Assembly: GCF_018459925.1 (NCBI RefSeq)
Contig: NZ_CP075371.1
Span: forward strand, 3,968,001-4,032,000
Length of the DNA stretch: 64,000 nt
Source of the DNA: Nocardioides aquaticus
Lineage (GTDB): Bacteria > Actinomycetota > Actinomycetes > Propionibacteriales > Nocardioidaceae
Direction: 5' to 3'
The first letter of the stretch is position 1; every line of letters begins with the position of its first letter. This document shows positions 1 to 64,000 of this stretch, one piece after another. The position numbers and the translations under genes are program-made. The notes under the pieces are model-generated. The model ran no database searches, was not told where the DNA came from, and saw nothing but the letters and a program-made list of their open reading frames with translations.

Positions 1-180
1 CCAGGTTCCGGTCTTGCGCAGCTCCGGTCGGTTCAAGCGGGACGCCGCGTGGAAGTGGGGCACCGAGGCCAGCAGCCCTGCCGACGCCCAGCTGATAACG
101 AAGTACCATCGGCCGGTCGGTAGCTTCGACGGTGGCTGCGACTGCGGCTGCGGCTGCGGCTGCGGCTGTGAATGCGTCAT
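1..180 (-). CDS. Partial hypothetical membrane-associated protein (N-terminus only)
   Basis: Only the first 60 codons are inside the window; the gene runs off the left edge. The ATG at 180 follows GGGGAC about six bases upstream. The product begins with a Gln-Pro repeat (about residues 4-17). A hydrophobic stretch with Trp and Tyr (about 27-42) follows and could be a membrane segment. A Gln-Pro head before membrane helices is common in small actinobacterial membrane proteins, but the family cannot be named from this fragment. Confidence 0.5.
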   Translation of the reverse strand, partial: MTHSQPQPQPQPQSQPPSKLPTGRWYFVISWASAGLLASVPHFHAASRLNRPELRKTGTW

Positions 181-470
181 ATTGATGTCCCCATGTCTGT
201 GGCGAGCTCTGCGCGACGTGTCTGCGGCGACAGCCTAGATCGCAACCGTCCGCGTGCTCGCCGTCCTGCACCTTGGCGCGGCGAACACTGACGCCGAAGA
301 CTCCCCGCAGGTCGCGGGGGTGCTGGCAGCGCTCTACAGCAATGGGCGTAGCGGCCCCGGACCGTCTTACGTGGCCAGAGCTGGCGGTGTTCCTCGCCCC
401 GCGATCACGAGCAGAGAGGACATCAATCGCCCTGGTCGCCGAATCCGCGGACTCATCATTTGCGCCGCCC

Positions 471-826
471 TCAAAGGTGAAAGGGCTGTTGATCAGGCGA
501 CCAAACCGAGGCACACCAGGCACCGCGCAGAATCGCGTCGAGAACGACATGCTCGAGCGCCGTCCGCCGGGAGGTCAAGCCGTCCCCCACCCCCAGAGCA
601 CCGTCGAGCAGCTCTCAGGCGCACTCGTTCAGAATCCGGCCGGTGTCGCTCGCGGACGATGTCAGCCCACTTCTGGATTGTCCCCCAGCGAGGGCCGCGA
701 CCACAGGTGCAGCTCGGGCACGTCCCGGGTCGCAAGGCCAACGGTGTACCCGAAGTCGCCGCCCTCGCCGTCCGGGTCGAAGATTGCGTTGACGCGCCAC
801 CAGGGGTGGCGCTGGTCGTCACTCAT
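471..826 (-). pseudogene. Decayed DUF4262-like gene
   Basis: The ATG at 826 opens a frame reading MSDDQRHPWW, then DFGYTVGL and a LHLWSRPSLGD segment. This looks like the N-terminus of DUF4262-type proteins, in which a YTVGL element is typical. The frame stops near 663. Matching sequence continues in another frame as TGRILNECA, is interrupted by a TGA near 616, and then runs on as ELLDGALGVGDG to a TGA at 471. One frame break plus one in-frame stop point to a dead copy. The function of the family is unknown. Confidence 0.5.
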
Positions 827-886
827 GGACCCCATCGTGACGGACGGCGCCGACACCACCGCCGACCCTGGGACCGGTCACCCCAC

Positions 887-2347
887 CTAGAGCACCGCGC
901 CCGCCGCGTCCCACACGAGCCCGTACCCCCGCGTGCTCCTCAGCGCCCCGACCACGGCCCGCCGCACCTCGCCGACCTCGTGCCCGAGCAGGACGCCGTA
1001 CTCGACAGCGACGCTCGGTGTGCGCTGCTGCGCCGCCACGCAGTGCAGCAGCACGACCTTGCCCTCGGCCCGCAGGCCGCGGACAGCGTCGGCCGCGTCG
1101 CGGAGCGTGAAGGCCAGGTTGGGGTTGGCGGCCGGGTCCTCGCTGTCCATCAGTCGCGACTCGACGACCACGTCGGCGCCGTCGAAGCACGCCTGGTCGC
1201 GGCCCACACGGCACATCGACACGACGGCGTCGGCGCCGTGGTCCCGGCTCCGGTGCGTGCCCAGGAGGACGCCCTCGTCGAACGGGTGCGGCACGACCCG
1301 GGACGACGCGGGCTCGTCGTACGCGACGTCCTCCACCACCGGCCAGCCCTTCGGGTCGGCTCGTCCGCCCGCGACCGCGAGGCAGGCGTTCGTGACCAGG
1401 TCCCGGCCGTCCCTCCCGGGCCAGCCGTGCACCGCCCGCCGCCAGCGCCAGGGGACGGCGCTCGCGCCCCACCGCGCACCGAGCAGGCCGCCGGCGATAG
1501 CGGCGACGGTGTCCGTGTCGTCCCCGATCCGGACGGCGGCGTGGAGGGCGTCCTGCAGGTGCAGGCACGACATCGGGCCGTCCGGGACCGGGGTCAGGCT
1601 GATCGCGGCGACCGCCGCCTGCAGCGCGGTGACGGTGAACCCGTTCGGGGTGAAGCGGGACGCCGGCCCCGCCTCGGCCTCGCCGAGGAGGCCGGTCCAC
1701 TGCTCGCGGCGGTCTGCCGGGAGCAGCTCGAGACCGGCTCGGACGTCCAGGCGCCCGTCAAGGACTGCCACCCTGACCGCCTCGCACCACAGCACGCACG
1801 AGTCGCCGGCCAACGGGTCGGCGTGGGTCAGCTCGGCGACGGCGCGAGCCGCGCGGGCGAGCCGTTCGCGGTCGTCGAGGTGTGCCAGCGCGACGACTGC
1901 GGTCCGCATGAGGGCACCGTTCCCGGCGGACCTCGGGTTGCGGGCGGCGTACCGCGCCGCCTCCTCGCGCATCACCGACCCCGGCCGCCCCCCGCCGGCG
2001 AGACGGCGCCGGGTCGCCCCGAGCACCGCGGAGGTCTGGATCCCGATGTCCGCGGGGCCGGACGCGTGCCACTCCAGGAAGCCGTCGGCGACCGCGTCCA
2101 GCGATGCCGGCAGCGTCAGGTCGACGCCGGTGGCCGCGACCCGGGCGATCGCCCCGGCCATCGCGGTGTCGTCGCTCCACTCCCCCGGGGCGAAGTCACC
2201 GAGCCCGCCTCCCTTCATCTCGGCGAGCTCGTCGGCACCCGGCGGGCGGGCGAACTCGTACGGCACGCCGAGCGCGTCGCCGCAGGCCTGCCCGAGCAGC
2301 ACGCCGGCGGCGCGGTCGTGCTGGGCGGTGGTCAGTCGTCGTGCCAT
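887..2347 (-). CDS. ADP-ribosylglycohydrolase fused to a dual-specificity-phosphatase-like domain
   Basis: 486 aa. Residues 1 to about 300 form an ADP-ribosylglycohydrolase (ARG) domain: GQACGDALG near 19, the metal site EWSDDTAM near 57 and a second acidic site GDDTDTVAAI in the C-terminal half. The last ~150 residues hold a phosphatase loop HCVAAQQRTPS (Cys436, Arg442), matching the HCx5R motif of dual-specificity phosphatases. ARG enzymes remove ADP-ribose from macromolecules or process ADP-ribose derivatives; the phosphatase domain could act on the product (inference). Start chosen at the ATG after AGGAGG, six bases upstream. It begins one base after the ARPP-1 gene ends, so the two are co-translated. 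The natural substrate is unknown. Confidence 0.85.
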   Translation of the reverse strand: MARRLTTAQHDRAAGVLLGQACGDALGVPYEFARPPGADELAEMKGGGLGDFAPGEWSDDTAMAGAIARVAATGVDLTLPASLDAVADGFLEWHASGPADIGIQTSAVLGATRRRLAGGGRPGSVMREEAARYAARNPRSAGNGALMRTAVVALAHLDDRERLARAARAVAELTHADPLAGDSCVLWCEAVRVAVLDGRLDVRAGLELLPADRREQWTGLLGEAEAGPASRFTPNGFTVTALQAAVAAISLTPVPDGPMSCLHLQDALHAAVRIGDDTDTVAAIAGGLLGARWGASAVPWRWRRAVHGWPGRDGRDLVTNACLAVAGGRADPKGWPVVEDVAYDEPASSRVVPHPFDEGVLLGTHRSRDHGADAVVSMCRVGRDQACFDGADVVVESRLMDSEDPAANPNLAFTLRDAADAVRGLRAEGKVVLLHCVAAQQRTPSVAVEYGVLLGHEVGEVRRAVVGALRSTRGYGLVWDAAGAVL

Positions 2348-2348
2348 C

Positions 2349-3194
2349 TCAGGCCTCCTGGAGGATTGGGTGTCGGTGGTTGGTGGCACGCAGGTGCACC
2401 ACACGGTGCCGGTAGCGCAGCGACATCACGTCGAGCGCCTCGGTGCGGGCGCGGCCGAGCCGGGCGGTCTGACCCACGTCGGGCTCCAGGTCGAACCTGG
2501 CCCGCTCGAGGCGGGCGACCATGCGGCGTGCGCGACGCCCGGGCGTCGGCAGGGCCGGGCGGCCGTACGCGTCGAGGCTCGCCGCGCGCACGATCTGCGG
2601 CAGCTGCTCGACCAGGGTCTGCGGGTGGTCGAAGACCTCCAGCGAGATCGGGTGACCGCCGATCCCGACGAGGACCCCGGTCTGACCCGGGAGCGGCCGA
2701 GTGCGTTCCAGGACCAGGTCGGCCTGGGTGTCGAGCACGTCGAGCCGGGAGACCAGCGAGCCGGAGGGTGACGCGAGGCCGTGCTGCTCGACCCGGCGCC
2801 AGACCTCGTGCTGCTGCCCCGTGTCGAAGCCGTTGCGGACGTACGTCGACGCCCGTCGGCCGCGGGTCGTCTGCCCGGACGCGCCGCCCCAGCGCCGCTG
2901 CTCGACGCAGGCGACGTCGATGGGTGCGCTGCCCCCGGCGGCGACCATCGCGGAGCGAGTGGCCATCCGGTGCTGCCAGCCTCCCTCGAAGAGCTGACCG
3001 TCCAGCACGAGCGCCGGCAGCTGCCCCCGGTTGTCGACGTGCAGCTGCCCGACGGCCGGCCCGTCCGGGCTCTCGCCGAGCACCAGGTCGGCACCGCCGG
3101 TGGTGTAGCGCCGCGCCCCTGTCGAGGTGCGGTCCTGCCAGATCGGGAACACCGTCAGCGCACCGACGGTCCTCCCCTGCCCTAGGTGGATCAT
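2349..3194 (-). CDS. ARPP-1 domain protein (ARG- and phosphatase-associated)
   Basis: 281 aa from the ATG at 3194, nine bases after GAGGAG; an in-frame ATG at 3200 is the alternative. The sequence fits ARPP-1, a domain defined by its association with ADP-ribosylglycohydrolases and rhodanese/phosphatase-type proteins: VGALTVFPIW near the start, then a long region with LDGQLFEGGWQHRM, and a conserved block near SLEVFDHP. No classical catalytic motif is evident. It is the middle gene of a three-gene minus-strand operon and ends one base before the ARG-phosphatase starts, which strongly suggests joint work on an ADP-ribose or NAD-derived compound. The biochemical role of the domain is not established to my knowledge. 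Confidence 0.7.
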   Translation of the reverse strand: MIHLGQGRTVGALTVFPIWQDRTSTGARRYTTGGADLVLGESPDGPAVGQLHVDNRGQLPALVLDGQLFEGGWQHRMATRSAMVAAGGSAPIDVACVEQRRWGGASGQTTRGRRASTYVRNGFDTGQQHEVWRRVEQHGLASPSGSLVSRLDVLDTQADLVLERTRPLPGQTGVLVGIGGHPISLEVFDHPQTLVEQLPQIVRAASLDAYGRPALPTPGRRARRMVARLERARFDLEPDVGQTARLGRARTEALDVMSLRYRHRVVHLRATNHRHPILQEA

Positions 3195-3209
3195 GGTCAT
3201 CAACTCCTC

Positions 3210-3219
3210 TTTAGCGTGA
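3210..3219 (-). promoter_or_regulatory. Possible regulator half-site upstream of ARPP-1
   Basis: TTTAGCGTGA lies just before the ARPP-1 ribosome site. It resembles the GTTTGCGTG repeats in the divergent promoter at 3800-3846. It may be an extra binding site for the Nudix regulator; this is an inference from word similarity only. Confidence 0.2.
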
Positions 3220-3249
3220 ATATGCTGTTTCTGTAGTCATGTCGGAGCG

Positions 3250-3783
3250 TCAGTCGTCACAGCCCGAGCAGGCCCCGGTGAGCGACCGCACCTCGAAGTG
3301 GTGCAGGCAGACCTCGCCGACCCGCTCCTCGCGCGGCGTCCCGCCACCACCACCGGCCCGGTAGCCCGGGAGCTCGACGAACGCACCGGTCGCCTTGACG
3401 AAGACGTACCCCTTGCCGATCCAGGCGGCGCCGCGACCCTCGAGGCCGAGCGCGATGTAGGACTTGCTGTGCGGCAACCAGATCTCGTCATGCGCCACGC
3501 CGCGCAGCGCCTCGACGATGAGCCGCTGGGTGCCCTCGTGGCAACCGAGTGACCGCATGGCCTCCACCAGCGTGCGGGGGTGGGTGCGCCCGACGCCACC
3601 GATCTCCGCGCGGCACCAGGAGCACGTCGCCATGCGGGCGAGCTGCGCCGGCGTGGCCTCACGCAGGGGCGACCCGACGTGGGGGCACCCGGGGACGTGC
3701 AGGCGCTGGCCGGTCGCCGTGCACCAGCTCGCGACCACCGGAACCACCGGAACCGCGGGGCGTTCGTTCTCGATCATGGTCAT
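3250..3783 (-). CDS. Hypothetical Cys/His-rich protein of the ARG/ARPP-1 operon
   Basis: 177 aa. I do not recognise the family. The N-terminal part carries a likely zinc site: ASWCTATGQRLHVPGCPH and, about 30 residues on, ATCSWC. The C-terminus has CLHHFE and CSGC. The central part contains SYIALGLEGRGAAWIGKGYVF. Start chosen at the ATG at 3783, five bases after AGGAGG; an upstream ATG at 3819 lacks a ribosome site. The first codons (MTMI) are the same as at the ARPP-1 start, perhaps a shared translation-start arrangement. It lies 55 bp upstream of ARPP-1 and is divergent from the Nudix regulator. Confidence 0.65.
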   Translation of the reverse strand: MTMIENERPAVPVVPVVASWCTATGQRLHVPGCPHVGSPLREATPAQLARMATCSWCRAEIGGVGRTHPRTLVEAMRSLGCHEGTQRLIVEALRGVAHDEIWLPHSKSYIALGLEGRGAAWIGKGYVFVKATGAFVELPGYRAGGGGGTPREERVGEVCLHHFEVRSLTGACSGCDD

Positions 3784-3799
3784 GCGAGCCTCCTGGCTT

Positions 3800-3846
3800 G
3801 TTTGCGTGGATGTGAACATATCACAGGGTTTGCGTGTCGTTGCGTT
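3800..3846. promoter_or_regulatory. Divergent promoter region with repeated GTTTGCGTG words
   Basis: GTTTGCGTG occurs at 3800-3808 and again at 3828-3836, with a related GTTGCGTT at 3839-3846. The first copy lies inside a TGTT-n12-AACA inverted pair. The repeats sit between the Cys/His-rich gene (minus) and the Nudix-winged-helix regulator (plus), where an autoregulating repressor would bind. That the Nudix regulator binds here is inferred. Confidence 0.35.
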
Positions 3847-3858
3847 AATGTCTGGTCT
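3846..3858 (+). promoter_or_regulatory. -10 box of a leaderless transcript for the Nudix regulator
   Basis: TAATGT (3846-3851) matches the TAnnnT -10 consensus and lies seven bases before the ATG at 3859. There is no ribosome site before that ATG, so transcription probably starts at the A of the start codon. Confidence 0.5.
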
Positions 3859-4605
3859 ATGCCTCCTGCCGACCTGCAGCAGTACGCGCGACCGAACGTC
3901 GCGGTCGACCTGGTGATCCTGACCCTGCTCCCCGGGGAGTCGCGGGAGGCACCGGATCGCCTAGGCGTAGTCGTACAGCGTCGCGCCGACACCGTGCCCG
4001 TGCTGCCGGGCCGCTTCGTCCGCGAACGCGACACCGTGGAGCGGACCGTCGCGGTCGCGATGGAGGACAAGCTCGGCCTGCGCCCCCGCCGGGAGATGCG
4101 CCTCGAGGCCCTCGGTGTCTACGACGACCCGCACCGCGACCCCCGGGGCTGGTCCTTGTCGCTGGCCTACGCCTGCTCCCTCCTGCCGGACGAGCGGGAC
4201 CGCCTGCTGCGGAGCGACACCGAGATCCTCCCCGTCACAGGGCCGGCCGCCCGCAAGGAGCGGGTGACCACGGAGCCGCTCGCCTACGACCACGACGACA
4301 TGGTCACCACCGCCGTACGCCGGGTCCGTCGCCGCTACGAGCGCTCCCCCGACCCGCTGCCCCTCCTGCGCGACCCGTGGACCCTGAGCCAGCTGCGCCA
4401 CGTTCACGAGGCCGTGCTGGACGAGGGGCTGAAGCGCGACACCTTCAACCGCCGGATGCGGGAGTACGTCGAGCCGGCCCTCGACTCCCGGGGCGAGGAG
4501 ATGTTCACCTCCGCGACGGTGGGACGTCCGGCGCAGCTGTTCAGGCGGGCGGGGGCCAGCCGACGGGACCCGGAGGCGGGGCCGTTTCCGCTGCCGCGCC
4601 GCTAG
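3859..4605 (+). CDS. NrtR-like Nudix-winged-helix regulator
   Basis: 248 aa. The N-terminal half (about 1-150) is a Nudix-like domain: VAVDLVILTLLPGE, a GRFVRERDTVERTVAVAMEDKLG segment that occupies the Nudix-box position but has lost most catalytic acids, then ALGVYDDPHRDPRGW. The C-terminal part (about 155-240) is a winged-helix-like region (WTLSQLRHVHEAVL, KRDTFNRRM). This layout matches NrtR-type regulators, in which a non-hydrolytic Nudix domain senses ADP-ribose-related ligands and controls NAD genes. It is transcribed away from the ARG/ARPP-1 operon across a 75-bp repeat-bearing gap, so it is likely the ligand-responsive repressor of that operon and of itself. Confidence 0.8.
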   Translation: MPPADLQQYARPNVAVDLVILTLLPGESREAPDRLGVVVQRRADTVPVLPGRFVRERDTVERTVAVAMEDKLGLRPRREMRLEALGVYDDPHRDPRGWSLSLAYACSLLPDERDRLLRSDTEILPVTGPAARKERVTTEPLAYDHDDMVTTAVRRVRRRYERSPDPLPLLRDPWTLSQLRHVHEAVLDEGLKRDTFNRRMREYVEPALDSRGEEMFTSATVGRPAQLFRRAGASRRDPEAGPFPLPRR

Positions 4606-4676
4606 GACAGAACGCTCATCTGCGTAGCTCAGTCCACCTAGGTTGGCCCGCCAAGCATTCGCTCCAAGGAGACCCC

Positions 4677-6593
4677 GTGACCGACTCGCGTCCTGTACTT
4701 GTGCTCAAGATCGGAAAGTCGTGGAACCCCTCAATGTCCGCGCTGGAGGTCTACGAGGTCACCCGCAAGTGGTGGAGGGTGAGCCTGCCCAAGGCTCGCT
4801 CCGCCCACCTCGTCCTAGCAGTTAGCAGCACCAAGGTCGTGGGCGCTTTTCTTCCTCGGCGGTGGATGCCTTCGCCAGACCACGAAGACCCTCTTCGCTT
4901 CGGTTTCGAGGGTGCCGTAGCCGATGACTGGGACCGCTGGGTCGGAGCGGACATGGCTCCCCTCTTCCCGAAAGGCGCAGCGAACCCCGTACGGCACAGC
5001 CTGATGAGCGAGGTGGAGGCACTTCTGCCGGAGCAGCCGCTGCCCGTCGCTGACACGGCCGCTCATGAGCCTCTCGTCCTCGTGCTCCGGATCAACCAGC
5101 GGTGGTCTCCGGACCTCGATCCCGACGAGCTCTACGAGGTCACTCGCAAGTGGTGGGTGATGTCTCGGGCCAAGGCTGAACGGGTCGACCTGGTGCTCGC
5201 GGTCGCCGATGGCTTGGTGCGGGAGGCTTACAGGCCCATGGTCTGGCTGGACTGTCCTGAGCGCGGTCTAGAGAACCGGATCGGGTTCGAGGGTGGGCGG
5301 TCCGAGGAGCGCGACGACTGGATCGGAACGGATCTCCGGAACCTCTTCAAGCAGGGCGCTGCAAATCCGGTCCGCTACCTAGAGCGTGAGGCGCTGTCGG
5401 TGGGACCCAGGGACGGATCCGCTGTCTCCCCAGAGGCAGATCTCACGCTGCGGCAGAGCACCTCAGAGCGCCTTTTCATCCCAGCCTACGAACCGACTTT
5501 GCTGGAGCAGATCACTCCTTTGGTCGCCTCGCTGGAGGCGGACTTGCTGTGGTCGATGTCCCAGGCCGGCCAGGAGCTGTTCCACTCCAACGCGCTCGCC
5601 TGGCTGCTTGAGCACCACCCAGTCGCGATGCGGCCTGTACTCGAGACCCTGCACGGAAAGCGCCTCGAACCAGTTCAGGACATCGTGGTCTGGCGCGAGT
5701 ACAGGAACCTCGATGTGGTCATCGAAGCAACGCAGACGGATGGGTGCAGGGCCAGGGTCGTCGTCGAGAACAAGCTCTACTCGATCCCGTACCCCAAGCA
5801 GCTGAGGGACTACTTGGAGAAGCCACTCCCGTGGAATGGCGGGCCGGACAAGAATCCTGATACCCGGTACGTGCTGCTGTCACTGATGGAACCGGCTTTC
5901 ACGCTGCCGACTGGGTGGTCGTTGATCACTTACGCCGCGCTCTCGGAAGCGATCGGGCGGATCGATCCGCAGCTGCTCGGCAGCGACCGGGACATCTTCG
6001 GGCGCTGGCGGGACCTCGTGCGACGCCTTGCCTCGCTCGAGGAGGCCGTCAACCCCGCCATGTCGCTCGATCAGCCGTTCGCAGCCAAAGAGCTCCTTGA
6101 CGGCCTGGTCGGTAGCAAGATCGGGGGCCCGCTTCAGCGGCTTCGGTTCAACTCGCTAGCCGGCCTGATCCGTTCCCGCGTAGGCGGGGACCCCGCCGTC
6201 ACTGCTGGCTTCAGCAAGGGGAACGGGCTGGCCACCTTCGACCATCAGCTCCCCGACGGAATGGTCGTCGGATGGCAGCTCCAGCACAACCAGCTACGGC
6301 AGCACGTGATCTTTCCGAAGGACCACGATGCACACGGGGCCACACCAGCCCATCGGCTGCAGCGCGAGCAGGTGGCGGCAGACCGATTCGCACCCCTCTT
6401 CGATCTCGAGGTCGTCGAGGAGGTCCTCGGCCCACTGCTGCAGCAGACGAAGGCATGGGACGCCGGCACCTGGGGGGCGTTCGCCCCGAACTACGTCTAC
6501 CGCTACCGCAAGGTCGACCCGTCCGCCACGACTGACGAGCTTGTCGAGGCACTGTCTGAGCTGACGACCTGGACGCAGCACCTGCTGCTATGA
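4677..6593 (+). CDS. PD-(D/E)XK nuclease with duplicated N-terminal sensor-like domain
   Basis: 638 aa from the GTG at 4677, six bases after AAGGAG. Two copies of a ~110-residue module occupy about residues 6-115 and 130-235. Each has a LVL(K/R)I start, LYEVTRKWW or VYEVTRKWW, a W-rich strand, RxGFEG and a final LFxxGAANPVR. Stand-alone versions of this module occur in many bacteria; I suspect a PUA/EVE-like fold but cannot confirm it. The C-terminal ~400 residues match the PDDEXK_4 type: FHSNALAWLLEHHP near 302, then LDVVIEA (Asp ~346) and VVVENKLYS (Glu and Lys ~362-364), the D...ExK active site. A sensor plus nuclease suggests restriction of modified or foreign DNA. Confidence 0.75.
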   Translation: MTDSRPVLVLKIGKSWNPSMSALEVYEVTRKWWRVSLPKARSAHLVLAVSSTKVVGAFLPRRWMPSPDHEDPLRFGFEGAVADDWDRWVGADMAPLFPKGAANPVRHSLMSEVEALLPEQPLPVADTAAHEPLVLVLRINQRWSPDLDPDELYEVTRKWWVMSRAKAERVDLVLAVADGLVREAYRPMVWLDCPERGLENRIGFEGGRSEERDDWIGTDLRNLFKQGAANPVRYLEREALSVGPRDGSAVSPEADLTLRQSTSERLFIPAYEPTLLEQITPLVASLEADLLWSMSQAGQELFHSNALAWLLEHHPVAMRPVLETLHGKRLEPVQDIVVWREYRNLDVVIEATQTDGCRARVVVENKLYSIPYPKQLRDYLEKPLPWNGGPDKNPDTRYVLLSLMEPAFTLPTGWSLITYAALSEAIGRIDPQLLGSDRDIFGRWRDLVRRLASLEEAVNPAMSLDQPFAAKELLDGLVGSKIGGPLQRLRFNSLAGLIRSRVGGDPAVTAGFSKGNGLATFDHQLPDGMVVGWQLQHNQLRQHVIFPKDHDAHGATPAHRLQREQVAADRFAPLFDLEVVEEVLGPLLQQTKAWDAGTWGAFAPNYVYRYRKVDPSATTDELVEALSELTTWTQHLLL

Positions 6594-6770
6594 CGCCAGC
6601 ACCGCGAGGGGGCCTGTCGTTGCCCGTCGACCATCAGCGCACCCATCTGAGCGGCGCCCCTTGCGTCAGCCCGGTCAACGCGCGGCACTCGCCGGACTCC
6701 TGAGACGGTGGTCGGTGGCGCGACCTACGATGTGCGCTGGCACACAGCCAGTCATGGGGAGGACGATTTC

Positions 6771-9002
6771 GTGAGCTCGGTTCATCCGGAGCTGTCGCAG
6801 GAGCAGGCGTTCGTGGACCGGGCGTACCAGCTCCTCGACAAAGGGTTGGGCGACGCCGAGCGGAGCATGGCCGACTTCCAGTCCCAGCACCGGTCGACGG
6901 CGGTAGCCATCCAGCGGGCACTACGAGTGCTGAAGGAGTCCAAGGGGACCGGGCAGCTCGTCTTCGGCAAGATGCGCTCGGACGGCGAGGACCTCTACAT
7001 CGGTCGTCGGCGGGTCCGTGACGAGAACTACGAGCCTGTGGTCGTGGGCTGGCACGCCCCCGCCGCCCAGGCGTTCTACGAAGCATCGCCGACCGAACCC
7101 GGTGATCTCTCGCTGAAGCGAGTCTTCACCGAGGAGCAGCGTCGTCTCGTCCGCGTGATCGACGAAATCGTCGCTTCGAGCGCAGGTGACGCGTCCGACC
7201 CCGGGGTGGGATCCGCTTTCAGCGACGCCCTGCTCGAGGAGCTGGACCGCTCCCGGGACGGCGCGATGCGCGACGTTGTCGCGACCATCCAGTCCGAGCA
7301 GTTCCGCATCATCCGGGCACCCCTGGACCGCATGGTCGTGGTCCAGGGAGGTCCCGGCACCGGCAAGACGGTCGTCGGACTCCACCGCGCCGCCTGGCTG
7401 GCCTTCAACCACGAGGAGCTCCGTCGTGCGGGGGTGCTCGTGGTCGCTCCCTCGACCACGTTCCTGACCTACGTCAGCGGCGTGCTCCCGTCGCTCGACG
7501 TGACGGACGTCGACCAGGTGGAGCTGCAGCGCCTCTACGCGGGAGAGGCAGAGGCCGTGAGCGCCGAGGAGACGGACACCGCGCGGATCAAGGGGACGGC
7601 CGCCATGGCTTCGGTGCTCGCCAGAGCTCTCGAGCAGAGGGTCGGCTGGGGCGACGACGACCTGGTGCTGAGCCTGGGTGCGGACCGCATCACGGTGCCC
7701 GCCGAGGACATCAGAGTGATCGTCTCCGACGTCTCGGCCCGACGCCTTGCTCACTCCGACGCCCGCGACCAGGTCCGGGCACGCCTGTCGCAGCTCGCCC
7801 ACGAGAAGCACCGTGAGGAGCAGCGCGCTGCCGGGCGCCCCGTCCGAGCGAACGAAGCCACCATCCGGAGGTTGTCGGCGTTCACGAACGCCGTGGACAG
7901 GATGTGGCCGAACTTCACGCCGGAGGAGCTTTTACGCAGCCTTTACGGGACGCAGACCTGGCTCCTGCGCGCCACGGACGGGCTGCTGACCCCGGACGAG
8001 CGAGCGCGGCTCTACCGACCCATGGCCGAGTCGATCGGCCAAGAGCCGTGGACCGAGGCCGACCTGTTCTGCCTGGACGAGGCCGCCGCTCTGCTCACCC
8101 GAGACACGGTGACCTACGGCCACCTCGTGGTCGACGAGGCGCAGGACCTCTCCCCCATGCAGGCCAGGGCACTGGCCAGACGATGCCCTCACGGGTCCTT
8201 CACCATCCTCGGGGATCTCGCGCAGACCACCGGCCCCTGGCTTCGACGCGACTGGACCGAGCTGACCCAGCATCTCGGGAGCACCGCGACCGACCTGCAG
8301 ACGCTCAGCATCGGTTACCGCGTCCCTGCACCGGTGCTCGAGCTCGCAGCGCACCAGCTGCCGTTGACCGGGGAAGATCTCGTGCCGCCGACCTCCATCA
8401 GGTCCGGGCTCGGGCCGCCGGAGATCCTGGACGCCGGTCCCGACGGCCTGCAGGACACCGTGGTGACCGTCGTCGAGGAGAAGGTCGCCGCCGGCATGTC
8501 GACTGCGGTGCTGGTCCCCGACGCCACCTATGACGACTGGCTGGCCTCGCTGCGGTCGGCCGACCTCGCGCCCGGGGACGGACGGGACGGTGACTTCGCC
8601 GCGAAGGTGACCGTGGTCCCCCAGTCCGGCTGCAAGGGTCTCGAGTTCGACGCGGTCGTGCTGGTGGAGCCGGCTGAGCTCGCTGCGGAGTCGCTGCACC
8701 CGCCTCGGGCGCTGTATGTCGCCATGACCCGGTGCACGCAGGACCTCACGGTCGTCCACGCAGCGCCCCTCCCTCCCGGCCTCGCAGCGCCCGCCCCCTC
8801 CCCCGCTAGGGGGGAGGACGATGCGGACGTCGAGGCCCTGGCGGAACCGGCACCGCCGGAGGACCCTCGCCTCTCCCACCCGGGCACCGAACCGCGTCCG
8901 GACCTGCACGAGATGGTCGACCGCCTCTCCGACGCTGACGCCGACCTGCTCAGGTCCCTGATCGGCCGCCTGCTCGACGAGGGGACACCTGATGCCTTCT
9001 GA
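6771..9002 (+). CDS. HelD-like superfamily I helicase (UvrD family)
   Basis: 743 aa from the GTG at 6771, nine bases after GGGGAGG. The layout fits HelD: a charged helical N-terminus, then GEDLYIGRRRVRDENYEP and the WHAPAAQAFYEA segment typical of HelD, Walker A GGPGTGKTVVG near 193, Walker B VDEAQDLS near 453, GDLAQTTG near 480, and a C-terminal SF1 core with GCKGLEFDAVV and LYVAMTRCTQ. HelD proteins release stalled or inactive RNA polymerase. This copy overlaps the following helicase-nuclease by 11 bases and sits among defence genes, so it may serve that system rather than general transcription. The start follows a 177-bp gap after the nuclease gene. Confidence 0.8.
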   Translation: MSSVHPELSQEQAFVDRAYQLLDKGLGDAERSMADFQSQHRSTAVAIQRALRVLKESKGTGQLVFGKMRSDGEDLYIGRRRVRDENYEPVVVGWHAPAAQAFYEASPTEPGDLSLKRVFTEEQRRLVRVIDEIVASSAGDASDPGVGSAFSDALLEELDRSRDGAMRDVVATIQSEQFRIIRAPLDRMVVVQGGPGTGKTVVGLHRAAWLAFNHEELRRAGVLVVAPSTTFLTYVSGVLPSLDVTDVDQVELQRLYAGEAEAVSAEETDTARIKGTAAMASVLARALEQRVGWGDDDLVLSLGADRITVPAEDIRVIVSDVSARRLAHSDARDQVRARLSQLAHEKHREEQRAAGRPVRANEATIRRLSAFTNAVDRMWPNFTPEELLRSLYGTQTWLLRATDGLLTPDERARLYRPMAESIGQEPWTEADLFCLDEAAALLTRDTVTYGHLVVDEAQDLSPMQARALARRCPHGSFTILGDLAQTTGPWLRRDWTELTQHLGSTATDLQTLSIGYRVPAPVLELAAHQLPLTGEDLVPPTSIRSGLGPPEILDAGPDGLQDTVVTVVEEKVAAGMSTAVLVPDATYDDWLASLRSADLAPGDGRDGDFAAKVTVVPQSGCKGLEFDAVVLVEPAELAAESLHPPRALYVAMTRCTQDLTVVHAAPLPPGLAAPAPSPARGEDDADVEALAEPAPPEDPRLSHPGTEPRPDLHEMVDRLSDADADLLRSLIGRLLDEGTPDAF

Positions 9003-12000
9003 ACCCCGCACGCTGACGCCCGAGCTCGAGCGTCGGCTCGCGACGCAGGTGGACGCGTGGCGCCGTGATCTGCTCACCCTCGACCGACGCCAGAAGCTGG
9101 TCTACTTCAAGCACACCCGGACGGCCTCGATCGAGGTCGCCTCGCCCGGAGCCGCGGCGCTGTTCGAGCGCGTCTCCCGACCGCTGCTGGTGGCTGCCGA
9201 CGAGGAGAACACGCCTCGGGACGCCATGGTCGTGGCGGGCAAGACCGCAGCGGAGACCGTCGCCGCCTGCCGGCGCCTCGACCTGAACGCGCAACAGGTC
9301 TACGCCGACCGTGGCTTCTGGACGCTCTACCTCGGGATCGGGATGCTCCGCTGGGTCGACCCCGCGGACGGCAAGGCGGCCGAGGCCCCCGTGGTCCTGT
9401 GTCCGGTGACGCTCAAGCGAGCGGGGAGTCAGAGTCCTTACTTCGTCTCACGCAACGAGGACGACGTCGTCGTCAACCCCGCGCTGCGTCTCCACCTGGA
9501 GAACACGTTCTCGATCAGCCTGCCGGACGTCGACCTGGACGACCCCGACCCCCGGAAGGTGATGTCGTCGTTGCGCCAGTCGGTCGCCGGTCGGGCTGAC
9601 TGGTCCGTGGACGACCGTGCGGTGATGACGACCTTCAGCTTCCACAAGGAGGCCATCTACCGCGACCTGATGGACCACGAGTCCCACGTCGTCAGCCACC
9701 CCGTGGTCCAGCTCGTGGCCCTGGGCGCTGACGCACCTCACGTCGACGCCTTCAGCTTCACCGCACCGGGCAGCAGCGGGAACATCGACGAAGAGCGGCC
9801 CCCGGAGATGCTGCACAGCATCCTCGACGCCGACTCGTCGCAGCGCGCGTGCATCATCGCAGCGCGCGACGGCCGCAGCTTCGTGATGGACGGCCCCCCG
9901 GGTACGGGCAAGAGTCAGACCATCGCCAACATCGTCGCCGAGCTCATCGCCGACGGGAAGCGGGTGCTGTTCGTCTCGGAGAAGGCTGCCGCGCTCGACG
10001 TCGTCCGCGACCGTCTCTCGGGCAAGGGGCTGGGCGACTTCACCTTCGAGCTTCACAGTCACGCCGCCACCCGGCGTGAGGTCGTGCGTCAGCTGAACGA
10101 GGCGCTGACCCGGCGTTCGACAGCCCGCGGGGCCTTCACCGAGGGCGAACGGCACACGCTTCAGCGCACACGTTCCGACCTCAGCGGCTGGGCAGCTGCG
10201 GTGAACGAGGTGCGCCCCGGGCTCGGCCGCTCGTTGTTCGAGGTCCTCGGACGGCTCGTCGAGCTGGACCAGGTCGAGCACCGCCCGCACGAGTCCCCGG
10301 CAGAATGGCTCGACCTCACGCCGACGCGGCTCGACGACCTGCTCGACACGGCCGGCCGTCTCTCGCGGGCCTGGCGACCCGCGAGAGACGGCGACGACTT
10401 CCTCTGGCGCGACCTGGCGGTCTCGCAGCACTCACGGGCTCAGATCGATGAGGCTGGTGCGGCGACTGCTGCCCTGGCGGACGAGGCCCGGGCCCTGGCC
10501 ATGCGGTCCCGGTCCGTGGACGAGGACCTCGCCCTGTCCTGGCCGACCGACGAGCGCTCCGCCCGCACCCGCCTCGCCCTGCTCGAGGCGCTCGAGGCGC
10601 GGCCGGTGGTCCCGCCGCACTGGCTCACCCGGCCAGACCTCCGGGCGGTCCTGGACCGAGCGGCTCAGCTGGAACGCGCCGTCGACGAGCACGACCGGAG
10701 CACCACCGGGCTCGCCGAGGTCGTGGGAGCCGACGGGGTGGACCGGATCGACCCGGACGCCTGCGCGGCAGTCACCGGTCTGGAGGACCTCGGCGCCGTC
10801 GTGCTCTGGAGCCCGGCGCCGTCCACCACGTCGACAGACCTGGACGCAGCCGTCGACTTCCTGCGCGAGTCACCCATTCGACTGGCGCAGGTCGTCGAGG
10901 ACGCCCGTCAGATCGGCAGCATGCTCGGCATCCCGACCGAACGGGTCACCATGCGCAGAGCGGTCGAGCTCGGCCACCTGGCCGCGCTCGGTGGGTCGTC
11001 CGCACTGCCCGAGCGCGCCTGGCTCAACCCCGCCGTCCAGGCCGCGCTCCAGGAGTCGATGCGCGCGCTCAGCTCCGTCGTCGAGCTCGTCCGAGAGCGC
11101 CGGCAGGCAGTCGAGGAGGTCTTCACCACCGAGGCTCTCAACACCGACCTGCACGCCCTCGAGGTCAGGTTCCGCGACTCGCACACCGGCCTGCGGGCCT
11201 TCAGCGCCGCGGCAAGGGCGGACAAGAAGCTCCTCCGGTCCATCAGTGTCTCCGGACGATCCGACAAGTCCGTCCGCGCACGGCTGCCCGAGGCAGTCGC
11301 CTGGCGCCGCGCGGAGGCGGCGCTCTGGGACACCGAGCAGGAGCACAGCGGCCGGCTGGGTTCCTACTACCAGCGCACCGCCACGGACTTCGGAAGGCTC
11401 GGCGACGCTCTGGAGACCGCCCGGCGCGCCGTCGAGCTGGCCGGCAACGACCTCAACGGCGGTCCGATGGGCGACCAGCTCAGCCGGGACGGGAACCCCG
11501 ACCCTCGTCTGACGGTCGTCTCCCAGAGGCTGCTCAGCGCAGCCGGCTCGTGGTCGACGGACGCGGCCAGGCTCCTCGGGGAGGAGGTGTCCGCCGGCTT
11601 GCAGGACCTCCCCGTCGACGTCGCAGCGGATCGCGCCCAGGACACCTTCGTGGCGCTGGAGCCGGTGGGCGCTGCTGTCCGTCATGTGTCGGTGGCTGCG
11701 GGTGGCCCTCGCACCGTCGAGCAGGCGGTGCTCGTCCACGCGCACTCCATCCGGCTCGCCTCGGCCCTGGTCAAGATCTACGACTCGTACTCAGCGGACC
11801 AGGAGCTCCTCGGGGACCTGTACCAGGGCCTCGCCACCGACTGGGGGGACATGAGGAAGGCGCTCGACTGGACGACTGGTGTGCGCGACCTTCTCGGCGG
11901 TGCCGCGCTCGACCGGCAGGCCGAGCGCATGCTGAAGCCGGTCGTCCTGTCGAGCGACCTCCGCGCGTCGCTGGAGACCTTCGGCCGTGCCCTGGACCGC

Positions 12001-14432
12001 TGGTCGGTCCTGTTCGAGGGTTCGCGCGCGCTCGTTCTGCGTGCAGAGGTCGCATCCGACCTCGGGGACGGAGTGACGCTGCTCGACGACATGCACCGTT
12101 CTCACGTGACCGACATCAACGAGTGGGACGCCTACGAGACGTTGAGCCGTTCGCTGGCACAGTCAGAACTCCAGGCGGTGGTCCGACACCTGGTGCGGTC
12201 GAGGACCGACGCCACCGCGGTCCCGGGTGCGATCGAGTGGACCGTGCTGCAGGCCTGGACCGAGGCTGTCGTCGCCTCCGACGAGCGTCTGGTGCTCAGT
12301 CGCTCCGCTGACAGGGACTCGCTGGTCGAGAAGTTCCGCAACCTGGACCGCGACCAGGTCGGTCGCGCCAACATCTCTGTGGCAGCGGCGTGCAGTGCCC
12401 GGCGGCCGAGCTCGGTCACGGGCTCCTCGGTCCAGCTGATCCGACGCGAGGCGCAGAAGAAGACACGCCACCTCCCTATCCGCGACCTCCTCGCGCGGAC
12501 TCACGAGATCGTGCAGGAGCTCAAGCCCTGCTTCATGATGAGTCCGCTCTCGGTGTCGCAGTTCCTACCGGGTGACATGACCTTCGACACCGTCATCTTC
12601 GACGAGGCCTCCCAGGTGCTGCCCTCGGACGCCATCAACTGCATCTACCGGGCGGGTCAGCTCATCGTGGCGGGTGACGAGAAGCAGCTGCCTCCGACCT
12701 CCTTCTTCGCCCAGGCCGTCAGCGACGAGGACGTCGACGAGGACCTCGACCTCTTCGAGTGCGTCCTCAAGTCCTGCAAGAGCTCGCTGCCGTCCCTCCC
12801 GCTCACCTGGCACTACCGCAGCCAGCACGAGTCCCTCATCACCTACAGCAACTACCGCTTCTACACGCCTGACGGCGACGCCCTCCAGACGTTCCCCGGT
12901 GCGACGTACAGCGCGCCAGACCTCGGGGTGGAGTCGTACGTCGTCAACGGCGTCTACCAGCGCGGGAGCAGCCGGGACAACCCGGTCGAGGCAGAGGCCG
13001 TGGTCGACCGTGTGCTGTTCCACCGTCAGCAGCATCCTCACCTCTCCATCGGTGTCGTCACCTTCTCGTCGGCACAGGAGAACGCCATCGCCGCCGCCCT
13101 CGAGCGCAGGTCGTTGTCCGAGCCGTCGCTGGCCGGTCTGCTCGACGACCACGACCGCCTGAACGGGTTCTTCGTCAAGAACCTCGAGAACGTCCAGGGC
13201 GACGAGCGCGACATCATCGTCTTCAGCATCGGGTACGGACCCGACGACCAGGGCCGGTTCACGATGAACTTCGGTCCGGTGGGACGTCAGGGCGGATGGC
13301 GCCGGCTGAACGTCGCCATCACCCGTGCCAGACGCCGGGTCGAGGTCGTGACGTCCTTCCGCGCCGGTGAGATGCGTGAGGGGTCCAACGAGAGCCTGGC
13401 TCATCTCCGCGGCTACCTCGACTTCGCGGAACGTGGACCGTCAGCGCTCGGCATCGAGGACGCGGACGACGGCCGGGACGACAGCGACGCACTGGTGCGG
13501 GACGTCGTGGCAGAGATCAGCTCCTGGGGGTACGACGTGTCGACGAAGGTCGGGAGCGCCGCCTACCGCGTGGACATCGCGGTACGGCACCCGGACCGTC
13601 CGGGCGAGTACGTGGTCGGCATCGAGTGCGACGGGCCGACCTACAGGGACGCAGCCAGCGCCCGCGACCGCGACCGTCTGCGGGAGTCCGTTCTCCGCGG
13701 GCTCGGGTGGCGCCTGCACCGGGTCTGGGCCGTCGCCTGGTACCGCGACCGTCGCCAGGAGTCCGCCCGGCTGCGCCAAGCCATCGACGCTGCCATCTCC
13801 GGCGGCAGCGGCACGAACCTCCCGGAGGCCCCGGCGCCGGTCGCACTGGAGACCGAGGAGGTGGACCTCGACGCTGCACCGGACTGGGCAGTGCCCTACC
13901 GCGCGTTCCTCCGCTCCCCCGGGGGACCAGCCACCCCTTGGCCTCGGTCGAGGCACGACCTGCGCTGCAGGCCTACATCTCCCAGGTGCTGGCCACAGAG
14001 GCTCCGGTTCACCGCGACCTGCTCTCGAAGCGGGTGCGTGAGGCGTTCGGAGTCGGGCGGGTCGGGTCGGCGATCAGGCAGAACGTCGAGTTCGTCACCA
14101 CTCGCCTCACGATCGAGGGCGAGCCGGTGACCACCGACATGGGCGGGTTCTTCCGTCTGGGGCCCGCAGAGCGGGTACGGGTGCCGGCCGACGACGACGA
14201 GATCCGCACCGTCGCCCAGATGCCACCGGACGAGATGGACCTCGCCGTCGTGAACCTGACCCGGGACGCCGTGACGGTGGAGGACGAGGCCCTAGTGGGC
14301 GCGGTGTGTCGCCTCTTCGGCTGGCGTCGGGCAGGCGGAGACATCCAGGCCGCTGTGCAGACCTCGGTGGACCGCTGCCTGCGCGCGGGGACGCTCGTGC
14401 GGCAGTCGAGCGGGGTGCTGCGGGCAGCCTAG
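8992..14432 (+). CDS. Giant DUF4011 helicase with Vsr/MTES_1575-type nuclease and DUF3320, frame-broken near 13916-13925
   Basis: The frame from the ATG at 8992 encodes a DUF4011-like start (LDRRQKLVYFKHTR), Walker A GPPGTGKSQT near 301, a long helical insert, Walker B FDEASQ near 1203, SF1 motifs including WHYRSQHE and NVAITRARRR, and a nuclease of the REase_MTES_1575 (Vsr-like) type around 1540 (GIECDGPTYRD). The expected DUF3320 C-terminus (SVEARPALQAYISQ onward) is intact but in the frame one base back, ending at a TAG at 14432. The open frame itself runs to 14130. The switch falls at CCCCCGGGGG (13916-13925), consistent with a one-base loss, a sequencing error in a homopolymer, or slippage. 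Similar DUF4011-helicase-nuclease proteins are known antiphage genes. It overlaps the HelD-like gene by 11 bases. Confidence 0.75.
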
Positions 14433-14873
14433 ATTGTGCCAGCCACAGATCTGCGATCCGGGCCCGCCATCGACTCCGAACGTGGTGGTCGCGGCATTCC
14501 GCTCCACCGAAGAGTCACCCGCCGATAGACAAACCGATTCTCGGCGATCAAGCACTGCTCTCGGAGAACCGCAATAGCACCGCACCCGCGGTGCAATTGA
14601 TGTAGGCAGTACATGTGATCTCCCGGCACGAAACCCTGAGCCGGTGCCACCCCGGCGTTCCGCCGGAACGGCACCTGCAACTCGACTGACACGAGGTCGG
14701 GCAATCGACGCAAACTGTCTCCCCCGCAGAAGTTGTCGCGCAGAGTACAACTCCCCGCAGACGACTACGGCGCCAATCAGTCCGCCCGCGAGGTTAATCC
14801 AGTCCGGTTCCTGAGCGAGAAGCCCGACATCAATCACAGCGCCCAGTCGATCCGCTCCAAGCGAAAGGCCTAG
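14433..14873. other. Intergenic stretch with no supported gene
   Basis: 441 bp between the helicase-nuclease and the GIY-YIG gene. On the minus strand, roughly 14690-14870, a short reading has a hydrophobic run (PDWINLAGGLIGAVVV) that could be a relic of a membrane protein. It has no usable start and it runs into both neighbours, so I do not call a gene. Confidence 0.4.
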
Positions 14874-15677
14874 ATGACCCAGCCACTGGACGACGATCAG
14901 GAACACGCTGGCGACCCCGCTCCCGCCTACGACCGGGAGGCGGAGGTCCGCAGGGTCTTGGCGAGCGACGAGAGCCTGATGGGGCGCATCTACTGCTACG
15001 AGCGTGACAAGCTCACGCCCCAGCAGATCGCAGATGCGGAGGGCAATCAGACGCCCGCATTCGTCTACAACTACCGGCTCCAGATCAACTCCATCGTCCA
15101 CGGCGAGGTCCCCGACAGTGCGTGGGTGGCACGAGGCGTGGCAGCAAAACTCCGCCGCTGGCTAAGGGTCGTTGAGCTGTCTCCCGATCTCCGACGCGAT
15201 CTGCAGAAGCTCGAGTCGACAGCCAGGAGCCGGGCCGACGACCCCGACGCGGAGGCTGACCTTCTCAAAGAGGCGGTCACCAAGACCGTCGAAGCAGAGC
15301 AAAAAGCCGGAGCCGGCATCTACGTCTACACGCTCCCCCACTACCTTAAGCACCCAATCGACCCCGCGTCTGGCAAGACGCTGTTGAAGGTCGGACACTC
15401 CGCGAGGGATGCTCACTACCGAGCCGGATCCCAGGGCAGGTTGACTGCGCTGCCCGAAGATCCGCTCCTCCTGAGGATCTACCCGGCGCAGGAGTCGTCC
15501 AAGACCGAGCGGGAGTTCCACGCCTGGCTCCGCGATGCCGACCACGTCGCGGGCCGCACGCGCCGCGCCGGCTCCGAGTGGTTCGTGACCTCGGTCAAGT
15601 TCCTCGACCGGATCGCAGGGTCACTGAACCTCGAGGTGATCGAGGTCAACCAGTTCGACACGAGCGACGACGCATGA
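14874..15677 (+). CDS. T5orf172/GIY-YIG-like nuclease-domain protein
   Basis: 267 aa. AAAGG lies five bases before the ATG. Residues 1-145 are mostly helical and charged, with no named domain. From about 148 a T5orf172-type GIY-YIG domain follows: GIYVYTLPHYL, LLKVGHSARD, a RIYPAQESSKTEREFHAWL helix with the conserved Glu, and SEWFVTSVKFLD. GIY-YIG domains cut DNA or nick it. It is the first gene of four with overlapping ends (ATGA with the next gene), so the four proteins are probably made together as one defence module. Confidence 0.75.
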   Translation: MTQPLDDDQEHAGDPAPAYDREAEVRRVLASDESLMGRIYCYERDKLTPQQIADAEGNQTPAFVYNYRLQINSIVHGEVPDSAWVARGVAAKLRRWLRVVELSPDLRRDLQKLESTARSRADDPDAEADLLKEAVTKTVEAEQKAGAGIYVYTLPHYLKHPIDPASGKTLLKVGHSARDAHYRAGSQGRLTALPEDPLLLRIYPAQESSKTEREFHAWLRDADHVAGRTRRAGSEWFVTSVKFLDRIAGSLNLEVIEVNQFDTSDDA

Positions 15678-16894
15678 CCTCGGTCTTCGGGTGGCTCGAT
15701 CAGGACGACGCCCAACGCGCAGCGATGAGTGACGTCATCAAGATGTTCCAGGACCCCGGAAGTGTCGACGAGCTCGGTGTCGGCGCGATCCGCGACGCCT
15801 ACTCCAACTCGTTCTTCCCAGGGACTTCGGTGCTGCACACCCGTGTGCGCTACCTCCTCTTCGTACCCTGGCTGATCCAGGAGGCGTCCCGGCGCGGCAA
15901 GCCGATGGACCAGGCCCGCAAGGAGCTACGGGAGCACGAGGTTCGATTGATCCGTTCCCTGATCGAAGGCGGGATGAAGTCCGGAGTCATCGGCAGCCAG
16001 GCGCAGGACCGGCTCAAGACGATGCCGAGCCAGACCTACTGGCCCGCTCTTCAACGACTCGGCATCGTCCGGTGGGACGTCAGCATCGACTCACATCTGC
16101 GCCGAGCGACCCAGAGCGCGCGCCTCGGCGTCGAGGTCACCGAGGCAGACTCGCCAGACCGTGGCAGCGTCGACCTCGGCTGTGACCGGCAACTGCCACC
16201 GCGGCCCCGAGACCTGCTCACCTCAGCGACATTCGACCTCACCACCGACGAGGCCTCCTACCTTCAGTCGGTGTTCGCACGTCTCCCCGGCAACAGCCTC
16301 TTGTCGTGGCTGGCGGTACGCCCGGAGGCCGCCACCGGTGACCGCCTGTGGGACTCACCCGCTGTCGCGGGACTGCCAGCGGAACTGGGAAGCCGCGTCG
16401 ACCACGCCCGACGACTGCACCACGCGTGGCACGGCGCACCCCTTCTCTACAACCTAATGCTTGCCGAACTCGAGGAGAACGACGACCTGACCGAGGAATA
16501 CCACGAGCGACTGACGAGGTGGGAAGACGAGCTGCACGACCACCGCGTGTTCGAAGGCTGGTCCAGACCCGACTTCTGGACCGTCACCCAGGCTCTGAAC
16601 CCGCGACTTCGCCGCAGCACCCGAAGCTTCGTGGAGCGCTGGTTTGAGCTGGCCGAGGCTGGCGAGCACGCGGGCAAGGACGCCCGCGAGCTCGTCCGAA
16701 CCCGCGAAATGCAGCTGAAGAATAGGCGTAGCCGGCTGTTGGACGCGCAAGCGCGCCAGACGTGGACCCCGGGAGCTGGCACAGGGCGCCTCGCCTTCCG
16801 GTGGGACATCGCCCGCAGTTTCCTCGGCGACGTGCGCGCCGCCCTCGACCCCGACCTCACCTCGGCGGGCGCCGTCGAGCCGGAGCGTGCCTGA
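15674..16894 (+). CDS. DUF6361 family protein
   Basis: 406 aa, starting at the ATG that overlaps the previous stop codon (ATGA). The N-terminus MTSVFGWLDQDDAQRAAM and the block RDAYSNSFFPGTSVLHTRVRYLLFVPWL are the hallmarks of DUF6361. The rest is helical, with YLQSVFARLPGNSLLSWL and a basic C-terminus. The function is unknown. In other genomes the family is found beside phospholipase-D-like and helicase genes, the same order as here. It overlaps the next gene by one base (TGATG). No catalytic motif is evident, so a structural or sensor role is possible (inference). Confidence 0.7.
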   Translation: MTSVFGWLDQDDAQRAAMSDVIKMFQDPGSVDELGVGAIRDAYSNSFFPGTSVLHTRVRYLLFVPWLIQEASRRGKPMDQARKELREHEVRLIRSLIEGGMKSGVIGSQAQDRLKTMPSQTYWPALQRLGIVRWDVSIDSHLRRATQSARLGVEVTEADSPDRGSVDLGCDRQLPPRPRDLLTSATFDLTTDEASYLQSVFARLPGNSLLSWLAVRPEAATGDRLWDSPAVAGLPAELGSRVDHARRLHHAWHGAPLLYNLMLAELEENDDLTEEYHERLTRWEDELHDHRVFEGWSRPDFWTVTQALNPRLRRSTRSFVERWFELAEAGEHAGKDARELVRTREMQLKNRRSRLLDAQARQTWTPGAGTGRLAFRWDIARSFLGDVRAALDPDLTSAGAVEPERA

Positions 16895-18726
16895 TGCTGA
16901 ATCCCGAGAACCGACACCTGCTGACCGACGCGCTGCGGCCACCTAGCGGTTTCACCGTCGACGTCGCCCTCGCGACGACGTACACGCTGGACCTGCACTC
17001 GTTGCTACTGGCGCCCCTGGCGATGGCGGCCTACGACCACACGTCAGCGGAGACCCCCGATGCCGCGACCCCGGTCGCCCTCCTCGAGTCGATCCGACGC
17101 CACGCAGAGCACACCACCGTCCTGTGTCAGGCCGCCGGGATCCACGTACCAGGGACCTACCACCGGCTTGCGGCCTTCGCCGAGGGCATGGTCGCCGAGG
17201 TCGTACCCCCGACGGGTGGCACCTTCCATCCCAAGATCTGGGTCATCAGGTTCATCGACGTCGACGGCACTCGACGCCATCGTTTTGCCTGCCTGAGCAG
17301 GAACCTCACCGGCGACCGCTCCTGGGACACCGTGCTGGTCTGCGAGGAGGACCCCGCCACCGAGGCGCAGCTCGACCCTCAGCCCGTCGCCACCTTCGTG
17401 CGCGAGCTGCTCGGTTCGCTCGTACGGCCTCTTTCGCCGGAGCGTCAGGCACAGGTGCTCGACCTGTGCGACAGCCTCGCTGGCGCACCCCTGGCGGTCC
17501 CGTCGCCCTTCACCGCAGCCCGGGCCGTGCCGCTTGGCACCCCGTCAGGCGACAGCTGGCCTCTGCCGGAGCGTGCCTCGCGCCTGGCCGTGATCTCACC
17601 CTTCCTTGAGTCGTCCGCTCTCGGGCGACTCCCTAAGACAGACGGCCGCAGCATCCTCCTCTCCCGTACGGAGACCTTCGAACGGGTCGGTCGCGACGCG
17701 TGTGGCGACGCCGAGACGCTCGTGCTCCAGGCGATGGCCGACGTCGTGTCAGCCGAGGAGGACCCTGCGGATGCGGTGAACACAGACCGCGCGACAAGCG
17801 GGCCGCCTCCCCGCGGTCTCCACGCCAAGGTGTTCGCGTGGGAGGAAGGCCGCACGAGCCACCTCCTCACCGGGTCAGCCAACTGCACTGCTGCAGCGTT
17901 CGGCGCCAACATCGAGATGTCGGTGTTGCTGAGCGGGTCGAAGGCCGTCTGCGGGATCGATGCCGTACTCGGTGATGCCAAGACCGGACTGCTCGCGCTC
18001 ACCCAGCCGCACGAGATCGTCGAGGCGGACGGGGTGGAGGACTCGACTTACGTCGTCGAACGTCGCATCGAGCAGTGGCACGCGGCCCTCGCCTCGAGGT
18101 GTCCGACACTGTCCGCGGAGACGACTGGCGACGACTTCTGTCTGAAGCTCGACGTCAATCTCCCCGCGGACCCGCACGGTCTCGCCAAGTCGACCACCGT
18201 GCGGCCGGTGGCTTCGAAGAACTCGCCCGCGCGACCATTGGGCTCGGACCTCAGCTGGCGGAACGTCAGCTTGCACGGCCTGAGTCCCTATCTCGTGGTC
18301 AGCACCACGGCGGGCGTCGACGGCTTTCCGCTCGTCCGGGAGTGCGTCATCCTCTGCGAGATGGTGGGGGCGCCAGGGGACCGTCTCCGTCGCCTGTTGC
18401 GCGACCTGCTGTCGCGTCAGCAGGACGTACTGCGCTACTTGGCACTTTTGCTGGGCGATGTCGGAGCCTCCGACCTGCTCGACCGGCTGCTTGCCGACGA
18501 CGACCCGGATGATCCGGACGACCAGGCGGATGGTGGCTTCAGGCCGGGATTCCACGACCTCGTGCTGCTCGAGCCGCTGGTCAAGGCCGCGGCGCGCAAC
18601 GACGACGCGCTCGTGCGCGCACACCGACTTCTCGACGACCTCCGCGACTCGGAGGGCAACCTCACCCAGCTCGACGAAGACTTCCTGCACCTGTGGCAGG
18701 TCGTATGGGAGGCAGCTCAGCGATGA
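16894..18726 (+). CDS. Phospholipase-D-like (HKD) nuclease-family protein
   Basis: 610 aa. Two HxK elements mark a PLD-type fold: GTFHPKIWVIRF near 108, followed by ACLSRNLTGDRSWD, and GLHAKVFAW near 308, followed by LLTGSANCTAAAFGANIE. The second matches the HxK...GSxN pattern of PLD/DrmC-like nucleases; the first pairs its HxK with SRNLT. The C-terminal ~200 residues are acidic and helical and have no named domain. PLD-fold nucleases cut DNA or RNA in several defence systems. The gene shares one base with DUF6361 and overlaps the helicase start (ATGA), so the stoichiometry is probably coupled. Confidence 0.75.
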   Translation: MLNPENRHLLTDALRPPSGFTVDVALATTYTLDLHSLLLAPLAMAAYDHTSAETPDAATPVALLESIRRHAEHTTVLCQAAGIHVPGTYHRLAAFAEGMVAEVVPPTGGTFHPKIWVIRFIDVDGTRRHRFACLSRNLTGDRSWDTVLVCEEDPATEAQLDPQPVATFVRELLGSLVRPLSPERQAQVLDLCDSLAGAPLAVPSPFTAARAVPLGTPSGDSWPLPERASRLAVISPFLESSALGRLPKTDGRSILLSRTETFERVGRDACGDAETLVLQAMADVVSAEEDPADAVNTDRATSGPPPRGLHAKVFAWEEGRTSHLLTGSANCTAAAFGANIEMSVLLSGSKAVCGIDAVLGDAKTGLLALTQPHEIVEADGVEDSTYVVERRIEQWHAALASRCPTLSAETTGDDFCLKLDVNLPADPHGLAKSTTVRPVASKNSPARPLGSDLSWRNVSLHGLSPYLVVSTTAGVDGFPLVRECVILCEMVGAPGDRLRRLLRDLLSRQQDVLRYLALLLGDVGASDLLDRLLADDDPDDPDDQADGGFRPGFHDLVLLEPLVKAAARNDDALVRAHRLLDDLRDSEGNLTQLDEDFLHLWQVVWEAAQR

Positions 18727-21700
18727 CGAATAAGTCCGATGGCCCGACGTCCGAGCAGTCGGGCCGGCCCGACGTGGAACACGAGCTGCGCCAGCTCAAG
18801 GACTTCCAGCGGCGCACCGTCGATCTTGTGCACGATCGCCTCTGGAGCACAGAGGACCCGACTCGACGTTTCCTCGTCGCTGACGAGGTCGGCCTCGGCA
18901 AAACGCTGGTAGCCCGCGGCGTCATCGCCAAGACCATCGACCACCTCTGGGATTCGGTCCCCCGCATCGACGTTGTCTACATCTGCTCGAACTCCCAGAT
19001 TGCCCGCCAGAATCTTCCGAAGCTACGCGTCGGCGGCGATGTCGAACGCCACCACGCTGACCGGCTCACCATGCTCGCCACCGAGCTGCGTCACCTCGAA
19101 GGACGCAAGCTCAACTTCGTCTCTTTCACCCCAGGCACTTCCTTCAACCTGCGCAGCAATGGCGGGAAGGTCGAAGAGCGAGTCCTGCTCTACTGGTTGC
19201 TCAAACTGACCTGGAGCTCCGAGGTACGCCCGGGGCCCTGGATGAACTTCTTCCGCGGCCGCGTGCGAGTCGAGACCTTCCGCCGTCGAGTCGACGAGTT
19301 CGACCCGTCCCACCTCTCGGCTGACCTCGCGCGGGACTTCGCCGAGAGTCTGCAGACCCCCGGGTTGGAAGGACGCGCGCTCATCGACGACGTCCGCGAG
19401 TGCGTCCAGCGGTACCGCAACGCCGGCGGGCGCGTGTCGTCCCAGCTCAGTTCGGACCGTTACTGGGTGATGGGGAAGTTGCGCAGGATGCTCGCTCGTG
19501 CCGCTGTCAAGCGCCTCGAGCCCGACCTCGTGATCCTCGACGAGTTCCAGCGCTTCAAGGACCTGATGGCAGACGAAGGGGAAGGCGCCGAGCTGGCGCG
19601 GGAGCTCTTCGACCACGGTGACGCTCGGCTTCTCCTCCTCAGCGCTACTCCGTTCAAGATGTACACGCTGCCCGACGAGCCCGAGGGCGACGACCACTAC
19701 CGCGACTTCGTCGACACCGTGGGCTTCCTGGCCGGCAGCGACCGGGCCGCAGCCGTTCAACAGCACCTCGCCGACCTCCGCACTGGGCTGTATGCGGATG
19801 ACGGCGACAAGGCTAAAGCCGCGCGGGACCTTGCCCAGACCGAGCTGCGTCGCGTCATGTCACGCACCGAGCGGTTGGCTACCACGCCCGACCGTGACGG
19901 CTTCGTCGTCCCGCACGAGCTGCCGGAGACCTCGCTCCGCGCAGACGACGTCCGCGACTACGCACGTGTCAGCGCTGTGTCCAAGGCGGTTGGGGGCCAG
20001 GAACCGTTGGAATACTGGCGGTCCGCGCCGTTCGTGCTGGAGCTCATGGAGGGCTATCAGATCAAGCAGAAGCTGCTGACCCACGCATCCGACGACCCTG
20101 CTCTGGTCGATGCGGTCGACCGTGACGGCGGGTCCAGACTGCGCTGGTCGGACATCGTGCGCTACGCACCGCTCGAGCCGGGAAACGCGAAGATGCGGGG
20201 GCTGATGGCCGACGTACTCGACCGCGGAGCCTGGCAACTGGCGTGGATCCCCCCGTCCCTGTCCTACTACGACCTCGATGGGCCCTACGCCGACTCTCGG
20301 CTCTGCGACTTCACAAAGCGGCTGGTCTTCTCTTCCTGGGCTGTCGCCCCGAAGGCAATTGGCACAGTCCTGAGCTATGAGGCCGAGCGACGGATCAACG
20401 AGGTCGCCGCGACCTCGAGCCGATCAGCGAGCCTCAACCGGTATGACGGACCCCGGGCAACCGGATTGCTGAACTTCCAACAGTCCGAGGGGCGACTCAC
20501 CGGCATGCCAGTGCTGAGTCTCCTCTATCCCTCGGTTGCCCTGGCAGAGGCCGGCGACCCGGTCACTGTCGCTCGCAACCTCGGCGCCACCTTTCCCCTG
20601 TCCTGGGAAGACATGGAGCGTGTCGTCCGAACCCGCGTCAGGGGCCTCCTGGACACCCTTCCGAGAGGTCCGTCGGGAGGCATGAGAGAGGACGCCGACT
20701 GGTACTGGGCAGCGGGGGCGCTCTTGGACCGAAGTCGTGGGCTCGACCGGATCGCCACCTTGCCCTACGGCTCGTCCGATGACGAGCCGGACGACCGCCG
20801 ACGGTTCGTCGACCACCTAGCCGAGGCTCGAGCGCTCGATGCCACGCAACTCGGACGCCGCCCTGAGGACCTCGAGGACGTCCTCGTCCTCCTGGCGGTC
20901 GGAGGTCCCGGTATCGCCGCACTGCGTGCCCTGTCGCGGGTCTCGGGTGGAGAGTCGGTCATCTCCACCCAGGGCACACGCGACGGGGCCTCCCGGATGG
21001 CGTGGTCGCTGCGCAACCTCTTCAACAAACCCGAGCTCATGGGGATCATCCGTGGTGCTGGCCGCGATGCGTACTGGCAAGACGTCCTCGTTCACTGCGT
21101 CCATGGGGGCCTCCAGGGCGTCCTCGACGAGTACGTCTACCTACTCGACCAAGCCGTCGGCCGTGACGACCCGACCGACAAGGCGTCCGCAATCGCACGC
21201 CGCTTCGACGAGGCAACATCGCTGCGCACGGCGACCCAGACATTCACCGACGTGTCCACCGCCGATGGCCAGGTCAAACTCGAGTCCCATCGCACGCGCA
21301 CCCACCTTGCCGTGCGGTTCGGCCGCGGCGTCGCCGAGGACGACAAGAGCGTCATGCGCGAGGGGCAAGTGCGCGAAGCGTTCAACTCACCGTTCTGGCC
21401 CTTCGTGCTGGCCTCGACTTCCGTGGGTCAGGAAGGCTTGGACTTCCACCACTACAGCCATGCCGTAGTCCATTGGAACCTGCCATCTAATCCAGTCGAC
21501 CTGGAGCAACGCGAGGGGCGCGTGCATCGCTACCAGGGCCACGCCGTGCGGAAGGACGTCGCAGCCAGCTACCACGACCATCCCGCCGTCGTGAACGCGG
21601 ACAACCCGTGGGCCTGCATGTTCGAGCTCGCGCTCGACGAACGCAAGGCTGGACTCAGCGACATCTACCCGTCATGGGTCCCACCCATGGACAAGGGCTC

Positions 21701-21893
21701 GGCACGCATAGAGCGCTACGTGCCGGCGCTCCCCCTGAGCCGTGAGAGCCACGCGCTCCAGCGGCTGCTGCGCACGGTCGGGGCCTACCGCATGGTGCTC
21801 GGCCAGCCACGTCAGGAAGACCTGTTGAGATACCTCGGCGAGCGGGCGCACGACTTGACGGGGTTACAGATCGACCTGGAGCCTGGCCGCTGA
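18723..21893 (+). CDS. SNF2/DEAD-type superfamily II helicase
   Basis: 1056 aa from the ATG at 18723, which overlaps the previous stop. Motif I VADEVGLGKTLVARG lies near 50, motif II LVILDEFQRFKD near 270 (DEFQ replaces the usual DExH), motif III LLLSATPFKMYT near 303. In the C-terminal RecA lobe are STSVGQEGLDFHHY and the arginine-finger motif EQREGRVHRYQGH near 925. A ~350-residue region between the lobes is poorly conserved. The protein is probably the DNA-translocating motor that drives the PLD and GIY-YIG components. A DrmD-like fossil lies 3.4 kb downstream, but this helicase does not resemble DrmD at its N-terminus. Confidence 0.8.
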   Translation: MTNKSDGPTSEQSGRPDVEHELRQLKDFQRRTVDLVHDRLWSTEDPTRRFLVADEVGLGKTLVARGVIAKTIDHLWDSVPRIDVVYICSNSQIARQNLPKLRVGGDVERHHADRLTMLATELRHLEGRKLNFVSFTPGTSFNLRSNGGKVEERVLLYWLLKLTWSSEVRPGPWMNFFRGRVRVETFRRRVDEFDPSHLSADLARDFAESLQTPGLEGRALIDDVRECVQRYRNAGGRVSSQLSSDRYWVMGKLRRMLARAAVKRLEPDLVILDEFQRFKDLMADEGEGAELARELFDHGDARLLLLSATPFKMYTLPDEPEGDDHYRDFVDTVGFLAGSDRAAAVQQHLADLRTGLYADDGDKAKAARDLAQTELRRVMSRTERLATTPDRDGFVVPHELPETSLRADDVRDYARVSAVSKAVGGQEPLEYWRSAPFVLELMEGYQIKQKLLTHASDDPALVDAVDRDGGSRLRWSDIVRYAPLEPGNAKMRGLMADVLDRGAWQLAWIPPSLSYYDLDGPYADSRLCDFTKRLVFSSWAVAPKAIGTVLSYEAERRINEVAATSSRSASLNRYDGPRATGLLNFQQSEGRLTGMPVLSLLYPSVALAEAGDPVTVARNLGATFPLSWEDMERVVRTRVRGLLDTLPRGPSGGMREDADWYWAAGALLDRSRGLDRIATLPYGSSDDEPDDRRRFVDHLAEARALDATQLGRRPEDLEDVLVLLAVGGPGIAALRALSRVSGGESVISTQGTRDGASRMAWSLRNLFNKPELMGIIRGAGRDAYWQDVLVHCVHGGLQGVLDEYVYLLDQAVGRDDPTDKASAIARRFDEATSLRTATQTFTDVSTADGQVKLESHRTRTHLAVRFGRGVAEDDKSVMREGQVREAFNSPFWPFVLASTSVGQEGLDFHHYSHAVVHWNLPSNPVDLEQREGRVHRYQGHAVRKDVAASYHDHPAVVNADNPWACMFELALDERKAGLSDIYPSWVPPMDKGSARIERYVPALPLSRESHALQRLLRTVGAYRMVLGQPRQEDLLRYLGERAHDLTGLQIDLEPGR

Positions 21894-22041
21894 AGATCTA
21901 GCGACTTGCTCTCTAGTTCCCGGCACATCTAGGGCTGTCGCGGCCAGGTGCTCGTGGACCGACTTATCAGTTGTTGGGCAGGGGCTGAGCAACGCCGAGC
22001 ACGGCCGAGAACGAGTGTGAGGTCAAGGGGGATCCGGCGAA

Positions 22042-22047
22042 TAAGAT
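22042..22047 (+). promoter_or_regulatory. Candidate -10 box of the HNH gene
   Basis: TAAGAT matches TAnnnT and lies 12 bases before the ATG at 22060. TGGAG between them could serve as a weak ribosome site. No clear -35 element was seen. Confidence 0.25.
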
Positions 22048-22059
22048 CCTGGAGATGTC

Positions 22060-22974
22060 ATGCTGGAGATCGTGGTGGATCTGCCCTTGGAATTCTCGAA
22101 GCGCGAGGCCTTGATGCACGCGCTCGCGACGGAGTTCGCGCAGAATGCGGTTCTGACGAGCAAGTGGCTCGGGCGAGTCGATTTCGGATTTGGTCCTGAG
22201 CGCGTCAAGGACGTAGGCAAGGGAATCTGGAATCCGTCGGCCTACGTCGGCACACTCACGATCGTCAGCGACCCCGACAGCGAGTACGACGACGGCGATC
22301 ATGGCGACTCGCTGTACCGCTACTCTTATGAGAAGCGGCCGGCGGGCCAGGACCCGCTAGGCGGATCCAACATCAAACTTCGCCAAGCAATGCGCCTGGG
22401 TCTACCCATTGTGATGCTCCGCAAGATCTCCGACGGTCGGTTCGTTCCTGTCATGCCGGTCTATGTCGTGAAGGAGGAACCCGAGCATCGTCGATTCCTT
22501 CTGGCTCTCGACGAGAGTCTCCGTTTCCTTCCCGACCCTGCTCATCTCACCGAGGACCAGCGTCGCTACGTCGAGCGGGTCGTTCGCCAGCGCATGCATC
22601 AGCCGGAGTTCAGATCGCGCGTGCTGGGCGCTTACGAGCTGAAGTGCTCGGTGTGTGACCTCAAGAAGACCCCCCTCCTCGACGCCGCGCACATCACGGC
22701 CGACGCGGCGGTCGAGGGCCTGCCTGTGGTCACCAACGGTCTTGCTCTGTGCAAGATCCACCACGCTGCCTACGACGAGAACATTCTCGGGGTCTCACCC
22801 GACTACGTCGTGCACATCAACGATGCTGTGCTCGCTGAAGTCGATGGCCCGATGCTGAAGTACGGCCTGCAGCAGATGGACAAGGGAGCGCTTTGGGTGC
22901 CGCGACGGGTCGAACATCGCCCCGACAAGGACCGCCTCGCCGATCGATTCGAAGCCTTTAAGAGCGCTGGTTGA
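22060..22974 (+). CDS. HNH endonuclease with N-terminal sensor-like domain
   Basis: 304 aa. The N-terminal ~170 residues contain GIWNPSAYVGTLTIVSD, SLYRYSYEKRPAGQDPLGGSNIKLRQAM and PVMPVYVV. The same pattern precedes HNH domains in predicted modification-dependent enzymes, where it reads DNA modification; SRA-like or SBD-like binding is possible but unproven here. The C-terminal HNH nuclease has CSVCDLKKTPLLDAAHI near 196 and NGLALCKIHHAAYDENILGV near 227, giving the paired Cys, His and Asn/Asp positions. It stands alone between the helicase cassette and the retron. A role as a type IV-like restriction enzyme is likely. Confidence 0.75.
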   Translation: MLEIVVDLPLEFSKREALMHALATEFAQNAVLTSKWLGRVDFGFGPERVKDVGKGIWNPSAYVGTLTIVSDPDSEYDDGDHGDSLYRYSYEKRPAGQDPLGGSNIKLRQAMRLGLPIVMLRKISDGRFVPVMPVYVVKEEPEHRRFLLALDESLRFLPDPAHLTEDQRRYVERVVRQRMHQPEFRSRVLGAYELKCSVCDLKKTPLLDAAHITADAAVEGLPVVTNGLALCKIHHAAYDENILGVSPDYVVHINDAVLAEVDGPMLKYGLQQMDKGALWVPRRVEHRPDKDRLADRFEAFKSAG

Positions 22975-23248
22975 CCACACGAGGCGCCGTTCTGGTCTCT
23001 CGGCCAGAGGCCTAGGGGCTCCAACCGCCGGTCATTGATCCCACCGCTGCAGACATCGCCTCGGGTCCTGGACCTATCGGCGCAGTGACATCGGCTCGCG
23101 AGTAGGCGAAGAGTCTGATTCATCACCGGGGCGGTGCTAACTTTCGATCCGGCGGCCGGGAGGCCTCAGGAACCCATCCGTGTAGATGGGGCCGACCTCG
23201 GGTTCCGGGGATGCTCTCGCCATCGCGAGAGCAGGAGGGAACCGAGCA
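22975..23248 (+). ncRNA. Putative retron msr-msd region
   Basis: This 274-bp non-coding stretch directly precedes the reverse transcriptase, the usual place of retron msr-msd RNA. It holds a chain of short perfect hairpins: GGTCC-T-GGACC (23064-23074), CACCG-GGG-CGGTG (23124-23136), CCCATC-n6-GATGGG (23173-23190), which can also pair further out as GGAACCC/GGGTTCC, and GCTCTCGC-CATC-GCGAGAGC (23213-23232). I could not identify the outer a1/a2 repeats or the branching G with certainty, so the limits are only the gene-free interval. Confidence 0.45.
23213..23232 (+). promoter_or_regulatory. Eight-base-pair hairpin just before the RT ribosome site
   Basis: GCTCTCGC and GCGAGAGC pair perfectly around CATC and end directly before AGGAGG (23233-23238). 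It could be the 3' stem of the retron RNA, an RNA-processing site, or a structure affecting RT translation. Confidence 0.4.
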
Positions 23249-24586
23249 ATGGCGGTAGTGCACATCAGCAATCAAGGTGGGGCCTCCCGGCGGCCGACAC
23301 CCACCGCATTTGTCCAGCAAGTAGCCCGCCGCGTCGACGTCCCGGTCACTTACGCCAGGGACGTGCTCACGCGGTCGATCTTTCCCTACCGCAGGGTCGA
23401 GGTCCGCAAACGCACTGGCGGCCAGCGGATCCTCCACAGCCCGGAGCTACCGCTGATGAGGATGCAGCGATTGTTACTCGACGACCTCCTGCCGTCCGCG
23501 CCCACTCACGCGAGCAGCTACGGCTACGTCCCCGGCGCATCGGTGCTGGATTGTGCAAGCGTGCACCTTCGCAGCCACACGGTGGTGCGGATCGACATCG
23601 CTGACTTCTTCTCCTCGATCACCGAGCGGCACATTTTCCGGGCACTGTCGACAACCGGATGGCCCTCTCACATCGGCGGACCTGTGGCAGGCGCGCGAAC
23701 GAGCCACGTCGGTCCGAGGATGAGCCGCTTGCTTGCGTACGAACTCGCGGTCCTCACAACGGTGAGCCCCCCAGGGTCTGCCACGTGGCCGAACCGCGGC
23801 ACGGGGTCGCGAGTGATCGACGAGGACAGCGCGATTCCGCGGGCCCATCCGTACTCCGGCCAGACCGAGGGATTCCTCCCCCAGGGCTCGCCAACGAGCG
23901 GAGCACTCTCCAACCTGGTGATGCGGCCGATCGACGACCTCGTCCACGACGTCGCGCGCAGAATGCACCTCAGGTTCAGTCGGTACTCGGACGACCTCTT
24001 CTTCTCCTCCACGCGTCCGATAACGCCGGACACTGTCGCCCGACTCGTTCACGAGGTCCGCGCGGCGCTCCAGATCATCGGGTTGCATGTCAACGACAGC
24101 AAGACACGTGTCGCTCGGCCGGGGTCTCGTCGAACTGTGTTGGGCGTCCTGGTGGACCAGAGCGCCCCCCGTGTGGGGCGGGACGTCCACCGCCGGATCG
24201 ACATGCACCTCCACGGCAGCCGCCGGTTCGGCATCGATGAACATGCGGAGCATCGCGGCTTCATCGACCCTGAGGACTTCCGTTCGCACATGCAGGGGCT
24301 GATCTCGTGGATCCAGATCGTCGAGCCGGGTCGTGGTCACCGCTATGCCGAGGACTGGGCGCGCGCCATCCGCCATTCTCGCCTCTACGCATCCCCCGAC
24401 CTCGCCCTGGGAGAATCGATCGCCGCCCTCAGCCCAGTGAACCCGCCGACTGAATCCGCCGCGAAACAGTCGATCGATGACCTCATCGTGGCTGGCGTTC
24501 GTTATCGATCGACAGTCGAATACTTGGAGTTGCTCCGCTTTATCGAGCGCTTTCACCACTATGCCCCTTCAACGCGATGCTCGTGA
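23249..24586 (+). CDS. Retron-type reverse transcriptase
   Basis: 445 aa. Start chosen at the ATG ten bases after AGGAGG. The retron RT motifs are in order: RKRTGGQRILHSPE near 55, YGYVPGASVLDCA, VVRIDIADFFSSI near 113 (first catalytic Asp), GFLPQGSPTSGALSNLV near 208, and FSRYSDDLFFSS near 243, with YSDD in place of YADD. After it come GLHVNDSKTRVARPGSRRTVLGVLV, the retron-style motif that precedes the thumb. A ~60-residue insertion between the DIADFF motif and the QGSP motif is unusual. The enzyme would make msDNA from the upstream RNA. It overlaps the metallopeptidase by ten bases, which marks that protein as the probable effector. Confidence 0.88.
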   Translation: MAVVHISNQGGASRRPTPTAFVQQVARRVDVPVTYARDVLTRSIFPYRRVEVRKRTGGQRILHSPELPLMRMQRLLLDDLLPSAPTHASSYGYVPGASVLDCASVHLRSHTVVRIDIADFFSSITERHIFRALSTTGWPSHIGGPVAGARTSHVGPRMSRLLAYELAVLTTVSPPGSATWPNRGTGSRVIDEDSAIPRAHPYSGQTEGFLPQGSPTSGALSNLVMRPIDDLVHDVARRMHLRFSRYSDDLFFSSTRPITPDTVARLVHEVRAALQIIGLHVNDSKTRVARPGSRRTVLGVLVDQSAPRVGRDVHRRIDMHLHGSRRFGIDEHAEHRGFIDPEDFRSHMQGLISWIQIVEPGRGHRYAEDWARAIRHSRLYASPDLALGESIAALSPVNPPTESAAKQSIDDLIVAGVRYRSTVEYLELLRFIERFHHYAPSTRCS

Positions 24587-25335
24587 ACCTGCAGAGACCG
24601 GGCGCCCGCTACGTCCTTACGCGATCTGATTGGCGTTCGCAGTACAAGCGGGTTCTCGCTCCGGGGGCACAATCCCTGGTGATCCTCCAGCCGCGAGGGC
24701 CCTACATGGTTGTTTATGACGTCGGCGATACCGAACCCATGCCGGGCGCACCACGCCTACCGCGAGAGGTGACCGATCCACTGGCGGCGCGGACACCGTC
24801 GACGCCCCGGGCTGTCGCCGACATCTGGAGCCGGACCATCGACAATGCCATCCGCGATGGAATCCGGGTGTCGATGGTGGACACCGCCGCTGGAGCAGCC
24901 GGTCAGGCGTACCGCAACAGGGGCCGAGGGCAGCTGGAGCGACCAGGATCGCGAAAGCAGCCCCGAGAGTATTTCGAGCTGCGCATCGAGGTCGAGGTCA
25001 ACCGGAACCTGACTGCTCTCGACCGCTATCTGACATTGGTACACGAGCTGGCCCACGTCTATTGCGGGCACCTCGGCGCCCTCTCGGACGAGCCGTGGCC
25101 TGACCGCGAGAAGGGGAGTGAGGCTCGAGACGAAATCGAAGCCGAGTCGATTGCCTACGCGGTGGTGTCCCGGCTGGGCCAGCAGATCGAGATGGGCGAC
25201 TACATTCTCGAGTACGCACAGACAACAGAGTCGGTTCCGGCCGACGTCGAACTGCGCATGGTTGCGAGGGTCACGGGTGACATCGAAGCCATGGGTAAAG
25301 CGCGGTTGCCCTCACGGCCCTACGCTAACCGGTAA
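24577..25335 (+). CDS. ImmA/IrrE-like HExxH metallopeptidase, probable retron effector
   Basis: 252 aa. The zinc motif VHELAHVYCGHLG lies near 153, with a downstream Glu-rich helix EIEAESIAYAVVSRLG supplying the third ligand, as in ImmA/IrrE and ArdC-like zincins. The N-terminal 80 residues carry no recognised domain. Its start overlaps the RT gene by ten bases, so the two are translationally coupled. In retrons the neighbouring gene is normally the toxic effector released when msDNA is disturbed; a peptidase could cleave a host target or an inhibitor. I cannot assign this pair to a named retron type. Confidence 0.75.
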   Translation: MLVNLQRPGARYVLTRSDWRSQYKRVLAPGAQSLVILQPRGPYMVVYDVGDTEPMPGAPRLPREVTDPLAARTPSTPRAVADIWSRTIDNAIRDGIRVSMVDTAAGAAGQAYRNRGRGQLERPGSRKQPREYFELRIEVEVNRNLTALDRYLTLVHELAHVYCGHLGALSDEPWPDREKGSEARDEIEAESIAYAVVSRLGQQIEMGDYILEYAQTTESVPADVELRMVARVTGDIEAMGKARLPSRPYANR

Positions 25336-25765
25336 CGGCGCACGAACGGGCCCGGCTCAGCGGAGTGAGCTGGTAGGGCTCGACATTGGCACCACTGCGG
25401 AAGGGCGCCTGCACGGTTCCGTCGTCCGCGCCGGTGATAGCACCCCAGCGCAACGCGTCAACGAACGCCGCGAGCCTGTTGGGGTCGTCAAAGCGTGAAG
25501 GCTCGATCTCGTCCGGAAGCCCGCGATGGGCGAGGGCGCTGCGGCCCAGCTCGAGCTCCCACACGACGCGGAGCTCCTGCCCGAGCCGATCCTCCTGCAC
25601 GGACTGGAGCGTGACCGCGTGTTGAAGCTGCGCGGTGGCGTCGTCTGCAGTGCTGCGTCCTAGCCCTTGCTGCTGCACATCGACGACCGCCCAGTTGGCT
25701 CCACGCACGGTCACGATCTGACCGACATCGGGTACAGCGCTTGGTGGACTCACAACGGTTGGCAC
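25325..25765 (-). pseudogene. Truncated DrmD-like (DISARM helicase) N-terminal fragment
   Basis: 146 codons from a GTG at 25765 encode GQIVTVRGANWAVVDV, VTLQSVQEDRLGQELRVVWELE, RLAAFVDALRWGAIT and QAPFRSGANVEPYQLTPL. These are the opening segments of DISARM DrmD-type SNF2 helicases, where a Walker A segment should follow within ~20 residues. Here the frame ends as SRARSCAVTG and the ATPase domain is absent; the retron metallopeptidase gene overlaps the end on the other strand by 11 bases. The remnant shows that a DISARM-like locus once stood here and was cut by the insertion or exchange that placed the retron. AGGAGG near 25820 serves another short frame, so it may not be translated. Confidence 0.65.
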
Positions 25766-25881
25766 ACCGGCGACCCTAACGAGTCCCCGACATCATCTGG
25801 CCACTTCACGGATACCTCCTGCTGGCGGCATGACTTGCGAACTAGCGGAGCCCCGCTACCCACAGGCACGCCTGCGAGGAG

Positions 25882-25901
25882 TGTAGGACGACAGTCGGAT
25901 G
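25882..25901 (+). repeat. Left terminal repeat, copy 1
   Basis: TGTAGGACGACAGTCGGATG. It is preceded by GGAG. Its first 14 bases are the exact inverse of 38186-38199. Confidence 0.5.
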
Positions 25902-25904
25902 TCA

Positions 25905-25925
25905 TGTAGGACGACAGGTCGGATG
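25905..25925 (+). repeat. Left subterminal repeat, copy 2
   Basis: TGTAGGACGACAGG followed by TCGGATG; the same as copy 1 apart from one extra G. The two copies are 23 bases apart, about two helical turns, as for tandem transposase-binding sites. Confidence 0.5.
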
Positions 25926-25966
25926 GAGTTGAGCGCGACCCGGTTCGTCGGCCCGCTGGATCTGGA

Positions 25967-26437
25967 CTAGCGGCTCACCCCGTCCGGCCAGATGATCCGG
26001 ACGGACTTCCCTTGAGTGATCGCGTAGTCAACGACGTCCCCCGTGCCCCCGGTCCCGGCGGCGGGTTTGCCGTCCCAGACAGCGACCAAGAGGTCCGAAT
26101 CGTCGACGACTCGTTTGCCTGCTGCGTAGAACGCCTCTTCCGATGGCTCAGCGAAGTCGAGTGTTGTGACGGCCTCTGCTTCCGAGAGAAAATGGACGTA
26201 CCGCTCGCGCGTTGAGTCGTCGAAGGTGGAGGCGTAGCCCTCGCTTGGGACTATTACCTGTAGGGACAATCCGTGACCGAGGGCAATCTCGGCGCACTCC
26301 TGGTCGGCACCTTCGGCGAGGCTGCCTACCAGGGCAGTCGCGTGCGCCTCGACCAGCACTACCGGCAAACGTTCACGGAGATAGTCCACTGCAACGCTCG
26401 GGAGACCTTGGTGTCCCGTAACACCTACCGTGGTCAC
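25967..26437 (-). CDS. SLOG-family nucleotide-sensor-like protein
   Basis: 156 aa from a GTG at 26437 that overlaps the caspase stop codon (GTGA). The SLOG/LOG-like Rossmann signature is clear: GVTGHQGLP near 5, LVGSLAEGADQECAE near 33, LQVIVPSEGY, then AGKRVVDDSDLLVAVWDG near 106 and GGTGDVVDYAITQG near 131. SLOG domains bind nucleotide derivatives; in Thoeris ThsA proteins such a domain senses the cyclic ADP-ribose isomer made by the TIR partner. Here it is a separate protein with no effector domain, coupled to a caspase-like protease, so it may be the ligand receptor or a sponge for the signal (inference). Confidence 0.75.
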   Translation of the reverse strand: MTTVGVTGHQGLPSVAVDYLRERLPVVLVEAHATALVGSLAEGADQECAEIALGHGLSLQVIVPSEGYASTFDDSTRERYVHFLSEAEAVTTLDFAEPSEEAFYAAGKRVVDDSDLLVAVWDGKPAAGTGGTGDVVDYAITQGKSVRIIWPDGVSR

Positions 26438-27426
26438 AGGCTGCCCTTGTCGGCAAGCGCCCAGAGCATCCGACCGGCGGGAGTGAGGAACACATCGTGA
26501 TGCTGCAGCGTCGCGAAGTAGAAGTCCTCGTCGTTCTCGGTCGTCGCCAGTCCCACGTTGCGGAGCCGCTTGAGGTAGTCGAGTTCCTGCTGCGCAGGCG
26601 TGCCCGGTGAGGAGAGTGGACGGCCCTCTCCTTCGTGTTCGTCGGTCAGCGAGATTCGGGACGTGGCGGTGTCGAAGTGATCGGGCAGGTGCCGCGCGTC
26701 CTCTGCCGAGATCCACTCCGGGCCGCTGCGAAGCAGGACAGCATCGGTCACGTGAGCCTTGAATACCGGTGTCTGCTCCCAAGCGTCGAACGCGCGCGAA
26801 GCGTGCGCGTACAGAGACAGGGCGGTGATGTTGCCCAGGTGATCGGTTGCCGCACCGTCGAGGCCATCAAGGAGCAGGCGCGTGAACTCCCCGTGTCCTG
26901 CCGATTCCATCGAGACCTCGGTGGACTTGGATGCGGCAAGGACCGTTACCCCTTCGGACAGTGCCGCGATGGCCTTACGGAAGTCCGGGGCAACCTGGGT
27001 TGCTTGCAGCCCTGGGGTGTTGCCGACATCGCCACTGAAGCAGCAGTCGAGCACGATGGTGACGGTGCTGGCTGCGCTGTTGTTGGCCAAGGTCATGAGT
27101 TCGTTGACCGGGACGCCGTCGTTGTCAGAGGTGACGAGTTCCGCGCCTCGGATGTCTTCTCGGCCGTGCCCTGAGAAGTAGAAGAAGAGATCCTTGCCGC
27201 TCGCGTTCTCGAAGAGTTGGGCCATGGCCTCCCGCAGATCAGGACGGTCGACGGGATCCGCGCCGTGGTCCGCTGTCAAGATGGCAACAGTGAAGTTCGG
27301 CGCACCGTCGTCATGTCTCGCGAGGCGGGTGGCAATCCCTTCGGCGTCGGCGACACACCCGTACAGAGGTCCGCGCGCGTAGTTGTTGATTCCAACTACC
27401 AGTGCCCGGCGGTTCCGATGCGACAT
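26434..27426 (-). CDS. Caspase-family (peptidase C14) protease
   Basis: 330 aa from the ATG at 27426, which overlaps the TIR gene stop (TGATG). The caspase fold is marked by RRALVVGINNYA at the start, the catalytic His in FFYFSGHGRED (His87) and the catalytic Cys in TIVLDCCFSGD (Cys129). The domain spans about 1-230. The C-terminal ~100 residues contain a helical segment (ELDYLKRLRNVGLATTENDEDF) and no named domain. Bacterial caspase-like proteases cause abortive cell death when activated. The order TIR, caspase, SLOG with overlapping ends points to a TIR-made signal that turns on the protease. Confidence 0.85.
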   Translation of the reverse strand: MSHRNRRALVVGINNYARGPLYGCVADAEGIATRLARHDDGAPNFTVAILTADHGADPVDRPDLREAMAQLFENASGKDLFFYFSGHGREDIRGAELVTSDNDGVPVNELMTLANNSAASTVTIVLDCCFSGDVGNTPGLQATQVAPDFRKAIAALSEGVTVLAASKSTEVSMESAGHGEFTRLLLDGLDGAATDHLGNITALSLYAHASRAFDAWEQTPVFKAHVTDAVLLRSGPEWISAEDARHLPDHFDTATSRISLTDEHEGEGRPLSSPGTPAQQELDYLKRLRNVGLATTENDEDFYFATLQHHDVFLTPAGRMLWALADKGSL

Positions 27427-27857
27427 CACGCCCATCCGGCGGCGCCCGCGTTCTTCCCAAGGTTGGCGCACTGGTCGACCATGTTCGCCACCGATTCCCA
27501 CTTCCAGGCAGTAACGCTCTTCCGAGCGAGCCCAGTCGGCAAGGTCGATGTCGCTCCGGCACCGTTGACGTAGACGCCGAAGCAGGGCACGTTCTGCGCT
27601 CGTGCCATCTCGATCTCCTTGACCACGCCTGTGGCGGTGCTCATGTTCTTGCCGACAAGCACGATAAGCATGTGACAGTTGTTGATCTTGGACTTGATCA
27701 ACTTCTCCCACTCGGCTTGGGGAAGGGCGGTCTTCGAGGACCAGTCTTCAACAGCGAAGGGGGTAGGCGAGTCCTTCTTCGCCTGCCCAGCGAACATAAC
27801 CTTCACATCAGAATCATTGTCGAAGTCGAAACTAAGGAAAGCGCGGGGCAGGGACAT
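27426..27857 (-). CDS. TIR-like protein of the ThsB (MTH538/DUF1863) type
   Basis: 143 aa from the ATG at 27857, five bases after AAGGAG. RAFLSFDFDND near 6, an EDWSSKTALPQAEWEKLIKSKI helix near 38, CHMLIVLVGKN near 61 and GVVKEIEMARAQNVPCFGVYVN near 77 are characteristic of the ThsB branch of TIR proteins. In Thoeris these use NAD to make cyclic ADP-ribose isomers after phage sensing; the Glu in VKEIEMA (about 81) is the likely catalytic position. It is the first gene of the three-gene operon with the caspase and SLOG proteins. Confidence 0.8.
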   Translation of the reverse strand: MSLPRAFLSFDFDNDSDVKVMFAGQAKKDSPTPFAVEDWSSKTALPQAEWEKLIKSKINNCHMLIVLVGKNMSTATGVVKEIEMARAQNVPCFGVYVNGAGATSTLPTGLARKSVTAWKWESVANMVDQCANLGKNAGAAGWA

Positions 27858-27887
27858 GGGTACTCCTTGGGGTTGGTGTTGTCCGTA

Positions 27888-27893
27888 AATGTA
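27888..27893 (-). promoter_or_regulatory. Candidate -10 box of the TIR-caspase-SLOG operon
   Basis: Read on the minus strand this is TACATT, a TAnnnT match 30 bases before the TIR start codon, leaving room for a short leader with AAGGAG. No convincing -35 was seen. Confidence 0.3.
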
Positions 27894-28161
27894 GGTGAGG
27901 GCACCGACAGTCCTGGTGGTCATCGGCAGGGTGGTTGCACGTTCCCGACGTCAGGGAGGCACGAACGTTCCGCATGCAGTCACCGACACATGGCGCACCG
28001 CGGGTGACACCGATTCCAGGTGTGCCGGACATGCAGGCTCCTCAAGTGCCGTCCGGCGTCGGGAAGGGAACGCCTGACATCTGCAACGCGGACGCGTGGC
28101 AGTTCTAGATCAGCATTCCCGGTCACCGGGTCCGGGCCGACACGCCCAACCGCGAGGTGAG
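27894..28161. other. Gap between CoiA-like gene and TIR operon
   Basis: No gene is supported. It contains a small CCCGGTCACCGGG palindrome near 28118-28130 that could end the CoiA-like transcript, and a GTCACC-n18-GGTGAC inverted pair near 27979-28008. Confidence 0.3.
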
Positions 28162-29331
28162 TCAGTACCCGCCGAACATGCGGGCGACGGCGTGGTTGAC
28201 GCTGATGGCCCCGACGGCAGCGGCTTGGGGGTTTGGCTGTTCGCTGAGGGTTTGCTCGTAGTCAAGCCGTTTGCGGACTGCGTCCGGTGGGTCGAAGCAG
28301 ACCCCGGCGTCTCCGGCGAGGCACCAATGGGCCTGGGCGACGGCGGTGGGCTGGGTGTCGCACGTGATGGCCTCGTCGCCGCCGTGGGCGAACTCTTGGC
28401 TGAGGGGCACGTCACCGGAGACGCGGTTGCAGTGGGGGCAGACGAACGCCATGTGCTTGGCGCCGCTGGTTTTGGTGACGCGTCGTCCCATGTTGGCTGC
28501 GGTGAGATTCCGTGCCCCAGCCCATTCCGCTACGGCTCGTTTGATGTCGTTGTCGTTCTCGGGCCGGTCGGGCGAGAAGACGCCGACTCGGAAGGTGCTG
28601 AACCCCTTGCTCTCGCAGTTGCCGGTGACGGTGGTTTGAGCAACGTCCCAGACGACGAAGTCCTTGCGACAGTTCCAGCACGCCGTGGAGAGGACCTCGA
28701 CTTCGGTGTGCGCCGGTTGTCCGTTCGCCACCCAGTCACGGTGCTTGAGCCGTCCAGTTAGTAGACGCTGGATCGTTTCGGAGAGGGGGATGTCCTTGGT
28801 CCCGACGGTCACGACTGGGTTGTTCTCGTCGTCGATAGCCAGGGTGAGAATGGGGAGGTCTCGGCTTGTGAGCGGGAGTCCGTCGGTGTGGCGGGCGAAC
28901 CACGCGGTCGAGGCAATTCCGGCATCGCGGTACCGCTTCTGTCGAAACTCGTAGTCAGTGAGCGACTGACGGCTCCACTGCACTTCGAAGGCGACACGAA
29001 CGTTGCCACGGGTTGCCATCACGTCGGCAACCCAGCCATCCCCCGGAACTTCCGGTTCGGCATGCCATCCCGCCGCTAGGGCCGCATCCACGATTGTGGC
29101 TTTCGCTAGGAGGTGTTGGGCCGATTCACCTGCGCTGCACCCGTCACCGCCGGGGTTGTGCGCGAAGTAGGTGGTACCTAACTTGCTGGTCTTCGCGTGG
29201 CCTGCGAACCCGCAGGGCAGGGTGATCGTGCGGCGCTTGGCACGCCCGTCCTCCACGAGGGCAGTCCACTGTTCCGTGGTGAGCAGACTGCTGACGACAC
29301 GTTCTCCATCGACTAACCCGACTAGCGGCAT
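28162..29331 (-). CDS. CoiA-like nuclease with zinc-ribbon C-terminus
   Basis: 389 aa. The central region fits the CoiA-like nuclease pattern: ESAQHLLAKATIVDAALAAGW near 69 (His and Lys), DGWVADVMA near 98 (Asp103), VRVAFEVQWSRQSLTDYEFR near 111 (Glu116, Gln118) and RDAGIASTAWFAR. These residues form a PD-(D/E)XK-type active site. The N-terminal Cys near 40 and 65 and the C-terminal CWNC and CPHC pairs suggest two zinc ribbons. CoiA is known from natural competence, but stand-alone homologues occur in defence islands. It lies downstream of DUF6308 on the same strand with a 138-bp gap and GAGGTG before the ATG. Confidence 0.7.
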   Translation of the reverse strand: MPLVGLVDGERVVSSLLTTEQWTALVEDGRAKRRTITLPCGFAGHAKTSKLGTTYFAHNPGGDGCSAGESAQHLLAKATIVDAALAAGWHAEPEVPGDGWVADVMATRGNVRVAFEVQWSRQSLTDYEFRQKRYRDAGIASTAWFARHTDGLPLTSRDLPILTLAIDDENNPVVTVGTKDIPLSETIQRLLTGRLKHRDWVANGQPAHTEVEVLSTACWNCRKDFVVWDVAQTTVTGNCESKGFSTFRVGVFSPDRPENDNDIKRAVAEWAGARNLTAANMGRRVTKTSGAKHMAFVCPHCNRVSGDVPLSQEFAHGGDEAITCDTQPTAVAQAHWCLAGDAGVCFDPPDAVRKRLDYEQTLSEQPNPQAAAVGAISVNHAVARMFGGY

Positions 29332-29469
29332 CTGGACCCCACCTCTTTCCTGTCCGGTGTGTATCGGAGGCCACCGACGTCAACTGTTCTGATTCATGGC
29401 CTTTAACTGGGCGGGAAGGGGCTGCCCGCAACAGGCTGGCGCGGCGCCCGATGCGCAACCCGCGTCAAG

Positions 29470-30249
29470 TCAAGTGCGGGTTGCTTGCATCCAGAGCGCG
29501 ATGTCGAGGATGCGGAGGTCGGACCAGTCGACTGTCCAGGTGGGGTGTTGTTCGAGCACGTTGTCGCGGGCGGTCTTGATCCAGTGGCGCACGGTCGGGT
29601 GAGTGCTGAGGTACGCGAAGACCTGGATGTCGCGACCGAACGATCCGAGCCGCCCAGGTTTGTTTCCCGTGAGTCGGTTGTCGGCGAGGTACTTGCAGAC
29701 CTGGGAGTCGCGGACCGGAAAGAGCATCGGGCGCTTGCGGGCGCAGGTCTTCGAGGCCATGACCCACTGATTAGTGTCGCGCTTCCCCAGCGCCGGGAGC
29801 ATCGTCCTGATGGCGGTGTAGAGGTCGTACATGTGATCAAGGTGCTGCGGGGCCACGTCGGAGAGCGGCAGAGTCGCAGGAAGGTGGTGGAGTTTGCTGC
29901 CCACGATGGTGCGGAGCGGCCCGGGGTTCATCAGCGCCCGCCCGGCGTTCGGTGGCACCTCCATGCTCAGGGTGGTCACGGCCCACAGGTCGGCGGCGGT
30001 AATGGCGTACTCGTCGTACTCCTCAACGTCCAGGAACGTTGCCCCGGAGTAGGCACCTGCTGGGTCGTAGTACCGGACGAGGTTGCCGACGGCGTGCTCG
30101 ACCGAGTCCTCTCCCCCAGTGAACGCCATCGCCGTCTGTGCCAGGCCGGTCGCGAACATGGACTCCTCGACCGGCGCCCACCCCTTCGGCAGCGTCAGGG
30201 TCCGTCCGTCGCCGTAGGCAACTGTTGGTAGGGCCTCAGGGGTGCTCAT
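29470..30249 (-). CDS. DUF6308 family protein
   Basis: 259 aa. The segment VRYYDPAGAYSGATFLDVEEYDEYAITAADLWAVTTLS matches DUF6308. Other conserved-looking parts are the WxxASKTCARKRPMLFPVRD basic block near 163 and the RILDIALWMQ end. No catalytic motif or membrane segment is visible. The function is unknown. It lies 105 bp downstream of the restriction helicase on the same strand and so is probably read from the same transcript. Confidence 0.65.
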   Translation of the reverse strand: MSTPEALPTVAYGDGRTLTLPKGWAPVEESMFATGLAQTAMAFTGGEDSVEHAVGNLVRYYDPAGAYSGATFLDVEEYDEYAITAADLWAVTTLSMEVPPNAGRALMNPGPLRTIVGSKLHHLPATLPLSDVAPQHLDHMYDLYTAIRTMLPALGKRDTNQWVMASKTCARKRPMLFPVRDSQVCKYLADNRLTGNKPGRLGSFGRDIQVFAYLSTHPTVRHWIKTARDNVLEQHPTWTVDWSDLRILDIALWMQATRT

Positions 30250-30354
30250 GTGGCGATGGTGCCCGACCGCGCCGACATCCGTGCAGCGCGGATCTCAGGA
30301 TGGCGTAGGCCGCAGCCAAGTTGATCATCGGTCTATTCGATAGCCCGAGCCGCT

Positions 30355-33063
30355 CTAGTTGGTCGCTCTGGCCTTCGCGCGTAACCAGTCGGTGGGGCTC
30401 GCCTGCTTCGGCCCCGCCGGTGCGCCAGCGTCCGGGTCCTCGGTCGTCGGTTGCTCAGTTGTGTCCGCGAGGTCGTCGTAACCCAGACCGAGTTGGGAAG
30501 CGTCGATCCTCTTGTCCCAGAGTCCGACCTTGGTGCCGGTTCCGTCGGGTACGGCCTCGTCGGCGTAGTGGAGGCTGGCGTTCTCGAATGACTTGAACTG
30601 GTAGATGGCGGCGTTCATGTGCTGGGCGTTGAAGAGGCCAAGCCGGTTGAGGAGTCGGAAGTCTTTGACGGTCAGCCCCGTGACGCGGGTGAAAAGTTCG
30701 GAGTCGAGTGACTCGATGACGTCCTTGAGCGATTCCTCACGGAAGTCCGTGACGTACATGAATACGGGGATCTTGGCGAGAAATTTCTGCAATTTCTCGC
30801 GGATCTGCTTTCGTGCACTGTTGGACTCCTTTCTCTCCGTTTTCTCGTCGTCGTCGAGGTTGTTCTTACCTTTCTCACGCTCAACCTTTTTCAGTTTCTT
30901 GGTTGAGGTGACGACCTGCTGGGCCATGTTGGCGAGGTTGCGGAAGTCCTCGATCTGCTCCAGCGCTTCCAACAGGTCGGGGTGTTCGAGGAGTGCGCTG
31001 AGAGTGTGCTCATTGACGTCGACTAGGACCGGCGAATTCCAGCGGGCAGCGAGGGCAGATGCCCCCACGCCAGTTGTGGCGATGTTGAGTACGTCGGCGG
31101 CGTCCAGTTGGCGCATCTGTCCGCCTGAGAACTGGAAGATGGGCAAGTAGTTCATGAGGTCGCCAATGGCCTGCTGTGGAGTGGTCTCTCCAGTCGTCGC
31201 TAACTTCATGCCGTATTCGGCTACCAGAGTGAGCGCACGGTTGGGATCAAACTCGAAGACGTAGACGGTGTCCTTCTGGACGTCGATGCTGCCGCCTGCC
31301 GTGCGATACGACCAGGGTGACTGGACGCGGAACGCGGACTGGAAGTAGGACTCAGGCGACTTGAGGCTGCGGAGCATGAGGATCGCGCCCCACTCGCGGA
31401 TGGTCACACCTGTCATCAACTTGCCGCAGGACAGCGTGATGGACCCAGACAGCCTTTGGTCGCGAGCCTTTTTGATGGCTTTCTCGACGGGTGGCTTGGC
31501 CTCCGCACCCATGCCCGCACCGGCACCCGCCGCGACGTGGATTTCGAAGCCGTTGAAGTATGGGTGCGCCTCAAGGATGTCACGCATAGCGAAGCAGGAA
31601 CCCACGTCAGCCATGTACCAGACGGAGTGCTGGATGGCGTCTCTGAAGTCGGCTGACTCGTAGGGGAAGGGCGCCTTCTTCCCGCTCACCCCGAGAAGTT
31701 GCACCTTCATCTGCTCGGTTAACTTGCCGCGCAGCATTTCCAGGAAGTCTTTGACGCGGGTCTCGTCGTTGAAGGTGTAGGTGCCGCGCTCGACCTTCTT
31801 GGACTTGGATTCGGGGTCCGCCTTCTGTGCCTTGAAGTATTCGGTCAGGCTGAACCCGTTGAACTCGCCGTCGTTAGCCCACTCTGTTGCGGGCGCACCG
31901 ATCTCGTACGCGTACATCTTCATACCCGGCAGGTCTACGTACGGGTTTTGTCCGTCCGCGTCATCCCAGTGAGCCTTGGCGTTCTGCTCGTCTACGTAGG
32001 TCCAGTTGAATACCGCGTCTTCGGTGAACTCGCCGTTGGTGATGGCGCGGAACGGCGTGCCCGACAGGTAGAGGTAGTGCTTGGAGTTGAGACCAAGGTC
32101 TTCCTCCGTCACCCAGTCGTCCGGTTCCTCGACCTCGGCGAGTTCTTTCTCGGTCGGGTCGTAGAGGTCACGCGCACCGTCTCGCCAAGCACCGAAGTGG
32201 TACTCGTCGAGAACGATGCAGTCCCACTCGATGTAGTGGAGTGTCTCGTTGCGTTCCTTGATGCCGCCGCCCGCTGCCTTCCCGGTGATGTCTTGGAACG
32301 ACGCGAACCAGACCAGCGGGTCCGCTCCGTCAGCCAACTCATCCGCGACGTTGACCGGCGTTGTCCGGTCAACGAAGTGCCACCCCTCGAAGTCGACGTG
32401 CCCGAGAAGGTCGTCGCGCCAGGCCGACTGGACTGCCGGTTTATAGGTGAGGACGAGGGTTCGCTTGAAGCCCATTTCTCGGGCCAGTTGGTAGGCGGTG
32501 AAGGTCTTCCCGAAGCGCATCTTGGCGTTCCAGAGCACTTTAGGAGCGTGTGTGCCGCCTCCCTGGGAGAGGAAGTAGCCAGCCGTTTGCGCGACTGCGT
32601 CCTCCTGCTCGGGTCGCATCGGGAAGTCTTGTGTGCGCTGAGACTCGTAGGCAGTTCCGTTGCGCACTGCAACGAGGGCGGCTTTCACCTCGTCGAGAGT
32701 GGCTTCAAACCACTCTTGCTCTTTCGAGATCCCTTGGGTGACGAGTGCGCGGTGAACGTCTCGGTCGCCGAACCACGAACCGTCGGAGCGTTTCGCCTCT
32801 TCTTCTAAGAGGATGTCAACCCCACGGAGTCCCGGGTAGGCGGTGTTGAGTTGCTGCTTGATGCGTTCGAAGGCGGTGGGCTTTGTTGTCTCGCCGACCT
32901 TGATGAGGCCGGTGCCGGTTGTGTGCATTTGACCGACGGTTCGGTCCCAGGCTTGGTCTTTCCGTCCGGGCACGGTGTAGGCGTAGATCAAGCGGCGGGT
33001 CTCTGGGGCAGGGGCCGTTTCAGGAACCTCTTCAACGAACGCTTTTTGCGGATGCATGCTCAT
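30355..33063 (-). CDS. Restriction helicase with N-terminal GIY-YIG domain
   Basis: 902 aa. The N-terminus resembles a GIY-YIG/T5orf172 domain: LIYAYTVPGRK near 25, TGLIKVGETTKPTAFERI near 50 and a Glu-containing KEQEWFEATLDEVKAAL helix. A superfamily II helicase follows: motif I LWNAKMRFGKTFTAY near 178, motif II CIVLDEYHFGAWRD near 285, motif III YLYLSGTPFRAI, and motif VI SAFRVQSPWSYR. A Lys/Glu-rich linker near 740-780 precedes the C-terminus. The ATG overlaps the methylase stop (ATGA). It is the restriction and translocation subunit of the adjacent methylase pair. G+C is visibly lower than in the chromosome backbone, which suggests transfer. Confidence 0.8.
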   Translation of the reverse strand: MSMHPQKAFVEEVPETAPAPETRRLIYAYTVPGRKDQAWDRTVGQMHTTGTGLIKVGETTKPTAFERIKQQLNTAYPGLRGVDILLEEEAKRSDGSWFGDRDVHRALVTQGISKEQEWFEATLDEVKAALVAVRNGTAYESQRTQDFPMRPEQEDAVAQTAGYFLSQGGGTHAPKVLWNAKMRFGKTFTAYQLAREMGFKRTLVLTYKPAVQSAWRDDLLGHVDFEGWHFVDRTTPVNVADELADGADPLVWFASFQDITGKAAGGGIKERNETLHYIEWDCIVLDEYHFGAWRDGARDLYDPTEKELAEVEEPDDWVTEEDLGLNSKHYLYLSGTPFRAITNGEFTEDAVFNWTYVDEQNAKAHWDDADGQNPYVDLPGMKMYAYEIGAPATEWANDGEFNGFSLTEYFKAQKADPESKSKKVERGTYTFNDETRVKDFLEMLRGKLTEQMKVQLLGVSGKKAPFPYESADFRDAIQHSVWYMADVGSCFAMRDILEAHPYFNGFEIHVAAGAGAGMGAEAKPPVEKAIKKARDQRLSGSITLSCGKLMTGVTIREWGAILMLRSLKSPESYFQSAFRVQSPWSYRTAGGSIDVQKDTVYVFEFDPNRALTLVAEYGMKLATTGETTPQQAIGDLMNYLPIFQFSGGQMRQLDAADVLNIATTGVGASALAARWNSPVLVDVNEHTLSALLEHPDLLEALEQIEDFRNLANMAQQVVTSTKKLKKVEREKGKNNLDDDEKTERKESNSARKQIREKLQKFLAKIPVFMYVTDFREESLKDVIESLDSELFTRVTGLTVKDFRLLNRLGLFNAQHMNAAIYQFKSFENASLHYADEAVPDGTGTKVGLWDKRIDASQLGLGYDDLADTTEQPTTEDPDAGAPAGPKQASPTDWLRAKARATN

Positions 33064-34646
33064 TGGGGACCTGCGTCGGAAGCGGGGTTGACAGCCATCT
33101 CGCGGACCTGCGACTTGATGAACTCGACTTCAGACGCGTCGAGCCCGTACCGCTGGTAGAGGTCAGCGTCCGTCCAGCGCGATGCCATGGGCAAGTCTGG
33201 GACGAAGGCGAAGGTGTCTCTTTTGATGTCTTGCGTGTTCATGCGGAGTTGAATGAGGAATCGCACGAACCGTGTCCGAAGGAACGCGTCGAGGTTTCCG
33301 GCCTGTTCCATCTTCTCGTAGGCACCGACAACGAGGTAGGTGCCTGAGCAGGCGGTGTCTTTCCCTACCAAAGTTGGGGCGGCTGTGACGCGGTACGGGG
33401 GCTCACCGTCCTCTCCGTATGCCCGGTGCATCAGCACCTTGCATAATCCGACCTCGGACTTGTTGACCGTGATCGCGTTGCGGTCCATCCACGTCTGCTT
33501 TTTGCTGCCATAGAAGCGAACCGCGTCGGGCAAGCCTGCGGAGGTGTCCTTGCCATGCACGTTTGTTTGGAAGCCGAACGGAAGTCGGGAGGACACCTTG
33601 GCGTCGAGTGTGGCCTCGTTCTTGGACTGGACTTTCCGCAGGATCGAGACCGCTTCGTTTCGGCGGATGAGAACGTCCCATTCGTCGAGGTGGCGCTCAA
33701 CCGGCTCGCCCAGGGGCTGACCGTTCCACATGGTCTGGACTCGGCAGGTTCCGGGTTCGTCACGGTTCCAAAGGAAGTAGGAGACGCCGCCGCGAATCTT
33801 CACGCCCGGGAAGGCGTCGTAGAGGCGGGGGTAGTCAACCAGCACACGCATGTGGCGGTCCGCCAGTCGGGCGGCTCTGAACTCAGCGAGTCCGAGTCCT
33901 CCGGCGAACCACCTCGATGGAGTAATCATGGCTACGTATCGAGGCCGTAGAGCGATTGCTTGGTCCACAAAGAGTTGGTAGAGGGGTCGGTCGCGGTTCG
34001 AGCCGTCTACGCCGATTTGGTAGGGAGGATTGCCGACGATCACATCGAACTTCATGTCGCGCATCTCCTCCGTCGGGTAGGCGTCGTGAATGAATGAGTA
34101 GGCGTAGTTCTCGCGTGCTTCACCGCGTTCAAGGTCGAACGCAGCGCCGCACTTTAGACATCCGCCCGTGACGGTTCCATCGATCTTTTTGGGGTAGGTG
34201 TGTCTTGTATGAACAAACGGGAGGTTGCCCGCTCCGTCGTCGAACTGCACAACTGAGTCTGATCCGCTCGCGTCGCGGCTGTAGTAAAGCGAGCGCCGCG
34301 AGATGAGTCCGGTCATTTCTGTTATGGAGGTTCCCCAAAGCATGTTGCGGTAGATGTGGTCGCGGCGCGCATCGAAGTCGGGGAATTGGTCCGAGAGGCC
34401 CTCCAAGAGCCGCCCTGCGGCTTCGCGGAGGAACACTCCCGACTTACAGAATGGGTCAAGCCACACGTAGTCGGGTGTCCCCCAAACGTTGCCGGGGAGT
34501 TCGTCCAGCACTGCTCGGGCCAACTTGGGCGGAGTGGGGACCTCGTCGTTGGACAGTTGGGCCAAGCAGTCAAGGATGTCTGGCACGTACTGACCGGTGC
34601 GGATCTGATTGGCGACCTCATACTGGCTCGCCCTTACTTGCGTCAT
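33060..34646 (-). CDS. Eco57I-type N6-adenine DNA methyltransferase
   Basis: 528 aa. Motif I appears as VWLDPFCKSGVFLREA near 61, with Cys-Lys in place of the usual Gly-Ser, and the catalytic motif as FDVIVGNPPYQIG near 200 (NPPY). A small CLKC zinc knuckle near 162 lies between them, and LAMITPSRW-like strands follow. The C-terminal half is the target-recognition region. It modifies adenine in the host copy of the site cut by the partner helicase-nuclease. The start overlaps the preceding methylase gene by 29 bases and its stop overlaps the helicase start. Confidence 0.8.
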   Translation of the reverse strand: MTQVRASQYEVANQIRTGQYVPDILDCLAQLSNDEVPTPPKLARAVLDELPGNVWGTPDYVWLDPFCKSGVFLREAAGRLLEGLSDQFPDFDARRDHIYRNMLWGTSITEMTGLISRRSLYYSRDASGSDSVVQFDDGAGNLPFVHTRHTYPKKIDGTVTGGCLKCGAAFDLERGEARENYAYSFIHDAYPTEEMRDMKFDVIVGNPPYQIGVDGSNRDRPLYQLFVDQAIALRPRYVAMITPSRWFAGGLGLAEFRAARLADRHMRVLVDYPRLYDAFPGVKIRGGVSYFLWNRDEPGTCRVQTMWNGQPLGEPVERHLDEWDVLIRRNEAVSILRKVQSKNEATLDAKVSSRLPFGFQTNVHGKDTSAGLPDAVRFYGSKKQTWMDRNAITVNKSEVGLCKVLMHRAYGEDGEPPYRVTAAPTLVGKDTACSGTYLVVGAYEKMEQAGNLDAFLRTRFVRFLIQLRMNTQDIKRDTFAFVPDLPMASRWTDADLYQRYGLDASEVEFIKSQVREMAVNPASDAGPQ

Positions 34647-35376
34647 TCCGTGCCCCCGCGCGTCGACTTTTTGCTGTCACCGGCTCCGGGTTCTTCGCGA
34701 GCAGGCCGTAGTGGATAGGTACATCATCCCCCTTCGGCGGCGCAGCGGGTTCGCTAAACAAGTCGAGTTGCTCTACCGCGGGTGGCTCCTCCAGGAAGGA
34801 CCAAGTTCGGGTGAAGGTGCCTCCACGGCCCGGCCTGTACTCAACGAACTGGATGGTCCGAGCATGCGAGAGCGTGTCCCCCTGAACAATGTTCGTGGCA
34901 AGAACGACGTTGACGGCGGACGCGAACCCCTCCGACACAGACCAAGAGACGAGGTCGTTGTCTACATGAGAGGCGATGACCCAACGGAGTCGATCGCGAG
35001 TTTCGGTGACGTTCTCCTGGTCGATGTCGACGGCGTAGATGCTCGCGAGACATCGGAGGATTCGGTGCTCGTACCGTTCGCCGTGGCCGTAGCGGCGGAC
35101 TGTGACAGTCGACAGTTTCCGGCGGAGGATCTCTTCGAGGAAGTTTCCGGACCCACACGCAGGTTCGAGGAACTTTCGGTCGTGGTTGCCGGGGTCGCGC
35201 GCGCTGGGGAACATGTTCGCGACAAGGTCGAGCATGGCGTTGACTTCACGCTCGTGGGTGTACACCTCAGCGAGGTCTCGCACGCGGTCGCGGGTTTTGA
35301 TTTGGGTGCGGAGGGCCGCGATGACGTCAGTGTGGTCGTGGGAGAGAGCCGCGCTAGGTCGTGCGGTCGTACCCAT
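34618..35376 (-). CDS. Second SAM-dependent DNA methylase-like subunit
   Basis: 252 aa. It carries a clear SAM motif I, FLEPACGSGNFLEEIL near 69, preceded by DRVRDLAEVYTHEREVNAMLDLV, a typical lead-in of N6-adenine methylases. No NPPY motif is present, so alone it is unlikely to be a full enzyme. It may be a split half that works with the next gene, which has NPPY but a degenerate motif I. GGAGG lies about eight bases before the ATG at 35376. First gene of the restriction-modification operon. Confidence 0.7.
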   Translation of the reverse strand: MGTTARPSAALSHDHTDVIAALRTQIKTRDRVRDLAEVYTHEREVNAMLDLVANMFPSARDPGNHDRKFLEPACGSGNFLEEILRRKLSTVTVRRYGHGERYEHRILRCLASIYAVDIDQENVTETRDRLRWVIASHVDNDLVSWSVSEGFASAVNVVLATNIVQGDTLSHARTIQFVEYRPGRGGTFTRTWSFLEEPPAVEQLDLFSEPAAPPKGDDVPIHYGLLAKNPEPVTAKSRRAGARNDASKGEPV

Positions 35377-35708
35377 GAGTCAACCCTCCTTCCGTCGCTG
35401 TAGTCATCGGCACGTTCCTCGACCCGCCCTCGTCGGCTGGTTCTCACGATATGACTGACCCCTGACAGGACGGGCGAGGCTCGCGCACGGGCGCGAGGCG
35501 GGACCACCGCCACCAACGGGCCCGGCGCAACGATGCCGGGACCACGATCGAATGCATGCTGCCGCAGTTGGCGCTACCCGATTCTTTGCGCCGGGCACCC
35601 CAGCCAGCGGGTGGTCCCAACCAACGATGTGAACGGCTCGGGCCACTCGCCTGTCTTCGCGGGCGCGTCCACCCAGCAAGCACCCTGGGGGCACCTGAGA
35701 ATCAACCG
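35377..35708. other. Divergent intergenic region
   Basis: 332 bp between the methylase operon (minus) and the ParB-methylase gene (plus). It has a CCCGGC-n8-GCCGGG hairpin (35521-35540). No further gene or clear operator was seen. Confidence 0.3.
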
Positions 35709-36692
35709 GTGACCCTCACAGACGACCCCGCCGGACTACCTGTCGAGCCGTACCAGGTGATGCCTGCGCTCACGGACGAGGAGTTCGCAGCACTGAAGGA
35801 GAGCCTGCGTGAGCATGGGTGCCTCGTCGCGGTCGAGTACGACGAGCACGGCGACGTTCTGGACGGGCACCACAGGCTTCGTGCGCTGCGGGAACTGGGC
35901 ATCGGGAGCCACCCAAGGGTCATCCGGGCGGGTCTTGGCGGTCACGCCGAGAAGGTGGCGCATGCGCTGGCATTGCACCTTCACCGTCGCCATCTGACCC
36001 TGGAACAGCGGGCCGGGGCGGTTCTGCGGCTTCGGGGTTTGGGGTGGAGTGTGCGCCGGATTGCGGGCGAGACCGGCATCCCTCGGTCGACGGTCTCGCG
36101 CGATCTGACCCGGTCACCGGAGGCGGGTCCAGAGGTCATCGTGGGGGTAGACGGGAAGTCGTACTCGGCCCGACAGCCAATAAGGCCGACCACCGTTTAC
36201 GTCCAGTCTGCTCACCAGCAACGCACGGCTCAAGACGCGTTACGCGTGCTCGGGCAGGACACGCCACGTAAGGCTGTTGACCTGCGACGACTCGAACGAC
36301 TGCGCCGTGAGAAGAACGCTCGGACCGGTCGGGAGGCGTTGGCATCTGAGTCGGTGGTGCCCGACGTGGACCTGCGATGCGCCGCCATCGCAAACCTCCG
36401 AATTGCGGCAGGCACTGTCGACCTCGTTCTGACCGACCCGCCTTTCCTCCGTGAGGATTTCGCTCCCGGTGGCCCTTGGGACGTGCTCGGGCATCGGACG
36501 AGTGGCTCCGACGATCGGAGTCAGAGGGCCGGGCCGCGCGCAACGCACAGCGCGAGCAGCAACGGGCACGAGAAGAGCACTTGCTCAGCCTCACCAACGA
36601 AGAACGTGCAACGTACCTGTCCAAAGAGCAACAGATCGAGCAAGCCCGGCAGCAAGTCGAGGAAGAAGCCTCTCGCTACTGGGACGAACTAA
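35709..36692 (+). pseudogene. ParB-like nuclease/HTH fused to a truncated DNA methyltransferase
   Basis: From the GTG at 35709 the protein has a ParB/sulfiredoxin-like domain: VMPALTDEEFAALKESLREHG, VLDGHHRLRAL with the DGHHR motif, and HLHRRHLT. A helix-turn-helix follows: GLGWSVRRIAGETGIPRSTVSRDL. The start of a beta-class methylase comes near residue 225, RIAAGTVDLVLTDPPFLRED, with DPPF in place of DPPY. After that (near 36465) the sequence loses all methylase features and continues as low-complexity residues to 36692, while a different gene-like frame begins at 36476. This is a 3'-deleted fusion, of the type seen in phage and plasmid modification proteins. The first 250 residues may still be expressed. 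Confidence 0.6.
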
Positions 36693-37006
36693 GGCACCGT
36701 GCGTCGCGTGTGGCTGCCGAGCATCACAGACGCAGCCGACCTTTCCTTGTGCTGGACACCTGGCAGTCGCTTTGTCACCACAGACTCTCCGCTGAACGGC
36801 GCAAAGACTTTCTTGCGCACCCCGACGTCGAAGCAATCGGGTCATTCGACCACGAGACCATTGAACTGGCGGCTCGCCGGGCGATGGCTGCGAACGACGG
36901 TGACCTTCTCCTTACGCAATGGCTGGAGGAAGCGCGGGAGCGCGACCGTAAGCAGCGGGCGCGCGCCGAGATCCCCGATTGGAAACGCAACCTCCCACCT
37001 GGGTGA
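36476..37006 (+). CDS. Hypothetical coiled-coil protein
   Basis: 176 aa with a TTG as first possible start and no ribosome site, so it may be the 3' part of a gene whose 5' end was lost at the ParB-methylase junction. Residues 10-70 are rich in Glu, Gln and Arg and likely form a coiled coil (ARNAQREQQRAREEHL, EQQIEQARQQVEEEAS). The rest has DTWQSLCHHRLSAERRKDFL and ends with a basic tail. I do not recognise the family. Confidence 0.4.
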   Translation: MGRARASDEWLRRSESEGRAARNAQREQQRAREEHLLSLTNEERATYLSKEQQIEQARQQVEEEASRYWDELRHRASRVAAEHHRRSRPFLVLDTWQSLCHHRLSAERRKDFLAHPDVEAIGSFDHETIELAARRAMAANDGDLLLTQWLEEARERDRKQRARAEIPDWKRNLPPG

Positions 37007-37347
37007 GCCGAAACAGATCCCACGTTCTCGGAGTCTGCGTGAGTCCTGTCGCGGAGTCGCCAACCGCTCGGCACCGGCCCGACGCGTTGCGAACGACCCG
37101 GATGCTCCCTCTGAGCAATGCGGCAAGACCGCATCAATGTGAAGTCAGCGGCACCGCCCGGTGCCGTGCCGTGTCGATGGCCCGCGTGACCGGTGACGAG
37201 ACCGTCACCCCACACAACTCCTACCCGGACGCCGAACAGTTCCTAGCCACACTCGGGGACTACGAATGTTTGGACGCAGAAGAAGCAGCGGCGGTGCTGG
37301 ACAAGGAACATGACCGGCGCCTAGTCGTGTCGCGTCGCGTCCACCTG
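37007..37347. other. Stretch with one doubtful short reading frame
   Basis: An ATG at 37177 opens a plus-strand frame with a plausible acidic start (MARVTGDETVTPHNSYPDAE) running to 37542, but its second half overlaps the minus-strand gene at 37348-37758. I regard it as doubtful. Nothing else was seen. Confidence 0.2.
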
Positions 37348-37758
37348 TCAGGGTTGCTGACGCATACCTCTCTCGACAGCGGCCAGCACTGCGGTCCGGT
37401 TGTGTCCGTGGCTCGCGGCAAGTCTCACAGCCGCCTCGACCGCGCCGATTCGGTCAACCAGGGCTCCGTCGCGCCGGGCCACGGCGCTTCGCAGGCCCCC
37501 TGCCCACCTATCCTTCAGGACTTTCGCATCACTTCCCCTTGAGAAGACGTACTTGTCTTTCCCAACGTCCCATCGCACACCCGCGACACGGAGCCGCTCG
37601 CAGATGGGGCCAGCGATGACCTCGGCGGCGACCTGAACTAACGACAGTGTGATGTCGGGGTTAGCCGCCAACACACTGTCGTAAAACGCCGCAGGTTTGC
37701 TTACACGGGCTGAGTCATCAGCATCGTCTGGAAGATTGAAGCGGGTCCCACCGTTCAC
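37348..37758 (-). CDS. Small hypothetical protein
   Basis: 136 aa from a GTG at 37758. There is no ribosome site, but a TACTCT -10 box lies six bases before the GTG, which fits a leaderless mRNA. The protein is soluble and mostly helical (SLVQVAAEVIAGPICERLRVAGVRWDVG, GAVEAAVRLAASHGHNRTAVLAAVE). No family is recognised. It is the last gene before the repeat-rich right end of the candidate element. Confidence 0.5.
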   Translation of the reverse strand: MNGGTRFNLPDDADDSARVSKPAAFYDSVLAANPDITLSLVQVAAEVIAGPICERLRVAGVRWDVGKDKYVFSRGSDAKVLKDRWAGGLRSAVARRDGALVDRIGAVEAAVRLAASHGHNRTAVLAAVERGMRQQP

Positions 37759-37764
37759 GCCGAC

Positions 37765-37770
37765 AGAGTA
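37765..37770 (-). promoter_or_regulatory. -10 box for the leaderless gene at 37348-37758
   Basis: On the minus strand this reads TACTCT (TAnnnT) and lies six bases before the GTG start. Confidence 0.4.
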
Positions 37771-38034
37771 GCGACGTCAGCCGACACGCGTTGCCCAACT
37801 CTTGGCCTCGCGGACACGCCTCTCCAAACGACGGCATCGGCGCAAGACGAGCGAGCCTCCACCGCATCCCCGCCCGTGCCGAAGGCGAACACCATCACCT
37901 GACCACCTGGGTCGTCAGAACCAATTACGACGACCCCGTCCAGGGGTGCCTTGACCCAGGCTCCCCGACCCGAACCAACTCGGCGACTCGTGAGATTGGC
38001 CCGGTGACGAACCCGCATCATCGGCCACCGCAAA

Positions 38035-38074
38035 GAACCGCAGGCCCCTAGAGAGATCTAGGAGCCTGCGGTTC
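38035..38074. terminator. Strong bidirectional hairpin
   Basis: GAACCGCAGGC (38035-38045) pairs with GCCTGCGGTTC (38064-38074); after one mismatch CCTAGA pairs with TCTAGG around a GAGA loop. A 17-bp stem downstream of the 3' end of nrdJ. There is no long T run, as is usual in high-G+C actinobacteria. Confidence 0.6.
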
Positions 38075-38125
38075 ACTTCGCCATCACTCAAACCCGGGCC
38101 AGGCTCGAACAGTTGCTCAACTAAG

Positions 38126-38173
38126 CACTTGTCGCAGCACTTGTCGCAGCGGTTGTCGTAGCACTTGTCGTCA
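38126..38173 (+). repeat. Four tandem 12-bp repeats (CACTTGTCGCAG type)
   Basis: Units CACTTGTCGCAG, CACTTGTCGCAG, CGGTTGTCGTAG and CACTTGTCGTCA follow with exact 12-base period, giving TTGTCG at 38129, 38141, 38153 and 38165. The same core (CTGTCG) recurs in the terminal repeat at 38187. They lie just inside the right end of the candidate element. Confidence 0.6.
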
Positions 38174-38179
38174 GCCCAG

Positions 38180-38199
38180 CATCAAACTGTCGTCCTACA
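38180..38199 (-). repeat. Right terminal inverted repeat
   Basis: The reverse complement is TGTAGGACGACAGTTTGATG, matching the left copy at 25882 in 18 of 20 positions and in all of the first 14. It is followed by GGAG, the same four bases that precede the left end. It lies 24 bp past the nrdJ stop codon. Confidence 0.5.
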
Positions 38200-38223
38200 G
38201 GAGCGGGGCTCAGCGGGTCGCTT

Positions 38224-41103
38224 CTAGCTGCAGCCCGACGTGCTCCCGCAACCCTCGCACACGTAGCAGGACCCGGCCGGGCGCATCTTCGTCCCGCAGG
38301 TCATGCAGAGCGGGGAGTCGACGGCGGTGCCGGTGAGCTTCTCCATCAGCTCGGCCGAGGTGTGGGCGACCTTGGCCGGCTCTGCGGGGACCTCGCGCTG
38401 CGAAGAGCCCTCTGAATCATGGGTGATGACGGGCTCGCGCACGTCGAACTCCTCGTCGAGCAGCTCGCTGGCCGAGCCGGTCTCCTCGAGGAGCTCGTAC
38501 GAACCGGTCTCGAGGTGGCGCTGACGCTCGTCGGCGGAGTAGATGCCCAGGGCCGCGCGGGAGTCGAAGTCCAGGTAGTCCAGGGCCAGGCGGCGGAAGA
38601 TGTAGTCCATGATCGACTGGCTCATCCGCACGTCCGGGTCGTCGGTCAGGCCGGCGGGCTCGAAGCGCAGGTTGGTGAACTTGGAGACGTAGGTCTCCAG
38701 GGGCACGCCGTACTGCAGGCCGATGCTGACCGCGATCGAGAAGGCGTCCATCACGCCGGCCAGGGTCGAGCCCTGCTTGCCGAGCTTGAGGAAGACCTCG
38801 CCGAGCTCGCCGTCGTCGTGGGCACCGGAGGTCATGTACCCCTCGGCGCCGCCGACGGTGAACGACGTGGTGCGCGAGATGCGCGACTTCGGCAGGCGCT
38901 TGCGGGTGGGGGCGTAGACGACCTTCTCCACGACCTTGGTCTCGACCGGGGCGGTGTCCTCGGACTTGCCGTCGTCGGCCTTGCCCTCGTTCTTGCCCTT
39001 GCCGGTGGCCATCGGCTGACCGACCTTGCAGTTGTCGCGGTAGACCGCGGTCGCCTTGAGGCCGAGCTTCCAGGACTGGAAGTAGACGTCCTCGATCTCC
39101 TCGACCGTGGCGGTCTCGGGGAGGTTGACGGTCTTCGAGATCGCGCCGGACAGGAACGGCTGGCAGGCAGCCATCATCCGGACGTGGCCCATCGGGCGCA
39201 GCGAGCGGGCGCCCATGGCGGTGTCGAAGATCTCGTAGTGCTCGAGCTTCAGGCCGGGGGCGTCGATGACGTGACCGTTCTCGCCGATGTAGGCCACGAT
39301 CGCCTCGACCTGCTCGGGCTGGTAGCCGAGCTTCTTCAGCGCACGCGGGATCGTCTGGTTCACGATCTGCATGGAGCCGCCGCCGACGAGCTTCTTGAAC
39401 TTGACCAGCGAGAAGTCCGGCTCGATGCCGGTGGTGTCGCAGTCCATCATGAAGCCGATGGTGCCGGTCGGCGCGAGCACCGAGGCCTGGGCGTTGCGGA
39501 AGCCGTGCTCGGCACCCTGCGTCTGCACGTCGGACCACGCCTGGGTGGCCAGCGCGTGCACCGAGCGGTCGTGGGAGTGGATCGTGCGGACCGCGTCGTT
39601 GGCGGCCTGGTGCTTGCGCATCACGCGCTGGTGGGCCTCGGCGTTGCGGGCGTACCCGGCGTAGGGACCGACGACGCTCGCGAGCTCGGCGGAGCGCTTG
39701 TAGGAGACACCGGTCATCAGCGAGGTGATGGTCGCAGCCATCGCGCGGCCGCCGTCGGAGTCGTACCCCAGGCCCATCGCCATCAGCAGGGCGCCGAGGT
39801 TGGCGTAGCCGATGCCGAGCTGGCGGTAGTCGCGGGTGGTGTCGCCGATCGGGTCGGTCGGAAAGTCGGCGAAGCAGATGGAGATGTCCATCGCGGTGAT
39901 GATCACCTCGACGGCCTTGCTGAACAGCTCGGCGTCGAACGTGTCGTCGTCCTTGAGGAACTTCATCAGGTTCAGCGAGGCGAGGTTGCACGAGGAGTTG
40001 TCCAGCGACATGTACTCCGAGCAGGGGTTGGACGCGGTGATCCGGCCCGTCTCGGGGTTGGTGTGCCAGTCGTTGATCGTGTCGTCGTACTGCAGGCCCG
40101 GGTCGGCGCAGGCCCACGCGGCCTGGCTGATCTTGGTGAAGAGCTCGCGGGCGTCGACGCGCTCGATCTCCTCGCCGTGCTTGCGACCGCGCAGCGCGAA
40201 GTCGGTGCCGTCCTCGACCGCACGCATGAACTCGTCGCTGACGCGCACGGAGTTGTTGGCGTTCTGGTACTGCACGGAGGTGATGTCGGCGCCGCCGAGG
40301 TCCATGTCGAAGCCGGCGTCGCGCAGCGCGCGGATCTTGTCCTCCTCCTTGGCCTTGGTCTCGACGAACTCGACGATGTCGGGGTGGTCGACGTCCAGGA
40401 CGACCATCTTGGCCGCACGACGCGTGGCGCCGCCGGACTTGATGGTGCCGGCGGAGGCGTCCGCGCCGCGCATGAAGGAGACGGGGCCCGAGGCGGTGCC
40501 ACCCGAGGAGAGCAGCTCCTTCGACGAGCGGATCCGCGACAGGTTCAGGCCGGCGCCTGAGCCGCCCTTGAAGATGAAGCCCTCCTCCTTGTACCAGTTC
40601 AGGATGGAGTCCATCGAGTCGTCGACCGAGAGGATGAAGCAGGCGCTGACCTGCTGCGGGCTCTGGGTGCCGACGTTGAACCAGACCGGGGAGTTGAACG
40701 AGAAGTACTGGTTGAGCAGCAGCCAGGTGAGCTCGTGCTCGAAGACCTCGGCGTCGCCGGCGGAGGCGAAGTAGCCGTGGTCCTTGCCGGCCTTGACGTA
40801 GGTCAGCACGACCCGGTCGATGAGCTGGCGCAGGCTGGTCTCGCGGGCGTCGGTGCCGACGGCGCCGCGGAAGTACTTGGTGGTGACGATGGTGGATGCG
40901 TTCAGCGACCAGGTCGTGGGGTACTCCACGTTGCGCTGCTCGAAGACGGTGGCGCCGGTCTTCCAGTTGGTCTGGACGACGTCGCGACGCTCCCAGGTGA
41001 CCTCGTCGTAGGGGTGCACGTCGCGGGTGGAGAAGACGCGCTCGATGTGGAGCCCCTCTCCGCGGGCCTGCTGAGCGTCGGCCCGGTTCACCGTCTCGGT
41101 CAT
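38224..41103 (-). CDS. nrdJ: Vitamin B12-dependent (class II) ribonucleotide reductase
   Basis: 959 aa from the ATG at 41103, eight bases after GAGGAG. Class II RNR features are present: SACFILSVDDSMDSI with the active-site Cys, the NLSRIRSS and SGGTASGP segments, the NPCSEYM(S) motif with the second Cys pair member, APTGTIGFMMDCDTTGIEPDF, and a C-terminal zinc or redox tail CMTCGTKMRPAGSCYVCEGCGSTSGC. The enzyme reduces ribonucleotides to deoxyribonucleotides with adenosylcobalamin. It is downstream of nrdR on the same strand, with a hairpin between them. The short tail after the stop meets the right end of the candidate element. Confidence 0.95.
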   Translation of the reverse strand: MTETVNRADAQQARGEGLHIERVFSTRDVHPYDEVTWERRDVVQTNWKTGATVFEQRNVEYPTTWSLNASTIVTTKYFRGAVGTDARETSLRQLIDRVVLTYVKAGKDHGYFASAGDAEVFEHELTWLLLNQYFSFNSPVWFNVGTQSPQQVSACFILSVDDSMDSILNWYKEEGFIFKGGSGAGLNLSRIRSSKELLSSGGTASGPVSFMRGADASAGTIKSGGATRRAAKMVVLDVDHPDIVEFVETKAKEEDKIRALRDAGFDMDLGGADITSVQYQNANNSVRVSDEFMRAVEDGTDFALRGRKHGEEIERVDARELFTKISQAAWACADPGLQYDDTINDWHTNPETGRITASNPCSEYMSLDNSSCNLASLNLMKFLKDDDTFDAELFSKAVEVIITAMDISICFADFPTDPIGDTTRDYRQLGIGYANLGALLMAMGLGYDSDGGRAMAATITSLMTGVSYKRSAELASVVGPYAGYARNAEAHQRVMRKHQAANDAVRTIHSHDRSVHALATQAWSDVQTQGAEHGFRNAQASVLAPTGTIGFMMDCDTTGIEPDFSLVKFKKLVGGGSMQIVNQTIPRALKKLGYQPEQVEAIVAYIGENGHVIDAPGLKLEHYEIFDTAMGARSLRPMGHVRMMAACQPFLSGAISKTVNLPETATVEEIEDVYFQSWKLGLKATAVYRDNCKVGQPMATGKGKNEGKADDGKSEDTAPVETKVVEKVVYAPTRKRLPKSRISRTTSFTVGGAEGYMTSGAHDDGELGEVFLKLGKQGSTLAGVMDAFSIAVSIGLQYGVPLETYVSKFTNLRFEPAGLTDDPDVRMSQSIMDYIFRRLALDYLDFDSRAALGIYSADERQRHLETGSYELLEETGSASELLDEEFDVREPVITHDSEGSSQREVPAEPAKVAHTSAELMEKLTGTAVDSPLCMTCGTKMRPAGSCYVCEGCGSTSGCS

Positions 41104-41237
41104 CTGGTGTCTCCTCGTGTGCTGCTGGTGTCGGTCATCAGTCTTGCGCGGTCCACCGACAGGGGTCGGCGCACCGGTGGAGCGGGGGGTCCCGATCGTG
41201 GTGCGAGCACGGTCGAGCAGGTGGGGATGAGGTGGTG

Positions 41238-41275
41238 CACCCCGGCAGGCAGCTTCCCCACTCCCTGCCGGGGTG
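41238..41275 (-). terminator. Hairpin between nrdR and nrdJ
   Basis: CACCCCGGCAGG (41238-41249) pairs perfectly with CCTGCCGGGGTG (41264-41275), eight bases past the nrdR stop. It could end or attenuate the nrdR transcript before nrdJ. Confidence 0.55.
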
Positions 41276-41282
41276 GTCTGGG

Positions 41283-41792
41283 TCAGCCCGTGGGGGCTGG
41301 GGCGCGGCCGTCGAGGCCGTCGAGCGCGGCGGGCGAGTCGGGCGTACGCCGCTCGCTGCGCAGCTGCGCGATCTCGTCCTCGAAGTCGTCGGCGGACTCG
41401 AAGGCCCGGTAGACGGAGGCGAAGCGCAGGTAGGCGACCTCGTCGAGCTCGCGGAGCGGGCCGAGGATGGCCAGGCCGACCTCGTGCGCGGGGACCTCGG
41501 CGGCGCCGGCGGCGCGCAGGGCGTCCTCCACGGCCTGGCCGAGGCGGTCGAGCTGGTCCTCGGTGACCGGGCGGCCCTTGCAGGCCTTCCGGACGCCGGC
41601 GACGGCCTTGTCGCGCTGGAAGGGCTCGGTGGCGCCGGAGCGCTTGAGCACCGTGACCTGCATCAGCTCGACGGTCGTGAAGCGCTTGCCGCACTCCGAG
41701 CACGTACGCCGGCGGCGGATCGAGCCGCCGTCCTCGGCGACCCGGGAGTCGACGACCCGGGTATCGGTGTGCCGGCAGTAGGGGCAGTGCAT
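41283..41792 (-). CDS. nrdR: Transcriptional repressor NrdR
   Basis: 169 aa. The N-terminal zinc ribbon [17 protein letters not shown] with [14 protein letters not shown], then the ATP-cone region [17 protein letters not shown] and [19 protein letters not shown], match NrdR fully. The protein senses dATP/ATP through the cone and represses ribonucleotide reductase genes by binding paired NrdR boxes. Two such boxes lie about 160 and 190 bp upstream of its start, so it controls itself and probably nrdJ. The C-terminal ~25 residues are a low-complexity extension. Confidence 0.95.
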
Positions 41793-41948
41793 CGCGGGTG
41801 TCTCCTCTCGGGTGTGTGGATGTCGGGCGGCGTGTCAGGGTGGCCGGGCGCGCTCGTAGCACCGCTCGAGAGCGGTGGATGAACCTGTGGAGAACGGCGT
41901 TTCCCTGGGGATAACACGCGCTGGCCTGTGTGCCATCCGCATCGAACT

Positions 41949-41963
41949 GTGAACTAGATGTGG
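41949..41963 (-). promoter_or_regulatory. NrdR box, proximal
   Basis: GTGAACTAGATGTGG, with the ACTAGATGT core shared with the second box exactly 31 bases (three helical turns) away, the usual NrdR spacing. Confidence 0.65.
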
Positions 41964-41979
41964 ATAACTACATCCGTGT

Positions 41980-41996
41980 AAGTACTAGATGTAGTG
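41980..41996 (-). promoter_or_regulatory. NrdR box, distal
   Basis: AAGTACTAGATGTAGTG contains ACTAGATGTAGTG, close to the actinobacterial NrdR consensus (inverse: CACTACATCTAGT). It pairs with the box 31 bases away. Confidence 0.7.
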
Positions 41997-42159
41997 GAAC
42001 CGTACGCCCGGGACCCCCAGAGCGCAACCTGTTGCGCAATCTCGGCGTTATTGTTTTCGGCGGGCCGCGTCGTCGCAGGTCAGCGGTGGTCCGGGCATGC
42101 TTCTCGACCGGTCCGGGGCGCGGCTTGCGTCGGCACCGGCGACCGGTCACGGTGGGGAC

Positions 42160-42561
42160 ATGGACCAGATCGAGATCGTCATCGAGGACCTCCCGCCGGC
42201 GAAGAGCGAGGGCAAGTCGATGCTGGCCGCCGCGCACCGCCACCACTCCCGGGTGGTCGCGCTGCTGCAGGCCGCGCGGGACCACATGAAGTCCACCGGC
42301 CACCAGGGTTTCGGCAGTGCCGCACTGACGCTCGACGTCACCCTGACCTCGCCGGAGCCACCGGCCTCGGACGCCACGAACTACCTCGGCGGCATCACCG
42401 ACGTGCTCGAGGCCAAGGGCCAGCGTGGCCCGCTGGGGCACCTCGGCGAGCTGGCGAAGGTCGCGCTGTACGACGACGACCGGCAGTTCCAGGACGTGCA
42501 CTTCCGCTGGCAGCAGGGCAAGCCGACGGGCTACCGGGTGCGGATCCGCCCGCGCGCCTAG
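42160..42561 (+). CDS. Hypothetical protein with RusA-like features
   Basis: 133 aa from the ATG at 42160, close behind GGTGGGGAC; an in-frame ATG at 42097 is an alternative. The segments SDATNYLGGITDVLEAKGQ and VALYDDDRQFQDVHFRW recall RusA-type Holliday junction resolvases (DxDN...DDRQ), but the first acidic residue pair is not complete. I regard the link as weak. It stands alone between nrdR and a DUF4190 gene. Confidence 0.55.
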   Translation: MDQIEIVIEDLPPAKSEGKSMLAAAHRHHSRVVALLQAARDHMKSTGHQGFGSAALTLDVTLTSPEPPASDATNYLGGITDVLEAKGQRGPLGHLGELAKVALYDDDRQFQDVHFRWQQGKPTGYRVRIRPRA

Positions 42562-42645
42562 ACGGTTCTCCCGGACGACGAGCGCGGAGGCAGCGTCAGC
42601 AACAACGCGGTCGACGTCCTAGCGCAAGCCAGCGGGATCTCGGCG

Positions 42646-43104
42646 TCAGCAATCCGGATCTTCCATATAGCGATCAACGTTGCAGAACCCGTTGCTCGGA
42701 AGACTGTTGATCTCGTCATAGGACACGGCAGCCACGATCGCACCGATGACGAATACCAGCGCGATGCCGATGCCGATCCAGCCGAGGACGATCCCCGCGA
42801 CAGCCATGCCACCGCCTACCTGCTGACCATGAGAGCGCTTGATCTGGGCACGGGCGACATAGCCGAACACGAGTGCCAGGATCGAGCCGACCCAGTAGAG
42901 CCACAGGATGCCCAGCACCATCGAAGCGATGGCCAACCCGTTGGTGGCTCGGACATGCATCTGTGGCAAGTACGGGTACGCGCCTGGAGGAGGCGGCAGG
43001 CCCGGTGACTGCTGAGGCGGGTAGTAGTGCCCGTCGCTGGCCTGCCACCAACCCGGCCCGGGCGGGTTTGCGCCAGCGGGGACACCGGGGTCGCTCTCAC
43101 TCAT
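42646..43104 (-). CDS. DUF4190 domain membrane protein
   Basis: 152 aa from the ATG at 43104. The N-terminal 55 residues are Pro/Gly-rich with WWQASDGHYYPPQ, a motif common in actinobacterial surface proteins. Two membrane segments follow, GLAIASMVLGILWLYWVGSI and a long one from VAGIVLGWIGIGIALVFVIG, the DUF4190 pattern. A short outside or inside tail with two Cys closes it. The function is unknown. Confidence 0.75.
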   Translation of the reverse strand: MSESDPGVPAGANPPGPGWWQASDGHYYPPQQSPGLPPPPGAYPYLPQMHVRATNGLAIASMVLGILWLYWVGSILALVFGYVARAQIKRSHGQQVGGGMAVAGIVLGWIGIGIALVFVIGAIVAAVSYDEINSLPSNGFCNVDRYMEDPDC

Positions 43105-43268
43105 GGCGCGAAGGTTCTCATGCCAGCCCGGCTGTCGCGGGACAATCTCCATGACGCTGCAGCCAGCCCGACTGGCGAGCTGCGGATCGAGTCGGCTGGG
43201 GCGCACCCTGGTCCGGGTTGATCCCCGGTAGCAGTCGGCTGGTCGGCTCCGCGGTCCCAGACGCAAGA

Positions 43269-43301
43269 ACGGCCGCCCCCGCGCGATGCGGGAGCGGCCG
43301 T
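43269..43301 (-). terminator. Terminator downstream of dps
   Basis: ACGGCCGC and GCGGCCGT pair at the outside, CCCGC and GCGGG inside, loop GCGAT. It lies 37 bp past the dps stop codon. Confidence 0.65.
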
Positions 43302-43337
43302 ACGAGGGGTGGCGGCGCCGTCAGCGCCGCCGGGTGA

Positions 43338-43889
43338 TCACGGGGTGATCGAGCGCGGCGAGGACGCGTTCGCGACACGGTTCTCGGCGTCGATCATCCA
43401 GGCGAGCTGCTCGAGGCGCTCGAGGATGCCGTGCAGGATGTCGGCCGAGGTGGGGTCCTCGGCGTCGACCTCGTCGTGGATGCGACGGGCGGTGCCGGCG
43501 GTGGCGTAGATCGCGGAGACGATGCGGTCGACGGTCTCGGCGGTGTCGACCTCGGTCGAGGGGAACTCCGGCAGGCTGGTCTGCGCGCCGACGGTGGCGG
43601 CGCGGGCGTCCGGGACGACGTAGAGGGCGCGCATGCGCTCGGCCACGGTGTCGGAGAAGGTGCGCGCGTCGTCGACGACCTCGTCGAGCTGCAGGTGCAG
43701 GTCGCGGAAGTTCTTGCCCACGACGTTCCAGTGCGCCTGCTTGCCCTGCAGGTGCAGGTCGGTCAGGTCCACCAGCAGCTGCTGCAGGTGGGCCCCGAGG
43801 GTCTCCGAGGCGCGGTACGGCGGGTGGGCGGTGTGCGCGCCGGCGCTCGCGGAGGTGGTCAGGTCGGTGCTCTGCATCGTGTCGCTCAT
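43338..43889 (-). CDS. dps: Dps family DNA-protecting ferritin-like protein
   Basis: 183 aa. The ferroxidase residues of Dps are visible: LTDLHLQGKQAHWNVVGKNFRDLHLQLDEVVDDAR near 42-77 (His, Asp and Glu of the inter-subunit iron site). Helices with TLGAHLQQLLVD and ILHGILERLEQLAWMIDAE follow. The protein stores iron and shields DNA in starvation. The N-terminal ~25 residues are an unstructured tail that could contact DNA. Confidence 0.92.
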   Translation of the reverse strand: MSDTMQSTDLTTSASAGAHTAHPPYRASETLGAHLQQLLVDLTDLHLQGKQAHWNVVGKNFRDLHLQLDEVVDDARTFSDTVAERMRALYVVPDARAATVGAQTSLPEFPSTEVDTAETVDRIVSAIYATAGTARRIHDEVDAEDPTSADILHGILERLEQLAWMIDAENRVANASSPRSITP

Positions 43890-43989
43890 GGTGAGACGGT
43901 CCTTCCGATCGGGGATGTCCCTACTGTGACACCTTTTCTTGATTGGTTCCAGAAAGGGAAGGCTTGCCTGCGTTGGCGGATGCGGCAGG

Positions 43990-44658
43990 TCAGACCCGGT
44001 CGGGGCAGGAGCAGTCGACCGGGAGGCGCACCGTGCGCAGGTCGGCGCCGGTCGCGGCGCCGCAGCCGTCGAAGGGCACGTGCCAGCGGTCGACGCCCTC
44101 GGCAGTCAGCACGGCCAGCTCCACGCCGTCGCGGTCGACCACGAGCGGCACCACGGCCGCGGCGTCGTACCCCTGGGCGCGGGCACCGGCGAGGAGGTCC
44201 TCGCCGTGCACGGCGGCGAGGTGGCGCAGCACGGCGGCGGCGTGGTGACCGAAGGTGTCGGGCTCGGAGCGCAGGAACGCGTCGACCGGGACCACTACGT
44301 CGTCGCGGCCGGGCTCGACGAGGCGGATCGAGAGCAGCGTCGGGACGTACGCACGCATCCCGGTGTCGTCGGGGCGGTCCATCGTGAAGGAACCGGTCAG
44401 CCGGACCACCCGCGAGCCGGGACCGGGCAGCGTCAGGGTCGCGACACGGCAGGCGGCCAGCGCCGGGACGGCAGGCGAAGTGCCAGCGAGGAGGACCCGG
44501 ACGCGGCCGTCCTCGGCCACGTCGACCGAGACCAGCGTCTCGGTGGAGGGCGTACGGCAGCTGCGGGTGCGCAGGGTGCCGGTGCGGGCACCCGCGACCG
44601 AGGTCCGGGCCTGCTCGGCCCAGGTCGAGGCGGGGTTGCGCAGCAGCTCGCCGGTCAT
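43990..44658 (-). CDS. DUF2470 domain protein (heme/iron utilisation-like)
   Basis: 222 aa. The C-terminal part, FLRSEPDTFGHHAAAVLRHL, LLAGARAQGYDAAAVVPLVVDRDGVELAVL and DRWHVPFDG, matches DUF2470, a domain found at the end of HugZ-like heme-utilisation proteins. The N-terminal part resembles the split-barrel FMN-binding fold but lacks clear ligand motifs. An IdeR-type box covers the promoter and touches the start codon, so the gene is probably shut off by iron. This supports a role in iron or heme handling. Confidence 0.75.
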   Translation of the reverse strand: MTGELLRNPASTWAEQARTSVAGARTGTLRTRSCRTPSTETLVSVDVAEDGRVRVLLAGTSPAVPALAACRVATLTLPGPGSRVVRLTGSFTMDRPDDTGMRAYVPTLLSIRLVEPGRDDVVVPVDAFLRSEPDTFGHHAAAVLRHLAAVHGEDLLAGARAQGYDAAAVVPLVVDRDGVELAVLTAEGVDRWHVPFDGCGAATGADLRTVRLPVDCSCPDRV

Positions 44659-44676
44659 GAGGTAAGGCTACCCTCA
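44658..44676 (-). promoter_or_regulatory. IdeR/DtxR-type iron box over a leaderless promoter
   Basis: On the minus strand TGAGGGTAGCCTTACCTCA matches the IdeR consensus TTAGGTTAGCCTAACCTAA in 15 of 19 positions. Inside it, TAGCCT is a -10 box six bases before the ATG at 44658, so bound repressor would block transcription directly. Confidence 0.75.
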
Positions 44677-44780
44677 CCCCCCGCCTCGGCGGTAGGTGTC
44701 CGCGGTCTCAGTCCGGCCAGTGGACGCCCGCGCGTCGACCGCCCGCCCGGGCAGTTCAGCAGCGCGTGAGGCGGCCTTGG

Positions 44781-44951
44781 TCAGTCGTCGCGCAGGGCAC
44801 GGTGCTGGTCCACGTTCCGCCCCGCCCGGGGGTCCGGCACCGTCTCTGCCTCGACGGTGGCGATGGTCTCGTCGAGCCGCACGTCTCGCGGGAGGCTGCG
44901 GTAGTCACTGGTGGCCTTCGCACCGCCTGGGCGGTCGTCGTCTGTCGGCAT
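44781..44951 (-). CDS. Small acidic hypothetical protein (56 aa)
   Basis: ATG at 44951 to TGA at 44781. The product begins MPTDDDRPGGAKATSDYRSL and ends HRALRDD; it is charged, soluble and has no Cys. TAGCGT, a TAnnnT -10 box, lies six bases before the ATG, as expected for a leaderless gene. Codon use follows the high-G+C pattern. No family is recognised; conservation of the frame in relatives would decide whether it is real. Confidence 0.5.
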   Translation of the reverse strand: MPTDDDRPGGAKATSDYRSLPRDVRLDETIATVEAETVPDPRAGRNVDQHRALRDD

Positions 44952-45039
44952 CCTCTGACGCTAGTGCTGCAGTCCAGTCCGTTCTCGCGTGCTCCGCGAT
45001 GCCTGCTCGTCGGACCCATCCAGATCCCGGTCGACGCCT

Positions 45040-45297
45040 CTACCGGGTCTCGGTCACGTCGATGCCCGGCTGCCCGAGGTCCTTGCGCAGGTGGACGTCG
45101 TCGCGGCCCGGCGTGGGGACGGGCTTCCGCCGGACGATCTCCTCGTACCCCAGGCGCCGGTAGAACGCGGGAGCCTGGAAGGTGAAGGGGGTGACGAACG
45201 CGTGCGTGCACCCGCGACCGACCGCCTTGGTCTTGAAGGTCGAACCGGTCGAGCTCATCGCTGAGGCGCTGATCGAGGGCGGTGTCGGTCCGGTCAT
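45040..45297 (-). pseudogene. Remnant of a GNAT acetyltransferase
   Basis: A frame starting at an ATG that overlaps the mug stop codon (ATGA) gives a 28-residue unrelated start and then KAVGRGCTHAFVTPFTFQAP with FYRRLGYEEIVRRK, which is the C-terminal third of a GNAT N-acetyltransferase. The acetyl-CoA-binding part is missing, so an internal deletion has removed the middle of the gene. The original order was mug then GNAT. Confidence 0.6.
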
Positions 45298-45845
45298 GCG
45301 TCGGACGGTTCCAGGTCCGGACCCGCGAGGTCGGCGAGGTCCGCCATCTCCGCGAGCTCGCGCCACCAGGACACCCGGGTGGGACGGCCGTCGTAGTCAG
45401 GACGCCGGTTGGCGCCGCTGGGGCCGGGGAGCACGAACACCTGGGTGCGCCCGACGTACCACTCGGTGGCGCCGAGCAGCTTCGGTGGCCTGCGACCCAG
45501 CGCCCGGGCCGCCTGCTGGGCCGCGCCCTTGCCGGTGAAGGCCAGCCAGTCCGGCTCCCACCGCTCGACCTTGGCGACGAGGTCGTCGATGTCGGCGAGA
45601 TAGCGGGTCCCGTCGGGAGACGGGCGCCCGACCAGGTCGGTCAGCCCCAGGCCGAGCGCGGGCAGCCGGTGGTCGTCCTCGGGGCGCAAGAGCGTGGGCG
45701 TCATCCCGGCGAGGTGCAGGCACTCCCAGAAGGAGTTGCCGGGGGTCGCGTAGTAGTGCTCGCGGGTCTTCGGACTGTCCTGACCGGCCTGGCCACAGAA
45801 GACCACGGCGGGATCCGGACCGACGATGTCGGGCAACTCCTCCAC
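45294..45845 (-). CDS. mug: Mismatch-specific uracil/thymine DNA glycosylase (Mug-like)
   Basis: 183 aa. PAVVFCGQAGQDSPK near 12 occupies the position of the glycosylase active-site loop. NSFWECLHLAGMTPTLLRPEDD and GLGLTDLVGRPSPD near 65 match the Mug family, and a late TEWYVGRTQVFVLPGPSGAN contains the xxPSGxN motif. The enzyme removes uracil or thymine from G mismatches. The usual GxNP in the first loop is replaced by GQAG, which may change activity. The gene is followed directly by the decayed GNAT. Confidence 0.8.
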   Translation of the reverse strand: MEELPDIVGPDPAVVFCGQAGQDSPKTREHYYATPGNSFWECLHLAGMTPTLLRPEDDHRLPALGLGLTDLVGRPSPDGTRYLADIDDLVAKVERWEPDWLAFTGKGAAQQAARALGRRPPKLLGATEWYVGRTQVFVLPGPSGANRRPDYDGRPTRVSWWRELAEMADLADLAGPDLEPSDA

Positions 45846-45869
45846 GCCCCCACCCTCTCGTCCTACACA

Positions 45870-46229
45870 ATGACCCCCATGGGCGGAAAGCGAGCCGGGT
45901 CGCGACGAGGTCCCCGGCCCCAGCGACGAGTCTCACCGACCCTCCTGGGGTTGTCACTGGGGGTCACGCTGCTCGTCGTGGCGTGGGGCTACCTGGTCTT
46001 CGCGGCCATCGACTTCGGGTCCGAGGCGCGCGGCGGACGGGGCGAGGCGTGGTGGTTCCTCGGGCTCGCGTCGCTGGGTGCGGTGGCGTGCCTGTTCGCC
46101 GGGCTGATGCTGGTCGCGCGGATCCTGCGGCTGCTGGCGACCCCGCCGGCGGCTCCCTCCGTGGGGCACGCGAACGACGTCGACACGGTCGCGACGAGCG
46201 AGGGGTACGTCGGGCGCCGCGTGCGCTGA
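45870..46229 (+). CDS. Small two-helix membrane protein
   Basis: 119 aa from the ATG at 45870; a second in-frame ATG at 45879 is possible. A basic N-terminus (GKRAGSRRGPRPQRR) is followed by membrane segments LLGLSLGVTLLVVAWGYLVF and WWFLGLASLGAVACLFAGLM, then a soluble tail. The function is unknown. No ribosome site precedes it, so it may be leaderless. Confidence 0.6.
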   Translation: MTPMGGKRAGSRRGPRPQRRVSPTLLGLSLGVTLLVVAWGYLVFAAIDFGSEARGGRGEAWWFLGLASLGAVACLFAGLMLVARILRLLATPPAAPSVGHANDVDTVATSEGYVGRRVR

Positions 46230-46246
46230 CACGACTGGCAGATGCG

Positions 46247-46282
46247 TGAGGGGCGGGGCGGCCGTGGCCACCCCGCCCCTCA
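46247..46282. terminator. Convergent terminator
   Basis: TGAGGGGCGGGG (46247-46258) pairs perfectly with CCCCGCCCCTCA (46271-46282). It lies between the small membrane gene (plus) and the LysM gene (minus), so it can serve both. Confidence 0.7.
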
Positions 46283-46374
46283 GCGTTCCCCTGCTCGTCG
46301 ACGGGGTCGAGTCGTCGACGAGCCTCTAGCCCACCAGCGGCGCGGGTCGATGCGCCGGCGTGGTGGCCGACACG

Positions 46375-46707
46375 TCACCCGAGCGGGACGCGCAGCTCCT
46401 GACCGGCCTGCAGCACGCCGGAGTCGAGGTCGTTCAGCTCCTGGATGTCGGTGACGACCGAGGCGGCGTCGCCCTCACCGGTCGCGGCCACCGTCTCCTG
46501 GGCCAGGCCCCACAGCGTCTCGCCCGGGGCGACCACGACGACGCGGGTCGGGTCGGGGGTGTCCTCGCCGTCGGCCATCGAGGCCTGCGCCAGCAGGAGG
46601 CCGGCGGCGAGCAGGACGACCAGTGCGAGGAGGAGCACGGCCAGCCGGCCCCGACGCGTCAGACGCACGGTGGTGGTGGGGCGGGCAGACTGCAGGGTGG
46701 CGCTCAT
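46375..46707 (-). CDS. LysM-domain membrane-anchored protein, divergent from lexA
   Basis: 110 aa from the ATG at 46707, five bases after AGGAGG. One membrane segment (LAVLLLALVVLLAAGLLLAQ) lies near 30. It is followed by a single LysM domain: TRVVVVAPGETLWGLAQET and IQELNDLDSGVLQAGQEL. The arrangement resembles SOS-controlled division inhibitors beside lexA (YneA in Bacillus, DivS in Corynebacterium): a single helix plus LysM. Several LexA boxes lie in the shared upstream region, so induction by DNA damage is expected. A role in division arrest is inferred. Confidence 0.75.
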   Translation of the reverse strand: MSATLQSARPTTTVRLTRRGRLAVLLLALVVLLAAGLLLAQASMADGEDTPDPTRVVVVAPGETLWGLAQETVAATGEGDAASVVTDIQELNDLDSGVLQAGQELRVPLG

Positions 46708-46852
46708 GGTGACCTCCTGGGGAAGGGGGCGGTCAGCGGTGCCGGATGCGGTGCTGACCACCGGGGTCGGTGGTGGACGAACCAATGTCTAGAGGCCGGC
46801 GCCGACAGCCCTCGGTGACGAGGCGGTCGGGCCCGGTCGATCAGACGTTCGA

Positions 46853-46868
46853 TCGAACACCTGAGCGA
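46853..46868. promoter_or_regulatory. LexA-box match 1 (LysM side)
   Basis: TCGAACACCTGAGCGA matches TCGAACA-n2-TGTTCGA in 12 of 14 fixed positions. Confidence 0.45.
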
Positions 46869-46871
46869 CAG

Positions 46872-46887
46872 TAGATCACCTGTTCGA
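46872..46887. promoter_or_regulatory. LexA-box match 2
   Basis: TAGATCACCTGTTCGA matches the LexA box in 12 of 14 fixed positions; the right half is perfect. Confidence 0.5.
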
Positions 46888-46905
46888 ACGAGCGCAAGAC
46901 CCCGC

Positions 46906-46921
46906 TCGATCATTTGTTCGA
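46906..46921. promoter_or_regulatory. LexA-box match 3
   Basis: TCGATCATTTGTTCGA matches in 13 of 14 fixed positions. Confidence 0.75.
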
Positions 46922-46953
46922 CAGCCTTGGCCGGTCACCCGCGACACGCGGGT

Positions 46954-46969
46954 TCGAACAGGTGTTTGA
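46954..46969. promoter_or_regulatory. LexA-box match 4 (lexA side)
   Basis: TCGAACAGGTGTTTGA matches in 13 of 14 fixed positions and lies 63 bp before the lexA start, well placed for autoregulation. Confidence 0.8.
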
Positions 46970-47032
46970 AGTGGGGGTGCCCGACGGTCTAGCGTCACTC
47001 CTGTCACACCGACCCCGGAGAGGTGCACCCGC

Positions 47033-47746
47033 ATGCCCAAGAAGAACGTCAGCGAGCTGCCCGACGGCCCGGCGGACGCCACCGGGCTGACGCCGCGCCA
47101 GCAGCGCGTCCTCACGCACATCAAGGAGTGCCTCGAGGCACGCGGCTACCCGCCGAGCATGCGCGAGATCGGTGAGGCCGTCGGCCTCACCAGCACCTCG
47201 AGCGTCTCCCACCAGCTGCGCGTGCTGCAGGAGAAGGGCTACCTCAAGCGCGACCCCAACCGCCCGCGCGCCCTCGAGGTGTTCCTGCCCGAGCACATGG
47301 CCTCGCGCCGCTCGCTGGGCAGCGGCGAGGAGTCCAGCATCGACGAGACGGGCGTCGGCGACGTCGTCCCGCAGGCCGCCAACGTGCCGGTCGTCGGCCG
47401 GATCGCCGCCGGTGGCCCGATCCTGGCCGAGGAGCGGATCGAGGAGATCTTCCCGCTGCCGCGCCGCATCGTCGGCGACGGTCAGCTCTTCCTGCTCGAG
47501 GTCAGCGGCGAGTCGATGATCGACGCCGCCATCTGCAACGGCGACTTCGTGGTCATCCGCCAGCAGCCGACCGCCGAGAACGGCGACATCGTCGCCGCCA
47601 TGATCGACGGCGAGGCCACGGTCAAGACCTTCCAGCGCAAGGACGGCCAGGTGTGGCTGATGCCGCACAACGCCGCCTACTCCCCCATCGACGGCACCCA
47701 CGCCACGATCCTGGGCAAGGTCACCGCCGTCCTGCGCAGCCTGTAG
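47033..47746 (+). CDS. lexA: LexA repressor
   Basis: 237 aa. The winged helix-turn-helix is at about 20-85 ([40 protein letters not shown]). The self-cleavage site is in [13 protein letters not shown] (Ala-Gly), the catalytic Ser in [10 protein letters not shown] and the Lys in [10 protein letters not shown]. LexA represses SOS genes and is cleaved with RecA after DNA damage. Start at the ATG with GGAGAGG upstream. It is divergent from the LysM gene across four LexA-box matches. Confidence 0.95.
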
Positions 47747-47841
47747 GACCCGTCCCCGGGGTCGGGTGAGCGGTCCCGGGGATGTCGGGGGCGGCACGTA
47801 CGCTGCGGGTTGCCCGCACCGCCCACCCCCGGGAGCCCCCC

Positions 47842-49512
47842 ATGCGTCGTCCTGCCACCACCGCCCTGCTCGGGGGTGTGCTGAGCGTGCTGCTCCTGGC
47901 CCCGCTCACCGCGGTGCCGGCCGCGGCCGATCCCGACCCGGGCCCCGGCTCGGTCCCGGGCTCCGTTCCGGACTCGGTCCCGGTGCTGCCCGACGTCGTG
48001 CTGGGCGAGCGTCCCCCGCTGCCCGAGGAGACGCTGGAGGAGGTCCAGGAGCTCTTCGCCGACGGCGTCGGCGGGCCGGCCGCGGACCCCGGCGAGACCG
48101 AGCCCGGGCCCCCGGTGGCCGACGAGCGGGACGTCACCCTGGCGCTGCGCGACCTGCTCGCGGCGCGCGGCGACCTGTCCCGGCAGGACCGCGCCACGGC
48201 CGACGCCTACCTGGCGCGTCCCACCGACGGCAACGGCTCGCCCTTCGGCGTGCGCTACCGGGTCCGCGAGGCCGCCCCGACCTGCAACGCCGACGTGTGC
48301 GTCCACCGGGTCGACTCGACCGCCGACGCCGCCACGCCGCGCTTCGCCCGGCGGGTGCTCACCTCGGTGGCCGGGGTCCACGACACCTACGTCGCCGCGG
48401 GCTACCGCGCTCCCAGGAGGGACGGCCGGGCGCGCAACGACGGCGGGAACGCCAAGACCGACATCTACCTCGCCGACATCGGCGACAAGGCCATCTACGG
48501 CTACTGCACCTCCGACCCCGAGGGCCCGTACGACGGTGGTTCGGCGCGGTTCAGCACCTGGGCCTACTGCGTGCTCGACAACGACTACGTCCGCCAGCAG
48601 TACCCCCGGAACACGCCCCAGCAGAACCTGGACGTCACCGTCGCCCACGAGTACTTCCACGCCGTCCAGTTCGCCTACGACCTCTTCGAGGACCCTTGGC
48701 TGATGGAGGGCACCGCCACCTGGGTCGAGGACGAGACCTTCGACGGCGTCGACGACAACGTCTCCTACCTGCGGTACGGCCCGATGGGCAGGCCCGCCCG
48801 GCCGATGGACCTCGACCGGGGTGGCCAGGAGGTCTACGGCGCGTGGTCGTTCTGGCGCTTCCTGACCGAGAGGTTCCCGGCCAAGCAGGGCGGGCTGCCC
48901 ACCCTGGCGCGCGACGTGTGGGAGGAGGCCGACTTCCTCAACCCCGACGAGACCTACTCGCTGGCCGCCCTCCAGCGAGTCCTCAAGGCGCGCGGCACCT
49001 CGGTGCGGGCCCAGTTCGCCGACTACGTCGCGGCGAACCGCTTCTCGCGCCAGCGCTACGAGGAGGGCAACGCCAACGCCTACCCGCGCAGCCCCGTGGC
49101 CGACCAGCGCGAGCTGACCCTGCGCCGCACGGCGTACTCCTCGACCCGACGCCTCGGGCACCTCACGGGCTCGACGGTGCGCCTCGAGCCCGGGGGCGGC
49201 CTGAAGTCCAACCGCTGGGTGCTGCGCGTCAAGGCCGACCTGGCGGCGCCGAGGCGCGGCTCCGAGCTGCGGATCTCCGTGGTCGCACCGGACGGCACCG
49301 CGAAGACCAGCCGGGTCGCGCTGGACCGCAACGGCAAGGCCTCGGTGCGGACGCCGTTCTCCACCCGCCGGGTCCAGGCCGTCGAGGTGCACCTGGTCAA
49401 CGCCAGCACGCGCATCCGTGACTGCTTCAGCCTCGGTTCGGTCTCCTGCCAGGGGTACGCCCGCGACGACCGTCAGCCCGCCGTCCTCCGCGCCACCGCC
49501 CGCGCCCGCTGA
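47842..49512 (+). CDS. Secreted HExxH metalloprotease (MXAN_6640-like)
   Basis: 556 aa from the ATG at 47842, six bases after GGGAG. A Sec signal peptide (RRPATTALLGGVLSVLLLAP, cut after AAA near 30) is followed by a Pro-rich linker. The zinc motif AHEYFHAVQFAYD lies near 272, with WLMEGTATWVEDE about 20 residues later supplying the Glu ligand, the pattern of MXAN_6640-type putative metalloproteases. Four Cys in the middle and end suggest disulfides outside the cell. It probably degrades extracellular protein. No neighbouring gene suggests a specific substrate. Confidence 0.75.
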   Translation: MRRPATTALLGGVLSVLLLAPLTAVPAAADPDPGPGSVPGSVPDSVPVLPDVVLGERPPLPEETLEEVQELFADGVGGPAADPGETEPGPPVADERDVTLALRDLLAARGDLSRQDRATADAYLARPTDGNGSPFGVRYRVREAAPTCNADVCVHRVDSTADAATPRFARRVLTSVAGVHDTYVAAGYRAPRRDGRARNDGGNAKTDIYLADIGDKAIYGYCTSDPEGPYDGGSARFSTWAYCVLDNDYVRQQYPRNTPQQNLDVTVAHEYFHAVQFAYDLFEDPWLMEGTATWVEDETFDGVDDNVSYLRYGPMGRPARPMDLDRGGQEVYGAWSFWRFLTERFPAKQGGLPTLARDVWEEADFLNPDETYSLAALQRVLKARGTSVRAQFADYVAANRFSRQRYEEGNANAYPRSPVADQRELTLRRTAYSSTRRLGHLTGSTVRLEPGGGLKSNRWVLRVKADLAAPRRGSELRISVVAPDGTAKTSRVALDRNGKASVRTPFSTRRVQAVEVHLVNASTRIRDCFSLGSVSCQGYARDDRQPAVLRATARAR

Positions 49513-49599
49513 CCCGGGGCCCCTCCCCGCGCGCCCGACGTGGCCGGAAGGTGAACACTGGCCAGCGGCTTCGTCCGGGGCGGTGACCCCGGGGCCGGC

Positions 49600-51297
49600 G
49601 TGACGTTGGATCAGGCTGTGACCACCCCGACCCGTCGTACCGTCCTGAGGACCGGCGCCGCCGGCGCCCTCGGCACCGCCGCCCTCGCCCCCGGCGCCCC
49701 GGCCCCCGGGGCGCTCGCCGCCCCCGATGCCGCGCGTCGCCGCGCCGACCGGCGCACCTTCGCCCACGGTGTCGCCTCCGGCGACCCCCTCCCCCGCCGG
49801 GTCGTGATCTGGACCCGGGTCACCCCGACGCCGGCCTCGACCCCCGGCTCCGGCCAGGGGCCCCGCGTGACCGTGCGGTGGGAGGTCGCCCGGGACGCCG
49901 ACTTCCGGCGGATCGTGCGCCGGGGCAGCGTCGTCACGGGGCCGTCGCGCGACCACACGGTCAAGGTCGACGTCGACGGGCTCGAGGCCGACCGGTGGTA
50001 CCACTACCGCTTCGTCCTCGACGGCCGCCGCAGCCCGGTCGGGCGGCTGCGCACCGCCCCGCGCGCGCGGGCCGCCGTACGCCGCCTGCGCCTGGGCGTG
50101 GTGTCCTGCGCGAACTGGCAGGCCGGCATGTTCGCGGCCTACCGCGGGATCGCGGCGCGCGACGACCTCGACGCGGTGCTCTGCCTGGGCGACTACCTCT
50201 ACGAGTACGCCCCCGGCGAGTACGGCTACGGCAACGCGAACGTCGACGTCCGCCCGCACGACCCGCCGCGCGAGATGGTCTCGCTGGAGGACTACCGACG
50301 GCGGCACGCGCAGTACAAGACCGACCCCGACCTGCAGGCCGCGCACGCGCGCTGCCCCTGGATCGTCACCTGGGACGACCACGAGACCACCAACGACGCG
50401 TGGCGGCGCGGCGCCGAGAACCACCAGCCCGACACCGAGGGCGACTTCCGGTCCCGCCGCGCCCGCGCGCACCGCGCCTACGACGAGTGGATGCCGGTAC
50501 GGATGGACGGCACCGCCGCCCTCGGCGACGGCGCCCGGCTCTACCGCCGCCTGACCTGGGGCACGCTCGCCGAGATCAGCATGCTCGACCTGCGCACCTA
50601 CCGCTCCGAGCAGAGCTCGGACCCGCAGGCCATCTCCGACCCGGCCCGCACGATCACGGGCAAGCGCCAGCTGGCCTGGCTGCTCGACTCGCTGCGCCGG
50701 CGCGCCTCGCAGTGGAAGGTCATCGGGAACCCGGTGATGATCGCGCCGGTGACGCTCGGCGCCCTGCCCGCGGCCAAGGCCCGGGCCGTCACCGAGGTGA
50801 CCGGCCTGGCGCCCGACGAGGGCGTCCCGATCAACGTCGACCAGTGGGACGGCTACACCGCCGACCGCCGCCAGGTCTTCGACCTGCTGCGCGACCGCAA
50901 CATCGACGACGCGCTGTTCGTCACCGGTGACATCCACTCCGCGTGGGCCGCCGAGCTGCCGTTCGAGAAGGGCACCTACCCGCTCTCGGGCACGGTCGGC
51001 GTCGAGTTCGTCTGCTCCTCGGTGACCTCCAACAACCTCGACGACATCACCGGCGGACCCGAGGGCTCCAGCGCCGGCGTCGAGGCCGCCATCCAGGCCG
51101 CGAACCCGCACATCAAGTATCTCGACTTCGACCGGCACGGCTTCTCGGTCCTCGACATCACCCCGGCCCGCGCGCAGATGGACTGGATCGTGCTCGGCGA
51201 CCGCCGCGAGGCCGGCACCACGATCACCCACTCCGCCTCCTGGCTGACCCGCGCCAGCAGCGGGACCGTCCAGCGGGCCGACGGGCCCGTGCGGTGA
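49600..51297 (+). CDS. phoD: PhoD-like alkaline phosphatase, Tat-exported
   Basis: 565 aa from a GTG at 49600; an in-frame GTG at 49618 is the alternative. A twin-arginine signal TPTRRTVLRTGAAGALG leads into the PhoD N-terminal domain (FAHGVASGDPLPRRVVIWTR). The metallophosphatase core follows: LGVVSCANWQ, LCLGDYLYEY, WIVTWDDHETTNDAW and LFVTGDIHSAW, which carry the Ca/Fe ligands of PhoD. The enzyme releases phosphate from mono- and diesters outside the cell. It overlaps the next phosphodiesterase gene by four bases (GTGA), so the two form a phosphorus-scavenging pair. Confidence 0.88.
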   Translation: MTLDQAVTTPTRRTVLRTGAAGALGTAALAPGAPAPGALAAPDAARRRADRRTFAHGVASGDPLPRRVVIWTRVTPTPASTPGSGQGPRVTVRWEVARDADFRRIVRRGSVVTGPSRDHTVKVDVDGLEADRWYHYRFVLDGRRSPVGRLRTAPRARAAVRRLRLGVVSCANWQAGMFAAYRGIAARDDLDAVLCLGDYLYEYAPGEYGYGNANVDVRPHDPPREMVSLEDYRRRHAQYKTDPDLQAAHARCPWIVTWDDHETTNDAWRRGAENHQPDTEGDFRSRRARAHRAYDEWMPVRMDGTAALGDGARLYRRLTWGTLAEISMLDLRTYRSEQSSDPQAISDPARTITGKRQLAWLLDSLRRRASQWKVIGNPVMIAPVTLGALPAAKARAVTEVTGLAPDEGVPINVDQWDGYTADRRQVFDLLRDRNIDDALFVTGDIHSAWAAELPFEKGTYPLSGTVGVEFVCSSVTSNNLDDITGGPEGSSAGVEAAIQAANPHIKYLDFDRHGFSVLDITPARAQMDWIVLGDRREAGTTITHSASWLTRASSGTVQRADGPVR

Positions 51298-52613
51298 CCG
51301 GGCACGGCTGTGGCGGACCCCGCAGCACACCGACCGATTCGCGCCTCGCCGGCCTCGCGGAGGCGTACGCCGGTCGGCGGACGCTGCTCGGCGCCGCCGG
51401 CGGGGCCGGCCTGGTCTTCTCGGCCGCGGCCGGGACTGCGGCCGCCGCGCCCCGTCGCCGGACGCGCAAGCGGGCCTACGTCGTGGTCGTCGACGGGTGC
51501 CGACCCGAGGAGATCGACAGCGGGCTGACACCGAACCTGCGGTCGCTGCGCGACGCCGGTCTGCGGTACGGCCGCGCGACGTCGCTTCCGGTGATGGAGA
51601 CCATCCCGAACCACACGATGATGATGACCGGGCGACGCCCCGACCGGACCGGTGTGCCGGCGAACTCCGTCTACGACCGGGCGCTCGGCGAGGTCCGCAC
51701 CCTGGACCGGCCGCGCGACCTGCGGGGACCGACCATCCTGGAGCGGCTCGACCGCCGCGGGCTGCGGACCGCGACGGTGCTCAGCAAGGAGTACCTCTAC
51801 GGGATCTTCGGCACCCGGGCGACCTACCGCTGGGAGCCGGGGCCGGTCATCCCGGTCGCGGAGTACGCCCCCGACGAGTTCACGATGGCCGCGGCGCGCG
51901 AGATGGTGACCGCGCACGACCCGCACCTGATGTTCGTCAACCTCGGCGACGTCGACCGGTTCGCGCACAGCGACCTCACCGGGCCCAGTGGCCTCGAGGT
52001 GCTGCGGCGCACCGCGCTGCTGAACACCGACCGGCTCGTGGGCGGTTTCGTCGATCTGCTCAAGGAGACCGGCCGGTGGGAGGACAGCCTGCTGGTGGTG
52101 CTCGCCGACCACTCGATGGACTACTCCACCCCGGACCGCGTGATCAGCCTGACCGCGCCGATCGAGGCCGACCCGTTCCTGGCCGGGAGGGTGGCGATCG
52201 GCGACAACGGCGGCGCCGACCTCCTCTACTGGCTCGGCCCCGACCGGCAGCGGGAGCGGGCCGTACGCCGGATGCGCGCGATCGCCCAGGGCACCGAGGG
52301 CGTGCTCGAGGCGCTCGACCGCCGCACGCGGTCGCTGCGGCTCGGCCCGGAGGCCGGCGACGTGGTCGTGTACTGCCGCGCCGGGTGGCGCTTCTCCGAC
52401 CCGGACCCGGTCACCAGCAACCCGATCCCGGGCAACCACGGGCACCCGGCGACCCGGCCGATCCCGTTCTTCCTCAGCGGCGGGCACCCGGCCGTACCGC
52501 GGCGGACCGCGCGTCCCGGCCTGGCCACGACCGCCGACGTGGCGCCCACGGTCGGGGAGTTCCTCGGCCTGCCGGCCCCGCGCGGCGGGTACGACGGGCG
52601 CAGCCGGTTGTAG
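51294..52613 (+). CDS. Type I phosphodiesterase/nucleotide pyrophosphatase family enzyme
   Basis: 439 aa from a GTG that overlaps the PhoD stop codon. A hydrophobic segment with small residues (LLGAAGGAGLVFSAAAGTAA, near 35) behaves as an export signal. The alkaline-phosphatase-superfamily core has YVVVVDGCRPEEI near 64, the nucleophile Thr in ETIPNHTMMMTGRRPDRTG near 102, NLGDVDRFAH near 217 and LVVLADHSMDY near 268, as in NPP-type enzymes. It probably cleaves phosphodiesters or pyrophosphates so that PhoD can release phosphate (inference). Confidence 0.82.
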   Translation: MTGHGCGGPRSTPTDSRLAGLAEAYAGRRTLLGAAGGAGLVFSAAAGTAAAAPRRRTRKRAYVVVVDGCRPEEIDSGLTPNLRSLRDAGLRYGRATSLPVMETIPNHTMMMTGRRPDRTGVPANSVYDRALGEVRTLDRPRDLRGPTILERLDRRGLRTATVLSKEYLYGIFGTRATYRWEPGPVIPVAEYAPDEFTMAAAREMVTAHDPHLMFVNLGDVDRFAHSDLTGPSGLEVLRRTALLNTDRLVGGFVDLLKETGRWEDSLLVVLADHSMDYSTPDRVISLTAPIEADPFLAGRVAIGDNGGADLLYWLGPDRQRERAVRRMRAIAQGTEGVLEALDRRTRSLRLGPEAGDVVVYCRAGWRFSDPDPVTSNPIPGNHGHPATRPIPFFLSGGHPAVPRRTARPGLATTADVAPTVGEFLGLPAPRGGYDGRSRL

Positions 52614-52614
52614 G

Positions 52615-52680
52615 CGCCGCAAGCGTCACCTCGAGGCGCCGCGAGCGTCATCTCGGCTGTCCGCGAGCGTCATCTCGGCG
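52615..52680. repeat. Three imperfect tandem repeats between convergent genes
   Basis: CGCCGCAAGCGTCACCTCG, CGCCGCGAGCGTCATCTCGG and CCGCGAGCGTCATCTCGG follow one another with a ~22-23-base period between the phosphodiesterase and dinG stop codons. They may be copies of a genome-wide intergenic repeat. Confidence 0.5.
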
Positions 52681-54696
52681 TCAGGTGGCGGAGGCCGACA
52701 GACGCTTCAGGGCCTGGCGGACCAGGGCGGGGTCGGTGGTCGGCCACATCGGCGGGAGGCTGGCCTTGAGGAACGAGCCGTAGCGGGCGGTGGCCAGGCG
52801 GGGGTCGAGGACCGCGACCACGCCCCGGTCCTCCCCGCTGCGGATCAACCGGCCGGCGCCCTGCGCCAGCAGCAGGGCGGCGTGGGTGGCCGCGACCTGC
52901 ATGAACCCGTTGCCGCCGGCCTTGTCGGCCGCCTTCTGCCGCGCGCTCATCAGGGGGTCGTCGGGGCGCGGGAACGGGATCCGGTCGATGATCACCAGCT
53001 GGCAGGTGTCGCCCGGGACGTCGAGGCCCTGCCACAGGCTGAGCGTGCCGAACAGGCAGGTGTGCGGGTCCTCGACGAACTGCTTGGCCAGCTCCGGCAG
53101 CTGCGCGTCGCCCTGGGCCAGCGTGGTCAGGTGCGGCAGCCGCTCCCGGATCGCCTCCGCGGCGGCCTCGGCCGCCCGACGGCTCGAGAACAGCCCGAGG
53201 GTACGGCCCTCGGCGGCGTCGACCAGCCCGGCGATCTCGTCGAGCTGGGCCGGTCCGAGACCGTCGCGTCCCGGGGGTGGGAGGTGCCGGGCGACGTACA
53301 TGATCCCCTGCCGGCCGTAGTCGAACGGCGACCCGACGTCGAGGCCCACCCACGGCAGCACGTCCTCGGTGCGCTCGGCGCCGGCGCCGGGCTCGGTGCG
53401 CTCGCCCGGCTTGAGGCCCAGGCTGCCGGCGACCGGGCCGAAGTCGCCGCCCAGCATCAAGGTGGCCGAGGTGAGCACGACCGACTTGTCGGCCAGCAGC
53501 TTGTCGCGCATCGGGCCCCACACCTGCAGCGGCGCCACGCACAGCCGCGGCGGCACCCGCTCGGTGCCCTCGTTCATCCACAGCACGTCGGCCTGGGAGG
53601 CGGCGGCCATCCGCTCGGCGGTGTCGAAGACGTCCTGGACCATGCCCCGCGACTGCTGGAGGCCGGGGTCGACCTCCTCGCCGCCGCCCCCGCCGACGGG
53701 CTTCTGCTTGGGGTAGGCCGACAGGCAGGTCCGGGCGGTGTCGCGGACCCGCGCCAGCGCCTCGGCGAGCTGGTCGGGCAGCGTCTCGAACCGGCCCGGG
53801 GACGCGGCCTGCATCGCGTCGCGCAGGTCGCCGGCGGCCTCGTCGAGGCTGTCGGCCTCGTCACCGTCGACGTGGCGCTGGCTGCGGCGCGCGGCCCGCT
53901 CGACGTCCATCGGGGTCAGCTCGTCGGTCGCGGCCTGGGTCACCCGCGCGACCAGCTCGTGCGCCTCGTCGACGACCACGGCGTCGTACTCCGGGATCAT
54001 CGGGACGCCCTCGATGGCGTCGATGGCCAGCAGGGAGTGGTTGGTGACGATCAGGTGGGAGGCGTGGGCGCGCTCCTTGGCGACCTCGGCGAAGCACTCC
54101 TCGCCGAAGGGGCAGCGGGCCGCGCCCAGGCAGTCGCGGTGGCTGACCGAGACCTGGCGCCACTCCTTGTCGGTGTGGCGCGGGGCGTTGTCGCGCTCGC
54201 CGGTCCCGCTGTTCTCGGCCTCCTTCTCGGCCCAGCTGCGCAGCTCGAGGACCTTGCCGGCCATCGAGCCCTGCGGCACGTCGACCAGCGCACCCTGGTC
54301 GTCGGGCACGCCCTCGCGGATGCGGTGCAGGCAGGCGTAGTTGGAGCGGCCCTTCAGCACCGCGAACGACGCGTCGACGCCACGCGTGCCCTTCACGGCC
54401 TCGACCAGGCGGGGCAGGTCGCGCTCGACGAGCTGGTGCTGCAGGGCCAGGGTCGCGGTGGCCACCACGACGCGACGCCGGTGCAGCAGCGCCGGCACGA
54501 GGTAGGCCAGCGACTTGCCGGTGCCGGTGCCGGCCTGGACGAGCAGGTGGTGCTCGTCCTCCATCGCCTCCGCGACGGCCTCGGCCATCGCCACCTGGCC
54601 GCTGCGCTCGACGCCGCCGAGGGCCTCGACCGCGGCGTGCAGGACCGTGCGCACGGCTCCCGGCGTGGACGGGGCGGCGCTGGTCGGGTCGGGCAC
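52681..54696 (-). CDS. dinG: DinG-like ATP-dependent DNA helicase (XPD family)
   Basis: 671 aa. Walker A VQAGTGTGKSLAYLVPALL lies near 53 and the DEAH box AVVVDEAHELVARV near 243. Between them are the cysteines of the iron-sulfur cluster (one in NYACLHRI, three in DCLGAARCPFGEECF). The C-terminal lobe has TSATLMLGG and GTLSLWQGLDVPGD and ends with QGAGRLIRSGEDRGV. It unwinds DNA and R-loops in repair. The start is the first ATG of the frame and has no clear ribosome site. A large hairpin separates it from the upstream isomerase operon. Confidence 0.88.
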   Translation of the reverse strand: MPDPTSAAPSTPGAVRTVLHAAVEALGGVERSGQVAMAEAVAEAMEDEHHLLVQAGTGTGKSLAYLVPALLHRRRVVVATATLALQHQLVERDLPRLVEAVKGTRGVDASFAVLKGRSNYACLHRIREGVPDDQGALVDVPQGSMAGKVLELRSWAEKEAENSGTGERDNAPRHTDKEWRQVSVSHRDCLGAARCPFGEECFAEVAKERAHASHLIVTNHSLLAIDAIEGVPMIPEYDAVVVDEAHELVARVTQAATDELTPMDVERAARRSQRHVDGDEADSLDEAAGDLRDAMQAASPGRFETLPDQLAEALARVRDTARTCLSAYPKQKPVGGGGGEEVDPGLQQSRGMVQDVFDTAERMAAASQADVLWMNEGTERVPPRLCVAPLQVWGPMRDKLLADKSVVLTSATLMLGGDFGPVAGSLGLKPGERTEPGAGAERTEDVLPWVGLDVGSPFDYGRQGIMYVARHLPPPGRDGLGPAQLDEIAGLVDAAEGRTLGLFSSRRAAEAAAEAIRERLPHLTTLAQGDAQLPELAKQFVEDPHTCLFGTLSLWQGLDVPGDTCQLVIIDRIPFPRPDDPLMSARQKAADKAGGNGFMQVAATHAALLLAQGAGRLIRSGEDRGVVAVLDPRLATARYGSFLKASLPPMWPTTDPALVRQALKRLSASAT

Positions 54697-54784
54697 CGCA
54701 GAACCCTAGCCGCGCGGGGGCGTACGCCGCGGGCCCGGGCGGGAGACCTGTGGAGGGCGCCCGCCCGGACCCGCGTCGGGGGAC

Positions 54785-54842
54785 CCCGGGACGTCATACC
54801 GGCGACCGCTCAACCGCGGTGCGGGTCGTATGACGTCCCGGG
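54785..54842. terminator. Long hairpin between the isomerase operon and dinG
   Basis: CCCGGGACGTCATAC (54785-54799) pairs perfectly with GTATGACGTCCCGGG (54828-54842), 15 bp, around a 28-base loop with its own ACCGCGGT palindrome. It lies between the end of the upstream minus-strand operon and the dinG start. ACGTCA inside each arm could also be a binding site. Confidence 0.55.
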
Positions 54843-54874
54843 CCCCACCCGGACCGTGCCGGAGCGACCGACCG

Positions 54875-55852
54875 TCAGTAGCGGACGTGCTCCAGGTAGA
54901 GGTGCCCCACCGCCGCGCTGGTCAGCGGCGAGACGTCCGGGTTGTCGTTCTCGACGATGTACTGCTCCGCGCGGTGCTTGGAGAAGATCCGCTCGAAGTC
55001 CACGACGCCGGTGCCGAGGTCGGCCATGTCGCCGGTGGCCGCGTCACGGTCCTTGACGTGGAACTGGCGGACCTCCTGCGGCGCCGCGCGCAGGGTGTCG
55101 ATCACGAACTTGTCGGGGTCGGCCTGGTTCGTGTTCACCCCGCCGGTGTAGACCCAGTAGAGGTCGGCCTCGAGGTGCACCAGCTTCGGGTCCAGCCGCT
55201 CGGTGAGGACCTGCCACGGGGTGACGCCGCCGCCGAGGTCGATCGTGAACTCGTGCGCGTGGTTGTGGTAGCCGTAGCGCAGCCCGAACCGGCGGGCGAT
55301 GCGCGCCTCGGCGTTCATCGCGTCGGCCCACCCCTGCCACTCCTCCAGCGAGTCGGAGTTGAGGTAGGGCACGTTGACGTAGGACTGCCCGAGCAGGGCG
55401 GCGTTCTCCATCTTCGTGCGCGCCTCCGCGCGGGTGGCGCTGATCCCGTCGTGGCTCGAGGTGGCCTTGAGGCCACGCTCGTCCAGCAGCGTCTTCATCT
55501 CGGCCGCGGTCCGGCCGTAGTAGCCGGCCAGCTCGACCTGCTGGTAGCCGTACTGCGCCAGGCGGTCCAGCACCGTCTCGAGGCCGGGCTCGCCCGAGAC
55601 CGCGGCGCGCAGCGTGTACATCTGCAGGCTGATGGCGCGGTGCGGCACGCGCCGCTGGCCCTTCACAGGCTTGCCCGGCTTGCCCGGCTTGCCCGGCCTG
55701 CCCGGGGCGGCCGTGGCCGCGCCCGTGCCGACGCTCGCCACCGCGAGGCCGGCGGCGCCGACCGCGGCACCGCGGAACAGCGCGCGGCGGCTGGCGCCCT
55801 TGGCGGCCAACGAGTCGTCGAGCGCCTTGTCTCCGTCGAATCCGAAACACAT
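54875..55852 (-). CDS. Exported sugar phosphate isomerase/epimerase-like TIM-barrel protein
   Basis: 325 aa from the ATG at 55852, about eight bases after GAGAGG. A twin-arginine signal (ASRRALFRGAAVGAAGLAVAS) and a (PGK)-rich linker precede an AP-endonuclease-2-type TIM barrel: ISLQMYTLRAAV near 74, YQQVELAGYYGRT, FGLRYGYHNHAHEF near 197 and LVHLEADLYWV near 225. Metal ligands are the Glu, His and Asp at the ends of these strands. It acts outside the cytoplasm, so the substrate is likely a free sugar or polyol. It is the last gene of the minus-strand catabolic cluster. Confidence 0.75.
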   Translation of the reverse strand: MCFGFDGDKALDDSLAAKGASRRALFRGAAVGAAGLAVASVGTGAATAAPGRPGKPGKPGKPVKGQRRVPHRAISLQMYTLRAAVSGEPGLETVLDRLAQYGYQQVELAGYYGRTAAEMKTLLDERGLKATSSHDGISATRAEARTKMENAALLGQSYVNVPYLNSDSLEEWQGWADAMNAEARIARRFGLRYGYHNHAHEFTIDLGGGVTPWQVLTERLDPKLVHLEADLYWVYTGGVNTNQADPDKFVIDTLRAAPQEVRQFHVKDRDAATGDMADLGTGVVDFERIFSKHRAEQYIVENDNPDVSPLTSAAVGHLYLEHVRY

Positions 55853-55902
55853 GTGCTGGTCCTCTCCGAGATGGTGCCTGGGTGGTGCTGTGGGTCGGTG
55901 GG

Positions 55903-56910
55903 TCAGTCGCGGGTGGCGAAGGCCGCGTCGAAGGCGGCGTCGGGCGCGTCGAAGGCCAGGCGCCGCACGAACTCGAGCGCCTCGGGGGCGCCGACGAGCC
56001 GGTCCATCCCGGCGTCCTCCCACTCGATCGAGATGGGGCCGTCGTAGCCGATGGCGTTGAGCATCCGGAAGCACTGCTCCCAGGGCACGTCGCCGTGGCC
56101 GGTGGAGACGAAGTCCCAGCCGCGCCGGGGGTCGGCCCACGGCAGGTGCGACCCGAGCCGGCCGTTGCGGCCGTTGCCGGTCTGGCGCTTCGCGTCCTTG
56201 CAGTCGACGTGGTAGATCCGGTCGCGGAAGTCCCACAGGAAGCCGACCGGGTCGAGGTCCTGCCACACGAAGTGGCTGGGGTCCCAGTTCAGGCCGAACG
56301 CCTCGCGGTGCCCGATCGCCTCCATCGCCGCGACCGTGGTCCAGTAGTCGTAGGCGATCTCGGAGGGGTGCACCTCGTGGGCGAACCGTACGCCGCACTC
56401 GTCGAAGACGTCGAGGATCGGGTTCCAGCGGTCGGCGAAGTCGGTGTAGCCCGCAGCGACCATCTCGGCCGAGGCCGGGGGGAACATCGCGACGTACTTC
56501 CAGATCGAGGACCCGGTGAAGCCGATGACGGTGTCCACGCCGAGCCGCTGGGCCGTGCGAGCGGTCAGCTTCATCTCCTCGGCCGCCCGCTGACGTACGC
56601 CCTCGGGGTCGCCGTCGCCCCAGACCTGCGCCGGCAGGATCGCCTGGTGCCGGGCGTCGATCGGGTCGTCGCAGACGGCCTGGCCCTTGAGGTGGTTGGA
56701 GATGGCGTGCACGGCCAGGCCGTGCTTCTCCAGCAGGTCGAGCTTGTCCTTGACGTAGCCGTCGTCCTCGGCGGCGCGCCACGGGTCGAGGTGGTCGCCC
56801 CAGCAGGCGATCTCGAGGCCGTCGTAGCCCCAGCCGGAGGCCAGCTCGCAGACCTTCTCGAAGGGGAGGTCGGCCCACTGGCCGGTGAACAGGGTGATCG
56901 GTCGGGTCAT
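55903..56910 (-). CDS. Cytoplasmic sugar phosphate isomerase/epimerase-like TIM-barrel protein
   Basis: 335 aa. [34 protein letters not shown] opens the barrel; [19 protein letters not shown] near 184, [13 protein letters not shown] near 216, [10 protein letters not shown] near 240 and [10 protein letters not shown] near 300 carry the His, Asp and Glu metal ligands of the xylose-isomerase-like family, as in IolE and IolI. The start overlaps the oxidoreductase stop (ATGA), so the two act on successive steps of one pathway. The exact substrate cannot be read from the sequence. Confidence 0.8.
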
Positions 56911-58082
56911 GGGTGGATCTCCTGCCAGGTACGGGTGTCGGAGCTGGTCTCCACGGCGTCGAGCACGCGCTGGACCTGGAGCCCGTCGCGGAAGCCCGGC
57001 GCCGGGTCGGTGCCGGTGGCGACGGCCTGGACCAGGTCGACGACCTGGTGGGTGAAGCCGTGCTCGTAGCCCAGGCCGTGGCCCGGCGGCCACCAGGCGG
57101 CGACGTACGGGTGCTCGGCCTCGGTGGCCAGGATCCGGCGGAAGCCGGCGGTCTCGGCGGGCTCGGTGGCGTCGAAGAGCTCGAGGACGTTCATGTCCTC
57201 GAAGTCGAAGGCCAGGCTGCCGCGGGAACCGTTGACCTCGATCCGGATCGCGTTCTTGCGGCCGGTGGCGAAGCGGGTCGCCTCGAAGACGCCGAGCGCG
57301 CCGCCGCCGAAGCGGGCGATGAAGACGGCGGCGTCGTCGACGGTCACGGCGCCCCGCTCGGTGCTGGCGGTGGCGCTGAGGCCGGACTGCTCGGTGGCCA
57401 GCGGCCGCTCCTTGACGAAGGTCTCCAGCCGCGCGGAGACCTCCTGGACGCGGTCGCCGGTGATGTACTGCGTGAGGTCGACGATGTGCGCGCCGATGTC
57501 CCCGAGCGCCCCGGAGCCGGCCCGGTCCTTCTGCAGCCGCCACGACAGCGGCGCCTCGGGGTCGACCAACCAGTCCTGCAGGTACTGCGCCCGGACGTGG
57601 CGCACCTCGCCGATCCGGCCCTGCTCGACCAGCCGGCGGGCCAGCGCGACGGCCGGCACCCGCCGGTAGGTGAAGCCGACCATGGCGCGGACGCCGTGCT
57701 CGGCGGCCTCGTCGGCGGCCGCGACCATCGCCTCGGCCTCGGCCACGGAGTTGGCCAGCGGCTTCTCGCAGAGCACGTGCTTGCCGGCGCGGAGCGCGGC
57801 GATCGCGATCTCGGCGTGGGTGTCGCCCGGGGTGCAGACGTCGACCAGGTCGACGTCGTCACGCTCGAGGGTCCGCTCCCAGCTGGTCTCGGTCGCCGCC
57901 CACCCGAGACGGGTGGCGGCGGCCGCCGTACGCCCCTCGTCGCGGCCGCAGAGGACGGCGGTGACGGGGTCGAGCGGCAGGTCGAAGAAACGGGGCGCGG
58001 TGTGCCAGGCCTGGGAGTGCGCGGCCCCCATGAAGGAGTGGCCGATCATCGCCACTCCGAGGCGGGGCGTGGGGCTGGTCAT
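56907..58082 (-). CDS. Gfo/Idh/MocA family NAD(P)-dependent oxidoreductase
   Basis: 391 aa. The Rossmann N-terminus has [19 protein letters not shown] near 8, then [20 protein letters not shown] and the catalytic LCEKPLANS near 103 (EKP). The C-terminal half has [12 protein letters not shown] with the conserved Asp and His near 190. The family oxidises sugars, inositols or their derivatives. It overlaps the downstream isomerase gene and follows the ABC transporter genes on the same strand, so its substrate is likely the imported compound. Confidence 0.85.
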
Positions 58083-58126
58083 GGGTGGTGCTCCCTTCGA
58101 GGGGTCCGGGCAGGACCCGGAGGGCG

Positions 58127-58162
58127 GCCCGCCCCACCTGCTGAGGAGGTGGTGGGGCGGGC
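58127..58162 (-). terminator. Hairpin after the binding-protein gene
   Basis: GCCCGCCCCACC pairs perfectly with GGTGGGGCGGGC around a 12-base loop, directly after the binding-protein stop codon and before the oxidoreductase. It may lower expression of the enzyme genes relative to the transporter. Confidence 0.65.
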
Positions 58163-58185
58163 GCGCCGGTCTGGGTGGGTCTGGC

Positions 58186-59238
58186 TCAGGACTCGAAGGC
58201 GGTGTCGATGAACTGCTCGACGTTGTCCGCGGTCACGACCGGGGCGTAGAGCTGCACCTCGCGGGGCACCTCGACCTCGACCAGGTCGCCGAGGGCCTTC
58301 TGCTGGACGAGCAGGCGAGCCATCATGATGCCGTCGGCGCCCTGGGTGGAGGGGTAGACGACGGTGGCCTTCAGGACGCTGTCGTCGGCCTGGATGGAAC
58401 GCATCGCGTTGGCCGAGCCGGCGCCACCGACCATGAAGAACTCGTCGCGACCGGCGTTCTCGAACGCGGCCAGGACGCCGACGCCCTGGTCGTCGTCGTG
58501 GTTCCACACGGCGTCGATCTGGGGCGCGGCCTGGAGCAGGTTGGAGGCGGCGCGCTCGCCGCCCTCGGGGGTGAAGTCGGCGGGGACGCGGTTGTCGACG
58601 TCGAGACCGCACTCGCCGAGCGCGTCCTCGAAGCCCTGGCTGCGGTCCTGGGTCAGCGGCAGCGAGTCGATGCCGGCGATCTCGGCGACCACGGCGTCGG
58701 GGTTGTCGCCCAGCTCGGAGCAGATGTAGGAGCCGGCCGAGACCCCCATGCCGTAGTTGTCGCCGAGGACGGTGACGCGGGCGGCGTTCGGGTCCTCGAA
58801 CTCGCGGTCGACGTTGATGACCGGGATGCCGGCCTCCATGGCCTGCAGCGCGACCGGAGTCATCGCGGCACCGTCGAAGGGCAGCAGCACGATCGCGTCG
58901 ACGCCGTCGTTGATGAAGGTCTCCACCTGGCTGATCTGCAGGTTCACGTCGTTGGTGCCCTCGGCGATGCGCAGGTCGACGTCCTCGTAGGCGTCGGCGG
59001 CCTCCCGGGCCGACTCGGTGATTGAGGCCATCCAGCCGTGGTCGGCGGCGGGGGCCGAGAAGCCGATGACGACGGTGTCGCCGGCCTCGTCGTTCGAGCC
59101 CTGCTCGGCCTCGGACGTGCCGCCGGCCTGGGTGCCGCCGTCGTCGGCGGCGGTGTTGCCGGTGCAGGCGGCGAGGGAGAGCACGGCGACGCCGGCGACG
59201 AGGCCGGTGCCGAGCTTGTGGGCGGACCGCAGGGACAT
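58186..59238 (-). CDS. Sugar ABC transporter substrate-binding lipoprotein
   Basis: 350 aa. A lipobox LSLAACTG (Cys near 25) follows a signal peptide. The periplasmic-binding-protein fold of the ribose/galactose type is seen in TVVIGFSAPAADHGWMASI, DAIVLLPFDGAAMTPVALQA, GIPVINVDREF, and IDAVWNHDDDQGVGVLAA. It captures a sugar or polyol outside the membrane for the permease. A 133-bp gap with a repeat separates it from the permease gene. Confidence 0.88.
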   Translation of the reverse strand: MSLRSAHKLGTGLVAGVAVLSLAACTGNTAADDGGTQAGGTSEAEQGSNDEAGDTVVIGFSAPAADHGWMASITESAREAADAYEDVDLRIAEGTNDVNLQISQVETFINDGVDAIVLLPFDGAAMTPVALQAMEAGIPVINVDREFEDPNAARVTVLGDNYGMGVSAGSYICSELGDNPDAVVAEIAGIDSLPLTQDRSQGFEDALGECGLDVDNRVPADFTPEGGERAASNLLQAAPQIDAVWNHDDDQGVGVLAAFENAGRDEFFMVGGAGSANAMRSIQADDSVLKATVVYPSTQGADGIMMARLLVQQKALGDLVEVEVPREVQLYAPVVTADNVEQFIDTAFES

Positions 59239-59302
59239 GAGGTGCTCCTTGGAGAGGTGGGGCGACGGGGCGGTGCGGGAGTCGTGCGGGTGGTGCGGGG
59301 AA

Positions 59303-59372
59303 CGGTGGTCGAGGAGCGCAGCGACCGTCGAGACGGTGGTCGAGGAGGGAGCGCAGCGACCCTCTTGAGGCC
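59303..59372. repeat. Two copies of a GGTGGTCGAGGAGCGCAGCGACC-type intergenic repeat
   Basis: Copy 1 (59303-59334) and copy 2 (59335-59372) share GGTGGTCGAGGA and GCGCAGCGACC; copy 2 has three extra bases. Each contains a GGTCG...CGACC palindrome. Such palindromic units are frequent between genes in related actinobacteria (recalled, not checked). Confidence 0.55.
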
Positions 59373-60454
59373 TAGGGGCTCTTGCTGCGAGCGGCGAAGC
59401 GCTGCTGGAGCAGCACGGCGGCGACGATGATGACCCCCTTGAGCAGCGCCTGCTCGGAGGTGGAGCGGTTGTTGAGCGTGAAGACGTTGGTCAGCGTGGT
59501 GAAGATCAGCACGCCGATGACGGTGCCGACGATGGTGCCGCGACCACCGGCGAGCAGGGTGCCGCCGATGACGACCGCGGCGATCACGTCGAGCTCGATC
59601 AGCGTGCCGTGGGTGGAGGTGCCGGTGGAGGTGCGGGAGATGATCATCAGCGCGGCGACGCCGCAGAGCACCCCGAGCTGCACGTAGAGCAGGACGGTGT
59701 GGCGCTGGACGTTGATCCCGGCCAGCCGGGCGGCCTCGGGGTTGCCCCCGACGGCGAGGGTGCGGCGCCCGAAGGTGGTCCGGTTGAAGACCACCCAGCC
59801 GATGGCGGCGACCAGGGCGAACATGATCACGATGACCGGGACGCCCACGACCTCGGCACCGAAGAAGTCGGTGAAGCCCGGTACGTCGACGATCTGGGTT
59901 CGCCGCTGGGAGATGATCTCGGCCAGCCCGCGGGCGCTGGCCAGCATCGCCAGGGTGGCGATGAACGGCACGACCTTGCCGTAGGAGACGAGCAGCCCGC
60001 TGATCAACCCGCAGGCGGCGCCGACGGCCAGGGCCGCGCCCACCATCACGATCCAGTGCGTGTCGCGGGCCATCGTCTGGGTGGCCAGGGTCGTGCACCA
60101 GACCGACGACAGGGCCATGACCGCGCCGACGGACAGGTCGATGCCGCCGCCGGTGATCACGAAGGTCATCCCGATGCTGATCACCCCGGTCACCGCGGCG
60201 AGCCGCAGGATGGTGAGCAGGTTGGCGGTCGAGCCGAACCGCTCGCCGGTGGTGACCAGGCCGACCACGCACAGGATGACCAGGGCCAGGACGAGACCGA
60301 GGTTGCGCACCAGCCCGGACCCGCCCAGCCCGCCGAGGCGCCCGCGCGCGGGCCGCTCACCGCCTGGGCCACCGGTGGTGGGGTCGGTCGGCGAGACGGG
60401 CACGGCGGTGGCCGGCAGGCCGCGGCCCGGGCTCACCTCGGTGTCGTCGCTCAT
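59372..60454 (-). CDS. Sugar ABC transporter permease (RbsC-like)
   Basis: 360 aa from the ATG at 60454, which overlaps the ATPase stop codon (ATGA). After a Pro/Gly-rich cytoplasmic start there are about eight to ten membrane helices. The family signature is present: VISIGMTFVITGGGIDLSVG near 92, and NPEAARLAGINVQRH near 233 (the loop that contacts the ATPase), then GRGTIVGTVIGVLIFTTLTN. It forms the channel for the sugar or polyol. Confidence 0.88.
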   Translation of the reverse strand: MSDDTEVSPGRGLPATAVPVSPTDPTTGGPGGERPARGRLGGLGGSGLVRNLGLVLALVILCVVGLVTTGERFGSTANLLTILRLAAVTGVISIGMTFVITGGGIDLSVGAVMALSSVWCTTLATQTMARDTHWIVMVGAALAVGAACGLISGLLVSYGKVVPFIATLAMLASARGLAEIISQRRTQIVDVPGFTDFFGAEVVGVPVIVIMFALVAAIGWVVFNRTTFGRRTLAVGGNPEAARLAGINVQRHTVLLYVQLGVLCGVAALMIISRTSTGTSTHGTLIELDVIAAVVIGGTLLAGGRGTIVGTVIGVLIFTTLTNVFTLNNRSTSEQALLKGVIIVAAVLLQQRFAARSKSP

Positions 60455-61974
60455 GCGGGTGCTCCTTCCATGACGAGGTCCAGGACCCTCGACTCGTCGA
60501 TCTCGTCGGCCGCGGACTCGTGGACCACGGCGCCTTCTCGGACCACCAGCACCCGGTCGGCGAGCCCGAGCACCTCCTCGACCTCGCTGGACACCACGAC
60601 CACGGCGACGCCGGAGTCGGCGAGGCGGCGGACGAGGGCGTAGATCTCGCTGCGGGCGCCGACGTCGACGCCACGGGTGGGCTCGTCGAGCAGCAGCACC
60701 CGGCACTCGCGCAGCAGCCACCGGGCCAGCACGATCTTCTGCTGGTTGCCGCCGGACAGGGTGCGGACCGCGCGGTCGACGCCGGCGGGGCGGACGTCGA
60801 GGGAGGTGGTGAGCTCGGTGGCGGTACGCCGCTCGGCCCGCTCGTCGAGGAGGCCCAGCCGCGCGAAGCGGCCCATCACCGACACGGTGATGTTGCGGTA
60901 CACGGCCTGGTCGAGCAGCAGGCCCTGGCTCTTGCGCTCCTCGGGGCAGAGCCCGACGCCGGCCTTGACCGCCGCGGGCACGGAGCCGCGGCGCAGCTTC
61001 CTGCCGTCGACGGTGACGGTGCCCGCGGACGCGCGGCGGGCGCCGTACAGGGTCTCGATGATCTCGGAGCGCCCGGCACCGACCAGGCCGGCCAGCCCGA
61101 CGATCTCGCCGGCGTGGACGGTGAGGTCGACTCCGGAGAAGACGCCGGCCAGGGCGAGGCCGCGGACCTCGAGCACCGGGTCGGTGCGCGAGCGGGGCGT
61201 GCTGCTGCGGGGCGGGAAGACGTACTCGATGGAGCGACCGGTCATCAGCTTGATGAGGTCCGCGGTGGGGGTGGTCGCGGCGTCGAGGCCGGTGGCCACG
61301 GTCGCGCCGTCCTTGAGGACGGTGATCCGGTCGCCGATCTCGCGGATCTCCTCGAGGCGGTGGGAGATGTAGACGACCGCGACGCCCTCGGCGGTGAGGC
61401 CGCGGATCACCCGGAACAGGTTGGCGACGCCGTCCTGGTCGAGCACCGCGGAGGGCTCGTCGAGGATCAGCAGGCGGGTGTCGTGGGACAGCGCGCGGGC
61501 CATGCTGACGATCTGCTGCTCGGCCGGCGAGAGCGTGCCGACCGCGCGGGTGGGCGAGACGTGGGCGTGGCCGAGGCGGGTGAGGAGCTCGCGGGTGGTC
61601 CGGTGCGCCCGCTGGCGCTGGGAGAACCCGCCGCGGCTGAGCTCGTGGCCCAGGAAGATGTTCTCGGCGACGCTGAGGTCGGCGACGAGGTCGAGCTCCT
61701 GGTAGATCGTGGAGATGCCGTGCTTCATCGCCACGGCCGGCGTGCTGAGCGTGGTCTCGGCGCCGTCGATGGCGATCGTCCCGGCGTCGGGGCGGTACGA
61801 GGCCGACAGGACCTTGATCAGCGTCGACTTCCCGGCACCGTTCTGGCCGAGCAGGCAGTGCACCTCACCGGCGCGGACGTCGAGGTCGACGCCGTCGAGG
61901 GCGCGGACACCGGGGAACTCCTTGACGATGCCGCTCATCTGCAGCAGCGGTGCGCCCTCGGGAGTGGCGGCCAT
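60451..61974 (-). CDS. Sugar ABC transporter ATP-binding protein (RbsA-like, double ATPase)
   Basis: 507 aa with two ABC domains. The first has Walker A GQNGAGKST near 43, signature LSPAEQQ, Walker B LLILDEPSAVLD. The second has a degenerate Walker A (GLVGAGRSE, no Lys-Ser), signature LSGGNQQ and LLLDEPTRGVD. This pattern is normal for ribose, galactose and inositol importers. GGAG lies eight bases before the ATG, with a promoter 50 bp upstream. It heads the transporter operon. Confidence 0.9.
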   Translation of the reverse strand: MAATPEGAPLLQMSGIVKEFPGVRALDGVDLDVRAGEVHCLLGQNGAGKSTLIKVLSASYRPDAGTIAIDGAETTLSTPAVAMKHGISTIYQELDLVADLSVAENIFLGHELSRGGFSQRQRAHRTTRELLTRLGHAHVSPTRAVGTLSPAEQQIVSMARALSHDTRLLILDEPSAVLDQDGVANLFRVIRGLTAEGVAVVYISHRLEEIREIGDRITVLKDGATVATGLDAATTPTADLIKLMTGRSIEYVFPPRSSTPRSRTDPVLEVRGLALAGVFSGVDLTVHAGEIVGLAGLVGAGRSEIIETLYGARRASAGTVTVDGRKLRRGSVPAAVKAGVGLCPEERKSQGLLLDQAVYRNITVSVMGRFARLGLLDERAERRTATELTTSLDVRPAGVDRAVRTLSGGNQQKIVLARWLLRECRVLLLDEPTRGVDVGARSEIYALVRRLADSGVAVVVVSSEVEEVLGLADRVLVVREGAVVHESAADEIDESRVLDLVMEGAPA

Positions 61975-62025
61975 CGATGTGCTCCTACGTCTGTGACGGG
62001 CGTCACCAGAGGGGTGACGTCGCTC

Positions 62026-62055
62026 AAACTAGGGGTGTGGTGCGACGGAAGGCAA
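62026..62055 (-). promoter_or_regulatory. Promoter of the ABC operon
   Basis: On the minus strand a -35 TTGCCT (62055-62050) and a -10 TAGTTT (62031-62026) are 18 bases apart. Upstream, TTTCTTTTGAAA (around 62080) is an AT-rich palindrome in a G+C-rich region and could be the ROK regulator operator. Downstream, TGACGGGCGTCA (61994-62005) is another palindrome. Confidence 0.5.
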
Positions 62056-62144
62056 GCACTTCGCGTGTTTCTTTTGAAATTGTTCGGATGGGTAACGCAA
62101 GTTGGTGGACAAAGTCTGCAGAGTCCGGCCCCCGCGCCGGCCGG

Positions 62145-63377
62145 TCAGCCCGCGGCGTACACCGAGCTGCTGATTAGCCGCGCAGCGCCGATCACGCCGC
62201 CCTCGTCGCCGAGCTCGCTGAGCACGATCGGCAGGTTGCCGGTGGCCAGCGGCAGGGAGCGGCGGTAGGTGACGCTGCGGATCTCGGCGAGCAGGGAGTG
62301 CCCGACGCCGGTGAGCCCGCCGCCGATCACGATCAGGCCGGGGTTGACGAAGGAGACCAGGCTGGCCAGCACCTGCCCGACCCGCCGGCCGCTCTCGCGG
62401 ACCAGCTCGAGGGCGACCGCGTCGCCGTGGGTGGCGGCCTGGCCGACGTCGGCGGCGGTGAGCACCCCGCGCTCGGCGAGCAGCGTCGCGAGGCCCGGTG
62501 AGCGCCCGGACCGGGCGGCCGTGGTGGCGTCGCGGGCCACGGCCGCTCCCCCGGCGAAGGCCTCCAGGCAGCCGGCGTTGCCACAGGCGCAGGTGGGACC
62601 GGTCTCCTCGACGCGGATGTGGCCGATGTCGCCGGCGCAGCCGTCGACCCCGCGGTAGACCCGGCCGTCGACGACCAGCCCGCAGCCGATGCCCGTACCG
62701 ATCTTGACGAACAGGAAGTCCCGCGAGCTGCGGGCGACCCCGGCGTGCAGCTCCCCGGCGGCGAGCACGTTCACGTCGTTGTCGAGCAGCGCCGGACAGC
62801 CGAGGGCGCGACTGACGACGTCGCGCACCGGGTAGCCGTCCCAGCCCGGCATGATCGGCGGCGACACCGAGATCCCGCGGTCGAAGTCGACCGGACCCGG
62901 CACGCCGATCCCGGCGCCGACGGGTCGCTCGACGCCGATCTCGGCCAGCAGCTCCCGGGCCAGGGCGACCGCGCACTCCAGGACGCCCTCGGGGCCCTCG
63001 CGCACGTCGGAGGCGCAGGAGCGCTGCGCGCGCACGGCCAGCCGGCCGTCCGTCAGCCCGACCGTCATCCCGGTGGCCCCGATCGAGATGCCGACGAAGA
63101 CGAGGTCGGGGTGCAGGTCGACGATGGTGGAGCGGCGGCCGCCGCGCGAGGCCGCAGGCCCCACCTCGTGCACCAGTCCGAGCTCGCCGAGCCGGCCGAC
63201 CTCGACCGCGATCGTGGTCCGCGAGACCTCGAGGGAGTCGGCGAGCTGGGTGCGCGAGAGCGGACCGTCGTCGCGCAGCCGCGTCAGCAGCCGCGCCTGG
63301 ATGGTGCTCTCGGCCCGGCCCGTCAGCGGGTGTCGCGGCCGCCCCTCGTCCTGCGCGTCCTGCCCGTCCTCGGTCAC
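62145..63377 (-). CDS. ROK family transcriptional regulator
   Basis: 410 aa from a GTG at 63377 that overlaps the VanZ-like stop codon (GTGA). An N-terminal winged helix (TIQARLLTRLRDDGPLSRTQLADSLEVSRTTIAVEV) precedes a sugar-kinase-like ROK domain with FVGISIGATGMTVGLTDG, GAGIGVPGPVDFDRG, VKIGTGIGCGLVVDG and the zinc motif CACGNAGCLEAFAGG. ROK repressors of this build sense the sugar itself or its phosphate. It lies directly upstream of the ABC operon on the same strand, so it is the probable regulator of that cluster. Confidence 0.88.
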   Translation of the reverse strand: MTEDGQDAQDEGRPRHPLTGRAESTIQARLLTRLRDDGPLSRTQLADSLEVSRTTIAVEVGRLGELGLVHEVGPAASRGGRRSTIVDLHPDLVFVGISIGATGMTVGLTDGRLAVRAQRSCASDVREGPEGVLECAVALARELLAEIGVERPVGAGIGVPGPVDFDRGISVSPPIMPGWDGYPVRDVVSRALGCPALLDNDVNVLAAGELHAGVARSSRDFLFVKIGTGIGCGLVVDGRVYRGVDGCAGDIGHIRVEETGPTCACGNAGCLEAFAGGAAVARDATTAARSGRSPGLATLLAERGVLTAADVGQAATHGDAVALELVRESGRRVGQVLASLVSFVNPGLIVIGGGLTGVGHSLLAEIRSVTYRRSLPLATGNLPIVLSELGDEGGVIGAARLISSSVYAAG

Positions 63378-63835
63378 GGCCGCGATCCTCGCACGGGCGC
63401 GTCCCGCCGGCGGCGCGCCCGACGGAGGGTCGCCGGGGCCGTCAGCACCACCCCGACCACGACGCCGATGACGGTCCCCGCGGTGTTGGTGAGCAGGTCG
63501 CGCGGGTCCGGCACCCGGCCGGGGATGGAGCGCTGGGCGGTCTCGATCGCCAGCGTCATCGCGATCCCGAGCCCGAACGCGACCCACCAGAACCGGGTGC
63601 CGACCAGCAGCAGGAAGAACAGCCCGACCGGCACGAACAGCGCCACGTTGGCCAGCGCCTCGGCGCGGTCGTAGGTCAGCCAGGACAGCTCCTCGTAGCG
63701 CTGCAGCCGGTCGACCACCCGCAGCACCAGGCCCCACTCGTCGCGCTCGGCGAGGTCGGGGGTCAGCGTCAGCCAGGCCACGAAGCCGAGGTAGGCGAAG
63801 GTGACCAGGGACAGGAACGGGTGGCGGTGGAACAC
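63374..63835 (-). CDS. VanZ-like membrane protein
   Basis: 153 aa from a GTG at 63835. Four membrane segments: LSLVTFAYLGFVAWLTLTPD, ALANVALFVPVGLFFLLLVG, WWVAFGLGIAMTLAIETAQ and a C-terminal TAGTVIGVVVGVVLTA, followed by an Arg-rich tail. The LTPD, N-x-x-LFxPxG and ExxQ...GRxxDxxDLLxNxxG elements are those of VanZ-like proteins. The exact role is unknown. Coupling to the ROK gene by a four-base overlap may be accidental. Confidence 0.8.
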   Translation of the reverse strand: MFHRHPFLSLVTFAYLGFVAWLTLTPDLAERDEWGLVLRVVDRLQRYEELSWLTYDRAEALANVALFVPVGLFFLLLVGTRFWWVAFGLGIAMTLAIETAQRSIPGRVPDPRDLLTNTAGTVIGVVVGVVLTAPATLRRARRRRDAPVRGSRP

Positions 63836-63897
63836 CCGCCCATCCTGCCGCCCCCCGGCGCTTGCGGCGGCCCGGGCCGCGGAGGAGCATCCCCGGG

Positions 63898-64000
63898 GTG
63901 ACCGCGACCACCCGCCTGCTCGCCCTCCCCGACGGCCGCGACCTCGAGGTCCTCGACGGCGGCGACCCCGACGGACGGGTGCTGGTGCTGCACGGCGGCC
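63898..64000 (+). CDS. Alpha/beta hydrolase, N-terminal part
   Basis: The GTG at 63898, about 11 bases after GGAGGAG, opens a frame reading VTATTRLLALPDGRDLEVLD and then RVLVLHGG, the start of an alpha/beta hydrolase with the oxyanion HGG motif. The gene continues past the right edge, so nothing more can be said. Confidence 0.6.
   Translation, partial: MTATTRLLALPDGRDLEVLDGGDPDGRVLVLHGG

Follow-up and report, generated by a model that had tools for sequence, protein, structure and literature searches.

The original account of type IV Thoeris, by Rousset in 2025, is said to describe a two-protein system. In the part of PMC12847820 drawn on here, the combination of a TIR protein and a caspase with N7-cADPR is classed as type IV Thoeris. 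In type I Thoeris, the effector ThsA combines SIR2 and SLOG domains, and its SLOG domain has been solved with 3'cADPR, as given in the entry 7uxs. Caspases also belong to the CATRA systems, together with CATRA-N and CATRA-C; the name CATRA is used in Pfam and occurs once in the available text of PMC8195603, a text from which the word SLOG is absent. The available sections of PMC7159879 discuss conflict systems of other kinds in which SLOG and caspase domains take part.

Here, we analyzed a stretch of 64,000 nucleotides from Nocardioides aquaticus (the window), which carries a TIR, a caspase and a SLOG gene in one operon on the minus strand (Table 1). The first-pass annotation had described these genes as overlapping end to end, which is confirmed by overlaps of 1 and 4 bases, and as a Thoeris-like TIR and caspase system with a separate SLOG protein, which is supported by the gene set and the intact active-site residues. 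It had also considered the coupling of a free SLOG protein to the caspase to be unfamiliar; the TIR-caspase pair is in fact already described as type IV Thoeris, whereas for a SLOG or RyR third gene accompanying TIR and caspase we found no description in the open-access literature.

Table 1. Features of the TIR-caspase-SLOG operon and of neighbouring genes in the window.
Feature	Position	Strand	Basis
ThsB-type TIR protein, 143 aa, putative NAD+-using signal maker	27426..27857	minus	PF08937, PADLOC ThsB, Glu81
TIR stop codon, 1 base common to caspase start (TGATG)	27426..27428	minus	sequence
Caspase-like protease, 330 aa from ATG 27426	26434..27426	minus	His87 and Cys129, C-terminal region
Caspase stop / SLOG start, 4-base overlap (GTGA)	26434..26437	minus	sequence
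Separate protein of SLOG fold, 156 aa with GTG start, probable nucleotide binder and candidate regulatory subunit	25967..26437	minus	predicted fold
PDC-S37	8992-14130	plus	PADLOC
ZacA, ZacB, ZacC	15578-21893	plus	PADLOC
HNH protein	22060-22974	plus	sub-threshold match to phosphorothioate-DNA restriction enzymes
Retron-like reverse transcriptase with overlapping second ORF	23186-25335	plus	PADLOC RT_III-A, E 6.7e-102
Two overlapping genes	30355-34646	minus	two halves of type IIG restriction-methylation models

The TIR protein scored 31.7 bits against the Pfam family ThsB_TIR, above its cut-off of 21.2, and matched the PADLOC ThsB model with an E-value of 6e-10. Its Glu81, presumably the catalytic residue as in the TIR family, is kept in 24 of 24 TIRs from SLOG-bearing loci. 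In the caspase, His87 and Cys129 are each present in 84 of 85 family loci, and the C-terminal region of ~95 residues is common to the family. The nearest relative of the locus is found in a genome of the same genus (G397), with a caspase 76% identical to that of the window. Based on sequence, the solved-structure relatives of the caspase are metacaspases, and the TIR protein has one weak match; a second fold comparison of the caspase covered residues 3-239. Caspase relatives on plasmids (20 listed of 52 records) share 35-38% identity over 97-98% of the query, and the full-length ones adjoin TIR genes in the regions fetched; relatives in viral contigs were annotated by profile only. In eight plasmid loci (L112, L175, L180, L181, L182, L184, L185 and L187), a second, TIR_2-type TIR adjoins the TIR-caspase pair, with a Pfam TIR_2 match in L175, L182 and L184.

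The operon has other candidate defence genes as neighbours. The retron-like reverse transcriptase gene overlaps a second ORF that matches the rest of the RT_III-A model (positions 365-585 of 597, E 4.1e-34) and shows a weak M78 peptidase match below cut-off, the arrangement of a split reverse transcriptase and a putative protease. On the opposite flank of the reverse transcriptase, PDC-S37 and the three Zac genes form a defence island, all within 8992-21893.

The predicted fold of the third protein places it in the SLOG superfamily, with a LOG/YpsA-like Rossmann fold and the conserved residues on predicted loops after strands. The best matches were SLOG/YpsA/LOG proteins, with ThsA and the ADPR-binding TRPM2 among the weaker structural matches; by fold, YpsA, DprA and LOG are closer to the protein than the receptor domain of ThsA is. 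Its score against the YpsA family (DUF1273, PF06908) was 17.0 bits, below the curated cut-off of 27.7, its identity to YpsA, LOG, DprA and ShosA in structural alignments was 12-21%, and a sequence search of solved structures returned no convincing relative. Relatives also occur in 79 phage records; the 20 listed show 27.7-30.7% identity and are mostly called DprA-like.

In the SLOG tree, 69 of 98 relatives lie away from family caspases, and the proposal that the caspase-linked SLOGs form one clade was rejected (AU p 0.005). The first-loop motif is GHQ in 36 of 36 caspase-linked SLOGs and GHR in 65 of 69 unlinked relatives, with Q in the other four (L010, L015, L025 and L044). In a tree built without that column, this change of R to Q amounts to two independent contrasts on supported branches, and it was rejected as independent evidence. 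Because of these few contrasts, and because the linked SLOGs are not one clade, GHQ serves in these alignments as a useful label for caspase-linked SLOGs rather than as proof of function. A large group of unlinked relatives (L018, L020-L043 and others), mostly GHR and many from Streptomyces, occurs at loci that lack both a family caspase and a ThsB-type TIR. In L010 (8004-13075), L210 and L212, a SLOG of the same family has a distant caspase in its vicinity, encoded on the other strand, with large unknown genes between the two in L010; these loci are possibly another caspase-SLOG system.

In a SLOG-profile scan of named genomes and a neighbour search, the trio of TIR, caspase and SLOG came up in Actinomycetota (including a Rubrobacter), a Scytonema (Cyanobacteriota) and a Mucilaginibacter (Bacteroidota). 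Searches of plasmids gave further cases in Agrobacterium, Rhizobium binae, Methylorubrum and the Bacillus subtilis plasmid pBS72, where TIR, caspase and SLOG occupy 3091-4945 of locus L110. This recurrence across phyla rejects the idea that the SLOG gene is an accident of the Nocardioides aquaticus genome. The slot of the third gene was occupied by SLOG in 29, by an RyR-domain protein in 13 and by neither in 28 of 70 caspase loci, a set that mixes SLOG-found and caspase-found loci. After adding caspase-found genomes, the 85 loci comprised 36 with SLOG, 19 with RyR, 29 with neither and one cut. Because part of these sets had been found through SLOG, the genomes found by caspase alone were counted apart, and the 22 assessable ones gave 12 with SLOG, 7 with RyR and 3 with neither, one of the latter (G388) having a broken caspase gene. 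Here, "neither" denotes no profile match in a flank of up to 4.5 kb, or about 1.5 kb for loci taken directly from the genome search. The first-pass annotation had suggested looking for the same gene set in other genomes and had named, as the sequence half of one refuting condition, the absence of SLOG from all orthologous TIR-caspase pairs; in all three counts, SLOG recurs. Among the 12 caspase-found SLOG loci, six have a TIR (one a short piece, one interrupted), five have CATRA, and one has neither TIR nor CATRA.

These counts come from differently biased collections. From the 70-row set, 20 ids were left out (13 duplicates, 4 distant caspases and 3 contig-end pieces), and the plasmid loci are 25 regions picked for diversity from two 52-record caspase searches. 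The caspase-found genomes (7 of 396, 2 of 58, 12 of 394 and 13 of 293, in overlapping draws) correspond to 28 distinct genomes, which were reduced to 22 by leaving out those with distant caspases (G539, G893, G975, G991 and G1029) and one cut by a contig end (G708).

SLOG is not required throughout the caspase family, since the slot elsewhere holds RyR or nothing, and the loci with neither gene indicate that the caspase can do without SLOG. The plasmid relatives include TIR-caspase pairs without SLOG, many of which have a gene of ~93 residues directly after the caspase; in L179, from R. etli p42a, the RyR gene lies at 3495-3770. In TIR-caspase loci of three viral contigs (L148, 5984-6514; L153, 5984-6508; L157, 4782-5306), the caspase is followed by a protein of 174-176 aa with hydrophobic stretches, for which no Pfam match was found in L148 and which is perhaps another alternative third gene.

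Where SLOG is present, it goes with the caspase. In 27 of 36 caspase-SLOG pairs, a start codon gives an exact 4-base overlap with the caspase stop; no such overlap is possible in the other nine, which include two with SLOG on the other strand, L184 with SLOG ahead of the TIR, and L051 and L005, in which SLOG and caspase are separated by 415 and 656 bases, respectively. The order of the genes varies, as it is caspase-TIR-SLOG in L051, and the TIR is convergent in L006 and L009. In G397, an opposite-strand gene, by its look a transposase, separates the TIR from the caspase; there, as in L006 and L009, the caspase and SLOG stay adjacent while the position of the TIR changes. Across 114 SLOG loci with flanks of about 1.5 to 10 kb, we found none with a ThsB-type TIR but no caspase, and SLOG as a partner of the TIR is therefore not supported.

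Ten of the 36 caspase-SLOG loci have no ThsB-type TIR, and in eight of these a CATRA protein is encoded upstream. CATRA was recognized in nine related loci, by NF038357 in L011 and L019 (NCBIfam), by CATRA-N, CATRA-C and EAD1 in L019 (Pfam), and by a custom profile in the others. SLOG is kept beside CATRA in the eight assessable loci, from Frankia and kin, five of which came from the caspase-only searches. In the caspase tree, all nine CATRA-linked caspases, of which eight have SLOG and one is cut, share one branch with a support of 96, and the nearest neighbour of this branch among the 70 rows is the TIR-linked L048. This single branch and its TIR-linked neighbour look like the outcome of one replacement of the TIR by CATRA with SLOG retained. 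A whole-genome search of five genomes with TIR-free loci, covering the ThsB_TIR family only, gave one match (G454); by its coordinates, this match belongs to the large TIR-WD40 gene that is located two genes upstream of the L011 caspase. The eight window proteins scanned with NCBIfam gave no match to CATRA (BN6_48550/NF038357). Judged by gene arrangement, SLOG follows the caspase rather than the TIR, given the frequent exact overlap, the lack of SLOG loci with the TIR but no caspase and the retention of SLOG in CATRA loci.

The trees were quick trees with SH-aLRT support only and a midpoint root. The caspase tree has two deep-lying sections in which SLOG is a stable feature, with 9 of 9 rows in one and 18 of 19 in the other, and loci with RyR or neither gene make up most of the rest. 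One four-row clade is mixed, with SLOG in L184 and L159, RyR in L185 and neither in L187, which implies that the content of the slot has changed at least occasionally. Tree-distance correlations were 0.198 for SLOG-caspase (22 loci; 25 of 1000 permutations as high), 0.152 for caspase-TIR (33 of 1000) and 0.054 for SLOG-TIR (183 of 1000); the difference between SLOG-caspase and SLOG-TIR is not significant, and distance-matrix co-evolution was set aside as weak support.

Based on the adjacency and overlap of the two genes and the retention of SLOG without TIR, we tentatively favor, at somewhat below even chances, the reading in which SLOG binds a ligand and serves the caspase as a regulatory subunit, in a TIR-caspase system of type IV Thoeris layout. 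Weighing against it are the 29 of 85 loci with neither gene, the nine pairs in which a 4-base overlap is impossible, the C-terminal caspase columns that mostly persist alongside SLOG outside the window's clade, and the weak tree-distance correlations. Upon infection, as the protein family suggests, the TIR would convert NAD+ to a cyclic ADP-ribose-type signal. By analogy with the described type IV Thoeris, this signal would switch on the caspase-like protease, whose degradation of cell proteins would stop the phage. SLOG, made from a frame overlapping the end of the caspase gene, would hold a nucleotide in a pocket of Rossmann type and act as a caspase subunit that gates activation or sets its threshold. 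From sequence alone, SLOG may activate or restrain the caspase, or may buffer or clear the signal. About as tentatively, we consider that this family of bacterial caspases could have an interchangeable ligand-binding slot, filled by a separate, translationally coupled SLOG or RyR subunit, in which SLOG was kept where the TIR gave way to CATRA.

A serious rival, although we consider it less likely than the regulatory subunit, is that SLOG binds or destroys the TIR product as a host-encoded sponge or hydrolase, setting a threshold and protecting the cell from a leaky TIR, with RyR doing the same job elsewhere. It draws on the interchange with an enzyme-like RyR protein, never seen together with SLOG in the 85 loci, and on the existence of caspases with neither gene. 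According to the parts of a 2026 preprint used here (PMC13232231), 2' and 3'cADPR are cleaved by an RyR-domain protein of a phage, which uses His75 and Asp117 for this, and related proteins serve as sponges. When seven third-gene proteins were scanned with PF02026, five matched with E-values of 0.00023-0.0022, one matched at 0.027 and one did not match, all below the Pfam cut-off; a profile made from nine of the ~93-residue proteins detects the same protein in further loci. All 13 aligned RyR proteins, of the 19, keep a His, a Trp at the third position after it and an Asp within an SD motif, which by motif and spacing we equate with His75, Trp78 and Asp117 of the phage enzyme, a correspondence of our own that is backed by no more than a non-significant alignment with a ryanodine receptor (E 0.55). 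These 13 proteins do not retain His100, the residue with which the phage enzyme binds phosphate, which argues against the alternative, as does the fact that SLOG follows the caspase, and not the signal maker, even into the CATRA loci. We know of no hydrolase signature for a SLOG of this kind. An unannotated phage record (MT835687.1, 3634-3876) encodes a close relative of the operon RyR protein, with 60.5% identity. Given the ThsA SLOG domain with 3'cADPR and the cleavage by the phage RyR protein, both folds are, by analogy, credible binders of ADP-ribose-type signals.

Less probable still is that, in SLOG-bearing loci, SLOG is the only sensor of the signal and turns the caspase on, in the manner of a ThsA SLOG domain that has become a gene of its own. 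Such a division of labour agrees poorly with the caspases that have neither SLOG nor RyR and with a SLOG fold nearer to YpsA, DprA and LOG. The C-terminal columns conserved in 48 SLOG-less caspases are, moreover, mostly kept in 28 others (19 SLOG-linked, among which L195, a member of the window's clade, was counted, and 9 CATRA-linked); therefore, outside the window's clade, sensing has probably not passed from the caspase to SLOG, as far as these columns can tell. In the window's clade, many C-terminal columns are changed, with H301 replaced by D or Q and C312 by V in nine of nine rows each.

An improbable reading, ranked lower again, is that SLOG is a ligand-independent inhibitor of the caspase, an antitoxin comparable to the DprA-like ShosA; the strong conservation of the SLOG pocket-loop residues suggests a ligand instead, and caspases without SLOG also weigh against it. 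That SLOG is an unrelated housekeeping-type gene present in the operon by chance is highly improbable, since, despite the many relatives away from family caspases and the linked SLOGs not being one clade, the unlinked relatives differ in the first loop and the association recurs across phyla with frequent exact overlap.

If the interchangeable-slot reading is correct, a bacterial death protease would carry a split, swappable nucleotide gate or a built-in signal terminator. This would recall two animal ion channels, TRPM2 with its SLOG-like domain and the ryanodine receptor with its RyR domain, and would link bacterial caspase control to their folds. In Thoeris, a nucleotide signal stops the cell, and how accidental firing is controlled or the signal ended is an open question. 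With a third gene that is conserved and comes in two alternative ligand-binding folds, signal control can be put to a direct test in a small operon, and TIR-caspase systems described with two genes deserve a second look for a further gene that was missed.

Compared with known systems, the trio is, by its sequence features, a type IV Thoeris layout with an extra third gene: a ThsB-type TIR adjoins the caspase in the same operon, as in the characterized pair, which we compared by description only, whereas the overlapping SLOG gene sets the window apart. It does not fit type I Thoeris, since the effector is a caspase rather than the SIR2-SLOG protein ThsA, and SLOG is separate, shorter and nearer to YpsA. 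From YpsA, LOG, DprA and ShosA, the window SLOG differs by its low identity, its score below the YpsA cut-off and its place as operon partner of a caspase. The CATRA systems of Frankia and kin share the caspase family and the overlapping SLOG, whereas the window has a TIR in that place, with no CATRA gene found beside the trio. The phage RyDEP hydrolases and sponges, as presented in the consulted parts of PMC13232231, resemble the RyR proteins that take the SLOG slot in 19 of 85 loci with the proposed catalytic His and Asp; however, the operon RyR proteins are host-encoded, lie inside a defence operon and have a putative activity, and the window itself carries SLOG in that slot.
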